Positions 1-47,757 of a stretch of 47,757 nt of DNA are shown here, in pieces. The DNA is from Parafrankia sp. EUN1f. GTDB taxonomy: Bacteria; Actinomycetota; Actinomycetes; Frankiales; Frankiaceae. The stretch's first letter is position 1; every line of letters starts with the position of its first letter. The DNA is taken from assembly GCF_000177675.1 (NCBI RefSeq), contig NZ_ADGX01000065.1:1-47757 (forward strand), in the 5' to 3' direction. The translations under genes and the position numbers were made by a program. The notes below the pieces were generated by a model that had not been told where the DNA came from, did no database searches, and was given only the letters and a program-made list of their open reading frames with translations.

Positions 1-1
1 C

Positions 2-2485
2 GCGCCCGGCGGCTGGCCGGCGGGGCAGGCCTGGCCACCTGCCGACGCGCGTCCCGTCCCGGCCGAGGAGCTCGACGGACAGCTGATCGCCGCCGGTTAC
101 GGGGACGGGGCGGCGAGCCAGGGCATCGACGCCGTCTGGGTCCGGGGCCGGGAGGTGTACGCCGAGGTCACGCTCCCGCCGGCGCTGCGCACCGAGGCCG
201 GCCGATACCGGCTGCATCCGGCCCTGCTCGACGCGGCGCTGCGGGCCGCGACCGCAGTCGGGCCACCGGCGGCCGGCCCATCCGCCGCCGCACCGGGTCA
301 GGTGATGGTGCCCTCGGCCTGGACGGGTGTCACGGTGCGATCCCCGGGTGCGGCGCGGCTGCGGGTCCGGGCCGTGCCCACCGGCGGCGACGAGGACGGG
401 CTCACCCTCACCCTTCATGCCGCCGCCCCGCCGCCGGTGGACGACGATGGCGTGGGCGACATAGTGGCGACGGTCGAAGCCGTGGTGTCACGGCCGATCG
501 CCGAGGACAGGGTGGCGGCCCTCGCGGGAGGCGGCCCGCGCTCGCTGTTCCGGCTCGCGTGGATCCCGCTGTCCGCGCCGACGGCCCCGCAGCCGTCCCC
601 CTCCCCGGGCGAGGCCGCCGGGTCATCACCCGCGGCAGCCCTGTCCGCGGTCTCGGGCGGGGTGCTGGACCTGACCGCCGCGCCGCTCTCCGCCGAGCCC
701 GGCGCGGCCCGCGCGCTGACCGCCCACGCGCTCGAGTGGCTGCGGGAACGCCTCCAGCAGGACACCGCGCCGACGCCCGGAGCGCCGTTGGTGGTGCTGA
801 CCCGGCACGCCGTCGACGCTGCCCACCCCGACGAGGCCGTCGCCGACCCGGGCGCGGCCGCGGTCTGGGGACTGGTGCGCGCGGCCCAGACGGAGCATCC
901 CGGCCGGATCATCCTGGTCGACACCGACGAGGTCGGTCCCGACTCCGCCGGCTGGGGCACCGCCGGTCCCGACTCCGGGAGCCTCGCGACGGCGGTGGCC
1001 GCGGCGGTCGCCGCACGCGAGCCGCAGGTCGCCGTTCGGTCGGGACGGCTGCTCGTACCCCGTGTCGTCCCGATCAGCGGGTCGGCCGCGGCAGTCCCGG
1101 CGGCGGCGAGCGGCCCGGAGGTGGCCGAGCCGCCTCGCCCCACCCTCGCCGACGGGACGGTCCTCATCACCGGGGGGACCGGCACCCTGGGGGCGCTGGT
1201 CGCCCGGCACCTCGTCCGGACGCACGCGGTGCGCGACCTGCTGCTGCTCAGCCGGCGCGGCCTCGCCGCGCCCGGGGCGCCGGCTCTGGTCGCCGAGCTG
1301 GCCGAAGTGGGAGCCCGAGCGCGGGTGGCGGCCGTCGACGCGGCCGACCACGACGCGATCGCCGCACTGCTCGCCGAGATCCCGCCGGCGCGTCCGCTGA
1401 CCGCCGTCGTGCACACCGCCGGAACCATCGACGACGGCGTGCTGGCCGCCCAGACCGCGGACCGGCTGGCGACGGTGTTCCGGCCGAAGGCGGACGCGGC
1501 CTGGAACCTGCACCGGCTGACCGCGGGGATCGACCTCGCCGCCTTCGTGCTCTTCTCCTCCGGGGCGGGTGTGTTCGGGGGCGCCGGGCAGGCGAACTAC
1601 GCGGCGGCCAACGGCTACCTCGACGGCCTGGCGCGGCTGCGCCGCGGCCTCGGCCTGCCGGCGGTGTCGGTCGCCTGGGGGCTGTGGGCTCGGGCCAGCG
1701 GCCTGACCGGCGAGCTCGACGCCGCCGACCACGCCCGGTTGGCACGTGAGGGTGTGCGGGCGCTGCCGGACGAGGAGGCCCTGGCCCTCTTCGACGCCGC
1801 CGTGCGCGCCGCCGGTGCGCCGGCCGTTTCGGCCGTTTCGGCTGTGCCGGCCGTGCGGGATCGCCCGGCTGCGCCGGCCGGCGCGGGTGGTACCGGCGAC
1901 GCGGGGCCCGGGACCGCGCTGCTCGTGGCCACCGGCTTCGCCGAGGCGGCGTTGCGCCTCCAGGCCGCCGAAGGCCGGCTGCCCGCGTTGTTGCGCGAGC
2001 TGGTCGATGCGTCGCCGGCCCGTCGCGTCGCCCGGCCGACGCTGCGTGCGCGGTTGGCCGGCCTCGCACCCGGCGAGCGCGACCGGCTCCTGCTGGAGCT
2101 GGTGCGTGGCCACGCGGCGACGGTGCTGGGCCATCGGGAGCCCGCCGGCGTCGCGGCGAACCGGGCGTTCCGCGAGCTGGGGGTGGACTCGCTGGCCGCC
2201 GTCGAGCTGCGTAACCGGCTGGCCGCGGAGGCCGGCGTCGCGCTGCCGGCGACCGTGGTGTTCGACCATCCGAGCCCGCTGGCGCTCGCCGAGTGGCTCG
2301 CCGCCGAGCTCGCGCCTCCGGGCCCGGGCGAGGCGGACAGCGAGGCGGCAGCCGGGGCCGGGCGCCCAGCCCCGCCGGTCACGGTCGGTGCCGACGCCGG
2401 TGCCTACGCCGCGGCCGCGGTGGACCTGATCGCCGCGATGGACGCCGACGCCCTGATCGCCCGCGCGCTCGGCCGGGCGCGCTGA
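2..2485 (+). CDS. Type I modular PKS, C-terminal part (DH end, KR, ACP, docking tail); 5' end outside window
   Basis: The frame is open from the window edge, so this is the 3' end of a larger synthase. The first ~130 codons are the end of a dehydratase domain, with the DH motif HPALLDA near position 215. A ketoreductase follows: the NADPH loop GGTGTLG lies at about 1170-1190, and LFSSGAGVF plus NYAAAN at about 1550-1615 supply the Ser, Tyr and Asn of the active site. HTAGTIDDG carries the Asp pair of B-type KRs, and there is no A-type Trp, so a D-hydroxy product is expected before dehydration. An acyl carrier protein ends the module, with GVDSL and the phosphopantetheine Ser codon at 2189-2191. 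The tail VDLIAAMDADALIARALG is a typical C-terminal docking helix, so the chain is handed to another PKS protein. The KS-AT-ACP protein at 5775 is the obvious local partner, although docking specificity cannot be read here. No thioesterase is present. Confidence 0.93.
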   Translation, partial: APGGWPAGQAWPPADARPVPAEELDGQLIAAGYGDGAASQGIDAVWVRGREVYAEVTLPPALRTEAGRYRLHPALLDAALRAATAVGPPAAGPSAAAPGQVMVPSAWTGVTVRSPGAARLRVRAVPTGGDEDGLTLTLHAAAPPPVDDDGVGDIVATVEAVVSRPIAEDRVAALAGGGPRSLFRLAWIPLSAPTAPQPSPSPGEAAGSSPAAALSAVSGGVLDLTAAPLSAEPGAARALTAHALEWLRERLQQDTAPTPGAPLVVLTRHAVDAAHPDEAVADPGAAAVWGLVRAAQTEHPGRIILVDTDEVGPDSAGWGTAGPDSGSLATAVAAAVAAREPQVAVRSGRLLVPRVVPISGSAAAVPAAASGPEVAEPPRPTLADGTVLITGGTGTLGALVARHLVRTHAVRDLLLLSRRGLAAPGAPALVAELAEVGARARVAAVDAADHDAIAALLAEIPPARPLTAVVHTAGTIDDGVLAAQTADRLATVFRPKADAAWNLHRLTAGIDLAAFVLFSSGAGVFGGAGQANYAAANGYLDGLARLRRGLGLPAVSVAWGLWARASGLTGELDAADHARLAREGVRALPDEEALALFDAAVRAAGAPAVSAVSAVPAVRDRPAAPAGAGGTGDAGPGTALLVATGFAEAALRLQAAEGRLPALLRELVDASPARRVARPTLRARLAGLAPGERDRLLLELVRGHAATVLGHREPAGVAANRAFRELGVDSLAAVELRNRLAAEAGVALPATVVFDHPSPLALAEWLAAELAPPGPGEADSEAAAGAGRPAPPVTVGADAGAYAAAAVDLIAAMDADALIARALGRAR

Positions 2486-2521
2486 GCCGCCCGGTCCCCG
2501 CCCGACTCGGAGGGAGCCCCC

Positions 2522-2635
2522 ATGACGACATCCCGTGACCTGCCCGCCGACACACTCGGCACTGCCCGGACCGCCTGGACCGCCCGCGCCGCCCGGACCG
2601 CTCGGACCGCTCGGACCGCGGCGGGTCCCCGATGA
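2522..2635 (+). CDS. Possible 37-residue leader ORF overlapping the monooxygenase start
   Basis: An ATG at 2522 follows the purine-rich site GGAGGGAG at about 2509-2516. The reading frame closes with TGA at 2633-2635, which overlaps the ATG (2632) of the monooxygenase as ATGA. The encoded peptide is rich in Ala, Arg and Thr and ends in repeated RTA triplets, from a 9-bp tandem repeat cggaccgct at 2594-2620. No family is recognised. It could couple translation from the strong upstream ribosome site into the monooxygenase, whose own start has no good site. It could also be a chance frame, or a sign that the true monooxygenase start is misread. Codon usage is compatible with translation but the repeat makes this weak evidence. 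Confidence 0.35.
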   Translation: MTTSRDLPADTLGTARTAWTARAARTARTARTAAGPR

Positions 2636-4452
2636 GCGCGCAGGCCGGGCGGGCGGAGCCGGCCCACGAGGACGGCGAGGCGGACGTGCTGATCGTCGGC
2701 TACGGCCCGGTCGGGCAGGTCACCGCGATCCTGCTGGCCGCCCGCGGTTGGCGGGTCACCGTCCTCGAACGCTGGCCGGCGCCGTACCCGCGGCCGCGGG
2801 CGGTCTCCTTCGACGGGGAGTCGGCGCGCATCCTCGCGCTGGCCGGGATCGGACCGGCGCTGGGCGTGTTCGGTGAACCGGCGCGGGACTACACCTGGCG
2901 TAACGCGGCTGGTGAGGTGCTGCTGCACGTCGACGTCGCCGAGCACGGCTATTTCGGCTGGCCCGACGCGACGTCGATGTACCAGCCGGCGCTGGAGGAG
3001 GCGCTGGCCCGACGCGGCGCCGACCTGCCCGGCCTGCGGGTGCTGCGCGGCCAGCGGGTGGTCGGCCTGACGGACCGGGGCGGGCATGTGGAGCTGGAGA
3101 CCGTCGACGACGCGGGCACGGGGGCCGTCGATCCGCCTGCCGGCGCTCGGCGGCGCTTTCGGGCTCGCTGGGTCGTCGGGTGCGACGGGGCGAACAGCGT
3201 GGTGCGGACGGCGGTGGGCGCGCCGATGACCGATTTCGGCTACTTCAACGACTGGCTGACCTGCGACGTCGTCCCGCACGAACCGGCCGTGTACGAACCG
3301 AACAATCTCCAGATCTGTGATCCGGCCCGCCCCCGCACCGCGGTGTCGGCGGGCCCGGGCTATCGCCGCTGGGAGTTCATGCGCCTGCCGGCGGAATCCG
3401 TCGAGGATTTCGGCCGGCCGGAGACGGCCTGGCGGCTGCTGAGCCTGTTCGGCCTGCGTCCGGACAACGCCACCCTGCTCCGCCACGCCATCTACACCTT
3501 CCAGGCCCGATACGCCGATCGGTGGCGCATCGGGCGGGTGCTGCTCGCCGGGGACGCGGCGCACCTGATGCCGCCGTTCGCGGGGCAGGGCCTGTGCTCG
3601 GGATTTCGCGACGCGGCGAACCTGGCCTGGAAGCTCGATCTGGTGCTCGGCGGGAACGCGTCGGCGGACCTGCTGGACACCTATTCCACCGAGCGCGTCC
3701 GCCACGTCCGCTACGCCGTCGACGCCTCGATGAACCTGGGGCAGGTGATCTGCCAGACCGATCCGTCGGCCGCGCGGGACCGCGACCAGATCATGATCGC
3801 CATGCGGCGGCGGGGTCTGCGCCGCGACGATGCCCGGTCCGCCGTGCAGCCGTTGACCGAGGGCTTCCTGCGCGGCGCGGGCACGCCGCCGCCGAACCCT
3901 GCAGGGGTCGCGGTGGGCGGCCTCCTGCCCCAGGGCCGGGTCCGCCTCGGAACGACGACCGGGCTGTTCGACGACCTCGTCGGACCCGGCTTCGTCCTGC
4001 TCACGACCGACCCGCTCGACAACCTGCTGGGAGCCGACGCGCGGGCGGCCTTCGCGGGCCTGGGCGGGCGCGTGGTGCGGATCGTTCCCGGCACCGACCC
4101 GAACGGTGAGACCGCGCCCGACGGCCTCACCGACGGCGGGCTTACCGACGGCGGGCTTACCGACGGCGGGCTCACCGACGGCGGGCTCACCGACGCGGGA
4201 GCCACCCCGGCCGGTGCGGCCACCGCTGTCGGCGGTGTCACCGTCGCCGACGTCGACGACGTCTATCTCCCCGCCCTGGCCGCCGCCGGCGCCACCACGC
4301 TGCTGGTCCGGCCCGACTTCTATCTCTTCGGCGCGGTCCGGCCGGCCGACGGCGATGACTCCGCCGAGCGGCTGGTGGAGGACCTGCTGGCGGGCCTGCG
4401 CGACCCGGGCGTGGTGCGCGGTGACGCCGCGGCGAGCGCCGGGCGGCGGTGA
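2632..4452 (+). CDS. FAD-dependent aromatic-ring monooxygenase, MhpA / Rif-Orf19-like
   Basis: A 606-residue class A flavoprotein hydroxylase. The FAD Rossmann motif GYGPVG is at residues 23-28, the NADPH/FAD motif CDGANS at 184-189 and the ribityl-binding GDAAHLMPP at 307-315. The C-terminal third resembles the thioredoxin-like domain of 3-(3-hydroxyphenyl)propionate and phenol hydroxylases. Such enzymes use NAD(P)H and O2 to hydroxylate a phenolic ring. In ansamycin clusters a member of this group (Rif-Orf19 in rifamycin) is thought to act on the aromatic end of the growing chain. Lying between two PKS genes on the same strand, it probably tailors the polyketide. Residues 499-523 are five tandem pentapeptides (four LTDGG, one LTDAG) inserted before the C-terminal core and absent from typical family members. 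A resistance-type role (rifamycin monooxygenases share the fold) is less likely but possible. Confidence 0.88.
   Translation: MSAQAGRAEPAHEDGEADVLIVGYGPVGQVTAILLAARGWRVTVLERWPAPYPRPRAVSFDGESARILALAGIGPALGVFGEPARDYTWRNAAGEVLLHVDVAEHGYFGWPDATSMYQPALEEALARRGADLPGLRVLRGQRVVGLTDRGGHVELETVDDAGTGAVDPPAGARRRFRARWVVGCDGANSVVRTAVGAPMTDFGYFNDWLTCDVVPHEPAVYEPNNLQICDPARPRTAVSAGPGYRRWEFMRLPAESVEDFGRPETAWRLLSLFGLRPDNATLLRHAIYTFQARYADRWRIGRVLLAGDAAHLMPPFAGQGLCSGFRDAANLAWKLDLVLGGNASADLLDTYSTERVRHVRYAVDASMNLGQVICQTDPSAARDRDQIMIAMRRRGLRRDDARSAVQPLTEGFLRGAGTPPPNPAGVAVGGLLPQGRVRLGTTTGLFDDLVGPGFVLLTTDPLDNLLGADARAAFAGLGGRVVRIVPGTDPNGETAPDGLTDGGLTDGGLTDGGLTDGGLTDAGATPAGAATAVGGVTVADVDDVYLPALAAAGATTLLVRPDFYLFGAVRPADGDDSAERLVEDLLAGLRDPGVVRGDAAASAGRR
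4126..4200 (+). repeat. Five tandem 15-bp units inside the monooxygenase gene
   Basis: The unit cttaccgacggcggg (with c/t variation at the third base) repeats at 4126, 4141, 4156, 4171 and, degenerate, 4186. Each copy adds one pentapeptide in frame, so copy-number change would lengthen or shorten a surface loop without breaking the protein. Confidence 0.9.
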
Positions 4453-4502
4453 CCCCGGAAAAAGAATCACCTCATCGACTGGCGCGGGAAGCCCGGACTA
4501 AC

Positions 4503-4526
4503 GGAGATGCGGATGACCGAGAAAGG
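4503..4526 (+). promoter_or_regulatory. Probable original ribosome site and start codon of the terminal PKS gene, cut off by the IS
   Basis: GGAG at 4503-4506 stands six bases before ATG 4513, and the codons ATG ACC GAG AAA follow. This frame runs into the IS left end and encodes nothing recognisable beyond it. Removing 4527-5839 joins it in frame to the codons for [14 protein letters not shown] at 5841. That would give an ordinary PKS N-terminus beginning [16 protein letters not shown], with the usual docking helix close to the initiator. The exact junction is uncertain by a few bases. Confidence 0.6.
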
Positions 4527-4537
4527 TAGCGCGCAGG

Positions 4538-4557
4538 CCTCGTCCTTCGGGTCGGGG
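4538..4557 (+). repeat. IS left-end hairpin
   Basis: Stem cctcgtcc/ggtcgggg with loop ttcg, one T-T mismatch and one T-G wobble. Imperfect subterminal hairpins of this type are the TnpA recognition structures of IS200/IS605 ends. It lies about 10 bases inside the proposed left boundary. Confidence 0.6.
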
Positions 4558-4599
4558 TTAGCGCGTCAACTCGGCCGTCAAGGCGGCGGTCGGGTGTTG

Positions 4600-4605
4600 T
4601 ATTCT
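4600..4605 (+). promoter_or_regulatory. Putative -10 box of tnpB (leaderless start)
   Basis: TATTCT ends seven bases before the tnpB ATG at 4613 and there is no Shine-Dalgarno sequence in between. Transcription would start at or next to the ATG, the leaderless arrangement common in actinomycetes. No convincing -35 hexamer is visible. Confidence 0.35.
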
Positions 4606-4612
4606 GCCGCTT

Positions 4613-5755
4613 ATGGGGAGTCGGGTGGTGAAGCTGGCATACAGGTACCGCTTCTACCCGAATCCGGAACAGGTAGAGAACCTCGCGAGAACTTTCGGCT
4701 GTGTGCGCTATGTGTACAACCGCGCGTTGGCCGAACGGCACCGCGCCTGGACCGAGGAGCGGCGCCGGGTCGGTCATGCCGAGACCGACCGAATGCTCAC
4801 AGCGTGGAAACGCGAGCCGGATACGCGGTGGCTCGCCGAGCCGTCGAAAGGGCCGCTGCAGGCGGCACTGCGGTATCTCCAGGTCGCGTATGTGAACTTC
4901 TGGGAGAAGCGGGCGGGCTACCCGACGTTCAAGAGGAAAGGAAAGACCACCGATTCCGCGACCTACTTCCGGAACTGTTTCACCTTTCGGAATGGTCGGA
5001 TCACGCTGGCGAAGCAGGATCGGCCGTTGGACATCGTGTGGTCTCGTCCGTTGCCGGCTGGTGCGGTGCCGTCGCGGGTCACGGTGTCCCGGAACAGCCG
5101 TGGCCAGTACCACGTCTCGATCCTGGTCGAGGAGACGATCCCCGCCCTGCCGCCGTCGGCGGGACGGGTGGGGGCGGACGCGGGGATCACCAGTCTGGTC
5201 ACGCTGTCGACCGGGGAGAAGGTCGCCAACCCGAGGCACGAGCGGCGGGATCGGGAACGGCTCGCCCGCGCCCAGCGGGCGCTGTCCCGCAAGGCGCGGG
5301 GTTCGGCGAACCGGGCGAAGGCCCGGGCTCGGGTCGCCCGGGTCCATGGTCGGATCGCGGACCGGCGCCGGGATCATCTGCACAAGCTGTCCACGAGGAT
5401 CATCCGCGAGAACCAAACGGTGGTCATCGAGGATCTGGCGGTGCGGAACATGGTCCGGAACCGTTCCCTGGCCCGGGCGATCTCCGACGCGTCGTGGTCG
5501 GAGTTGCGGCGGATGTTGGAGTACAAGGCCGGCTGGTACGGCCGGCGGGTGATCGCGGTCGACCGGTTCTACCCGTCATCGAGGACGTGTTCGGTGTGCG
5601 GGGCGGTCGTGGACAGTCTGCCGTTGAACGTTCGGGAGTGGGCCTGCCGCTGCGGTGTGGTGCACGACCGGGACGTGAACGCGGCGCGGAACATTCTGGC
5701 CGTGGGGCTCACGGTGTCAGCCTGTGGAGACGGAGTCAGACCACTCCGCTCCTAG
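4613..5755 (+). CDS. tnpB: TnpB, RNA-guided nuclease of an IS605-type element
   Basis: A 380-residue OrfB/TnpB with an N-terminal wedge region (residues 1-180) and a split RuvC nuclease. Catalytic acids are intact: D189 in [10 protein letters not shown]273 in VVIEDLAV and D354 in [10 protein letters not shown], matching the D-E-D set of ISDra2 TnpB. A zinc ribbon is present as C326-x2-C329 and C345-x-C347, the shortened CxC second knuckle often seen in actinobacterial copies. Known TnpB proteins bind an omega-RNA made from the element's right end, cut the empty donor site and favour retention of the element. The full-length frame and intact active site suggest a recent or selected copy. It starts seven bases after a -10-like TATTCT. 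Its stop lies 19 bases before the predicted start of the PKS it has interrupted. Confidence 0.92.
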
Positions 5756-5839
5756 AGCAGGGAGGCGTCTGTCGATGAAGCAGGAAAACCCGCCCGTGAG
5801 GGTGGGAATCACCGGCCTTCAGGCCGGTGAGAATGTCAA
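5650..5839 (+). ncRNA. Predicted TnpB omega-RNA (reRNA) overlapping the tnpB 3' end
   Basis: In characterised IS605 elements the guide RNA scaffold covers the 3' end of tnpB and the right end, and its guide is the flanking DNA. The two hairpins at 5789-5806 and 5810-5829 and the terminal gaatgtcaa fit the 3' scaffold. The 5' limit is a guess. The guide would begin at 5840 with gaactctgaggaccgccttg, which is PKS coding sequence. The same RNA region is also predicted to be translated as the leader of the PKS protein. Confidence 0.5.
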
Positions 5840-8800
5840 GAACTCTGAGGACCGCCTTGTCGAGGCGCTGCGCGCGTCGCTCATCGAGAACGAGCGGCTC
5901 CAGCAGGAGAACGAGCGGCTCGCAGCGGCGTCCGCGGAGCCGATCGCGATCGTCGCGGCGGCGTGCCGGCTTCCGGGCGGCGTCGCCTCGCCGGAGGACC
6001 TGTGGCGGTTGGTGAGCGAGGGCGGAGACGGCATCTCCGCGTTTCCCGACGACCGAGGGTGGGATCTGGACACCCTGTTCGACCCCGATCCGGACAGCCC
6101 CGGCACCGCCTACGTCCGGGAAGGCGGCTTCGTGCCGGCGGCACCCGCGTTCGACGCGGAGTTCTTCGGCATCTCGCCGCGTGAGGCGCTGGCGTCGGAC
6201 CCGCAGCAGCGGCTGATGCTGGAGCTGTCCTGGGAGGTCGTCGAACGGGCCGGGATCGAGCCGACCTCACTGCGGGGCCGGCGGGTCGGGGTCTTCGCCG
6301 GCGCCATGCACAGCGGGTACGCGGCTGATCCGTGGACGGTCCCGGCGGAGCTGGAGGGGTTCGTCGGCATCGGCAACACCGGGAGTGTGCTGTCCGGCCG
6401 GGTGTCCTACACCCTCGGTCTGGAAGGGCCCTCGCTGACGGTGGACACCGCCTGCTCGTCCTCGCTGGTGGCGACGCACCTGGCGGTCCGGTCGCTGCGG
6501 GCCGGTGAGTGCGAGCTGGCGCTGGCCGGCGGCGTCACGGTGATCACGATGCCGTCGGTGTTCGTGGAGGTGTCCAAGCAGCGCGGACTGGCCCCGGACA
6601 GCAGGTGCAAGGCGTACGCCGACGCCGCCGACGGCACCGGCTTCAGCGAGGGCGCCGCGGTCCTGCTGCTGGAGCGGCTCTCGGATGCCCGCCGCGCCGG
6701 CCACCGTGTGCTCGCGCTCATCCGGGAGACCGCCGTCAACCAGGACGGAGCCTCCAACGGCCTGTCCGCGCCCAGCGGTCCCGCCCAGCAGCGGGTGATC
6801 CGGGCGGCCCTCGCGGGTGCCGGGCTCTCGCCCGCGGACGTCGACGCCGTCGAGGGCCACGGGACCGGCACCAGGCTCGGCGACCCGATCGAGGCCCAGG
6901 CGCTGCTGGCCACCTACGGCCGGGACCGGCCGGCGGACCGGCCGCTGTGGCTCGGCTCGCTGAAGTCCAACATCGGCCACACCCAGGCCGCGGCGGGTGC
7001 CGCGGGGATCATCAAGATGGTCGAGGCGCTGAACCGGGGCGTGCTGCCGCGGACCCTGCACGTCGACCAGCCGTCGACCCAGGTGGACTGGGAGTCGGGG
7101 GCCGTGCGGCTGCTGACCACGCCGCAGCCGTGGCCCCAGGTCGGCCGTCCGCGCCGCGCCGGCGTGTCGTCCTTCGGGGTCAGCGGCACCAACGCGCACG
7201 TGCTCCTCGAACAGGCGCCGGCGCCCGAGCGGGCGGAGGACGTCCCGCCGCCGGCCGGGCCCCGGCTGTCCGGCGAGCACCGGCTGTCCGGCGAGGCGCG
7301 GCCGCCGGTCGAGGCTCTGCCCTGGGTGGTCAGTGGCAGGTCCGAGGCCGCGCTGCGGGCACAGGCGGCGCGGCTGGCGGCGTTCGTCCGGGAGCGGCCG
7401 CGGGCGCGCCTGGCCGACATCGGGCTGTCGCTGGCGGCGACCCGGACCAGGCTGGCCAGCCGGGCCGTGGTGGTGGCCGGCTCCCGGGAGGAGGCGCTCA
7501 ACGGCCTCGACGCGCTGGCCGCCGGCGTGCCGGCACCGAACGTGGTGGCGGGCAGCGCCGACGTCGAGGGCCGCGTCGTGTTCCTGTTCCCCGGTCAGGG
7601 CGGGCAGTGGCCGGGGATGGGCGCGCGACTGCTCGACACCGCCCCCGTGTTCGCCGCGTCCGTGGCCGAGGTGGACCGCGCCCTGTCGGCGCATGTGCCC
7701 TGGTCCCTGCCGGCGGTGCTGCGCGAGGAGCCGGGGGCGCCGTCGCTGGACCGGCTGGAGGTGGTGCAGTCCGCGCTGTTCGCCGTCGCGGTGTCGACGG
7801 CGCGGCTGTGGGAGTCGTTCGGGGTGCGGCCGGACGCGGTGGCGGGCCACTCGCAGGGGGAGATAGCGGCGGCCTACATCGCCGGCGCGCTCAGCCTGGA
7901 CGATGCCGTCCGCATCATCGTGCGCCGCAGCCGGATCATCGCCGACCACGTCGGCGGCGGGTCGGCGGCCGTGGCGCTGCCCGCGGAGCGGGTCGCCGAG
8001 CGGCTGCGGGACTTCGGCGGCCGGGTCGAGATCGCCGCGGTGAACAGCCCCGCCTCGGTCGTGGTCGCGGGGGACACCGGCGCCCTCGACAAGCTCCTCG
8101 ACGGGTACGCCGCCGAGGGCGTGCGGGTCCGGCGCATCCGCAACGGGCGGGCCACCCACACCGCGTACGCCGAGGGAACGCGGGAGCGGCTCGCCGAGGC
8201 GCTGGCCGGCCTGGACCCACAGCCGCCGCGCGTGCCGTTCTACTCCACCTCCGACCGGGCCTGGGTGACGACGGGCGCCCTCGACAGCGCCTACTGGTAC
8301 CGCAACATGCGCCAGCCGGTGCAGCTCGAGGCCGCGGTCCGCGAGCTGCTCGCCTCCGGCCACCGGGTGTTCGTCGAGAACGGTGCGCATCCGGTTCTGG
8401 CGCCCGCCGTTCAGGAGACGATCGACGACCTCGGGGGCCTGGCGGCTGTCGTCAGCGGTTCGCTGCGCCGCGACGACGGCACGGTGGCGCGGGTGCTCAG
8501 CTCGGTGGCGGCAGCGCAGGTGCGCGGGGTCCCGGTGGACTTCGGTCCGGCGTTCGAGGCGGCGGCCGCGGAGCGGATCGAGCTGCCCACGTACGCCTTC
8601 CAGCACCAGCGGTACTGGTTGACCCCCCCGTCCAGCCGGGGCCAGACCAGCCGGGAGCGGGGTGCCGCCGCCCTGCCTGTGGACGAGCCGGCCGCCACGC
8701 CGCCCGAGCGGCCCCTGCTGGCGGCGCTGGCCGCCGCGCCGCCGCCGCGGTGGCGGCAGGTGCTGATGGACGCGGTCCGCGGCCAGGCCTCCGCGGTGCT

Positions 8801-9200
8801 CGGGCACACCGACCCCGAGGCGGTGCCGTCCGACGGGATCTTCTTCGACATCGGCTTCACCTCGCTGACCGCCGTCGAGCTCCGCAACCGGCTCGCCGCG
8901 GCGATCGGGCAGGAGCTGCCGGCCATGCTGCTGTTCGACCACGCGACACCGGCCGAGCTCGCCGAGCACCTGGAGACCCTGCTGGCCGCCGACCTCGCCG
9001 CGCACGGGACGACCGCCGCAGCCGTGCAGGCCGGGCCCGCCGCGCAGGCCGGGCCCGCCGACGAGGAGACGCTGGAACGGGCCGAGGCCGTCCTGTCGGC
9101 CGCGCTGCGCGACGAGATCCGGCGGGACCGGGTCGCGGCGCGACTGCGGGCCCTGCTGCGCGAGCTGGACGGGCCGCACGCCGAGCTGCCCGTCTCCTGA
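5775..9200 (+). CDS. Type I PKS terminal module: docking helix, KS-AT-ACP, with an IS-encoded N-terminus
   Basis: A 1141-residue single module. Start ATG 5775 is chosen because GGAGG (5761-5765) stands nine bases upstream; an earlier in-frame GTG at 5724 lies inside tnpB and lacks a site. Residues 1-21 come from the IS right end. A charged coiled-coil docking helix (about 22-55) leads into the ketosynthase, with active Cys227 in DTACSSSL and the histidine motifs [12 protein letters not shown] and [11 protein letters not shown] intact. The acyltransferase has Ser693 in GHSQGE. The substrate-specificity position reads RATH (792-795) instead of YASH (methylmalonyl) or HAFH (malonyl). No KR, DH or ER is present, so the beta-keto group is kept. 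The ACP Ser1030 lies in GFTSL. There is no thioesterase. The next gene supplies release. The N-terminal addition may alter docking or expression. Confidence 0.92.
5810..5829 (+). repeat. IS right-end hairpin, translated within the PKS leader
   Basis: Perfect stem caccggcc/ggccggtg with loop ttca. It is the last hairpin of the element and of the predicted omega-RNA scaffold. In the PKS frame it encodes part of ITGLQAGE. Confidence 0.75.
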
Positions 9201-9303
9201 CCGACGCCGGCCCGCCCCGGCTTCCGCTCCGGCCACGCCCGCACGTCCGTGCGGCGGTCGGGCGGGCCGGCGGACCGGTGGCCCGAAAGGTGGACGACCG
9301 CAC

Positions 9304-10089
9304 ATGTTCGACGTGGACACATACCTGGCGGCCCTGGGGTACTCCGGGCCGCGTGAAGCCACCCTGGACACCCTGCGAGACCTGCACAAGCGACATCTGA
9401 TCGCGATCCCGTACGACAGCGTCCTGAACCTGGGCCGGGGGGTCGACCTGTGGCGCGACGTCGACATCGACGCCGACGCCACCTTCGACGCCATCGTGGT
9501 CGGTGGCCGCGGCGGTGTGTGCTTCGAACTGAACGGCCTGTTCCGCCTGCTGCTCACCGAGCTGGGCTTCGACGTCGGGGTGTTCTCGGCGGGTGTCCGC
9601 CAGCTCGACGGCACCTACGGCCCGGACCGGGAGCACCTCTTCAACCACGTGCGCCTGGACGGCGAGCTGCTCATGGCGGACGTGGGATTCGTCGGCCCGT
9701 CGTTCCTCGAACCGATCCGGATCAGCGACGAGGCCCAGCACCAGTACGGCAACCAGTTCCGGGTGATCCAGCTCGACGGCTACCACCTCCTGCAGCGCCG
9801 CGGCCAGCGGGGCGACTGGGCCTCCACCTACCGGTTCCGCGCACAGGCCCGGAGCATCGCCGAGTGGCGTGCCCCGACACCGGACATGACGGCGTTCGCG
9901 ACCCGGGCGGCGAAGGCGAGCACGGTGATCCGCGGCCGCGCGTTCGACAACGGCCAGCGAATAATGATCGGCAAGCGGTACTGCACGGTGGACGGCGGCC
10001 ACGACCACATCCGCGGCATCGCCGATCCGGCCGAGCACCGCCGGCTGCTCGCCGAGATCCTGCGCACGGAAGACACGGCGGTCCGATGA
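9304..10089 (+). CDS. Arylamine N-acetyltransferase-fold amide synthase, RifF-like (macrolactam release)
   Basis: A 261-residue NAT-family protein with the complete catalytic triad C73 (GGRGGVCFELN), H111 (EHLFNH) and D126 (LLMADVGF). The spacing is exactly that of classical NATs (Cys-38-His-15-Asp). NATs transfer acyl groups from a thioester to an aromatic amine. Directly after the last module of a PKS lacking a thioesterase, homologues such as RifF transfer the finished polyketide from the ACP onto its own aromatic amine, closing a macrolactam. That context makes release the likely role here rather than xenobiotic acetylation. The nearest purine-rich site (aaagg, 9286-9290) is rather far upstream, so the start is probable rather than certain. 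It is followed after 44 bases by the reductase gene, on the same strand. Confidence 0.9.
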   Translation: MFDVDTYLAALGYSGPREATLDTLRDLHKRHLIAIPYDSVLNLGRGVDLWRDVDIDADATFDAIVVGGRGGVCFELNGLFRLLLTELGFDVGVFSAGVRQLDGTYGPDREHLFNHVRLDGELLMADVGFVGPSFLEPIRISDEAQHQYGNQFRVIQLDGYHLLQRRGQRGDWASTYRFRAQARSIAEWRAPTPDMTAFATRAAKASTVIRGRAFDNGQRIMIGKRYCTVDGGHDHIRGIADPAEHRRLLAEILRTEDTAVR

Positions 10090-10133
10090 TCCCGCGATCA
10101 ACCGATGGTTCCCGACCTGACGAGGAAGCAGCC

Positions 10134-11507
10134 ATGGACCCGCTCAGCGAAGCCGTGCTCACCGGAGCCTCACCCGAGGAGCTGGAACGCGCCCCGGTAC
10201 CGACCGAGTATCTCGCCGCGCACCTGCGCGCCGAGGACGTCGACGTCTTCCGCGGTGTCGCCGACAAGGACGTGCGCCGGACCCTGCGCCTGGGCCGCGT
10301 CCCGCTTCCCGAGCTGGCGCCGGACGAGGTGCTCGTCGCCGTCATGGCGAGCTCGATCAACTACAACACGGTGTGGTCGGCGACCTTCGAGCCGGTGCCG
10401 ACGTTCGACGCGCTGCGGCGTTACGCCCGGCTCGGCGGGTGGAACGCCCGGCACGACCTGCCGTACCAGGTGGTCGGGTCGGACGCTGCCGGCGTGGTGG
10501 TCCGCGCCGGCAGCGGCGTGCGGCGCTGGCGGGTCGGCGACCACGTCGTGGTCAGCCCCATCCAGGTCGACGACCAGGAGCCGGCGACGCACGCGGACGG
10601 CATGCTCGCCGAGAGCCAGCGGGCCTGGGGCTACGAGACGAACTTCGGCGGGCTCGCGCACTACGCGGTGGTGCGCGCGAGCCAGCTGCTGCCCAAGCCC
10701 GCCCACCTGACCTGGGAGGAGGCCGCGTCGATCCCGCTGTGTGGGGGCACCGCCTACCGCATGCTCGTCAGCGACCGGGGCGCCCGGATCAAGCAGGGCG
10801 ACATCGTCCTGATCTGGGGCGCCGCGGGCGGGCTCGGCTCCTACGCGGTGCAGTTCGTCCGCAACGGCGGCGGCATCCCGATCGGGATCGTGAGCTCCGA
10901 CGACAAGGCGCAGCTGCTGCGGCGGCTCGGCTGCGAGCTGGTGATCAACCGCGAGGAGATCGGGCTGGGTGGGCATCCGGCCGACAACGACGAGACGATC
11001 AAGCTCGGGAAGCGGCTGGGCCGGGTCATCCGGGCAGCCCTCGGCGAGGACCCGCACATCGTCTTCGACTACATCGGGCGGGCCACCTTCGGGATCTCCG
11101 TCTTCAGCGTGCGACGCGGGGGGACGGTCATCACCTGTGGCTCGGCCACCGGCTATCAGCATGTCTTCGACAACCGCTATCTCTGGATGAACCTGAAGCG
11201 CATCATCGGCAGCCATGCGGCCAACCTGGCGGAGCAGGCCGAGACCATGCGGCTGGTCTCACTCGGCCAGACGATCCCCGCGCTGTCGACCGTCTACCCG
11301 CTGGCGGAGGTCGGCGAGGCCGCCCGGCTCGTGCAGCGCAACCAGCAGGTGGGCAAGGTGGGTGTGCTGGGCCTCGCGCCCCGCGAGGGGCTCGGGGTGA
11401 CCGACGAGGCGGCGCGGGCCCGGATCGGCGTCGAGCGGCTGACCCTGTTCCGCCAGGCGGACCCGGTCAGGTCCGGCGCCGGGGCGCTCGTCGACGCGGC
11501 CTCCTGA
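10134..11507 (+). CDS. ccr: Divergent crotonyl-CoA carboxylase/reductase (extender-unit supply)
   Basis: A 457-residue medium-chain dehydrogenase/reductase of the CCR family. ATG 10134 follows GAGGAAG by six bases. The NADPH loop is LIWGAAGGLGSYAVQF. Hallmarks include INYNTVW, WGYETNFGGLA and the His-containing GYQHVFDNRYLWMNLKRIIGSH near the C-terminus, all tied to CO2 and substrate binding in known CCRs. These enzymes carboxylate an enoyl-CoA reductively to give ethylmalonyl-CoA or larger alkylmalonyl-CoA extenders. Two normally conserved stretches differ: LCGGTAYRML in place of the usual LVNSTAYRQL, and VFDYIGRATFG in place of VFEHPGRETFG. It may therefore use an unusual enoyl-CoA. Its position right after the amide synthase suggests it feeds the acyltransferase of the final or an upstream module. 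Confidence 0.87.
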   Translation: MDPLSEAVLTGASPEELERAPVPTEYLAAHLRAEDVDVFRGVADKDVRRTLRLGRVPLPELAPDEVLVAVMASSINYNTVWSATFEPVPTFDALRRYARLGGWNARHDLPYQVVGSDAAGVVVRAGSGVRRWRVGDHVVVSPIQVDDQEPATHADGMLAESQRAWGYETNFGGLAHYAVVRASQLLPKPAHLTWEEAASIPLCGGTAYRMLVSDRGARIKQGDIVLIWGAAGGLGSYAVQFVRNGGGIPIGIVSSDDKAQLLRRLGCELVINREEIGLGGHPADNDETIKLGKRLGRVIRAALGEDPHIVFDYIGRATFGISVFSVRRGGTVITCGSATGYQHVFDNRYLWMNLKRIIGSHAANLAEQAETMRLVSLGQTIPALSTVYPLAEVGEAARLVQRNQQVGKVGVLGLAPREGLGVTDEAARARIGVERLTLFRQADPVRSGAGALVDAAS

Positions 11508-11569
11508 CGCATGCGGTCAGGGGCTGCCTAGGGGAGTCGCGGCCGGGCCGTCGCTGCCACGATCGGCCC

Positions 11570-12796
11570 ATGGTCTCCTCTCCCATCCCGGCCGGCGGGC
11601 AGGCATCCCCGGTGCGGCGCGATCGGCACACGAGACGGGCGGCGCTCGGCACCGGGCTGGTCACGCTGGTGGGCGGGGCAGTGGCCAGTGCGCCCACGGC
11701 GAGCGCGGTGACGGCGGCGCAGCCCCGCCCCCAGGTCACGGTCACCGACCTCGGCGCGCCGGACCTCCTGCAGACGAGCATCATCCCGCGGATCGTCAAC
11801 AACCGCGGAACGGTCGCCGCCTACGGGGCCATCGGCGGAACGCAGCCGCTCCAGGCCTTCACCTGGACCGCCGGCACGATCACCCGGCTGGAGGCGCCGA
11901 CGGCCGACCCGGGCGTGTTCAGCTTCCCGGTCGGGCTGAACACCGCCGGCGCGGTCGCCGGGTACACCACGGTCGGCGGCACCCTGCACTCGCTGTTCTG
12001 GCCGGCCGGGAGCACGACCCCGACGGACATCTCCGCGCCGGGCGGCAACAGCCATCCGCTGGCCCTCAACGACGCCGGGCAGGTGCTGCTCGTCGAGGAG
12101 GGCCGGCCGGCCCTCTGGGACAACGGCGTCCGCACCGTGATCGCGCCGTTCCCGGAGACCACCGCGGTGGGCCTGAACGCCGCGGGCCAGGTGTTCGGCA
12201 CCGGCCGCCAGGGTGACCAGCCGGACCGGGCCTTCGTCTGGAGCCCGTCCGGCACCGTCGACGTCGGGCCGTTCGGCTCGACCACGACCGTCACCGGCCT
12301 CAACGACCGGGGCCAGCTCGTCGGGTACGGCGCGGTCGCGTCGGCGGGGCAGCGCACGCACGGCTTCGTGTGGACGCCCGCCGCCGGTGGCCGTCCGGCG
12401 AAGCTGACCGACATCGGCACCCTCGCCGGGCTGGAGACCGAGGCGCACGCCGTCAACAACGCGGGCGTCGTCGTCGGTCGCAGCGCCACCCCGACGGGCT
12501 GGCACGCGGTCTCCTGGGCGAACGGCCGGCTCACCGATCTGGGCGTGCTCGTGCGCGGGAAGCCCAGCCAGGCGCTGGCGCTCAACGAGACCGGTGACGT
12601 CGTCGGGTGGGGCACCGCCGCGGACAACCGCCAGCATGCCGCTCTGTGGCGGGGCGGCCGGGCGATCGACCTCGGCCTGCCGGCGGGCTTCGTCCTGACC
12701 TACGCGATCGACGTCAACGACGACGGCCTGGTGCTCGGCTACGGCATCCACGAGAACGGGTCCGTGCACGGCTTCGTCTGGTCGGTGACGCGCTGA
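11570..12796 (+). CDS. Secreted HAF-repeat protein with Tat-like signal
   Basis: A 408-residue protein. The N-terminus contains TRRAALG followed by a hydrophobic stretch and a signal-peptidase-like TASA site near residue 47, suggesting export, possibly by Tat. The mature part is built of repeats of the form A-x-x-(L/V)N-x-x-G-x-(V/L)-x-G (for example VGLNAAGQVFG, VTGLNDRGQLVG, AHAVNNAGVVVG, ALALNETGDVVG), each with a nearby short beta-rich segment. This matches the HAF repeat family, probable extracellular beta-propeller proteins of unknown function. No enzyme motif is seen. ATG 11570 has no ribosome site but a CACGAT box ends six bases upstream, so it may be leaderless. It lies 62 bases after the CCR gene; a role in the polyketide pathway is not evident. 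Confidence 0.8.
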   Translation: MVSSPIPAGGQASPVRRDRHTRRAALGTGLVTLVGGAVASAPTASAVTAAQPRPQVTVTDLGAPDLLQTSIIPRIVNNRGTVAAYGAIGGTQPLQAFTWTAGTITRLEAPTADPGVFSFPVGLNTAGAVAGYTTVGGTLHSLFWPAGSTTPTDISAPGGNSHPLALNDAGQVLLVEEGRPALWDNGVRTVIAPFPETTAVGLNAAGQVFGTGRQGDQPDRAFVWSPSGTVDVGPFGSTTTVTGLNDRGQLVGYGAVASAGQRTHGFVWTPAAGGRPAKLTDIGTLAGLETEAHAVNNAGVVVGRSATPTGWHAVSWANGRLTDLGVLVRGKPSQALALNETGDVVGWGTAADNRQHAALWRGGRAIDLGLPAGFVLTYAIDVNDDGLVLGYGIHENGSVHGFVWSVTR

Positions 12797-12881
12797 GATC
12801 CGGACGACGGTGGCGGCGGGCACGCCCGGGCCGGGGACGGACAGGGGATGAACTGGGGTGAGCGTGGCGCTGGGCAGCCGC

Positions 12882-12887
12882 TATTTT
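12882..12887 (+). promoter_or_regulatory. Putative -10 box, leaderless start of the PPOX-fold gene
   Basis: TATTTT ends six bases before ATG 12894, with no ribosome site between. This supports the ATG rather than the upstream GTG at 12858 as start, because the protein family usually begins close to this Met. Confidence 0.35.
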
Positions 12888-12893
12888 CCGACT

Positions 12894-13349
12894 ATGGCGG
12901 TCACTTTCGACGAGAAAGCCCAGGCCCTGCTGGACGCGGCCAACCTGCCGGTTGTCGCCACCGTGAACGCGGATGGAAGTCCGCACTCGTCCATCGTGCT
13001 CATGAAAAGAGCGGAACACGTCCTCTACTTCCCGGTCCACCGGAACCGCCGTACGGAACGCAACATCTCGCGTGACCCCCGGGTGAACATCTCCCTCTAC
13101 GACCTCGGGGATCCGTACACGTCCATCGAGATCCGCGGGCTGGCGGAGGTCCTCCCCGAGGGCGGGAACGACCTGGCACACGAGCTGATCCGCCGCTACA
13201 TGAACGAACGGCACGACCTGGACGATCCCACCCGGGTCGCCGTCCGGGTAATACCGCAGAAGGTCATTCATTTTCCCGACCCCGCGAGGACCGTCCCGAA
13301 AAGATTCAGGCTCGACGAGTTCGGCCGCGACGCCGGCGCGCCGTTCTGA
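12894..13349 (+). CDS. PPOX-class (pyridoxamine-phosphate-oxidase-fold) F420/FMN-dependent protein
   Basis: A 151-residue split-barrel flavin or F420-binding protein. The opening MAVTFDEKAQALLDAANLP is typical of the family. VATVNADGSPHSSIV is its signature strand, and the basic patch HRNRRTERNISRDPRV is where cofactor phosphate is bound in relatives. Members reduce or oxidise small substrates with deazaflavin or FMN; the substrate cannot be inferred. It precedes the DppB-type permease on the same strand by 58 bases and could be the first gene of that transcription unit. Confidence 0.85.
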   Translation: MAVTFDEKAQALLDAANLPVVATVNADGSPHSSIVLMKRAEHVLYFPVHRNRRTERNISRDPRVNISLYDLGDPYTSIEIRGLAEVLPEGGNDLAHELIRRYMNERHDLDDPTRVAVRVIPQKVIHFPDPARTVPKRFRLDEFGRDAGAPF

Positions 13350-13407
13350 GCAGCACGCGAGAAGCAAGACGCGAGAACGGTGCGGTGCGGTGCCGTCGTG
13401 ACGGAGA

Positions 13408-14391
13408 ATGGTTGAGGACGTGGCACGTTACAGTCTTGGACGGCTCCTGCAGGGCGTCTTCGTGATCTGGGCCGCCTACACCCTGTCGTTCGTGGTGCTC
13501 TACGCGCTGCCCGGCGACCCGGTCGCCATCATGATCGGGCCGAACAACGCGTACACGCCCGAGGACTTCGCGGCGCTCCGGCACGATCTCGGCCTGGACC
13601 GCTCCCTGCCGGTGCAGTACCTGACCAGCCTCGGCGACCTGGTGCGGGGTGACCTCGGCCGGTCGGTGCAGTCCGGCCAGCCGGTCACCTCGCTGATCGC
13701 CGACGCGCTGCCGCCGACCGCCCTGATGGCCGGGCTCGGGCTGGCGCTCGGTGTGCTGCTCGGGGTCGGGCTGGCCCTCGCGACGAGCCTCACCCGGCTG
13801 TCCTGGCTGCGCCAGGTGCTGCTGTCGCTGCCCCCGCTGGGGGTGGCGGTGCCCGGGTTCCTCATCGGGCTGGTTCTGTTGCAGTGGTTCTCGTTCTCCT
13901 GGCACCTGTTCCCGGCGATCGGCAACGAGGGCTGGCGCAGCCTGGTCCTGCCCGCGCTGACGATCTCGCTGCAGCCCGCCGCGGTCATCGCCCAGATCCT
14001 CACCCGCAGCCTCGACCACGAGCTGCGGCAGAACTACATCGGCACCGCCCGGGCCAAGGGCGCGAGCCCGCTCCGGGTCAACGTCCGGCACGCGCTGCGC
14101 AACGCCGCGCTGCCCGCCCTGACCATCGCCGGCCTGCTCGTCGGCGGCCTGCTGGCGGGGGCTGTCGTCGCAGAGGTGATCTTCTCGCGCAGCGGGCTCG
14201 GCCAGATCGCGCAGAACGCGGTGAGCCTGCGGGACCTCCCGGTGGTGCAGGGCGTCGTTCTGCTCGGCTCGGTCGTGTTCGTCCTCATCAACCTGCTGGT
14301 CGACCTGCTCTACCCGATCCTTGACCCCCGGATCGCGCGCACCCGGCAGGCGCCTCGGGGTACGTCCGCGCCGGTGACCCTGACCACCTGA
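13408..14391 (+). CDS. Peptide/nickel-type ABC transporter permease, DppB-like
   Basis: About 327 residues with six predicted membrane helices. It has the family N-terminal periplasmic motif (ALPGDPVAIMIGPN... LGLDRSLPVQY... LGRSVQSGQPV) and the cytoplasmic EAA loop GTARAKGASPLRVNVRHALRNA, which contacts the ATPase. It is the B-type permease of an oligopeptide/dipeptide/nickel importer. The partner genes (C-type permease, ATPase, binding protein) are not adjacent but sit on the other strand at 21.1-25.6 kb. GTG 13420 is an alternative start with a better distance to GGAG (13403-13406). Downstream lie the LLM oxidoreductase and hyuAB, which suggests that the imported compound is their substrate. 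Confidence 0.9.
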   Translation: MVEDVARYSLGRLLQGVFVIWAAYTLSFVVLYALPGDPVAIMIGPNNAYTPEDFAALRHDLGLDRSLPVQYLTSLGDLVRGDLGRSVQSGQPVTSLIADALPPTALMAGLGLALGVLLGVGLALATSLTRLSWLRQVLLSLPPLGVAVPGFLIGLVLLQWFSFSWHLFPAIGNEGWRSLVLPALTISLQPAAVIAQILTRSLDHELRQNYIGTARAKGASPLRVNVRHALRNAALPALTIAGLLVGGLLAGAVVAEVIFSRSGLGQIAQNAVSLRDLPVVQGVVLLGSVVFVLINLLVDLLYPILDPRIARTRQAPRGTSAPVTLTT

Positions 14392-14437
14392 CCCGTCAGC
14401 GGCGAAAGAACGGAAAAGTGGAAGAGGAGTTCGTCAC

Positions 14438-15520
14438 GTGAAGTTCATCGGCCTGGTCGCCCTCGCGCGGGGACCGGAGCTGTCCACCGGCCGGGTGCCC
14501 ACCGAGTCGGAGGTGTTCCGCCGTGCCATCGACACGGCGGTCTTCTTCGAGGAACTCGGCTTCGACGGATTCGGGATCGGCGAGCGGCATCATCCGCCGT
14601 TCCTGGCGACCGCGCCGACGGTCGTGCTCGGCTACATCGCGGCCGTCACGTCGAGGATCCGCCTGTTCACCGGCGTGACGCTGCTGTCCGTCCTCGACCC
14701 CGTGCGGGTCGCCGAGGACTTCGCCACCATCGACCACCTGTCCGGCGGCCGGATCGAGCTGATCATCGGCAAGGGGGCCGGCCCGGACCAGACGGAACTG
14801 TTCGGGCTCACCCGGGAGCAGGCACGCGACGCCCTCACCGAGAAGTTCCGGCTGCTGCACCGGCTGTGGACCGAACGCGGGGTCACCTGGTCCGGGACCC
14901 TGCGCCCGGACCTGCACGACGTCACCACGCTGCCGCGGCCGCTGCAGAGCGGGCCCCCGCACGGCCGGCCGCGGATCTGGCACGGCAGCAGCACGAGCAC
15001 CGAGTCGGTCGACCTCGCCGCCGAATACGGCGACCCGGTGATGTTCTCCAACGCGTCGGCCCCGACCGAGGAGTACGCCTGGCTCGCCGAGCGGTACGCG
15101 AAGAAATGGGACGAGTTCGGCCGCGAACCCGCGGCGCGCCACACCGGCGCCGGCACCCCGGCGCTCTACACCGCCCGCACGTCCCAGCAGGCGCTCGCCG
15201 ACTACCGGCCGGTCTACGAGGCGCGGCTGCGCGCGCAGGGCGGCATCCCGGCGCTGCCCCGCTTCCCCACCCTGGAGGACTTCGCCGAGCGGGGCCCGGC
15301 GCTCGTCGGCAGCCCGGCCCAGATCATCGACAAGGTGCACCGGGACGCCGAGCACCTCGGTCACACCTCGCTGATCTTCAGCACCGAGCCGGAGGGCCTT
15401 GCGGAGGCCCGCTGGCGGGAGAGCCACGAGATCTTCGCGAGCGAGGTCGTGCCGGAGCTGCGCCGGTCGATCCCGGACCCGCCCTGGCCGTCGACGCCGT
15501 CGACGCCCGCGACACCGTGA
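14438..15520 (+). CDS. LLM-class (luciferase-like) flavin-dependent oxidoreductase
   Basis: A 360-residue TIM-barrel monooxygenase-type protein. The family features FGIGERHHPPFLATAPTVVLGYIAA, TGVTLLSVLDPVRVAEDFATIDHLSGGR and GKGAGP (phosphate or flavin binding) are clear. GTG 14438 follows GAAGAGGAG by eight bases. Such enzymes oxidise alkanes, amines, sulfonates or ketones with reduced FMN or F420. The stop overlaps the GTG of hyuA (GTGA), so the two are translationally coupled. The substrate is presumably related to the lactam/amide that HyuA-HyuB would open. Confidence 0.88.
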   Translation: MKFIGLVALARGPELSTGRVPTESEVFRRAIDTAVFFEELGFDGFGIGERHHPPFLATAPTVVLGYIAAVTSRIRLFTGVTLLSVLDPVRVAEDFATIDHLSGGRIELIIGKGAGPDQTELFGLTREQARDALTEKFRLLHRLWTERGVTWSGTLRPDLHDVTTLPRPLQSGPPHGRPRIWHGSSTSTESVDLAAEYGDPVMFSNASAPTEEYAWLAERYAKKWDEFGREPAARHTGAGTPALYTARTSQQALADYRPVYEARLRAQGGIPALPRFPTLEDFAERGPALVGSPAQIIDKVHRDAEHLGHTSLIFSTEPEGLAEARWRESHEIFASEVVPELRRSIPDPPWPSTPSTPATP

Positions 15521-17697
15521 GCGCAGCCGGCTACCGGATCGCCGTCGACGTGGGCGGCACCTTCACCGACCTGGTGCTGCGCCGGCCGGACGGCGGCGAG
15601 GTGATCCACAAGACCAGCTCCACCCCGGCCGACCCGACCGACGGCTTCGTCGCCGGCCTGCGCGGGCTCGCCACCGCGGAGGGCCTGGACCCGGGCACCC
15701 TGCTCGGCCGCACGGACCTGATCGTGCACGGCACCACCATCACGACGAACGCCCTGATCACCGGCCGGCACGCGCGGACGGGCCTGCTGACGACCGACGG
15801 CCTGCGCGACGTCATCCTGGCCCGGCAGGGCAGCCGGGAGGACCAGTTCGACTCGCGGGCCAGGCCGCTGCCCCACCTGGTGCCGCGCCACCTGATCCGT
15901 ACCGTGCGCGGGCGCGTCGACCGCACCGGGACGGTGGTGACCCCCCTGGCCGAGGTGGACGTGCGTGCCGCGGCCCGGTGGTTCGCCGAGAGCGGGGTGG
16001 ACGCGGTCGCCGTCAGCTTCGTGTTCTCCTTCCTCAACGACGCGCACGAGCGGCGGGCCGGCGAGATCCTGGCCGAGGAGCTGCCCGGGGTGTTCGTCAC
16101 GCTCGCCGCGGGGCTGGTGCCCGAGGTACGGCTGTTCGAGCGCACCACGACCGCCGTGCTCAACGCCTGCGTCGGCCCGGTGCTGCGGGACTACCTCGAC
16201 CGGCTGGCCCGGCGGCTGGCCGGCCTGGGCTACCGGCGCCCGGTGCTGCTCGTGCAGTCGGCCGGCGGCGTGATCAGCCTGGACGGGGCCGCCCAGCGCC
16301 CGGTGGAGACCTTGCTCTCTGGCCCGGCGGCGGCACCGGCCGCCACGGCGCGGATCGTCCGTGCCCTGGGCGTCACCGACGCGATGACGGTCGACATGGG
16401 CGGCACCAGCTTCGAGGTCAGTGTCTCCCACGACGGCCGCACGGAGACGACGAGCCGGGGGCAGGTCGCGGGACATCCCGTGTGCCTGCCCATGCTCGAC
16501 ATCAGCACGATCGGGGCCGGTGGTGGGTCGGTGGCGTGGGTGACGCCCGGCGGCATGCTGCGGGTCGGCCCGCGCAGCGCCGGAGCGGTGCCCGGCCCCG
16601 CCTGCTACGGCCGGGGCGGCGACGAACCGACGGTCACCGATGCCGACCTGCTGCTCGGCTACGTCGACGGACGGGGATTCGGCGACGGGCTGGCCCTGTC
16701 CCGCGCCGCGGCCGAGCGTGCCGTCGGCGCGCTCGCCGGGCGGCTCGGAATCGGGCTGACCGAGGCCGCCGCCGGCGTCTTCCAGACCGTCAACGCCGCC
16801 ATGGCGGACAGCCTGCGGCTGGCGACCGTCCGCCGCGGGCTCGACCCGCGCCGCTTCGCGCTGGTCGCGGCTGGCGGCGCAGGCCCCGTCCACGCCGCCG
16901 CCCTCGCCCGGGAGCTGGGAATCGCGCTGGTCGTGGTGCCGCCGGGAGCCTCGGTGCTGTGTGCCCGGGGGATGCTGCACGCCGATCTCGTCCGTTACGG
17001 TGTGCACTCGCTGGCCGGGCGGGGGGAGCGGCCGGAGGCCGGGGTGTTCGACGCGGCCTTCCGCCGGCTGGCCCGCGAGGCCGTCGAGGACCTGGGCGTC
17101 GCGCGGACGGAGGACGCGGAGCAGGCCGGCGGCGAGCCGGACCGGGGGCCCGCGGTGAGCCCGGTGTCGTTCACGCGGTTCGCCGATCTGCGTTACGTCA
17201 ACCAGGTGTACGAGATCTCGGTGCCGTTCGCGGCGGACCTCGAGGCGGATCTCGAGGCCGGGGGCGCGGGTTCGCCCGAGCCGGCCCGCACCGACGCCGC
17301 CGCGGTCGACGCGGTGCTCGCCCGGTTCCATGAGCTGCACGAACAGCGCTACGGCTACGCGCAGCCGGGCGTGCCGGTCGAGGCCGTCAACCTGCGCCTG
17401 CTCACCCGGGCGCCCACACTGGGGGGCCTGGCACCCGTGCATCCCACATCCCCTTGCCCGGCGCCCCCGACTCGGGCACCCGTGGCACCCGCCGTGCCGG
17501 CCGGCCGCCGGGAGGCCTGGTTCGACGGCCGGTACCAGAAGGTCGACGTGTACCAGGCCGAGACGCTGGCGGCGTACGGCCGGCTGGCCGGCCCCGTCCT
17601 GGTGGAACAGGCGAACACCACGGTCGTGGTGCCCCCGGACTTCGCGGTCGAGCGGGTCGGCGACGGCACACTGCTGCTCCATCCCGTGCAGGCGTGA
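15517..17697 (+). CDS. hyuA: Hydantoinase/5-oxoprolinase family ATPase subunit (HyuA-type)
   Basis: A 726-residue protein with the actin-like ATP-binding start AVDVGGTFTDLVL (residues 9-21). Family blocks include HGTTITTNALI, DMGGTSFEVS, DISTIGAGGGSVAWV, SAGAVPGPACYGRGG with TVTDADLLLGY, and a C-terminal domain ending VLVEQANTTVVVPPDF. HyuA-type subunits couple ATP hydrolysis to opening or carboxylation of cyclic amides and ketones (hydantoin, 5-oxoproline, caprolactam, acetone) with HyuB. GTG 15517 overlaps the preceding stop, and its stop overlaps hyuB's first GTG, so three genes form a tight operon. The exact ring substrate is not readable from motifs. Confidence 0.9.
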   Translation: MSAAGYRIAVDVGGTFTDLVLRRPDGGEVIHKTSSTPADPTDGFVAGLRGLATAEGLDPGTLLGRTDLIVHGTTITTNALITGRHARTGLLTTDGLRDVILARQGSREDQFDSRARPLPHLVPRHLIRTVRGRVDRTGTVVTPLAEVDVRAAARWFAESGVDAVAVSFVFSFLNDAHERRAGEILAEELPGVFVTLAAGLVPEVRLFERTTTAVLNACVGPVLRDYLDRLARRLAGLGYRRPVLLVQSAGGVISLDGAAQRPVETLLSGPAAAPAATARIVRALGVTDAMTVDMGGTSFEVSVSHDGRTETTSRGQVAGHPVCLPMLDISTIGAGGGSVAWVTPGGMLRVGPRSAGAVPGPACYGRGGDEPTVTDADLLLGYVDGRGFGDGLALSRAAAERAVGALAGRLGIGLTEAAAGVFQTVNAAMADSLRLATVRRGLDPRRFALVAAGGAGPVHAAALARELGIALVVVPPGASVLCARGMLHADLVRYGVHSLAGRGERPEAGVFDAAFRRLAREAVEDLGVARTEDAEQAGGEPDRGPAVSPVSFTRFADLRYVNQVYEISVPFAADLEADLEAGGAGSPEPARTDAAAVDAVLARFHELHEQRYGYAQPGVPVEAVNLRLLTRAPTLGGLAPVHPTSPCPAPPTRAPVAPAVPAGRREAWFDGRYQKVDVYQAETLAAYGRLAGPVLVEQANTTVVVPPDFAVERVGDGTLLLHPVQA

Positions 17698-17720
17698 GCC
17701 GCGTGAGCCGCGTGAGCCGC
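17694..17720 (+). repeat. Triple gtgagccgc repeat giving three in-frame GTG starts
   Basis: Three perfect 9-bp copies begin at 17694, 17703 and 17712. Each starts with GTGA, and the first overlaps the hyuA stop codon. Confidence 0.85.
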
Positions 17721-19565
17721 GCGGACGCGCCGGGGCCGGCCGACCTCATGCCGGCCGACCCCGTACTGGCCAGCGTCGTCGACAACCGGCTGCACGCCAT
17801 CGCCGAGCAGATGGCCGACGCGATGCTGCGCTCGTGCCGGTCGATGGTCTTCCAGAGCCGGGACTTCGTCACCGGGGTGTTCACCGCCGCCGGCGACTGG
17901 GTGGCGACCAAGGACTTCATCCCGATTCTGGCCGGCTCGCTGCCCAGCGCCTACGCGGGCATCGTCGACCGGTTCGCCGGCGACGTGCACCCCGGTGACG
18001 TGTTCCTGCTCAACGACCCCTACCACGGCAACAACCATCCGCCCGACCTCACTGTGATGAAGCCGGTGTTCCACCAGGGCACGCTGCGCTTCTGGAGCGT
18101 GACCAAGGGGCACCACGCGGACATCGGCGGCAGCGTGCCCGGCTACAACCCCGACGCCGTCGACTGCTGGCAGGACGCCCTGCGCATCCCGCCGGTGCGG
18201 CTGCTGCGCGAGGGCGTCGCCCAGCGGGACGTGTGGGAGCTGATCCTGAGCAACCTGCGGCTGCGCGACGTCGTCGAGGCGGACCTGTGGTGCCAGATCG
18301 GCGCGACGAACGTGGGCGAGCGCGAACTGGTCGCCATGCTGGACGTGTTCGGCGTCGAACCGGTGCTGGCCGCCGTCGACTACCAACTCGAGGCGTCGCG
18401 GCGGCATATCCGCGCGGAGATCGGCCGCATTCCGGACGGGGTGTACCGCTCGGTCCGCCACCTCGACGACGGCGGGACGCACCACCGGGCGCCGATCGCC
18501 GTCCGCCTGGAGCTCATCGTGCGGGGCGAGCACGCGGTCCTCGACTTCACCGGGTCCGACCCGCAGGTCCTCGGCTACGCGAACTCGACCTACGCCAACA
18601 CCGCCGCCGCGGCCCTGGTCGCCCTCTACGCCGTCACCGACCCGACGCAGCGGCGCACCAGCGCGGCGCTCGCCGCGGTCGAGATCCGCACCAGGCCGGG
18701 CACGATCGTGCACGCGGTGGAGCCGGCCGCGACCACGCTGTGCACGATCACCACCGGCGAGGTGATCATCGAGACGATCTGGGACGCCATCGGCCAGGCC
18801 GACCCGGCGCGCACGAACGCCGGCTGGTGCCGCAGCTACGGCTTCGCCGCGATGGGTGTCAACGAGCGGACCGGGCGGCCCTTCGGCGTCGCCGGGGCGC
18901 TCAAGGGCGGCTCCGGGGCCACCGACGGGTTCGACGGCTGGGACGTGATCGGGCCGCCGCCGGCGATGGGCGGCGGCCGTGAGATCGACGTCGAGCTGCA
19001 CGAACTGGCCGCCCCGACGACCATCCTCAGCCAGGAGTACGAGACCGACTCGGCCGGGGCGGGGCAGTGGCGCGGCGGGCTCGGCGGGGTGTCGCGCTGG
19101 CGGATGGACCAGGACGACCTGGCCGTGCTGTGCGTCGGCTCCGGCACGTCGGCGCAGACCGTCCCGTTCGGGCTGGCCGGCGGGCGGCCCGGACCGCGCA
19201 ACCGCAGCCGGGTCCTGCACGTGGACGGCCGGGTCAGCGAGCCGCTCCCGAACTCGCTGTTCCGGCTCGACCGGGGTGACATCGTCGAGATCCACACCGC
19301 CGGCGGGGCCGGCCACGGGGATCCGCGCCGGCGCGTGGCCGAGGCGGTGGCCGCCGACGTCCGCGACGGGCTGGTCTCCCCGGCGGCGGCCCGCGAGGTC
19401 TACGGGGTGGCGATCGACCCGAGCACGGGGGACGTCGACCGGGCGGCCACCGCGCTGCTGCGCGCCGATGCCGGCGGCGGGCCCGGCGGGCCTGGTGGCC
19501 TTGGCGGGCCTGGTGGGCCTACCGCACCCGCCGCTCCGGACCCAGCCGCACCGGCAGGCCCCTGA
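17694..19565 (+). CDS. hyuB: Hydantoinase B/oxoprolinase family subunit (HyuB-type)
   Basis: About 623 residues. Conserved blocks are NRLHAIAEQMADAMLRSCRS, GDVFLLNDPYHGNNHPPDLTV, GHHADIGGSVPGYNP, the Gly/Thr-rich core LDFTGSDPQVLGYANSTYANT, and C-terminal GRPGPRNRS with TAGGAGHGDP. It partners HyuA in ATP-dependent ring opening or carboxylation. Three tandem copies of gtgagccgc (17694-17720) give three in-frame GTG starts, the first overlapping the hyuA stop. The C-terminus carries a Gly/Pro-rich collagen-like tail. Its last 47 bases overlap the end of the convergent P450 gene. Confidence 0.9.
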   Translation: MSRVSRVSRADAPGPADLMPADPVLASVVDNRLHAIAEQMADAMLRSCRSMVFQSRDFVTGVFTAAGDWVATKDFIPILAGSLPSAYAGIVDRFAGDVHPGDVFLLNDPYHGNNHPPDLTVMKPVFHQGTLRFWSVTKGHHADIGGSVPGYNPDAVDCWQDALRIPPVRLLREGVAQRDVWELILSNLRLRDVVEADLWCQIGATNVGERELVAMLDVFGVEPVLAAVDYQLEASRRHIRAEIGRIPDGVYRSVRHLDDGGTHHRAPIAVRLELIVRGEHAVLDFTGSDPQVLGYANSTYANTAAAALVALYAVTDPTQRRTSAALAAVEIRTRPGTIVHAVEPAATTLCTITTGEVIIETIWDAIGQADPARTNAGWCRSYGFAAMGVNERTGRPFGVAGALKGGSGATDGFDGWDVIGPPPAMGGGREIDVELHELAAPTTILSQEYETDSAGAGQWRGGLGGVSRWRMDQDDLAVLCVGSGTSAQTVPFGLAGGRPGPRNRSRVLHVDGRVSEPLPNSLFRLDRGDIVEIHTAGGAGHGDPRRRVAEAVAADVRDGLVSPAAAREVYGVAIDPSTGDVDRAATALLRADAGGGPGGPGGLGGPGGPTAPAAPDPAAPAGP

Positions 19566-20841
19566 TCCCGGGCTGCAGTGCGGACGCGACCCGCTCGACC
19601 GGCCCGACGATCTGGACGTCGGGGAAGCGGCGCAGCAGCTCCCCGAACAGCACCTGGATCTGCAGGCGGGCCAGCGCGGCCCCCAGGCACAGGTGTGGGC
19701 CGCCCGCCCCGAAACCGACGTGCGGGTTGGGGGTGCGACCGACGTCGAAGCGGTCCGGGTCGGCGAAGGCCGCCTCGTCGCGGTTGGCCGAGCTGTAGTA
19801 CACGACCACCCAGTCGCCGGCCCGCACCTGCTGGCCGCCGAGCTCGACGTCGCGGGCGGCGGTGCGGCGGGAGTGGGTGGTCGGGGTCGTCCACCGGATG
19901 ATCTCGTCGGTGGCGGTGCGGCCCAGCCCCGGGTCGGCGAGCAGCCGGTCGCGTTGCTCGGGATGCTCCAGCAGGGCGACCAGCCCGCCGCTGATCGCGT
20001 TGCGGACGGTCTGATACCCGGCGAACCACAGCAGGAGGAAGAACGCGCGCCGCTGCGCCGGGGTGAGCCGGTGCCCGCCGACCTCGGCCCGGAGCAGCGC
20101 CGAGACGAGATCGGCCCGCGGCCGCCTGGTCCGTTCCGCCTCCAGGCTGTCGATGTACGCGGTCATGTCCGACCAGGCCCGTAGGCCGACGGGGCCCAGC
20201 CCGACGACCGTCTCGACCAGGTCCGCGGCGGCGGGCGCCGTGGGGTCGCCCACCGTGCCGGGCTCGCCGGCCGGCCTGGGGCCGCGCCGCGCGTCGCCCG
20301 TGATCGCGGTGCTCCAGTCCCGCAGGAGGTGGCGCTCCTCGGGCGGGATGCCGATCATTGCGCCGATCATGCGCATGGGCAGGTCGGAGGCGACGTCGGT
20401 GGCGAAGTCGCAGGCGCCGTCGCCGTCGCCGGTCGCGCGGTCGAGGATGTCCGTCACGTGCGCGCGGCACTCCGCCTCCAGCGCCTGGACGGGGCGCGGC
20501 CGGAATCCGTCGCTGACCAGCGCGCGCATGAGGCGGTGCTCGGGGTCGTCGAGCTGGCCCATGTTGCTGAGGGTGTCGGCGAAGCCGCCCAGCTCCGAGC
20601 TCCACTGGATGAGTTCGACGCCCTCGCCGGCACGGAAGACGGCCGGTGTCCGGGAGACGCGGACGACGTCGGCGTACCGGGTGACGGCCCAGAACCGCCG
20701 GCTGCCGGTGATCGCCGTCGGCCGGTGCCAGAACACCGGTGCGTGCTCGCGCAGCGCCGCCAGCGTCGGATGGGGGTCCCCGAGCCAGAAGTCGACGAGG
20801 GTCAGGTCCACGCCGTCGGTGCCCGGCACTGTCACCGTCAT
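19519..20841 (-). CDS. Cytochrome P450
   Basis: A 440-residue bacterial class I-type P450. The I-helix oxygen-binding motif is AGYQT (A-G-x-x-T). The K-helix ExxR is EIIR in TDEIIRWTTP. The haem loop FGAGGPHLCLG contains the Cys ligand. Helix C has QLDDPEHRLMRALVSDGF. It is a soluble monooxygenase needing ferredoxin and reductase partners not found in the window. It starts at ATG 20841 with AGGAGGG ten bases upstream. It lies downstream of the binding-protein gene on the same strand but beyond strong hairpins, so it probably has its own promoter. It may act in the same catabolic block as the LLM enzyme and HyuAB, or on the polyketide; context favours the former. Confidence 0.92.
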   Translation of the reverse strand: MTVTVPGTDGVDLTLVDFWLGDPHPTLAALREHAPVFWHRPTAITGSRRFWAVTRYADVVRVSRTPAVFRAGEGVELIQWSSELGGFADTLSNMGQLDDPEHRLMRALVSDGFRPRPVQALEAECRAHVTDILDRATGDGDGACDFATDVASDLPMRMIGAMIGIPPEERHLLRDWSTAITGDARRGPRPAGEPGTVGDPTAPAAADLVETVVGLGPVGLRAWSDMTAYIDSLEAERTRRPRADLVSALLRAEVGGHRLTPAQRRAFFLLLWFAGYQTVRNAISGGLVALLEHPEQRDRLLADPGLGRTATDEIIRWTTPTTHSRRTAARDVELGGQQVRAGDWVVVYYSSANRDEAAFADPDRFDVGRTPNPHVGFGAGGPHLCLGAALARLQIQVLFGELLRRFPDVQIVGPVERVASALQPGIRGLPVRLGPERRVR

Positions 20842-20899
20842 CGCCTGGGAGCCCTCCTGAGGCGGAGCCAGGGCGCCGGAGGAGACATCTGGTGCCCAA

Positions 20900-20933
20900 C
20901 CCCACGATAAGGGGGGCGGGGAGCATCGTGGGG
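20900..20933. promoter_or_regulatory. Inverted repeat upstream of the P450 gene, possible operator
   Basis: Perfect 9-bp arms ccccacgat and atcgtgggg, separated by 16 bases, lie about 60 bp upstream of the P450 start. The symmetry and position suit a dimeric repressor site in the promoter. Confidence 0.4.
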
Positions 20934-20948
20934 CCGGTGTGGCGACGC

Positions 20949-21019
20949 GGCCGTGCCGCCCGCGTCGCGGGACGCGGGCGGCACGGCCGGAGGTGGCGGA
21001 CCCGTGGGGCGGGTCCGCC
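20949..21019 (-). terminator. Double hairpin after the transporter operon
   Basis: A perfect 18-bp stem (ggccgtgccgcccgcgtc, loop gcgg) occupies 20949-20988. A second stem, ggcggaccc/gggtccgcc, lies at 20995-21019. They begin about 40 bases past the binding-protein stop (21061) in its direction of transcription. There is no T-tract, as is usual in high-GC actinomycete terminators. The stems are symmetric, so the strand is assigned from context. Confidence 0.6.
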
Positions 21020-21060
21020 GCGGTCGGGTCAGGCGGCCGGGGGTCAGGCGACCGTGGGGA

Positions 21061-22722
21061 TCAGGACACCCAGACGTCGGCGAACGCGGGCAGCCGGGCG
21101 TCGGCGTCGAGCGAGAAGCCGTGCACCTTGTCGCTGGTGCCGACCACGGCGCTCTCCTCGACGAGCGGGACGACGATGCCCTGCTCCGCGACCCGGCGCT
21201 GGATCGCGGCCACGCTCTCGGACCGCGCGGCGGGGTCGGTCTGGGCCTGGAGCTGTGCCTGCAGCCGGTCGAGCTCCTTGTCCTGGACGTTGTAGAAGTT
21301 CGGCGCGGCGGTGGAGAAGCCGCGGATGTTGGCCTCCGGGTCGAGGCCGCCGGCCACGCCGGCCAGGAACAGGTCGTACCCCGTGCGGTTCTGCAGCGCC
21401 TGGGTCGCGACGGCGGGTGTGTCGAGCTTGAGCTGCAGGTCGATGCCGACCTTGGCGAGCTGCGACTTCACCAGCTCGACCAGTCCCTGGTCCCAGGGGT
21501 GGCCCCGGTCGAGCCAGCCGAACACCACGGTCAGCGACTTCCCGTCCTTCTGCCGGAAGCCGTCCCCGGTGCGGGTCCAGCCGGCCTCGTCCAGCAGCCG
21601 CCCGGCCGCCTCGGCGTTGTACGCGAGCGCCTTGGACGTGTCGACGCGGCCCGGGGCGGTGGAGGTGAGCACGCCGGTGGGGAGCGTGAAGCTGGGGTCG
21701 AGGACGCTGTCCCGTATCTCCTCGGTGTCGACCGCCCGGGCGATCGCCTGCCGCACCTTCAGGTCCGACAGCGGCGCCCGGTCCACCCCGACGACCACCA
21801 GGGCCTCGGTGAGGCGGGGCTGTGACCGGACGGTGACCTCGAAGCCGGACGACTTCAGGCCCTCGATGTCACCCGGGTTGAGATCCGTGCCGATCTGCAC
21901 CTGGCCGGTGCGCAGGGCACCGCTGCGGACGCTGGCCTCCGGGGTCACCTTGAACACGATCTTGTCGAGATACGCGTCACCGGTGCGCTTGCGGTACTGC
22001 GGCCCCCAGGCGTAGCCGGTGCGCTTCGTCAGCACGACCTGGCTGTTCTTCTGGTATGACTCCACGACGAACGGCCCCGTGCCGACCAGCTTGTTGAAGC
22101 GGTCCTTGACGGGCAGGTCCAGGGTGGCGGGCGCGACGATGGCGTAGCCGGTGCTCGCCAGCGACGTCGTCCAGCCCGGGAAGGGCTTCCCGAAGCGCTG
22201 CACGACGGTGCGGTCGTCGACGACCTCGGTCCCCTTGTAGTCCGCCAGCTGGAGGGTGGACACCGAGCCCGATCCGGTGAGTTCCGACGCGTTCGCGAGG
22301 ATGTCGTCGAAGTTGCGCTTGACCACGGCGGCGGTCAGTGGTGTCCCGTCGGAGAAGGTCACCCCGCTGCGCAGGTGGAAGGTGTACTCGGTCGTGGTGT
22401 CGTTGACCTCGTACGACTCCGCCAGCCACGGCACCGGCTTGCGGGTCTCCGGGTCCAGCGCCACCAGCGAGTCGACGACCGGCCGGGAGACCTCGCGCAC
22501 GTTCGCGCTCACCGCCCGCGGATAGAGCGAGATCGGGTCCGCGTTGAGCGTGACCGTGAGAGTGCCGCCGCTGCGCGGCTCACCCTCGGTGCCCGCCGGC
22601 TGCCCGCTGGAGGAGTCGTCGCCGCACGCCGCGAGGACCAGTGCGAGCAGTGGAGCGAGCACCAGGACGCGGCCGGGCCGCCGTCCTCGCTGTGGTCGAT
22701 GCCGTTCGTTGCGGCCGAACAT
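21061..22722 (-). CDS. ABC transporter substrate-binding lipoprotein, family 5 (DppA/OppA-like)
   Basis: A 553-residue extracytoplasmic solute-binding protein. A basic N-terminus and hydrophobic segment end in the lipobox LAAC, with the acylated Cys at residue 33. Family 5 features include GGTLTVTLNADPISLYP, the YTFHLRSGVTFSDGTPLTAAVVKRNFDDI signature and the GTGPFVVESYQKNSQVVLTKR block. It captures peptides, nickel chelates or related small amides for import. ATG 22722 follows AAGGGGG. It is the last transporter gene of a minus-strand operon (C permease, ATPase, binding protein), 78 bases after the ATPase stop, and is followed by strong hairpins. Confidence 0.92.
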   Translation of the reverse strand: MFGRNERHRPQRGRRPGRVLVLAPLLALVLAACGDDSSSGQPAGTEGEPRSGGTLTVTLNADPISLYPRAVSANVREVSRPVVDSLVALDPETRKPVPWLAESYEVNDTTTEYTFHLRSGVTFSDGTPLTAAVVKRNFDDILANASELTGSGSVSTLQLADYKGTEVVDDRTVVQRFGKPFPGWTTSLASTGYAIVAPATLDLPVKDRFNKLVGTGPFVVESYQKNSQVVLTKRTGYAWGPQYRKRTGDAYLDKIVFKVTPEASVRSGALRTGQVQIGTDLNPGDIEGLKSSGFEVTVRSQPRLTEALVVVGVDRAPLSDLKVRQAIARAVDTEEIRDSVLDPSFTLPTGVLTSTAPGRVDTSKALAYNAEAAGRLLDEAGWTRTGDGFRQKDGKSLTVVFGWLDRGHPWDQGLVELVKSQLAKVGIDLQLKLDTPAVATQALQNRTGYDLFLAGVAGGLDPEANIRGFSTAAPNFYNVQDKELDRLQAQLQAQTDPAARSESVAAIQRRVAEQGIVVPLVEESAVVGTSDKVHGFSLDADARLPAFADVWVS

Positions 22723-22800
22723 GTGAGGTTCCCCCTTGGTGAAAGGACTGACGACAGGGCGAAGGGCGCGGGGACGGCACGGTGAGAAAGCGATCCGCGG

Positions 22801-24641
22801 TCAGGCGCCGGGGGCGTGCCCGCCCCGCCCGGGGATCGCGGCCAGGAGCTCCTGGGTGTAGGGCTCGCGGGGGTCGGCGAAGATGCGCTCGGTCGGCCCT
22901 GTCTCGATCAGGCGGCCCCGGCGCATCACCCCGACCTCGTCGGCGAGCCGGCGCACCACGGCGAGATCGTGGGAGATGAACAGGTAGCTCACCCCGAGCT
23001 CGGCCTGCAGCCGTTCGAGCAGGTCGAGGATCTGGGCCTGGACCGAGACGTCGAGCGCGGAGACGGGTTCGTCGCAGACGACCAGGTCGGGGGACAGAGC
23101 GAGGGCCCGGGCGATGGCCACCCGCTGGCGCTGGCCGCCGGAGAGCTCGGCGGGCCGGCGCCGCAGCGCCCCGGCGGGCAGCGCCACCAGGTCGACGAGC
23201 TCGGCGGCGCGGGTCCGGCGCTGCGCGCGGGTGCCCAGTCCGAACGAGGAGAGCGGATCGGTGATGATCTTCTCGACGGTGAGCCTGGGGTTCAGCGACG
23301 CGAACGGGTTCTGGTAGACGATCTGCATGCGGCGCCGCAGCGCGCGCAACGCCGCACCGTCGACCTCGGTGATGTCCTCGCCGGCGAACCGGATCCTTCC
23401 GGTGGTCGGCGCGGTGAGCCGCAGCACCATGTGCGCGACCGTGGACTTGCCCGAGCCGGACTCGCCGACCAGCGCGAACGTCCGGCCGGCCGGGATCGCG
23501 AAGCTCACCCCGTCGACGGCGCGCAGCACCCGGGGGCCGCCCGCCGAGCGCGGCAGCCGGTACTCCTTGACGAGTCCCTCGACCCACACCTGCGGCGTGC
23601 CGGCCGTGTTCTCGCCCCCGGCCCGCGGAGCGTCCCCGCCCGCGGCGTTCTCGGCACCGGCGCCGCGACCGGCGGCGAGCCCGACAGCGGCCCCGGCCCC
23701 GACAGCGGCCCCGGCCCCGACTGTCGTGTCGGTGCCGGCACCGAGATCCTTGCCCGCGCCGGGGCCGGTGCGGGCGCGGTGGCGACGGGGGGCGCGGCCG
23801 GGGGCGGTGTCGACGAGACCGGGGGCGGTGTCGATGAGCGCCCGGGTGTGCGGGTGGCGGGGGTCGGCCAGCAGCTCGGCGGGGGGCCTTCCTCGACGAC
23901 CGCCCCGTCCTGCATCACCAGCAGCCGGTCCGCGCGTTCCACCGCCACGCCGAGATCGTGGGTGATCAGCAACACGCTGGTGCCGATGGTCGTGCGCAGC
24001 AGCCCGATGTGGTCGAGGATCTGGCGCTGCACGGTGACGTCGAGGGCGCTGGTCGGCTCGTCGGCCACGAGCAGCCGCGGCCGGGCGGCGATGGCGATCG
24101 CGATGAGTGCCCGTTGGCACATCCCGCCGGAGAGCTGGGAGGGATACTGCCGGGCCCGCAGCTCCGGGTCGGGCATGCCGGCCTCGGTGAGCAGCCGCAC
24201 CGCCTCCCGCGGCGCCGAGCGCCGGTCGGCCAGCCCGTGCACGAGCAGGGCCTCCGCCACCTGCGTCCCGATGGGCACCACCGGGTTGAGCGAGGTGACC
24301 GGATCCTGGGGGATCAACGCGATGTCACGGCCGCGCAGCGCGCGGAACGAGCGCTCACCGACGCCGGTGAGGTCCCGGCCGTCGAAGACGATCCGCCCAC
24401 CGACCTGCTCGGCCGAGCGGGGCAGCAGGCGCAGCACCGCGTGCGCGGTGGTCGACTTGCCCGAGCCGGACTCGCCGACGATCGCCACCGTCTCACCCGG
24501 CGCCACCCGCAGGCTGACCGAGCGCACCGCGTGCACCACCGCGCCGCGGACCCGGTAGTCGACCCGCAGGTCGTCGATCTCCAGCAGGGGCGTGGTGCCG
24601 GCCGGCGCCACCACGACCTCCGGGGCGGGCAGGCTGCTCAT
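22801..24641 (-). CDS. Fused DppD-DppF-type ABC transporter ATPase, interrupted by a one-base frameshift
   Basis: Two complete ATPase halves lie in different frames. The first half (24641 to about 23887) starts at an ATG overlapping the stop of the C permease and has Walker A GESGSGKST, signature LSGGMCQRA (Cys where Arg is usual) and LLVADEPTSALD. The second half (down to 22801) has its own GESGSGKST, LSGGQRQRV and LVVCDEPVSALD. The frame changes at a run of six G (23881-23886). One extra base would continue ...VVEEG into PPAELLADPRHPHTRALI, the normal end of a DppD domain. A long Ala/Gly linker of tandem repeats then joins the halves. It is either a real one-base loss (pseudogene or split product) or a sequencing error in a homopolymer. 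The intact enzyme would energise peptide/amide uptake. Confidence 0.8.
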
Positions 24642-25585
24642 CGGCCACCCCCGAGGTCGTCGCTGAACTCGCGGGACAGCCGGTTGGCCGCCAGCACGGT
24701 CGCCGCCACGACCACGCCCGGCAGGATCGACATCCACCAGCCGCGCTGGAGGTGGTCCCGGCCGGTGGAGACGAGCGAACCCCATTCGGGGGTCGGTGGC
24801 TGGATGCCGAAGCCCAGGAAGCTCAGCGTGGCGACGCCGAGGACCGCGCCGCCGAACAGCAGGGTGGTCAGCGCCCAGACCGGACCCATCGCGTTGGGCA
24901 GCACATGCCGCAGCAGCACCCGGGACCGTCGGGCGCCTCCGGCGTGCGCGGCCTGGACGTAGAGACTCTCCCGGACCCGGAACACCTCCGCGCGGGTCAC
25001 CCGGGATGTCTCAGCGACCGCCGCGACACCGATGGCGACGGCGACCTGGACCGTTCCGCCCTTGCCGAGCACGGCGATCAGCGTCAGCGCGAGCAGCAGG
25101 CCCGGGATCGACAGCAACACGTCGACCAGACGCATCACCACGACGTCGACCCAGCCGCGCAGGAAGCCGGCGAGCAGGCCGAGCGCGGCGCCGGTGCCGA
25201 GACCGATGGCGGTCGCGAGCAGCGCCGTGGGCAGTGTGCGGCTGGTGCCGTGGACCACCCGGGCGAACTGGTCGCGGCCGAGCTGGTCGGTGCCGAACGG
25301 ATGGCTCCAGGACGGGCTGAGCAGGCGGTGGGCCGTGTCGGTGGCCAGCGGGTCGCGGCTGGTGAACGCCGCTGGCAGGACGGCCGCGACGACCAGCAGC
25401 AGCAGCCAGAGGATCGCCAGCACCAGGCCGGGGCGGCGCCGGGCGAAGGTGCCCAGCCGGTGCAGCGGGCCGGCCTGGCCGGGCGCGGCGGCGCCGAGGG
25501 CGGCGGCCGTGGCGGCGGTGGGGGGGTGGGCGTCCACCGCCGGTGGCGCCTCCAGCAGGGGCGGTTCCCCGCGGACCGTGGACAT
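24638..25585 (-). CDS. Peptide/nickel-type ABC transporter permease, DppC-like
   Basis: A 315-residue protein. A Pro/Ala-rich cytoplasmic N-terminus is followed by one helix, the C-type motif HPFGTDQLGRDQFARVVHGTSRT, and five further helices. The EAA loop reads VQAAHAGGARRSRVLLRHVLPNA. ATG 25585 follows an AGGAG about ten bases upstream. Its TGA overlaps the ATG of the fused ATPase. It is the first gene of the minus-strand uptake operon, which lacks a B-type permease; the only one in the window is at 13408-14391 on the plus strand. Confidence 0.92.
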   Translation of the reverse strand: MSTVRGEPPLLEAPPAVDAHPPTAATAAALGAAAPGQAGPLHRLGTFARRRPGLVLAILWLLLLVVAAVLPAAFTSRDPLATDTAHRLLSPSWSHPFGTDQLGRDQFARVVHGTSRTLPTALLATAIGLGTGAALGLLAGFLRGWVDVVVMRLVDVLLSIPGLLLALTLIAVLGKGGTVQVAVAIGVAAVAETSRVTRAEVFRVRESLYVQAAHAGGARRSRVLLRHVLPNAMGPVWALTTLLFGGAVLGVATLSFLGFGIQPPTPEWGSLVSTGRDHLQRGWWMSILPGVVVAATVLAANRLSREFSDDLGGGR

Positions 25586-26042
25586 GAACGACTGCACTCC
25601 TGTCAGAACCTGGGAACGGGTGTCCGTCCGCCTCGGCCGGTGGAAGGGATGACATCCGCGGGCCCGGACTCGTCTGCGCGTTGCCATCGCAGGTGCGATG
25701 CCAGCGCGCCGGCCGGGCGTCTGCGGCGGGGAATGCAGCCTGTCGGTGCTGTCCGCGTGATGTCCACGGCGTGGACGGAACTGTGCACCAGCACGATCGG
25801 GGTGAGTACCCCTACGCAACCCCACTTCGTGCTTCGCCCCGCACCCCGGGCGGCGCGGCGCTGACCTGGGCGCATGCCGCGGTGCATGCCAGGACGGGGT
25901 GCGTGGCCACGTCTTGTGGGACAAGGGCGCGATTTCCGTCAACTGGGACTGTGTAGGGGTAGGCGTGCTCGGGTGACAGGGCGCACGGTGCTGCGGTCCG
26001 GCGATGGTCCGGAGCTCACGACCACCCTGGAGGCAACCGCTG
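25586..26042. promoter_or_regulatory. Divergent intergenic region between uptake operon and multicopper oxidase
   Basis: This 457-bp stretch has no convincing gene. It holds a short palindrome, catcgca-gg-tgcgatg (25685-25700), about 100 bp upstream of the C permease. It also holds ggggt-gagt-acccc (25799-25812), and two oppositely oriented copies of gtacccctac (25806-25815 and, as gtaggggtag, 25953-25962). The second lies about 80 bp before the copper-oxidase start. Such C/G-rich tracts resemble metal-regulator sites in general character, but I cannot assign a regulator. Confidence 0.4.
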
Positions 26043-27605
26043 ATGGCTCGCCCGCTGTCGCGACGCACCATGCTGGGCGCCGGCGCCTGGGTCGCCGCCA
26101 CCGTCACCGGGGGCGTCGCCCTCACGGCGCGAGGAGGCGACGGCCCCGCGGCCGCGGGGCAGGCGGGCCAGTTCGGGCCCGCCGGCCAGCTCGGAACGGG
26201 CCACCGGGGACCTGCCGGTCACCTCGGGCACGGGGGCCTCAACGTGGTGACGGTCGCCAACAGGGCGCCGGCGACCTCGCCGTTCAGCGTCCCGCTCCCG
26301 GTCCCGCCGGTGCTCGCGCCGTCGTCCACGACGTCGGACACCGACACCTACGACATCACCAGCAGGGCCGGCCAGGAGGAGCTCCTCCCGGGCCACCCGG
26401 CGGAGGTGCTCGGCTACAACGGCACCTACATCGGGCCGACCATCAGGGCCAGGGTGGGCCGGCGGGTCGTGGTCCGGCACCGCAACGAGCTGACGAAGGA
26501 CACCGCGGTGCACCTGCACGGCGCGCACACGCTCGCGGCGTCCGACGGGTTCCCGACCGATGTCATCGCCCCGGGCGCGGCGCGCGCATACGAGTACCCG
26601 AACGAGCAGCCGGCGACGACGCTCTGGTACCACGACCACGCGCACCACAACGAGTCCGAGCACATCTATCGCGGGCTGCACGGCTTCTACCTGCTGGAGG
26701 ACCCGGCCGAGGCGTCGCTGGGACTGCCGTCGGGAGACTTCGACATCCCGGTCATGCTGTCGGACGCGACCTTCGACGCCGACGGGCAGCTCGTCTACGC
26801 GCTCCTCGACGAGGCGGGCCGGACGACCCTGCTCACCAACGGCCGGCCGGCGCCGTACTTCGAGGTCCAGGCCCGCAAGTACAGGTTCCGGCTGCTGAAC
26901 GCCGCGAACATGCGCATCTTCGACCTGGTGCTCGGCAGGAACGAGGAGTTCACGCAGATCGCCGGCGACGGCGGGCTCCTGCCCGTCCCGGCGCGGGTCC
27001 GCGCGCTGCGGCTCAGCCCGGCGGAGCGGGTCGACATCGTGATCGACTTCTCGCGCTACCAGCCCGGCACCCAGCTCCAGCTCACCAACACCCGCAATCT
27101 TCTCGACCCGGCCGCGCCGGTCTCCCAGCCCGTTCTCCGGTTCGACGTGGTGGCCGCGACCGGGACCGACACCAGCAGGGTGCCCACGACCCTCACGTCG
27201 CTGCCCGCCCTGGCGCCGGCCACCCGGGTGCGCGACGTCGTGCTCGCGTTCGACACGGTCGCGTACTCCTTCGTGCTCAACGGGAAGGTGTTCGACCCGA
27301 ACCGTGTCGATTTTCGGATCAGGCGGGGGACGACCGAGATCTGGCGGATCACGAACCCGGTTGTCCCGGTCGCCGTGTACCACAACCTGCATCTGCACCT
27401 GGTGCAGTTCCGGGTGCTCGACCGCAACGGTGCCCCGCCCGGCCCAGGCGAGTCGGGCTGGAAGGACACGGTCCTGCTCGCGCCCGGCGAGACCGTGAGA
27501 GTACAGGCCACCTTCAGTGAGTACCTGGGTAAGTTCGTCTATCACTGCCATGCCGTGGACCATGCCAGTATCGGCATGATGGCCGTATTCGAAACGTATG
27601 CCTGA
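26043..27605 (+). CDS. Tat-exported multicopper oxidase (CotA/phenoxazinone-synthase type)
   Basis: A 520-residue protein. The N-terminal SRRTMLG followed by a hydrophobic stretch is a twin-arginine signal, so folded copper-loaded enzyme is exported. All four copper-ligand clusters are present: VHLHGAH, WYHDHAHH, HNLHLHLVQF (Asn where the usual motif has Pro) and YHCHAVDHASIGMM, the last containing the type 1 Cys, His and Met. It would oxidise phenols, aminophenols or metal ions with O2. ATG 26043 follows TGGAGG by nine bases. A link to the polyketide is speculative, although phenoxazinone-synthase-like oxidases do act on aminophenols. A role in copper tolerance is the simpler reading. Confidence 0.92.
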   Translation: MARPLSRRTMLGAGAWVAATVTGGVALTARGGDGPAAAGQAGQFGPAGQLGTGHRGPAGHLGHGGLNVVTVANRAPATSPFSVPLPVPPVLAPSSTTSDTDTYDITSRAGQEELLPGHPAEVLGYNGTYIGPTIRARVGRRVVVRHRNELTKDTAVHLHGAHTLAASDGFPTDVIAPGAARAYEYPNEQPATTLWYHDHAHHNESEHIYRGLHGFYLLEDPAEASLGLPSGDFDIPVMLSDATFDADGQLVYALLDEAGRTTLLTNGRPAPYFEVQARKYRFRLLNAANMRIFDLVLGRNEEFTQIAGDGGLLPVPARVRALRLSPAERVDIVIDFSRYQPGTQLQLTNTRNLLDPAAPVSQPVLRFDVVAATGTDTSRVPTTLTSLPALAPATRVRDVVLAFDTVAYSFVLNGKVFDPNRVDFRIRRGTTEIWRITNPVVPVAVYHNLHLHLVQFRVLDRNGAPPGPGESGWKDTVLLAPGETVRVQATFSEYLGKFVYHCHAVDHASIGMMAVFETYA

Positions 27606-27677
27606 CGCGCGTCGGCGGATTCCGCGCCATGGCGGAGAACGTGCTGGTGGGGAACACTTGAGCAGATAGCGGAATGC

Positions 27678-27683
27678 TAGGAT
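27678..27683 (+). promoter_or_regulatory. Putative -10 box TAGGAT, leaderless Nudix gene
   Basis: TAGGAT is a near-consensus actinobacterial -10 sequence and ends seven bases before ATG 27691, leaving no room for a ribosome site. Confidence 0.45.
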
Positions 27684-27690
27684 CGGGCGC

Positions 27691-28146
27691 ATGTCAGCGC
27701 CCGCGTCTTTTCCGCTCAGCCGGCGTGAATTCGAGGAAACCTATCGCCGTGTGCCGCGCCTGTGCGTCGAGGTCGTGATCCGGCAGCCGGATGGTGTACT
27801 GCTGGTCCAGCGGGAGATCGACCCGTGCCGCGGGCAGTGGCATCTGCCGGGCGGCACCGTGTTCTTCGGTGAGTCGCTGCCGGCCGCGGTGGTGCGGGTG
27901 GCGCGCCGTGAGCTGGGGGTCTCCGTCACGGCCGGGGACATGCTCGGGTATCTGGAGTATCCGAGCGTGGTGGCTGACGGGTACTGGGGGTGGCCGGTCG
28001 GCATCGCCTTCGCGGCCACCATCGTCGGCGGTCGCGTGGTCGGCAGCGACGAGGGCCGGCAGACCGGCTGGTTCACCGACATCCCCGCGAACACCGTGCG
28101 CGAACAGGCGGACTTTCTCCGCCCACTCGTCCCGTCGGCGCCCTGA
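27691..28146 (+). CDS. Nudix hydrolase, GDP-mannose mannosyl hydrolase-like
   Basis: A 151-residue Nudix-fold protein. The box is degenerate: GTVFFGESLPAAVVRVARRELGV keeps the first Glu and the final E-L-G but lacks the R-E-x-x-E core of phosphohydrolase Nudix enzymes. The same pattern, including LPGG and the ELG end, occurs in GDP-mannose mannosyl hydrolases, which release the sugar instead of cleaving the diphosphate. A nucleotide-sugar substrate is thus plausible. It stands alone between the copper oxidase and the SARP regulator. Confidence 0.8.
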   Translation: MSAPASFPLSRREFEETYRRVPRLCVEVVIRQPDGVLLVQREIDPCRGQWHLPGGTVFFGESLPAAVVRVARRELGVSVTAGDMLGYLEYPSVVADGYWGWPVGIAFAATIVGGRVVGSDEGRQTGWFTDIPANTVREQADFLRPLVPSAP

Positions 28147-28533
28147 CTCCGCCTGGAAGCACGGTGCCGGCCGTACCGTCCGGCGTTTCGTCCTACTGAG
28201 AGAGGAGTCACAGGAGTCCGGGTGGCTGGATACTTCCTCCAGGTGACGCCTAGGCTCCAGGCTGTGCTCCATGGCGTGGTACTGACCCGTCGCTTCTACG
28301 TCGATTTCGTCCGGGTGAACGGCGCCGCCTGTCAGGTCCCCTGACCGCGTCAGCGCCCGGATCATCCTTCCCCGGCGTCCTTCCGGCCTGGCCGGCCGAC
28401 GCGCAGGGCACAGGAGTGGACCCTGACCGCGGTTCTGGCCGTGTCCGTTCCGTACGCCGCCACCGTGTCCCCGGGAACCGCCCTGGCGGCTGTCCGCGGG
28501 CCGGGCGGTCCAGACCGTAGAAGGTAGAGATCG
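28147..28533. other. Intergenic region before the SARP regulator
   Basis: A 387-bp stretch with no supported gene. The only structures seen are the small palindrome gtcagg-tcc-cctgac at 28331-28345, a possible operator, and the repeated word ggagtc near 28203-28220. The promoter of the regulator presumably lies here. Confidence 0.4.
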
Positions 28534-31500
28534 GTGCAACTCCATGTCTTGGGTCCTTTGGAGGTAGTCCGGGACGGCGTGCCGGTCGCCGTGCACGGAC
28601 TGCACCAGCGCGCCACGCTCGGTTACCTGCTGCTGTATCCGCGGACCGCCGTGGCGACGAGCCGGCTGCGCGCGGCGCTGTGGGGCGATGAAGCGCCGGT
28701 CACCGCGCGCAAGATGGTGCAGAACGCGGTCGCCGGCCTGCGCCGTACCCTGCGCGGCAGTGGTGCCGACGTGCTGACCAGGTCGCCGGGGTACCTGCTG
28801 GAGGTCGACCCGGGCCAGGTCGACGCTTTTCTCTTCCAGGACATCTGGGCCCGGGGGCAGGCGGCGCTCGCCAGCGGCTCCTGGGAGACCGCGGCCGCGA
28901 CGCTGTCCTCGGCGCTCGATCTGTGGCGCGGTCCGGTGCTGGCCGACCTGGCCGAGGAGGGCATCTCCTGGGCGGAGATGACCGGGCTGGAGAGTGCCCG
29001 TGCGGTGGCGTTCGAGGATCGTGTCGAGGCCGAGCTCGCCCTCGGGCGCCACCGTGTCCTGGTGGCGGAGCTGGAGGCCGCGGTCGCCGGCAATCCGCTG
29101 CGTGAGCGGCTGAGCGGCCTGCTGATGCTGGCGCTCTACCGGTGTGGCCGCCAGACAGACGCCCTGGACGTGTTCCGCCAGACCCGCGCGCTGCTGGCCG
29201 AGCAGTTCGGCCTCGACCCGGGCGAGGAACTGCGCCGGCTGGAACGAGCGATCCTCGCGCACGAGCCCTGGCTGAGCGCGCCGGACGCCGCCGGTCGCCT
29301 CGCCGGCCACCGGCACGGCTCACGGGCGACGGGGAGCCGGGAGCCGGTGCGTCCAGTGCTGGTGCGCCCAGTGCCAGGCCCGACCGCTGATGATGAGGGG
29401 AACGCGACCACGGAGAGCGGGACCACGGGGAACGCGACCACGGCCGATGGCGGGGCGGGCGGCGGCGCCGGTCACGGCGCCGGTCACGGAGCCGGTCACG
29501 GAGCCGGTCACGACGTCAGTGCCGAGGCAGGTCATGGCGCCCGTCACGGTGCAGGTCCCGGGGCACGTCTCGGTGCCGGCCAGACCTCGGTGCACACCAG
29601 CCTGCGGGTCGGCGCGGATCTGCTCGCGCGGGCGAGCCAGAGCGCCGCGGCGCCGGCCGACGGCGCCGCGGCGTGGAAGTGGGTCAGCGTGCTGGCGCTG
29701 CGGGTCGAGACCGGGGCGGCCGCCGACGGCGTCGCCGACCCGGAGGACGTCGCCGCCCTGCTGGGTGAGGTCACCGAGATCGTGCGGGCCGAGACGCAGC
29801 GGTTCGGTGGCACGGCACAGGTGATGCTGGAGCCGGTGTGGGTGGCGGTGTTCGGGGTGCCCCGTACCCACGAGGACGACGCGGAGCGGGCGGTGCGCGC
29901 GGGCCTCGCCATCCGGCGCGGCGTCGCCCGGCTGGCCGCCGCCCGCGGTGCCGGCGCGCTGCCCGGGGGGCTGCGGATGGCCGTCGCGACCGGCCTGGTG
30001 CTGACCTCCGCCGACGTCGGTGAGGGGACAGTCGCGCCCGGCACGGTCAGGATCTTCGGCGAGGTCGCCGGCAACTGCATCGGGCTGCTGGCGTCGGTGC
30101 CCGCCGGTGAGCTGTGGGTCTGCGACACGACGCGGGGCGCCTCCGACGGCGCGTTCACCTACGCCGCCAAGGATGCCGGCGGCAGGGGCACCGGGAACGT
30201 GGTGGGCGTGCGGCCCGACCTGCCCGGCGAGGACGAGGAGGACGAGGGGGAGGCGCCCGCGGCCCCGCCGTTCGTCGAGCGGGAGTACGAGAAGGATCTT
30301 CTGCATCGGCTGCTCGCCGAGGTCGTCCGCCGCCGCCGGCCCCGGCTGGTCACGATCCTCGGCGATCCCGGGATCGGCAAGAGCCGGCTGCTGCGGGAGT
30401 TCAGCCGTGAGGCTCGGGCAAACGCCGACACCGCGGGGGTGCGGGTGCTCGACGGCCGGGTGCGCCGGTTCGGTCGAGGCACGTTCGAGCCGCTCGCCGA
30501 CGTGGTGCGCGCCGCCGCGGACCTCGCGCCCGACGCCGGCGGCCTCTCCGCCGTCGGCCGGCTCGCCGCCGCGCTCGAAGGGCTCGACGGTGACACCCTC
30601 GGTGCGCGCCGCCTGGCCGCCGAGCTCCGTCCGCTGCTCGACGGGAAGACGGCCGGTGAGGACCGGCTCGCCTCGGCGGACGCGCGGGACCGCGCGGAGG
30701 CACGGGAGGCCCTGTTCGCCGCCTGGTGCCGGATGCTCGAGCGCATCGCGGCCGCCGGGCCGACCATCCTCGTCGTCGAGGACCTGCACCGGGCCGACGA
30801 CGCGCTGCTGGACCTGCTCGAAGACCTCGACGAACGACTGGCCCCCGTCCCGCTGCTGGTCGTCGCCACCGCCCGGCCCGAACTGCTCGAACGGCGGCGG
30901 CGCTGGGCCGGTGGCAAGCGCGACGCCACCGTGATGCACGTCGAGCAGCTTTCCGCGGATGCCATCCAGTGGCTGCTGGTGACGCTCGCGGTGCGCTATG
31001 GGCTGCGGCCCGACCTGTCGGTGCCCACGACGATGTCGGTCGGCCATGCCGGCGGGCAGTGCGGGGTCGTCGCACGGGTCGGAGGCAACCCGCTGTTCGC
31101 GGCCGAGTACGCGCGCATGCTGCGGGACAGCCGCCTCGCTCCGGAGAGCGTGCCCGTGCTCACCGTCGACAGCGCCGGGCTGGTCCCCCCGCCCAGCGGG
31201 CAGGTGCGGATTCCCCAGATCGTGCACAACGTGATCTCCGGCTGGTTGGACACCCTCGCCCCGGCGGCCCAGAGCGTGCTGCTGTGCGCGGCGGTGTTCG
31301 GCGGCGCCGTCGGGGCGGAACCGGTGGCCGCGGTGTGCGGCCTGGACCATCTGGACGCCGTGCGCGCGCTGGGCTACCTGGAGCGGCGGGGCTTCCTGCA
31401 CCGGCCCGACGAGCCGCCGGCCCGGCTCCCGGCCGCGCTGGAGTCCGGCTACCAGTTCCGGCACGCGTTCGTGCGCGACGTCGCCTACTCGCGGCTGCCG

Positions 31501-31686
31501 CGCCGGGTCCGGGCCGACTACCACCACCGGATCGCCGAGTGGCTCGAGCGGACCGGCGCCCAGGACGGCCCGCTCCAGGATCTGTGCGCGCACCACCAGA
31601 CGCGCGCGGCGCGCCTCGCCGGAGCTCCCGCCGACCGGAGCCGGACCGGCCACGTGTCATACCCGCTCGGGCTTCCGGTGGGCTGA
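28534..31686 (+). CDS. SARP-family regulator with cyclase-like and AAA/STAND ATPase domains
   Basis: A 1050-residue protein. Residues 1-95 form the OmpR-like DNA-binding domain of SARPs (MQLHVLGPLEVVRDG... LRAALWG... LRRTLRGSGADVLTRSPGYLLE), and 96-245 the bacterial transcriptional activation domain. After a low-complexity linker containing four tandem GAGH units (311-326), residues about 380-560 resemble class III nucleotide cyclases (VAVFGVPRTHEDDAERAVRAGLAIRRG). The metal-binding Asp residues are not evident, so it is probably a sensor or relic. An ATPase follows, with Walker A GDPGIGKS at 610-617 and Walker B TILVVEDLHRADD. GTG 28534 has GAAGG nine bases upstream. SARPs bind direct repeats and activate antibiotic clusters; targets could be the polyketide genes or the operon at 32 kb. 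Confidence 0.88.
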   Translation: MQLHVLGPLEVVRDGVPVAVHGLHQRATLGYLLLYPRTAVATSRLRAALWGDEAPVTARKMVQNAVAGLRRTLRGSGADVLTRSPGYLLEVDPGQVDAFLFQDIWARGQAALASGSWETAAATLSSALDLWRGPVLADLAEEGISWAEMTGLESARAVAFEDRVEAELALGRHRVLVAELEAAVAGNPLRERLSGLLMLALYRCGRQTDALDVFRQTRALLAEQFGLDPGEELRRLERAILAHEPWLSAPDAAGRLAGHRHGSRATGSREPVRPVLVRPVPGPTADDEGNATTESGTTGNATTADGGAGGGAGHGAGHGAGHGAGHDVSAEAGHGARHGAGPGARLGAGQTSVHTSLRVGADLLARASQSAAAPADGAAAWKWVSVLALRVETGAAADGVADPEDVAALLGEVTEIVRAETQRFGGTAQVMLEPVWVAVFGVPRTHEDDAERAVRAGLAIRRGVARLAAARGAGALPGGLRMAVATGLVLTSADVGEGTVAPGTVRIFGEVAGNCIGLLASVPAGELWVCDTTRGASDGAFTYAAKDAGGRGTGNVVGVRPDLPGEDEEDEGEAPAAPPFVEREYEKDLLHRLLAEVVRRRRPRLVTILGDPGIGKSRLLREFSREARANADTAGVRVLDGRVRRFGRGTFEPLADVVRAAADLAPDAGGLSAVGRLAAALEGLDGDTLGARRLAAELRPLLDGKTAGEDRLASADARDRAEAREALFAAWCRMLERIAAAGPTILVVEDLHRADDALLDLLEDLDERLAPVPLLVVATARPELLERRRRWAGGKRDATVMHVEQLSADAIQWLLVTLAVRYGLRPDLSVPTTMSVGHAGGQCGVVARVGGNPLFAAEYARMLRDSRLAPESVPVLTVDSAGLVPPPSGQVRIPQIVHNVISGWLDTLAPAAQSVLLCAAVFGGAVGAEPVAAVCGLDHLDAVRALGYLERRGFLHRPDEPPARLPAALESGYQFRHAFVRDVAYSRLPRRVRADYHHRIAEWLERTGAQDGPLQDLCAHHQTRAARLAGAPADRSRTGHVSYPLGLPVG
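29464..29511 (+). repeat. Four tandem 12-bp units in the SARP regulator linker
   Basis: ggcgccggtcac occurs twice, then ggagccggtcac twice. The units encode GAGH repeats in frame, in the linker between DNA-binding and cyclase-like domains. Confidence 0.85.
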
Positions 31687-31822
31687 CACCGAACGCCGGG
31701 CAGCGGCGGGATCGGCTGACGGCATGGCGCCGGCGCCGGCGTGGGCGGAGAGCATTCATCCGTCCTACGCCGTGGCCTGAATCCGGTCGCGGCCGAGGAT
31801 TCTTCCGAGCGCCCTCGGTCCG

Positions 31823-31845
31823 GGCTGACGGAACTGCCGTCAGCC
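31823..31845 (+). terminator. Hairpin downstream of the SARP gene
   Basis: A perfect 9-bp stem ggctgacgg/ccgtcagcc with a five-base loop stands 137 bases after the regulator stop. No T-run follows directly. It is the best terminator candidate between this gene and the operon at 32 kb. Confidence 0.4.
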
Positions 31846-32084
31846 GGGACCGGCCTCGATCTGTCGCACCCCCTTATGAACCCTTGTTCTTTCCCTTGTG
31901 ATCCCTTTTCCTTTTCCGCGGGGCTTGGACGCGGGTGCTCCTGTGGCAGCATCCTCCCAGGAGGCCCCTGGCTCGTTCGGTGGATATCTCGTCACCGGTC
32001 GGCCCGTCCGGATCGTGGCCGGGAATACCTGGTGGCCGGAATGCCCGATGGCCGGGAATACGACGGGGAAATTCGGGAGGTGGG
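31846..32084. promoter_or_regulatory. Promoter region of the glycosidase operon with three direct repeats
   Basis: No gene is supported here. A pyrimidine-rich, relatively AT-rich stretch (about 31870-31920) may contain the promoter. Further down, tggccgggaatac occurs at 32016-32028 and 32049-32061, with a variant tggccggaatgc at 32033-32044. The starts are 17 and 16 bases apart, and the last copy ends 23 bases before GTG 32085. Confidence 0.45.
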
Positions 32085-34859
32085 GTGTCCGCCCCAAATA
32101 ATCTGCGTGTCGAGCACCTGGTCGACCCGCTTGGTCTGACGGTCCGGGTTCCGCGGCTGAGCTGGTGGCTGCCCGAGGGGACGCGCCGGCAGTCGGCCTA
32201 CCGGATCCGTGCCGTGGTGGACGGTGTCGGCTGGGACACCGGACGGGTCGAGTCGGATCGCAGCCTGTTCGTTCCCTACGGCGGGCCGGCGTTGCGGTCG
32301 GGCCAGCGCGTCAGCTGGGCGGTGAAGGTCTGGACGGACACCGGGGAGAGTGCGTGGTCGCCGACCGCCCGGTGGGAGATGGGACTGCTCGAGCCCGAGG
32401 ACTGGGTGGCGTCCTGGATCCGCCCCGACGAGGGCGCGGCGGTGCCGCCGGCGGGATGGCGGCCCGGCTACCTGCTGCGGGGCGAGGGCCTCGTCACCCG
32501 GCCGGTGCGTGCTGCCCGGCTGTACGTGACCGCACAGGGTGTGTACGAGGTGTTCCTGAACGGCACGCGGGTGGGCGACGCCGAGCTCGCCCCCGGACCG
32601 TCCGCCTACCGCTCGCGGCTGCAGGTCCAGGCGTACGACGTCACCGAGCTGGTCACCGTCGGCACGAACGCGCTGGGCGCGATCGTCAGCGACGGGTGGT
32701 ACCGCGGCCGGACCTGCTACCACCGCCTCCCGGACGGGTTCGGGGAGCGGACCGGGCTGCTCGCCCAGCTCCAGGTCGAGCATGACGACGCGACCAGAAC
32801 CGTCATCGGCACCGGCCCCGGCTGGCGCGGCACCGTCGGCGCGATCCGGGCGGCGGACCTCTCCGACGGGCAGGAGACCGACTTCCGCCACGACCGGCCG
32901 GGCTGGGACCGGCCGGGAGCCGCCGTCACCGGCTGGTCCCCGGTGCGCCTCGCGGGGGAGCGGGGCGACGAGGTTCCCACGACGCGGCTCGTCTCGTCGC
33001 CCGCGCCCCCGATCCGCCGCCTGGCCTCCCTGCGCCCGGTCGCGATCACCCGTCCGCGCCCGGGCAGCCAGGTGGTCGACTTCGGGCAGAACATCCACGG
33101 CTGGGTGCGGCTGACGCGGCTGGGCCCGGCGGGCACCGCGCTGGCGCTGGCCCACGCGGAGGCGCTCGATCCCGTCACCGGGGACGTCGACCCGTCGACC
33201 GGCGAGGCCACGATCCGCTGGTATGAGCCCCCTCGCGGCGTCCAGGGCGACCGGGTGGTCTCCGCGGGCCGGCCCGGGGACGTGTTCGAACCGCGGCACA
33301 CCCGGCACGGCTTCCGTTACCTGCGGATCGAGGGACATCCGGAGGAGATCACCGCGGACGACGTGTCCGCCGTCGTCGTGGGCTCCGACCTGCCCCGGAC
33401 GGGCTGGTTCCAGTGCAGTGACGAGCGGATCAACCAGCTCTACGAGGTCGCCTTCTGGACGTTGCGCAACCAGCAGTGGGGCACCCCGACAGCCGAGATC
33501 ACCCGGGAGTGCTCCGGCGGGACCGACTGGGGGGTCAACGTCCCCACCGGCGTGCTGTTCCACGACGTCTCCGGGTTCAGCGTCTCGTGGCTGCGCGACC
33601 TCGCGGCGGACCAGTGGCCGGACGGGAAGATCAGGAACTACGCCCCCGACCCGCTCGGCCCGGGGAGCCTGACGGCGCACGCCGCGGTGCCGCAGGGCCA
33701 GGCCGCGTGGGCGGACGCCGCCGTCCTGGTCCCCTGGGAGATCTGGCGGGTCTACGGCGACGAGGAGCTGCTCGCGGAGCAGTACCCGTCGATGGCCGCC
33801 TGGGTCGACTACGTGGCGACGGTGGCCCGGGAACAGCGCCACCACTCGCGCCGGGCGGCCCGGCCGGATCCCGCGCCGCATGAGCGGTTCCTCTGGGACA
33901 CCGGTTACCACTTCGGCGAGTTCCTGGAGCCCGCCCCGCCGCGCGAGACCCCCCGCCCGACGCAGCAGGAGCTGGCCTGGGGACGGGAGATCCACACCCT
34001 TGACGAGATCGACGCCTTCCTCGTGCCCGTCTTCGGGCGGGTCGAGGACGCCGACCACGGGATCTTCGCGACCGCGTACTTCCACCAGTCCACCGCGCTG
34101 CTCGCACGGGTCGCGGCGCACCTGGGTCACGCCGCCGACGCCGAGCGGTACCAGGCGCTGGCCGCGAGTATCCGGGCCGCCTGGCAGGCCGAGTTCGTCC
34201 ACGCCGACGGCACGCTGGCCGTGGACACCCAGGCGACCCACCTGCGGGCGCTGGCGTTCGGCCTGGTTCCCGACGAGCTGCGCGAGCAGACCGCCCGCCG
34301 GCTGGTCGAGCTGATCCGCGAGGCCGGCACCCACCCCGGCACCGGGCTGCCCTCGACCCGGCTGCTGCTGCCCGTCCTGGCCGACACGGGGCATGTGGAC
34401 GTCGCCTACGAGCTGCTCTTCCAGGACACCGAGCCGTCCTGGCTGACCACGCTCGACCGCGGCGGCACGACGTTCGCGGAGATCTGGAACGGCATCAGCG
34501 CCGACGGCCACGCCCGGCTGGCCCAGAACTTCCCGGCCCGCGCCAGCGTCGTCGAGTTCCTGCACGGCCACGTCGCCGGCATCGCACCCTCCGGTGACCC
34601 CGATGCGCCCGGCTACCGTCGGTTCCGGGTCGCCCCGCGGCCGGGCGGCGGCCTGACCTGGGCCGAGGCACGCCTCGACTCGCCCTACGGACGGGTCGAG
34701 GCCTCCTGGCGGATCGAGGACGGCCGGTTCTCCCTCACCGTCGTGGTCCCGCCCGGTACCACCGCCGAGATCACCCTGCCCGACGGCTCCCACGCCGAGG
34801 TCGAGCCGGGCGCCTCGGTCCACACCTGTGCCCTCGACCGCGAGGCGGTGACCGCATGA
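32085..34859 (+). CDS. GH78 (alpha-L-rhamnosidase)-like protein with altered catalytic motif
   Basis: About 924 residues in the domain order of bacterial alpha-L-rhamnosidases: an N-terminal beta-sandwich (LRVEHLVDPLGL... PRLSWWL), a galactose-binding-like domain (AARLYVTAQGVYEVFLNGTRVGD, GWYRGR), a concanavalin-like part (VDFGQNIHGWVRL) and an (alpha/alpha)6 barrel. The putative base Glu799 is present in TTFAEIWNGI. The usual acid-bearing stretch DCPxRDERLGWTGDAQ reads AEITRECSGGTDWGVNV around residues 468-484, so substrate or activity may differ. GTG 32085 follows GGGAGG closely; upstream in-frame starts lie in the repeat region. No signal peptide is seen, so it acts in the cytoplasm if so. 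Its stop overlaps the SDR start (ATGA). Confidence 0.85.
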   Translation: MSAPNNLRVEHLVDPLGLTVRVPRLSWWLPEGTRRQSAYRIRAVVDGVGWDTGRVESDRSLFVPYGGPALRSGQRVSWAVKVWTDTGESAWSPTARWEMGLLEPEDWVASWIRPDEGAAVPPAGWRPGYLLRGEGLVTRPVRAARLYVTAQGVYEVFLNGTRVGDAELAPGPSAYRSRLQVQAYDVTELVTVGTNALGAIVSDGWYRGRTCYHRLPDGFGERTGLLAQLQVEHDDATRTVIGTGPGWRGTVGAIRAADLSDGQETDFRHDRPGWDRPGAAVTGWSPVRLAGERGDEVPTTRLVSSPAPPIRRLASLRPVAITRPRPGSQVVDFGQNIHGWVRLTRLGPAGTALALAHAEALDPVTGDVDPSTGEATIRWYEPPRGVQGDRVVSAGRPGDVFEPRHTRHGFRYLRIEGHPEEITADDVSAVVVGSDLPRTGWFQCSDERINQLYEVAFWTLRNQQWGTPTAEITRECSGGTDWGVNVPTGVLFHDVSGFSVSWLRDLAADQWPDGKIRNYAPDPLGPGSLTAHAAVPQGQAAWADAAVLVPWEIWRVYGDEELLAEQYPSMAAWVDYVATVAREQRHHSRRAARPDPAPHERFLWDTGYHFGEFLEPAPPRETPRPTQQELAWGREIHTLDEIDAFLVPVFGRVEDADHGIFATAYFHQSTALLARVAAHLGHAADAERYQALAASIRAAWQAEFVHADGTLAVDTQATHLRALAFGLVPDELREQTARRLVELIREAGTHPGTGLPSTRLLLPVLADTGHVDVAYELLFQDTEPSWLTTLDRGGTTFAEIWNGISADGHARLAQNFPARASVVEFLHGHVAGIAPSGDPDAPGYRRFRVAPRPGGGLTWAEARLDSPYGRVEASWRIEDGRFSLTVVVPPGTTAEITLPDGSHAEVEPGASVHTCALDREAVTA

Positions 34860-35827
34860 CCACGGCTCCACACGCGCGGCCCGCCGGGGCGGTGCTGATC
34901 ACCGGCAGTGGCTCGGGGATCGGGGCCGCCACCGCGGTGGCCGCGGCCCAGGCCGGCTACCGGGTGGTGGCCACCGTGTATTCCCTCGACCGTGCCGAGG
35001 ACCTGCGGGCCCGGATCGCGGCCGGCGGGCCCGGCCTCTCCGTCGACATCCGTGAGCTCGACGTCACCCGGGAGGAGCAGATCGCAGCCGTCGTGGCGGA
35101 CGTCGTGACGGACTACGGCGCTCTGCACGGCGTCATCAGCAACGCCGGGGTCACCCTGATGGCCACCTTCGAGAGCGAGTCGCTGGCGAGCTACCGGCGC
35201 GTGTTCGAGGTGAACTTCTTCGGTCCCGTCGCGGTGCTGAAGCAGGCGATGCCGCACCTGCGGGCCAGCGGTGGCCGGATCATCGCGGTCGGCAGCATCA
35301 ACGGGGTGCTGGGTCTGCCCTTCCAGGAGTCGTACGGCGCCTCGAAGTTCGCGCTCGAGGGACTTCTGGAGAGCCTGGCGCCGGTCGCGCGGCGGCTCGG
35401 GGTCGCGGTCTCCGTGGTCAGCCCGGGGCATGTCTCCGGTACCGCCATCTTCCGGGACCACGACCCGAACCGGTTCCTCGCCGAGGCGCCCGAGCCCTAC
35501 GGCGCGGTGATCGACGAGTACTTCGGCAACTGGTCCAGCGGCGACGTCACCGACGTGCCCGCCACCCAGCCGGTGACGGAGGTGGCCGAGATCATCGTCG
35601 GGGTGCTGGCCAGCGCGGACCCGGGCTTCCGGTACACCACCTCCCCGGCCGGCCACCAGCTGCTCGCGCACAAGCTGCTCGATCCCACCGGGAACGCGCT
35701 CGCCCGCCGGATCGGCGGCTGGCTCGACCCCACCACCCGCCGGCCGGTGCCGGTCGACGGGGTGCCGGTCGACGGGGAGCCGGCCGACGGTGTCGCCGGT
35801 GCGGACAGCGACGCCGTGCTCCGGTGA
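34856..35827 (+). CDS. Short-chain dehydrogenase/reductase
   Basis: A 323-residue classical SDR. The cofactor motif TGSGSGIG is near residues 16-23, SNAG lies near 96, and the catalytic Ser, Tyr and Lys are in GSINGVLGLPFQESYGASK. Substrate-binding residues follow VVSPGHVSGT. The C-terminal tail contains a short repeat (PVDGVPVDGEPADG) not typical of the family. It overlaps the GH78-like gene by ATGA, so both are probably co-translated. It would oxidise or reduce an alcohol or ketone of a small molecule; the target cannot be named. Confidence 0.9.
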   Translation: MTTAPHARPAGAVLITGSGSGIGAATAVAAAQAGYRVVATVYSLDRAEDLRARIAAGGPGLSVDIRELDVTREEQIAAVVADVVTDYGALHGVISNAGVTLMATFESESLASYRRVFEVNFFGPVAVLKQAMPHLRASGGRIIAVGSINGVLGLPFQESYGASKFALEGLLESLAPVARRLGVAVSVVSPGHVSGTAIFRDHDPNRFLAEAPEPYGAVIDEYFGNWSSGDVTDVPATQPVTEVAEIIVGVLASADPGFRYTTSPAGHQLLAHKLLDPTGNALARRIGGWLDPTTRRPVPVDGVPVDGEPADGVAGADSDAVLR

Positions 35828-35888
35828 CCGCCGGCGGTTCTCAGCACGGACGCCCACAGGAACATGACGCTCTTTCTGGAGGTCTGGC

Positions 35889-36752
35889 ATGACCAAGGCG
35901 AGAAGTGAGCTGGCGGAGTCGGTCGCGCAGTGGTACGACCGGCTTGTCGACGAGGATCCGGGGAAACTCGTCGAGGGCGCCACGGACGATCTCAACTACC
36001 ACATGGGTTACTGGGACTCGCCGCAGGACGACGCCTCGCTGGAGGAGGCGGCGGAGCGCCTCACCGAGGTGTCGATCGAGCAGCTCGGGGCGCGGGCGAC
36101 CGACCGGGTGCTCGACGTCGGCTCAGGGCTCGGCCACCCGGCGATCCGGCTGCACCGGGCCACCGGCGCGTCCGTCGTCGGGGTCTCCATCAGCGAGAAG
36201 CAGGTCATCAGGGCGAACGAGCGATCCGCCGCCGCCGGGCTCGCCGGGCAGGTCTCCTTCGAGCACGCGGACGCCGCGGACCTCCCGTTCGAGGCCGACT
36301 CGTTCGACGCCGCGTGGGCGCTGGAGTCCATCATCCACGTGCCCGACCGGGCCCGGGTCTTCGCCGAGATCGCCCGGGTCGTCCGGCCGGGCGGGCGCAT
36401 CGTGGTGACGGACGTCTTCGAACGGGAACCCGTCGCGCCCGAGGACCTCGCCGACGCCGAAAGCTTCTGGGCCCGGCAGTCCTTCGGCCCGCGCATCCGC
36501 CTGGACGACTATCCGGTTCTGCTCCGGGGCGCCGGTCTGCGGCTGCTGGAGCTGCGGGACATCACCGTGAACGTCATCCCGAAGACGTCCACCCTGATCA
36601 CCGAGCGGGCGGTGGCGGCGAAGGAGTACCTCGACGAGTACTTCGAGAACGGCGTTCCGAAGGAGTTCTCCGCGGACGGTCTCGACTTCGGCAGGTTCCG
36701 CTGGCTGGGCTATCTGATCGCGGTCGCCGAGCTCCCGGCGGGCCGGGACTGA
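35889..36752 (+). CDS. SAM-dependent methyltransferase (RebM / rifamycin O-methyltransferase-like)
   Basis: A 287-residue class I methyltransferase. Motif I is LDVGSGLG (about residues 77-84), with the downstream GVSISEKQVIRANE acidic region, FDAAWALESIIHV and the post-motif VVRPGGRIVVTDVF. The N-terminal SVAQWYDRLVDE... LNYHMGYWD is the lid typical of small-molecule O-, N- or C-methyltransferases, such as RebM and the 27-O-demethylrifamycin SV methyltransferase. ATG 35889 follows GGAGG by six bases. It comes 61 bases after the SDR on the same strand and is a plausible polyketide-tailoring enzyme. Confidence 0.9.
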   Translation: MTKARSELAESVAQWYDRLVDEDPGKLVEGATDDLNYHMGYWDSPQDDASLEEAAERLTEVSIEQLGARATDRVLDVGSGLGHPAIRLHRATGASVVGVSISEKQVIRANERSAAAGLAGQVSFEHADAADLPFEADSFDAAWALESIIHVPDRARVFAEIARVVRPGGRIVVTDVFEREPVAPEDLADAESFWARQSFGPRIRLDDYPVLLRGAGLRLLELRDITVNVIPKTSTLITERAVAAKEYLDEYFENGVPKEFSADGLDFGRFRWLGYLIAVAELPAGRD

Positions 36753-36923
36753 TTTCGGGCGGCGCATGGGTGGACGGTTCGGCGGGAGGTGGCGAGTACC
36801 GGCCCCTGGAGAGTCTCCGGGGGCCGGCGACGGACGCGGACGCCACGTGTCGTCCCCGGCCGTCGTGCCGGGCGGGTGCCTTTTCCCCGCTGCTGGCGGA
36901 GGCGGGTCGGCAGAAGGGCCGGG

Positions 36924-37981
36924 TCAGAAGGGCCCGCGGAAGGCCGCGGCGCTGTCCTCCAGCGGCACGAGCTCCCGGCGCCGCTCTCCCAGCAGGTCCA
37001 GGCAGGCCCGCGCGATCGTGTTGGCGTTCGGGTGCCATGCGTTCTCCAACGGCATCGAGACCGGCGCCGGGCTGTCCGGAGGAGTGACCCGGCGCACCGG
37101 GGCGCGCAGCACCTCGGGAACGTTCTCCGCGATCACCGCCGCCACCTCCGCGGCGAACCCGTACCGGGCCCAGCTCGTGTCGGCGACGACCACGCGGCCG
37201 GTCCTGGCCACCGACTCGCAGATGATCCGCTCGTCCAGCGGGCGGATGCTGCGCACGTCGACGACCTCGACCTCGATGCCCTCCTGCTCGGCGAGCAGCC
37301 GCGCCGCCCGCTCGGCCTCGTACACCATCAGCGACGTGGCCACCACCGTCACATCCCGGCCTGGGCGGGCGAGGCGCCCGACGCCGAACGCGATCCCGAC
37401 GGGCTCCTCGGGGATCTCGCCGGCCAGCGGGTACAGGCTGCGATGCTCCAGCAGCACCACCGGGTTGTCTCCGCGCAGCGCCTCGACCAGCAGACCCTTG
37501 GCGTCGGCGGGGGACGCGGGCGCGGCGACGTGGAGGCCGGGATAGTGGCCGAAGGTGGCGTGCGGGCTCTGCGAGTGCGTGGCGCCCTGCCCCCACCCCG
37601 CCCCACCACCGCGCGGGTCACCACCGGCACGCCGCCGTCGTTCCCGTACATGTAGCGCCATTTGGCGGCGAGGTTCACCAGCGCGTCGGATGCGAGGAAC
37701 AGGAAGTCCGCGCGGATGTGCACGACCAGTGGGCGCAGTCCGGCCGCCGCGAGCCCCACCGCGATGCCGGTGCAGCTGTTCTCGGAGTTCGGGACGTCGA
37801 CGACCCGCGCGCCGCCGAAACGCTCGAAGGCGGCCTTCGTCGTGCCGAACGTGCCCTTGTGGTCGTCGACGCCCTCTCCGAGCACGATCACGGACGGATC
37901 CGAGGCCATGCACTGGACCGTCGCCTCGCTGACGGCCTCCTGGTAGGTGAGCGTCCGCACCGGGCGTCCTCGTGAAGTCAT
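36924..37981 (-). CDS. TPP-dependent 2-oxo acid dehydrogenase E1 beta subunit, with one-base frameshift
   Basis: The N-terminal half (from ATG 37981) reads TYQEAVSEATVQCMASD, VIVLGEGV, NSENSCTGIAVGLAAAG and RADFLFLASDALVNLAAKWRYMYG. The C-terminal half is in another frame: GATHSQSPHATFGHYPGLHVAAPASPADAKGLL, then the transketolase C-domain ending near 36924. The break falls in C/G runs at about 37590-37604. One added base gives GRGWGQGATHSQ, the normal family motif. It is either a sequencing error or a real inactivating loss. Its start overlaps the E1 alpha stop (ATGA). E1 alpha/beta decarboxylate a 2-oxo acid (pyruvate, branched chain, or acetoin) on thiamine diphosphate. Confidence 0.82.
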
Positions 37982-39009
37982 CGGTGGTCGACTCCGTGGC
38001 CGTTGTGATCGTGGTCGCGGGCGTGGTGACCGGGCCCGTAGGCACCGTCGAGCAGCGACGCGAGGGAGGGCCACGGCGCGGCCCTGGCCAGCCGGACGGC
38101 CTCGTGCAGCTCGGCGCGGAACCGGGAGTCCCATTCGCCGACCCGCTCGGCGATGTCCGGCACCATGGGCTCGGCCGCCGCGGTGGCCCGGCGGATCGGG
38201 CACCCCGCCATCCAGGCGTCGATCTCCTCCCGGCTCCGGTAGCCGTGATCATGGTCCCATCCCGGTCCGGCGTGCTCGCGCCACCGGTAGGTGCGCAGCT
38301 CCAGGAAGGCCGGCCCGCCGCCGTCGCGCGCCCGTTCCGCAGCCTCGCCCGCGGCGGCGTGCACCGCCGAGACGTCGTTGCCGTCGACGTCGCGCGACCA
38401 CACACCGTAGGCGGCGACCCGCTCGCTGATCGTGGTGGCTGTCGGCTGGCGCACCCGCAGCGGCGAGGAGACCGAGTAGAGGTTGTTCTCGCAGACGAAG
38501 ACGACCGGGACCCGGTGCACCGCGGCGAAGTTCACCGACTCGTGGAACGTGCCCTCCTCGACCGCCCCGTCACCGAAGAAGGTCACCGCCACCCGGTTCT
38601 GGCCGGTCAGCGCGAAGGCCCAGGCCGCCCCGACCGCGACCGGGATCATCTCGGCGAGGATCGCGGCCGAGCCGTCGAAGCCCACGGCCCGGTCGACCAG
38701 GTGCATGGAGCCGCCACGGCCGCGCGCGCAGCCGGTCTGCCTGCCGTGCAGCTCGGCGACCATCGCCCGCAGATCGCCACCCTTCGCCAGGTAGGGCGCG
38801 TGCGAGCGGTGCCCGGCGTAGACGACGTCGGTGGGGCGCAGGGCCGCGCACACACCGACGGCGGTCGCCTCCTGCCCGATCGAGAAGTGGGCCGGCGTCC
38901 GCATCTCCTGCTCGTCGCGGTACAGCTCGGCGAGCTCCTCCTCCACGCACCGGATCCGCACCATGTCGCGGATCATCCGAGCTGCCGCCTGGCCGTTCTG
39001 GCGCGTCAC
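37978..39009 (-). CDS. TPP-dependent 2-oxo acid dehydrogenase E1 alpha subunit
   Basis: A 343-residue E1 alpha of the pyruvate/acetoin dehydrogenase group. The thiamine-diphosphate motif runs from FFGDGAVEEGTFHESVNFA to VFVCENN. Other blocks are HFSIGQEATAVGV, YAGHRSHAPYLAKGGDL and GRGGSMHL. GTG 39009 follows GAGGAG by nine bases. The C-terminus is His/Asp-rich (HHARDHDHNGHG), unusual for the family. No E2 (lipoyl acyltransferase) or E3 gene is near, so the pair either borrows these or passes the two-carbon unit to another acceptor. Confidence 0.92.
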   Translation of the reverse strand: MTRQNGQAAARMIRDMVRIRCVEEELAELYRDEQEMRTPAHFSIGQEATAVGVCAALRPTDVVYAGHRSHAPYLAKGGDLRAMVAELHGRQTGCARGRGGSMHLVDRAVGFDGSAAILAEMIPVAVGAAWAFALTGQNRVAVTFFGDGAVEEGTFHESVNFAAVHRVPVVFVCENNLYSVSSPLRVRQPTATTISERVAAYGVWSRDVDGNDVSAVHAAAGEAAERARDGGGPAFLELRTYRWREHAGPGWDHDHGYRSREEIDAWMAGCPIRRATAAAEPMVPDIAERVGEWDSRFRAELHEAVRLARAAPWPSLASLLDGAYGPGHHARDHDHNGHGVDHR

Positions 39010-39069
39010 GCCGTGCCACTCCTCGCCGTCGCATGCGGGCTGTGCGGGTGGGCGGCCTGGCCGCGCGGG

Positions 39070-40260
39070 TCAGGAGTGGCGCAGATACGCCTCGAGCCGG
39101 TCCGCGGCGCGGACGGCACCGCCGCCCGACCGGATGCGTTCGCGCAGGTCCGCCAGGCGAAGTCGGACGGCCTCGTCGTTCACCAGCGTCTCCACCTCGG
39201 CGAGCACCCGTGCTCCGTCCAGCTCCTCGTGCGGGACCACCGTGGCGACGCCCAGCCCGCGCGCCGTGTCGGCGGAGGGCAGGTAGTCGGGCCCGGCCGG
39301 GACGATGACCGACGGTGTGGCCGTGTACAGCGCCTCGAACAGGGAGCCGTTGCCGCCATGGGTCACGAACGCCCGGGCATGCGCCAACACGCTGATGTTG
39401 GACACCCATCGGTGGATCTCGACGTTCGGCGCGAGGTGGCCGAGCCGGTCGACGTCGTCCTGCGGGAGGTTGTCGCCGACGGTGGCGACGAGGTGCCACG
39501 GCTGGTCGACGAAGGCCTCGGCGACGGTGCGGAAGAAGTGCAGCTTGTCGTTGTGCACACCGCCGATGGAGGCGAGGACGACCGGCAGGTTCGACGCCGG
39601 TGGCTGCCAGACACCGAGGAAGTTCCGGTTCTCCACGCTGGGCCCGACGAAGACGACCTGGCTGGGGTCGAAGGTCTCGTGGGCCGGCTGGAACCAGGGC
39701 GGTACGAAGGAGATGGTGAACTCGGCGACCCGTCGCCTCGTCCACAGGAAGTCCGGTAGCTGGTCCGCGAGCCCGAAAGCCGCCAGCGCTTCGGCGATCT
39801 CCTCGGTCGGGTCGGTCAGTCGGAAGCTGGGTACGAACTGCGCCACGTGGTCGAAGTACGAGTAGTGGTCGTTGGAGAGGGTGCTCACCGTGAGCAGCAC
39901 TCCGGGTAGATCCCAGGTGCGGGCCAGGATCCGGCCGGCCTGGAAGGCGGCCTCGTCGTAGGCGACGGCGTCCGGCCGATCTGGTCCGAGATGCTCCTGG
40001 GCCGCGCGCAGAATGTCGAGGTTCTCGCGGAAGAACGCCTTCTGCGGGGCCGCGAGATCGCCGCCCCTGAGGCTGGTCAGCGGATCCTTCGACGGATAGC
40101 CGATGACCTCCGCGCCGGTGCCGCGAACCCGGTCGGTCAGATGATCGGCGACGACGTAGCTCACCCGGTTGCCCCGCTGGACGAGCTCGCTGACGATACC
40201 TAGCTTGGGCAGGATGTGCGCATTCGACGGAATGTCAAGTACCAGGACGTGAAAGGGCAC
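39070..40260 (-). CDS. MGT-family (GT1) macrolide-type glycosyltransferase
   Basis: About 396 residues. The N-terminus VPFHVLVLDIPSNAHILPKLGIVSEL is the acceptor-domain start of OleD-like glycosyltransferases. The donor site is HGGNGSLFEAL (His-Gly-Gly and the Glu) followed by TPSVIVPAGPDYLPSADTARGLG, where the usual DQ is replaced. Such enzymes glucosylate macrolides or rifamycin-like products for self-protection, or attach sugars during biosynthesis. GTG 40260 is chosen because it matches the family start; an in-frame ATG at 40359 with a G-rich stretch upstream is an alternative. It may be self-resistance for a macrolactam product; this is inference. Confidence 0.85.
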   Translation of the reverse strand: MPFHVLVLDIPSNAHILPKLGIVSELVQRGNRVSYVVADHLTDRVRGTGAEVIGYPSKDPLTSLRGGDLAAPQKAFFRENLDILRAAQEHLGPDRPDAVAYDEAAFQAGRILARTWDLPGVLLTVSTLSNDHYSYFDHVAQFVPSFRLTDPTEEIAEALAAFGLADQLPDFLWTRRRVAEFTISFVPPWFQPAHETFDPSQVVFVGPSVENRNFLGVWQPPASNLPVVLASIGGVHNDKLHFFRTVAEAFVDQPWHLVATVGDNLPQDDVDRLGHLAPNVEIHRWVSNISVLAHARAFVTHGGNGSLFEALYTATPSVIVPAGPDYLPSADTARGLGVATVVPHEELDGARVLAEVETLVNDEAVRLRLADLRERIRSGGGAVRAADRLEAYLRHS

Positions 40261-40430
40261 CGCAATGGTCCGTTCTGCCGGATTGACAGCCGTCGGCTGG
40301 CCCGCTCCCCGGATGGGGCGGGCAGCGAGCACAAGGACGGGCCGGGAGTGCGGAACCATCGTCACCGACCCCCCGTCGCGCTCCAACCCGTAGGACACCC
40401 CTGTCCGGGTGGGGCCGCCGGCTCCGATTC

Positions 40431-40478
40431 GGGTGCCCGGGTGCCCGGGTGCGTGGGTGCGTGGGTGCGTGGGTGCGT
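40431..40478. repeat. Six tandem 8-bp units in an intergenic region
   Basis: gggtgccc occurs twice, then gggtgcgt four times without gaps. It lies about 170 bp upstream of the glycosyltransferase start. An 8-bp unit outside coding sequence can change copy number by slippage and alter promoter spacing. Confidence 0.85.
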
Positions 40479-40524
40479 GGTCGTCCTGCGCGCCGCTGGG
40501 CGCGAGCGTCCGGCAACGCGCGAA

Positions 40525-40570
40525 CGGCCCGTTCCTCGCGCCCGGAGGGGGACGGGGGAGGAACGGGCCG
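40525..40570 (-). terminator. Hairpin after the LUD gene
   Basis: Perfect 13-bp arms cggcccgttcctc and gaggaacgggccg with a 20-base loop begin about 20 bases past the LUD-protein stop. No T-run is present. Confidence 0.55.
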
Positions 40571-40590
40571 GTACCCGGCGGAGCGGGGAG

Positions 40591-41223
40591 TCAGTAGCCG
40601 ATGACCTCGCGGACCAGGACCACCGTGCCGCGCTCCGGGAACGCCTCGCGCTCGAGGATCAGGATGCGGCCGATGAACGAGCCCTGGTTGTAGAGTTCCT
40701 GCAACCGCTGGTCTTCGCGGGGCAGGCTGTAGGTGCGCAACCGGCGCAGTCCGGTCTCGAGGTCCGCGACGATCTTCTGCGCACCGACGACCCAGTAGGC
40801 CAGCTTGGCTCCGGAGGCGTAGGGGGCGAACTGGCTGCCACTGGCGGAGGCGACGAGCAGGCGTCCGTCCTCGGTCACCGCGTGGACGCTGCCGACGACG
40901 ACCTCCGGGGTGGCCCCGAGCCGGATCGTCTTCCACACGTCGTCCGCGGACGGCGGGCCGGCCTGGGCGCGCACGGAGACGTAGTCACCCGAGGTGTCGA
41001 TGTCCGCGGTGATCCCCGAGAGCTCCAGCGTCTGGCTGGACGCGGTGAAGATCTCGCGGTCGCGGGGGAGGAGCTGGCCGAGCAGGGTCCGGGCGTCGGC
41101 CGCGGTGTCGACGATGTGGACGACGAAGCCGTTGTCCCGCAGTGCGGCGGCCGCGCGGTTCAGGGCCGCCTCGTCGGCGGGTACGGAAAAGGCCTCGTCG
41201 AGGACGGGTGCTTCGACAGTCAT
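40591..41223 (-). CDS. LUD-domain protein (LutC/YkgG family)
   Basis: A 210-residue LUD-domain protein. Typical features are LRDNGFVVHIVDTAADAR, IFTASSQTLELSGI, GSVHAVTEDGRLLVAS and the end block YWVVGAQKIVADLETGLRR. Relatives include LutC of the LutABC lactate oxidase, but LutA and LutB are absent here. Stand-alone LUD proteins are common in actinomycetes and of unknown role. It is transcribed divergently from the HxlR regulator with a 118-bp gap and ends before a strong hairpin. Confidence 0.88.
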   Translation of the reverse strand: MTVEAPVLDEAFSVPADEAALNRAAAALRDNGFVVHIVDTAADARTLLGQLLPRDREIFTASSQTLELSGITADIDTSGDYVSVRAQAGPPSADDVWKTIRLGATPEVVVGSVHAVTEDGRLLVASASGSQFAPYASGAKLAYWVVGAQKIVADLETGLRRLRTYSLPREDQRLQELYNQGSFIGRILILEREAFPERGTVVLVREVIGY

Positions 41224-41341
41224 GTCTGATCTCTCTGTGGATGGGTCGGCGTTCCGAGTGGAGGCCAGTCATATTCTCGACAATGATGAAGCTGCTCCGG
41301 AAGACGGCACTTTTTTCTGCCTTGGTTACCTGGAGGGAACT

Positions 41342-41743
41342 GTGACGACTGGCGCCGCCGACGAGACCGACCACCACCGGATCGCGACCGTCCTGGCCGC
41401 CCGTGGCGAGGATGCCTGCCATGTGCGGGAGGTACTGGACCGCATCGGTGACAAGTGGTCGATAGCGGTCGTGCACAAGCTGGCCGACAGTCCGCGGCGA
41501 TTCTCTGAGCTGCGCCGGGACATTCCCGGCATCAGCCAGCGAATGCTGACCGCGGCGCTGCGTGGCCTGGAACGGGACGGATTCGTCGACCGGACCGTGC
41601 ATGCGTCGGTGCCACCCCGGGTGGACTACGCCCTCACCCCGCTGGGACGTGCCCTGTTGGACAGCACCTGGCCGCTGATGAACTGGGTCCTGGGGCACAC
41701 CGACGACATCAGGGACGCCCGCCGGGAGTACGACGCCCGGTGA
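41342..41743 (+). CDS. HxlR-family winged-helix regulator
   Basis: A 133-residue HxlR regulator: CHVREVLDRIGDKWSIAVVHKL, RRFSELRRDIPGISQRMLTAALRGLERDGFV and the wing DYALTPLGRALLD. GTG 41342 follows GGAGG closely. The Cys at the start of the domain is in the position used for redox sensing by YodB/QorR-type members. Divergent orientation to the LUD gene suggests that it controls it, through the shared 118-bp spacer. Such regulators typically respond to quinones, aldehydes or oxidants. Confidence 0.9.
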   Translation: MTTGAADETDHHRIATVLAARGEDACHVREVLDRIGDKWSIAVVHKLADSPRRFSELRRDIPGISQRMLTAALRGLERDGFVDRTVHASVPPRVDYALTPLGRALLDSTWPLMNWVLGHTDDIRDARREYDAR

Positions 41744-41866
41744 ATCCAGGCGAGGTCGACCCGCGGTGCTTCAGGCGTGCGCCGGCGGAGCCCGGCCGCC
41801 GTCTGGTGGCCAGGGCCACCTGGCAACAAGACTAGACAAAACGGGCGCAGGGTTGTTTGGCAATCC

Positions 41867-41917
41867 GCAAGAGTTGAGGATTTTGGTGTCAGAACGACCG
41901 CGATCCTCAACTCTTGC
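41867..41917. repeat. 15-bp perfect inverted repeat, possible bidirectional terminator
   Basis: Arms gcaagagttgaggat and atcctcaactcttgc flank 21 bases. The local sequence is less GC-rich than its surroundings. It lies between the HxlR gene (plus) and the genes that end at 42 kb (minus), where a two-way terminator is expected. No T-run is present, and an operator or mobile-element end is also possible. Confidence 0.5.
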
Positions 41918-41968
41918 CAGGCAGCAATCGCAGCCGGTAGTGGTCGAGCTGGTGGGCCGAGCAGGGGC

Positions 41969-42205
41969 TCACACCGGCGGCCGGGCGGTGGGCATCCGGC
42001 GCAGCGTGTCCAGGACGACGGACTCCGGGACGTCGCGGACGAGCTCGGGGCCGCGCGGGCCGTCCAGCACGAACGTGAGCCCGGTCTGGACGGACTTCTT
42101 GTCCAGCAGCATCAGCCGGACGAGCATCCCGAGGTCCACCCCGGTGGGCAGGGCAGTCGGCAGGCCGTAGCCGGCGACGACGGTGTGGTGCTCCTCGACC
42201 CGCGC
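41969..42205 (-). pseudogene. C-terminal fragment of a 3-dehydroquinate synthase-family gene (AroB / RifG-like)
   Basis: The minus-strand frame ending at the stop 41969-41971 reads VEEHHTVVAGYGLPTALP, then VRLMLLDKKSVQTGLTFVL and LVRDVPESVVLDTLRRMP. This is the last ~75 residues of dehydroquinate-synthase-type cyclases, including the conserved DKK and the GLP...LP turn. The NAD-binding and catalytic domains are missing. Upstream, the frame runs without similarity into the 3' end of the molybdoenzyme gene, whose stop is at 42228-42230. No plausible start or ribosome site is present. It is a remnant at a recombination junction. The end wording resembles the aminodehydroquinate synthases of ansamycin clusters as much as AroB of primary metabolism; I cannot decide by eye. 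Confidence 0.7.
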
Positions 42206-42227
42206 CGGGCCGCGGGGGCTTTCGACG

Positions 42228-44912
42228 CTAGCCGCGCGAAAGCCCCGGGTTCGGCGCGTGCCGGCGATCTGGGGTGTTTGCGGGGTATGCCGCGGGGACG
42301 CCGGTGGCCGGGCTCGGTTGGGCACGCAGCAGCCGGAGCACCTCCGGCGGGGTGAGCGGGATCCTCGTCACGGCCTCGGGTCCCACGATGCCGGGGAGCG
42401 ATGGAAACGCGAGCGTCCCGCCCGCGCCCGTCCCGGCGGGCGTTCGGGCGGGCGTTCGGGCGGGTGGCGGACCGGGCCGATGGGCGAGCGCGTCGGCGAC
42501 CGCGTTCGCGATCGCCGCCGTCCCGCCGATCACACCGCCCTCCCCGGCTCCCTTCACGTCCCCGCCGCCGCGGCCGGCCGCGGGAGGTGCCGGCGCCTGG
42601 GCGTGCGCGACCCACACATCCGCCGGCATGCTGCTCACGGTGGGCAGCGGGTAGCCGGCGGCGCCGGCCAGGGGGAACCCGTCGTCGGTGTAGGGCAGCT
42701 CCTCGAACAGCGCGTTGCCGATCGCGAAGCCGATGCCCCCGTGGACCTGACCCGCCAGCATCATCGGGTTGAGGACGGTGCCGCAGTCGTCGAACGCGCG
42801 GTGGCGCAGCGCGGTGACGACGCCCGTGCCCGGGTCGACCTCGACGACCGACACATGCACGCCGTAGCCGAAGGGAATGCCGGCCGGACGGAACTCCGCC
42901 TCGGCGGCCAGCTCGCCCGTCCCGGTCGTCGGGCCGGCCGCCTGTGCCACCGACGCCCAGTCCAGCGCCGCGCCGGTGCCGTCGGTGCGGCCGAACCCGT
43001 GCTCGGTGAGCGCGACAGCCGACGCCGGCACGCCGAGCAGGCGCGCGGCGACCGGGACCGCGCGCTCGACCAGGGCCCGCGCGGCGAGCCGCACCGCGCC
43101 GCCACCCACCGCCGCCGACCGGCTGGCCATGGTGCCCGCGCCCCACCGCAGCCGGTCAGTGTCACCGAGCCGCACCACCACGTCGTCGAGCGGGATCCGC
43201 AGCTCGTCCGCGACGATCTGGGCGAGCATCGTCTCGTGCCCCTGGCCGCTGGGCGCGAGCCCGGCGGCCACCTCCACGACGCCGTACTCGTCGACCCGCA
43301 GCCGGGCCAGCTCCGGCTTGCCGTCGCCGCTGGGCTCGACGAACATGCCGAGACCGACGCCGAACAGCGGGCCGGCCGGGTCGCTCGCCCGCCGCTGTGC
43401 CTGCTCCCGCCGCAGGTCCCGGTAGCCCACCAGGTCCAGTGCCCGGCGCAGCAGCCCCGGGTAGTCCCCGCTGTCGTGGGGCGGCCAGGGCATCGAGCCC
43501 TGCGTGAGATGCAGCGTCGTCCGCGGGCCGTACGGGAGTTCGTCCGGCCCGATCAGGTTGCGCAGCCGGACCTCGGCCGGGTCCACACCGACCTGGGCGG
43601 CGACCAGGTCGACGATCCGTTCCATGACGAACGTCGCCGGGGCGGCGCCGACGCCGCGGAACGGGCCCGCGGGGGTCTTGTTGGTGAACACCGCCAGGGA
43701 CTCGGCGGCGTAGGCGGGAACGCGGTAGAGGCCGGGTACCGCCGCGGGCGTGGCGATCGCCTCGACGGCCGCGTTGGTGAACGAGTAGGCGCCGATGTCG
43801 CTCGCCATGCGGTCGCGGATCGCGAGGATCCGGCCGGACGCGTCGTGCCCGACCTCGACGTCGTGGTGCTGGTCGCGTCCATGCACCGTCGCGACGGTGT
43901 GCTCGGCGCGGTCCTCGACCCACCCGACGGGCCTGCCCAGCAGCCGGCTGAGCCAGGCGACCACGAACTCCTCGGGATACGGCTGCATCTTCGTGCCGAA
44001 CGCCCCGCCGACATCCGGCAGCACCACCCGCACCGCGTCCGCGGGCAGCCCCAGCGCCGCCGCGACGGCGTCCCGCATCCCATGCGGTATCTGGGTGGGG
44101 GTCCAGACGGTGAGCCGCCCCGCGGCGCGGTCCCAGTCGGCGACGACGCCGCGGGTCTCCATCGGGGCGCCGGCCTGCCGGGCGATCGAGAGGCGCACGG
44201 AAAAGGTGAGCGGCGCCGCGGCAAGCGCCGCCGTCACGTCGCCGCGTACCGCTCGGACGACCTGCTCGACGTTGTCGCCCCATCCGGGGGCGCTGCCGCG
44301 TCCTGCACTGTCGTCCCGCGCAGCGCCGTCGTCCCCCCGCGCGGGCGTCCCGGGAGGTCCACCGGGCTGGTCGGCGGCCCGCGGGTGCAGCGTCGGCGCC
44401 CCCGGCCGCAGGGCCGCGTCGAGGTCGGCCACGACGGGCAGCGGCGCGTAGTCGACCCGCACCAGGTCGGCGAGGTCCTCGGCGGCGTAGCGGTCGGCGG
44501 CGACCACCACCGCGACCGGTTCGCCCACATAGCGAACACGGTCGGTCGCGAGCGCCGGCTGCGCGGTGGGCAGCCCCGGCACCGGGCCGCTGGCGCTGGG
44601 CAGCAACGGCGGCCCGCCGGGGAAGTCGGCGGCGCTCAGCACCGCCACCGCCCGTCGATCGCCCCGTGCCGCGCTGACGTCCACCGCGCGCAGCAGTGCG
44701 TGCGGCTCGGTGCTTCGCACGAACACGGCCTGCGCCTGTCCTGGCAGCCGCAGGTCCGCGACGAACCGTCCGCGCCCACGCAGCAGCCGGTCGTCCTCAC
44801 GCCGCCGCGCCGGCGTCCCCACCACGGTGGGACGGCCGCCGGTCTCGCCCCGGGTGCCGGCGGCGGAGCGCGTCACGCCGGCGGTACCGGCATCGGGTCG
44901 CAGGGTCGTCAA
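42228..44912 (-). CDS. Xanthine-dehydrogenase-family molybdopterin-binding subunit (CoxL/XdhA-like)
   Basis: An 894-residue large subunit. The N-terminal GRGRFVADLRLPGQAQAVFVRS and HALLRAVD begin the family domain. DVGGAFGTKM binds molybdopterin, and VKGAGEGGVIGG near the C-terminus carries the catalytic Glu. The active-site loop reads PAGPFRGVGAAPATF, lacking both the AYxCSFR of true CO dehydrogenase and the common RGAGR form, so CO is not the likely substrate; a purine, aldehyde or other heteroaromatic hydroxylation is. The start overlaps the stop of the small subunit (ATGA). A Pro/Arg-rich tail with short repeats is atypical. It completes a minus-strand operon. Confidence 0.9.
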   Translation of the reverse strand: MTTLRPDAGTAGVTRSAAGTRGETGGRPTVVGTPARRREDDRLLRGRGRFVADLRLPGQAQAVFVRSTEPHALLRAVDVSAARGDRRAVAVLSAADFPGGPPLLPSASGPVPGLPTAQPALATDRVRYVGEPVAVVVAADRYAAEDLADLVRVDYAPLPVVADLDAALRPGAPTLHPRAADQPGGPPGTPARGDDGAARDDSAGRGSAPGWGDNVEQVVRAVRGDVTAALAAAPLTFSVRLSIARQAGAPMETRGVVADWDRAAGRLTVWTPTQIPHGMRDAVAAALGLPADAVRVVLPDVGGAFGTKMQPYPEEFVVAWLSRLLGRPVGWVEDRAEHTVATVHGRDQHHDVEVGHDASGRILAIRDRMASDIGAYSFTNAAVEAIATPAAVPGLYRVPAYAAESLAVFTNKTPAGPFRGVGAAPATFVMERIVDLVAAQVGVDPAEVRLRNLIGPDELPYGPRTTLHLTQGSMPWPPHDSGDYPGLLRRALDLVGYRDLRREQAQRRASDPAGPLFGVGLGMFVEPSGDGKPELARLRVDEYGVVEVAAGLAPSGQGHETMLAQIVADELRIPLDDVVVRLGDTDRLRWGAGTMASRSAAVGGGAVRLAARALVERAVPVAARLLGVPASAVALTEHGFGRTDGTGAALDWASVAQAAGPTTGTGELAAEAEFRPAGIPFGYGVHVSVVEVDPGTGVVTALRHRAFDDCGTVLNPMMLAGQVHGGIGFAIGNALFEELPYTDDGFPLAGAAGYPLPTVSSMPADVWVAHAQAPAPPAAGRGGGDVKGAGEGGVIGGTAAIANAVADALAHRPGPPPARTPARTPAGTGAGGTLAFPSLPGIVGPEAVTRIPLTPPEVLRLLRAQPSPATGVPAAYPANTPDRRHAPNPGLSRG

Positions 44913-45391
44913 GACCGCTCACTCGGTGCCGGGCCGATCAGGGACTCGGCGGCGCGCAGGATGTTGACGTAGCCGGTGCACCGGCACAGGTGCCCGTCGA
45001 GCGCGGCGACGAGGTCGTCGCGGCCCGGCGGGGCCGGCAGATCCAGCAGGTGACGCAGCGTCAGGACGATGCCGGGCGTGCAGAAGCCGCACTGCAGTCC
45101 GTGGTGCTCGCGCAGCGCCGACTGCACCCGGTCGAGCGTGCCGTCCGCCGCCACGCCCTCGACCGTGGTGACCTCGGCCCCGTCAGCCTGCACCGCGAGC
45201 ACCAGGCACCCGCGTACCGGCTCGCCCGAGAGCAGGACGGTGCAACTGCCGCACCGGCCCTGCTCGCAGCCCAGGTGCGTGCCGGTCAGGCCGAGGTGCT
45301 CGCGCAGGAGGTCGGCCAGGCTCAGCCGGGCGGGGACGTCGAGCCGGTGCCGGGTGCCGTTGACGGTGACCTCGACCGGATGCTCGCTCAC
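44909..45391 (-). CDS. [2Fe-2S] subunit of the molybdoenzyme (CoxS-like)
   Basis: A 160-residue protein with two [2Fe-2S] clusters. The plant-type site is CEQGRCGSC with the fourth Cys in VRGC. The helical C-terminal site is CGFCTPG with CRCTGY. It passes electrons from the molybdenum site to the FAD subunit. It overlaps the genes on both sides by four bases, so all three subunits should be made in equal amounts. Confidence 0.95.
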   Translation of the reverse strand: MSEHPVEVTVNGTRHRLDVPARLSLADLLREHLGLTGTHLGCEQGRCGSCTVLLSGEPVRGCLVLAVQADGAEVTTVEGVAADGTLDRVQSALREHHGLQCGFCTPGIVLTLRHLLDLPAPPGRDDLVAALDGHLCRCTGYVNILRAAESLIGPAPSERS

Positions 45392-46389
45392 CGCGCCGCC
45401 ACCAGGGCCCGGTCGATGGCCCGGTGCACGAGCTCCCCGGCGACCTCGCGGCAGTAGTCGCCGCCGTCGGCGCCCGCCCCGGCCGCCCCGTTCGTTCCGC
45501 TCGCCCCGTTCGTGCCGCCCTCACCATCGGGCAGTTCGGCGTCCGCGGCCCGGGCCGCGTCGAGGTCCTCGCGGGTGAGCAGGGCGATCAGGGCCGGATC
45601 GAGTGGACCGCCGTCGAGGACGGCCCGTTCCGCGCGCCGGGCCCGCACGGGCCGTGCCGCGACACCGAACAGCGCGATCCGGGCGGCGGCGACGGTGCCG
45701 TCGGCCCGGCGGGCGACGGTGGCGAGCGCTCCGCAGAGGGCGACGGTGGCGCGCGGTGCGACCTCGACGCACGCGCCGCCCACCGCGAGGTCGCCGGTGT
45801 CGTCGGTGCCGCCGCCGGCGTCGCCGGGGGTGCCTGTGGGCACCGCGGGCGACGGCGTGGTCGTGGCCGACGGGATCTCCACCGCGACGGCGACCTCGTC
45901 GGGGGCGAGCGCCGTGCGGCCGGGCCCGAGGTAGAACGCGTCCGCGCCGATCCGGCGGTCGCCGCGTGGGCCGCGCGCGTGCACCACGCCATCCAGCGCG
46001 ACCAGCAGGGCGGGCAGTTCGGCGGCCGGGTCGGCGTGCGCCAGGCCGCCGACGAGGGTGCCGCGGGTCCGGGTCTGCGGGTGCCCGACGCGCCGGATCG
46101 TCTCGGCGAGCAGCGGGCACTCGCCCGCGAGCGCGTGGTCCCGCTCGATCTGGCGCTGGGTCACCCGGGCGCCGATGAACAGGGTTGCCTGCGAGGTCCG
46201 GTCGATCCGGTCCAGGCCCGGCACCGCCCGCAGGTCGACCAGCAGCGGTGGGCGCAGCGCGCGCCGGGCCAGTGCCGGCAGCAGGCTCTGCCCGCCGGCG
46301 AGCACCCGGGCGCCGGGCTGCTCTGCCAGCGCCGTCACCACATCGTCCAGCGTGGCCGGGCTGCGGTAGTCGAACGGCGCCGGCTTCAT
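45388..46389 (-). CDS. FAD-binding subunit of the molybdoenzyme (CoxM-like)
   Basis: About 333 residues. FAD-binding motifs are ARVLAGGQSLLP (residues ~28-40) and TRGTLVGGLAHADPAAELPA. Start MKPAPFDYRSPATLDD at ATG 46389 fits the family and has GGGACGG about nine bases upstream; GTG 46398 is possible. Two Gly/Thr- and Gly/Ala-rich insertions (near TGTPGDAGGGTDDTG and GGTNGASGTNGAAGAG) are not part of the normal fold. It is the first gene of the three-subunit operon. Confidence 0.92.
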   Translation of the reverse strand: MKPAPFDYRSPATLDDVVTALAEQPGARVLAGGQSLLPALARRALRPPLLVDLRAVPGLDRIDRTSQATLFIGARVTQRQIERDHALAGECPLLAETIRRVGHPQTRTRGTLVGGLAHADPAAELPALLVALDGVVHARGPRGDRRIGADAFYLGPGRTALAPDEVAVAVEIPSATTTPSPAVPTGTPGDAGGGTDDTGDLAVGGACVEVAPRATVALCGALATVARRADGTVAAARIALFGVAARPVRARRAERAVLDGGPLDPALIALLTREDLDAARAADAELPDGEGGTNGASGTNGAAGAGADGGDYCREVAGELVHRAIDRALVAAR

Positions 46390-46863
46390 CCGGCGCACCC
46401 GTCCCGGCGGGGACGCGCTGCCGCACGCGGACCGGCGGCGCGCGCACCGCCCGGCGGCGCCGGCTCGTCGCGGTTGATCGACATGCTCGGACCTTCCCTC
46501 GTCGGACGAAGCGCCTGCGGCTACCGTCCACCGCGAAGATCGTCCGAACGACCCCTAAGGGCCCCCATTTCGGCGGCTGCCGCGGACTGCCCCGGTGGCC
46601 GGTCCAGCGGGGAAGGGGTCACGCCTGTCTCCCGGGGACAGCGGCCATCCCCTGAGGTATCCCTGTTACACCCCTATGACACGGATGTTACGGGCATACC
46701 GCGCTGACCTGCGGTAATGCGCTCCGATGGGCGCACGGTTCTCGGTGGGTGGGTGCGGCCGGGCGACGATGAGGCCGCTCGCCGCCCAGCAAGCGCCCGT
46801 CGTCCAGCCCGCCGGATCCGGTTTGCGGGTATGACCGGCGTGGACGACCACCAGGGGTCAGCA
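46390..46863. promoter_or_regulatory. Divergent region between molybdoenzyme operon and LuxR/LAL regulator
   Basis: About 470 bp without a supported gene. The stretch around 46660-46720 (tatccctgttacacccctatgac) is distinctly less GC-rich and is the likely promoter zone. Nothing else recognisable was seen. Confidence 0.35.
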
Positions 46864-47757
46864 ATGGTATTGGTTGAACGAGACAGCGAACTCCGTCAGC
46901 TCGACCGGCTTCTGGAGGAATGCTTCGACGGAAGGGGCAGGGTCGCGCTCATCGAGGGGGCGACCGGCAGCGGCAAGACCGAGCTGCTACGTTACGCCGC
47001 CGCCCGCGCTCAGAACGCCGGCATGATGGTCCGAAGCGCGAACTGCGCGAGTTCCGAAGCGGTTCTTCGGTTCGGGGTGGTGAACCAGCTTCTCTACGGG
47101 GCTGGGATTCCGGCGGAGACGACGCAGCGGATCCTGCGGCGGCCCCTGGCCGAGGACCCGGAGACCGACGGCGCGGCTGATCTCGCGCACGTCCTGCACG
47201 AGCTGGGTCTGATTCTGCTCGACCTCAGCGCACGGCAGCCGCTGCTGATCACGGTGGATGATGTGCAGTACGCCGACGAGCTGTCGCTGGCCGCGCTGTT
47301 GCACCTCGTGCGCCGGCTCGATTCCGCCCGGATCGTGGTGCTGCTCGCCGGCAGCCTCGCCTCCCGGCCGCTGGACGTCCCGTTCCGGGTCGGGCTCACG
47401 AGGTCGCCCGGATTCCGGTCCCTACGGCTGGCGCCGTTGTCCCTGACCGGTGCCACGGAGCTCGTGGCACGGCAGTCGGACGAGGTGACGGCCCGCCGGC
47501 TCGCGCCGGCGCTGCACGAGGCCACCGCCGGCAACCCGCTGCTGCTCACGGCCCTCACCGAGGACTTCCGCGAGGTGGGCGGCGCACGGACCGAGGGTTT
47601 CGGACTGGCGCTGCTGGCCTGCCTGCACCGCGGTGAGCCGATCCTGATCGAGCTGGCTCGCGCGTTGGCGGTGCTGGAGGCACCGATGCCGCACCCGCGC
47701 GCGGTCGACCTGCCGGCGGTGCCGCCGGCCCCGGCCGGCGGCGGCCTGGCGGACGGG
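46864..47757 (+). CDS. LuxR/LAL-type ATPase transcriptional regulator, N-terminal part; runs off the window
   Basis: The frame is open from ATG 46864 to the last base (298 codons) and continues outside. VERDSELRQLDRLLEEC starts the domain; Walker A is GATGSGKT (residues ~35-42) and Walker B LLITVDDVQYADE (~128-140). Further blocks, such as GNPLLLTAL, are typical of large LuxR-family (LAL) activators. The C-terminal LuxR helix-turn-helix, if present, is beyond the edge. ATG 46864 follows AGGGG by six bases; ATG 46831 is in frame but lacks a site. It is divergent from the molybdoenzyme operon and may regulate it or an adjoining metabolite cluster. Confidence 0.85.
   Translation, partial: MVLVERDSELRQLDRLLEECFDGRGRVALIEGATGSGKTELLRYAAARAQNAGMMVRSANCASSEAVLRFGVVNQLLYGAGIPAETTQRILRRPLAEDPETDGAADLAHVLHELGLILLDLSARQPLLITVDDVQYADELSLAALLHLVRRLDSARIVVLLAGSLASRPLDVPFRVGLTRSPGFRSLRLAPLSLTGATELVARQSDEVTARRLAPALHEATAGNPLLLTALTEDFREVGGARTEGFGLALLACLHRGEPILIELARALAVLEAPMPHPRAVDLPAVPPAPAGGGLADG

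Follow-up and report, generated by a model that had tools for sequence, protein, structure and literature searches.

The stretch of Parafrankia sp. EUN1f DNA considered here, a contig of 47,757 nucleotides (the window; C332 in a draft assembly of 396 contigs, 99.13% complete), raises the question of how a piece of a rifG-like gene came to lie next to a molybdoenzyme operon, and what it once belonged to. RifG-type aminodehydroquinate synthases convert aminoDAHP to aminoDHQ, and AHBA is the starter molecule of ansamycin antibiotics. The piece, or stub, consists of about 75 homologous C-terminal codons, a short tail, and a TGA stop codon at 41969-41971 on the minus strand. Its surroundings are listed in Table 1.

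Table 1. Features of the window, with the rifG stub.
Feature	Position	Strand	Basis
End of type I PKS protein (DH-KR-ACP), open to left contig edge	155..2485	+	Pfam
FAD monooxygenase resembling ansamycin-cluster hydroxylase	2632..4452	+	Pfam FAD_binding_3
IS605-type OrfB (TnpB)	4613..5755	+	Pfam OrfB_IS605, Cas12f1-like_TNB, HTH
Last PKS module (docking-KS-AT-ACP)	5724..9200	+	Pfam; 62% to PKS3 of G002
RifF-type amide synthase (arylamine N-acetyltransferase family)	9304..10089	+	PF00797, 1.4e-39 at 9361-10044
PNPOx, hydantoinase A and B block	11669..19490	+	blastn; collinear with G001:C136:41028-48429
Backbone segment (LUD-domain gene and HxlR regulator)	40560..41763		blastn; Pfam LUD_dom, HxlR
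Dispersed repeat of ~100 bp with 15-bp perfect inverted repeat	41835..41935		DNA search, alignment of six copies, fold z -5.7
rifG remnant	41969..42211	-	Profile match; alignment to 18 homologues at 58-67% identity
Strong hairpin across junction	42202..42258		Inverted repeat, fold, DNA similarity limit
Molybdopterin-binding large subunit, CODH/xanthine-dehydrogenase-family oxidoreductase	42228..44912	-	Pfam MoCoBD_1/2; collinear with G001:C136
Small [2Fe-2S] and medium FAD subunits of molybdopterin oxidoreductase	44909..46398	-	Pfam Fer2/Fer2_2, FAD_binding_5
AAA-ATPase protein, N-terminal part	46717..47757	+	Pfam AAA_16

By its sequence, the stub is of the RifG (AHBA-pathway aminodehydroquinate synthase) type and not AroB. 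A profile of 69 AHBA-type sequences, run with hmmsearch on the window as 596 six-frame segments, has a single match (88.5 bits, i-Evalue 1.3e-26) that spans profile positions 259-333 of 335, roughly the last fifth of the gene. This match bears out the initial annotation, which recognised about 75 surviving C-terminal codons of the dehydroquinate/aminodehydroquinate synthase family, an assignment that hinged on significant similarity to that family. The annotated interval, 41969-42230, holds for 41969-42211; the last ~19 bases are part of a hairpin that includes the molybdoenzyme stop codon. The stub has no Pfam match up to E 1, and its best tblastn match among plasmids has an E value of 3e-16 at 59% identity. 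An AHBA synthase gene (at least 69% identity) accompanies 46 of the 57 loci that the fragment's alignment retrieved from named genomes, a set that overlaps another by 12 Frankiaceae records fetched in both. Since the other 11 stretches fetched lack this gene, the link between the RifG type and AHBA has exceptions.

The initial annotation had left AroB, as a misplaced primary-metabolism copy, beside RifG as an alternative, and only the latter has stood. AroB, the 3-dehydroquinate synthase of the shikimate pathway, belongs to the same superfamily, and the sole curated-library match of the stub is to TIGR01357 (aroB), at 14.2 bits (E 0.018) against a cut-off of 305 bits; the same model also matches three intact RifG-type proteins below the cut-off (264-279 bits). 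However, a 28-sequence AroB profile has no match in the window at E<=10, and the stub is 29% identical to the genome's own AroB, compared with 60-72% to the six AHBA-type genes compared. In the phylogeny against AroB and RifG that had been proposed, the stub groups with AHBA-cassette enzymes, and the AHBA/AroB split is fully supported in trees of 98 and 29 rows. The former is a quick tree, made after 14 of 112 rows had been dropped as genomes or genes that were fetched twice; approximately unbiased (AU) tests used 74 of its 98 rows in one set and 29 chosen rows in later sets. A loose grouping of AroB plus the fragment against all other rows survives its test (p 0.49), a grouping that a fragment at the very base of the AHBA side would satisfy, whereas placement inside AroB is 64 log-likelihood units worse and rejected (p 5e-5). 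Together with the AroB-profile result, this rejection rules out an AroB origin, to which we assign next to no probability. It is also highly improbable that the short frame encodes a working small protein, or a C-terminal domain with a regulatory role. The frame is open for 118 codons counted from a GTG and for 132 between stops, has high GC3, and retains all 23 near-invariant columns of 69 intact homologues (16/16 conserved at >=99% and 7/7 at 95-99%); 11 of the 69 intact enzymes deviate more from the consensus than the stub does. However, its upstream portion shares DNA with the 3' end of the molybdoenzyme gene, which is read in a different frame, and no second free-standing copy was seen in a search of 196 genomes, where, the stub aside, all matches (21 genomes with a match) sit in open frames of 349-508 codons. 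The stub also lacks the N-terminal DHQ_synthase domain, which the intact paralogue described below has along with DHQS_C. Without the complete two-domain structure, it is thus a remnant of a RifG-type member rather than a working one. With its frame and all near-invariant residues intact, the stub shows no decay, and the case for a dead gene is its truncation; it is probably non-functional and probably makes nothing.

The break itself can be placed narrowly. DNA similarity to the intact rifG genes of relatives extends to window position 42212 at most, and the molybdoenzyme large-subunit DNA matches Parafrankia colletiae down to 42327. The hairpin across the junction has 10-bp perfect arms (42215-42224 and 42237-42246), and its loop contains the molybdoenzyme stop codon (42228-42230); the minus strand of 42200-42260 folds at -43.4 kcal/mol (z -4.4). 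On the other side, 33 bases separate the dispersed repeat from the stub's stop codon; this genome has five more copies, 84-87% identical, and the relative G004 has others. No tRNA attachment site was found in the window or in loci L073, L186, and L153. The stub lies between the 1.2-kb backbone piece and the molybdoenzyme operon, with collinearity broken on both sides. A full-length RifG query finds in the genome only an intact gene (C369:2793-3785, 71%), the canonical AroB, and the stub. The missing part is therefore absent here and did not turn up in the remainder of the draft assembly, as expected of a pseudogene formed by truncation. These results agree with the truncation at a rearrangement junction claimed in the initial annotation, and no differently assembled remainder of the gene came to light. 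The annotation placed the cut where the molybdoenzyme operon begins; the operon ends there, as its gene lies on the same strand. The stub was also thought to date a junction between two gene blocks. The junction is supported, but a sharp date is not obtained: the stub bears on its age only in that, among 97 genomes searched with junction DNA, the genome itself alone showed the junction, and in that the stub's conserved residues are intact.

The flanking blocks are interleaved. The backbone segment (40560..41763, ~1.2 kb) is 94.4% identical to G004:C12:19092-20295, where it lies between genes found here on contig C347 and genes found here on C396. G004 is contiguous across window position 40560, with no match beyond 41763. 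In P. colletiae, the hydantoinase, an M20-type gene, and the molybdoenzyme are contiguous, whereas the window has 22.8 kb between them, and an ABC permease gene (13408-14391) inside the PNPOx/hydantoinase block maps elsewhere in G001. A later part of the AAA-ATPase protein is apparently encoded at the end of C396; the ends of the two contigs fall within a single G001 gene (9683-13102). A simple inversion was rejected as the cause of this interleaving, since relative orientation is unchanged between the halves of the G004 block and between those of the G001 block, a result that partly depends on the probable link between C347 and the window. No single-event model was found for the interleaved blocks.

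The left part of the window belongs to an ansamycin locus. Positions 17-2326 align to residues 1492-2222 of PKS2 in G002. The FAD monooxygenase is 51% identical to a homologue in cluster CL7 and 62-64% to those of Parafrankia relatives, and the IS605-type OrfB sits between this displaced hydroxylase and the last PKS module. The amide synthase, the only PF00797 match in the genome, is 48% identical to that of Kitasatospora mediocidica and 59-60% to those of three other Parafrankia. Contig C347 carries RifK, RifL, and RifM with an A-KR-ACP-KS-AT loading module, and gene order in G002 suggests that it adjoins the window, PKS start to PKS end, with ~5 kb between the two contigs missing. Across this probable link, the defining parts of an ansamycin cluster are present: an AHBA-type loading module on C347 and, in the window, a type I PKS together with the amide synthase. 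The initial annotation held that the window once bordered an AHBA pathway, matching the amide-synthase PKS. The ansamycin context stands, while "bordered" is too weak for a window that lies within such a locus. Of the ansamycin-cluster queries, those with a match in the window are the amide synthase, the hydroxylase, and RifG alone. Because no other AHBA gene was found there, we infer the stub's original neighbours.

RifG and CxmG are described as the aminodehydroquinate synthases of the rifamycin and chaxamycin clusters (PMC8788734, PMC4551226). Comparison with the rifamycin-like cluster genes fetched places the stub in the same family, with the same C-terminal residues, and those loci are of the same kind as this one (AHBA-primed PKS, amide synthase). 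Unlike them, this locus has only ~75 C-terminal codons of the gene, and next to the PKS start the only AHBA genes found are K, L, and M. The search for an intact paralogue and other AHBA genes suggested by the initial annotation yields the C369 gene, whose open frame spans 2706-3899, RifL and RifM, and AHBA synthase loci on C347, C259, and C228. The intact paralogue belongs to a stand-alone AHBA cassette, J-K-L-M-N-I-G, which is complete in 18/18 Frankia/Parafrankia relatives examined and split over C228 and C369 here. No RifF, RifH, or PKS ketosynthase match occurs in the 18 cassette stretches of 12-20 kb fetched. A profile search detected no RifG in the ansamycin regions taken from G001, G002, and G003, whose genomes have the cassette.

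The stub could instead be an old duplicate of this cassette moved by recombination, and not one of the ansamycin locus's own AHBA genes. We consider this unlikely. The cassette does get copied, as the 5' part of AHBA synthase is duplicated on C228 and C259 (99.1% over 765 bp), and a Parafrankia-alone origin is not rejected by the AU test (p 0.66), nor is a Frankia/Parafrankia origin (p 0.60 and 0.47, two trees). However, the stub is 60-62% identical to the cassette RifG of its own genome and at most 68% to any Frankia/Parafrankia copy, and in the tree the 19 cassette copies group as a single clade without it (SH-aLRT 99). The identity to the own cassette rules out a recent duplicate; only an ancient copy would be compatible with it. 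The closest sequence found is the RifG-type gene of Kitasatospora purpeofusca NRRL B-1817 (71%), a strain whose loading module is among the closest to that of C347 outside Parafrankia (60%). Unlike the stub, that gene is intact, and its locus is arranged as I-G-N-J / K-L-M-loading-module. Nor do the AU tests reject an affinity of the stub with the rifamycin-like group (p 0.51) or a position inside it (p 0.09). With only ~75 residues, the stub could not be assigned to a sub-lineage in three trees; its position in a 15-row set of other AHBA clusters in the first tree (SH-aLRT 96) is not upheld by AU tests, and we make no claim for it. An assembly artefact that joins two unrelated places at 42.2 kb is quite improbable. 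The number of contigs, the closeness of the dispersed repeat, and the absence of the junction from relatives would favour such an error. However, the repeat copies are short and divergent, and the missing rifG part was found on no other contig, although an erroneous junction would be expected to leave the true continuation on one, barring its loss in a gap. Many further points of the surrounding locus are rearranged as well.

The stub is very probably a truncated rifG without function, left behind in a mosaic Parafrankia ansamycin locus that has been rearranged repeatedly. Recombination would have removed the first ~260 rifG codons and placed the 3' end directly behind the molybdoenzyme operon. 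In this mosaic, the loading module and RifK/L/M lie on C347 and the PKS end and amide synthase in the window, with other genes shuffled relative to P. colletiae. The stub may once have been part of the locus's own AHBA genes, and its loss may have been tolerated if the separate cassette supplies the enzyme in trans. With an intact relative elsewhere in the genome, the stub looks like a historical trace rather than a working part.

By itself, the stub is an ordinary truncated pseudogene, and the split organisation of AHBA and ansamycin genes is the more interesting by-product. An otherwise unexplained fragment is now tied to the AHBA pathway, and the window to a rearranged ansamycin locus in a genome of Parafrankia, an actinorhizal symbiont lineage. 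We tentatively propose, at somewhat less than even probability, that the ansamycin pathway of Parafrankia is divided between loci. Of the AHBA genes, only K, L, and M would lie beside a compact AHBA-primed PKS, and the steps of G, I, J, and N would come from the separate cassette, conserved in Frankia/Parafrankia for another purpose. The stub would then be the scar of a lost, redundant rifG, and the suggested split between the PKS locus and the conserved AHBA cassette is testable.

The minus-strand frame closed by the TGA at 41969-41971 contains ...RVEEHHTVVAGYGLPTALPTGVDLGMLVRLMLLDKKSVQTGLTFVLDGPRGPELVRDVPESVVLDTLRRM... and was initially annotated as what is left of the C-terminus of a dehydroquinate or aminodehydroquinate synthase. 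Because Pfam gave no match for it up to an E value of 1 and the sole NCBIfam match, the aroB model, was sub-threshold, this family call might have been chance. Chance resemblance is ruled out by tblastn against plasmids, which hit a gene within an AHBA cluster (E 3e-16), and by a profile of 69 intact RifG-type proteins that excluded the fragment. Among the window's 596 six-frame segments, this profile has a single match, the fragment, with 88.5 bits (i-Evalue 1.3e-26; profile positions 259-333 of 335). The remnant is therefore real; the stop end of its claimed span, 41969-42230, stands, but the homology ends short of the upper limit.

In AHBA synthesis, RifG is the enzyme that turns aminoDAHP into aminoDHQ, as described in passages of PMC8788734 and PMC4551226. 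The alternative, a misplaced copy of AroB, fares poorly. A 28-protein AroB profile from the EUN1f genome and its relatives has no match in the window at E≤10. Over the aligned codons, the fragment is 72% identical to the Kitasatospora purpeofusca gene, 68% to Frankia canadensis, 62% to the EUN1f RifG paralogue, and 60% to CL7 RifG, whereas identity to EUN1f AroB is 29%. In a 98-row tree, built by a quick method and with the fragment filling 23% of the columns, long, fully supported branches split AroB from the AHBA type, and the fragment falls on the AHBA side; a 29-row tree concurs. Placement inside AroB is 64 log-likelihood units worse (AU p 5e-5). A looser test, AroB plus the fragment against the rest, is not rejected (p 0.49), and a fragment that branches off basally on the AHBA side satisfies it. 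The fragment is of the RifG type and not a stray AroB. Its position within that side is compatible with Frankia and Parafrankia (AU p 0.60 and 0.47), Parafrankia alone (0.66), or the rifamycin-like group (0.51; inside it, 0.09). Additionally, a RifK (AHBA synthase) gene of at least 69% identity occurs in 46 of 57 loci from named genomes retrieved with the fragment's alignment, counting within each fetched stretch only; 4 of the 11 stretches lacking it are shorter than 14 kb.

With a full-length RifG as the query, the EUN1f genome yields three matches: an intact paralogue, a canonical AroB, and the fragment. The missing ~260 codons were not found with this query in the draft assembly (completeness 99.13%, contamination 4.86%). 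Where at least 99% of the 69 homologues agree (16 columns), and where 95-99% do (7 columns), the fragment has the conserved residue every time, and 11 of the 69 intact proteins deviate more from the consensus. Third-codon-position differences exceed second-position differences in all six RifG-type genes compared with it (25 versus 13 for K. purpeofusca), a pattern best read as the mark of past selection on the protein. Together, these features suggest that the truncation is probably not old, yet no date follows from them, and the fragment does not, as had been proposed, date the junction at all sharply. Because it lacks the N-terminal domain, the C-terminal piece should be inactive. What remains is a pseudogene by truncation, set in an ansamycin locus that has been rearranged.

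Coordinates of the rifG remnant and associated features (C, contig; L, fetched stretch; G002 and G004, Parafrankia relatives)
Feature	Location	Strand	Remarks
rifG remnant	window 41969-42211	minus	homologous stretch 42211 to 41984; TGA 41969-41971
Molybdoenzyme operon	window 42228-46398	minus	
Dispersed ~100-bp repeat	window 41835-41935		five further EUN1f copies, 84-87% identity (C356, C373, C260, C196, C380); also in G004
LUD-HxlR pair	window 40560-41763		94.4% identity to G004
Glycosyltransferase	window 39070-40398		
Hydantoinase genes	window 14.4-19.5 kb		
Amide synthase	window 9361-10044		sole arylamine N-acetyltransferase (RifF family) match in EUN1f
Hydroxylase gene, IS605-type OrfB (TnpB)	window 2632-5755		between last two PKS genes
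Intact rifG	C369:2793-3785		71% identity to RifG query
Canonical AroB	C369:39068-40048		
Adenylation-carrier-thioesterase protein, ABC transporter	L006:4026-8936 (C369)		beside intact rifG
AHBA synthase 5' parts	C228:1-764 (L075); C259:18-782 (L074)		99.1% identical; flanks differ; contig edges
NDP-hexose 2,3-dehydratase	C396:133015-134481 (L187:5016-6482)		
G002 ansamycin PKS	G002:C1:2812-21482 (L195, L197)		three genes

The predicted junction between gene blocks is borne out. Collinearity with contig C12 of G004 stops at 41763, and the molybdoenzyme operon is collinear with Parafrankia colletiae contig C136 from 42327 on. After 41763 come the dispersed repeat, the rifG fragment, a hairpin, and the operon. 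Within the repeat lies an inverted repeat of 15 bp, GCAAGAGTTGAGGAT, which is strongly conserved among the copies. C12 carries counterparts (94.2% identity) of the genes of EUN1f contig C347 as far as C347 position L073:10373; the LUD-HxlR pair follows within a few aligned bases (~35 by eye), and ~365 unmatched bases then precede genes of EUN1f contig C396. Since the first two blocks are nearly adjacent in G004, the EUN1f ansamycin genes sit at a place that in G004 spans no more than some tens of bases. In P. colletiae, the operon lies 1.4 kb (one M20-type gene) from the hydantoinase genes. Many window genes recur on C136 in altered order and orientation, which points to repeated shuffling of the locus. 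The hydroxylase gene follows the amide synthase in P. colletiae and two other Parafrankia (G002, G003), whereas in the window it lies between PKS genes. The last frame of the window and that of C396 each match a different part of a single P. colletiae gene, which makes C396 the probable continuation of the window.

The EUN1f genome comprises 9.35 Mb in 396 contigs, and the window is all of C332. A search for other AHBA genes found AHBA synthase loci on C347 (complete), C259, and C228 (each cut at the contig end) and RifL on C347 only. The paired 5' parts probably stem from a recent duplication at which the assembly broke. With N, I, G, and part of M on C369 and J on C228, the AHBA cassette is in two pieces with a gap. 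The genes beside it suggest a small AHBA-derived product. On C347, RifK-L-M is followed by an ansamycin-type loading module, a PKS gene carrying AMP-binding, KR, PP-binding, KS, and AT domains. G002 carries, on a single contig and in this order, RifK-L-M, three PKS frames (2820, 2273, and 1134 codons open), the amide synthase, and the hydroxylase. By this comparison, the end of C347 falls within the first PKS gene and the start of the window within the second; we infer that they most likely belong together, with ~5 kb missing. The G002 PKS, about three extension modules by length, appears very short for an AHBA assembly line that ends in an amide synthase, judged by gene length with domains partly scanned. 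The glycosyltransferase, together with an NDP-hexose 2,3-dehydratase encoded close to the ansamycin region, suggests that the product of this region may carry a sugar.

RifG matches occur in all six Parafrankia genomes searched (EUN1f included), all 13 Frankia genomes searched, and none of 16 from the family's other genera. All seven cassette genes, J-K-L-M-N-I-G, lie together in 18 of 18 Frankia and Parafrankia relatives (L052-L066, L069, L070, L072), and these 12-20 kb stretches have no match to RifF, RifH, or a PKS ketosynthase. Eight of the 34 genomes searched have a match to the amide-synthase family; within the genus these are EUN1f, P. colletiae, G002, and G003, and there is none in G004 or G005. 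The window enzyme is 59-60% identical to those of the three relatives and 32-35% to those of two other-genus genomes. The RifG profile has no match in the fetched ansamycin stretches of P. colletiae (80 kb), G002 (90 kb), and G003 (26.5 kb).

Among the papers listed, none addresses a Frankia or Parafrankia AHBA cassette or ansamycin locus, judging by titles and abstract openings; subscription journals fall mostly outside this coverage, and the silence is weak evidence of absence. Both Frankia mentions in the passages of PMC5765111 are reference-list entries.

Because the cassette is conserved in the Frankia and Parafrankia relatives, AHBA supply need not suffer from the truncation. The data fit an ansamycin locus that draws on the cassette in trans, although this is unproven because the P. 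colletiae, G002, and G003 loci all end at a contig edge. The discussion in the chaxamycin paper offers a precedent for a related function supplied from outside the cluster (PMC4551226). AroB is a possible further substitute, since passages of PMC8788734 describe an engineered strain in which E. coli AroB, AroD, and AroE took aminoDAHP on to aminoshikimate. With rifG truncated at the locus, the missing enzyme of AHBA synthesis may be supplied by the separate cassette, and this split pathway is the part of the finding worth testing.
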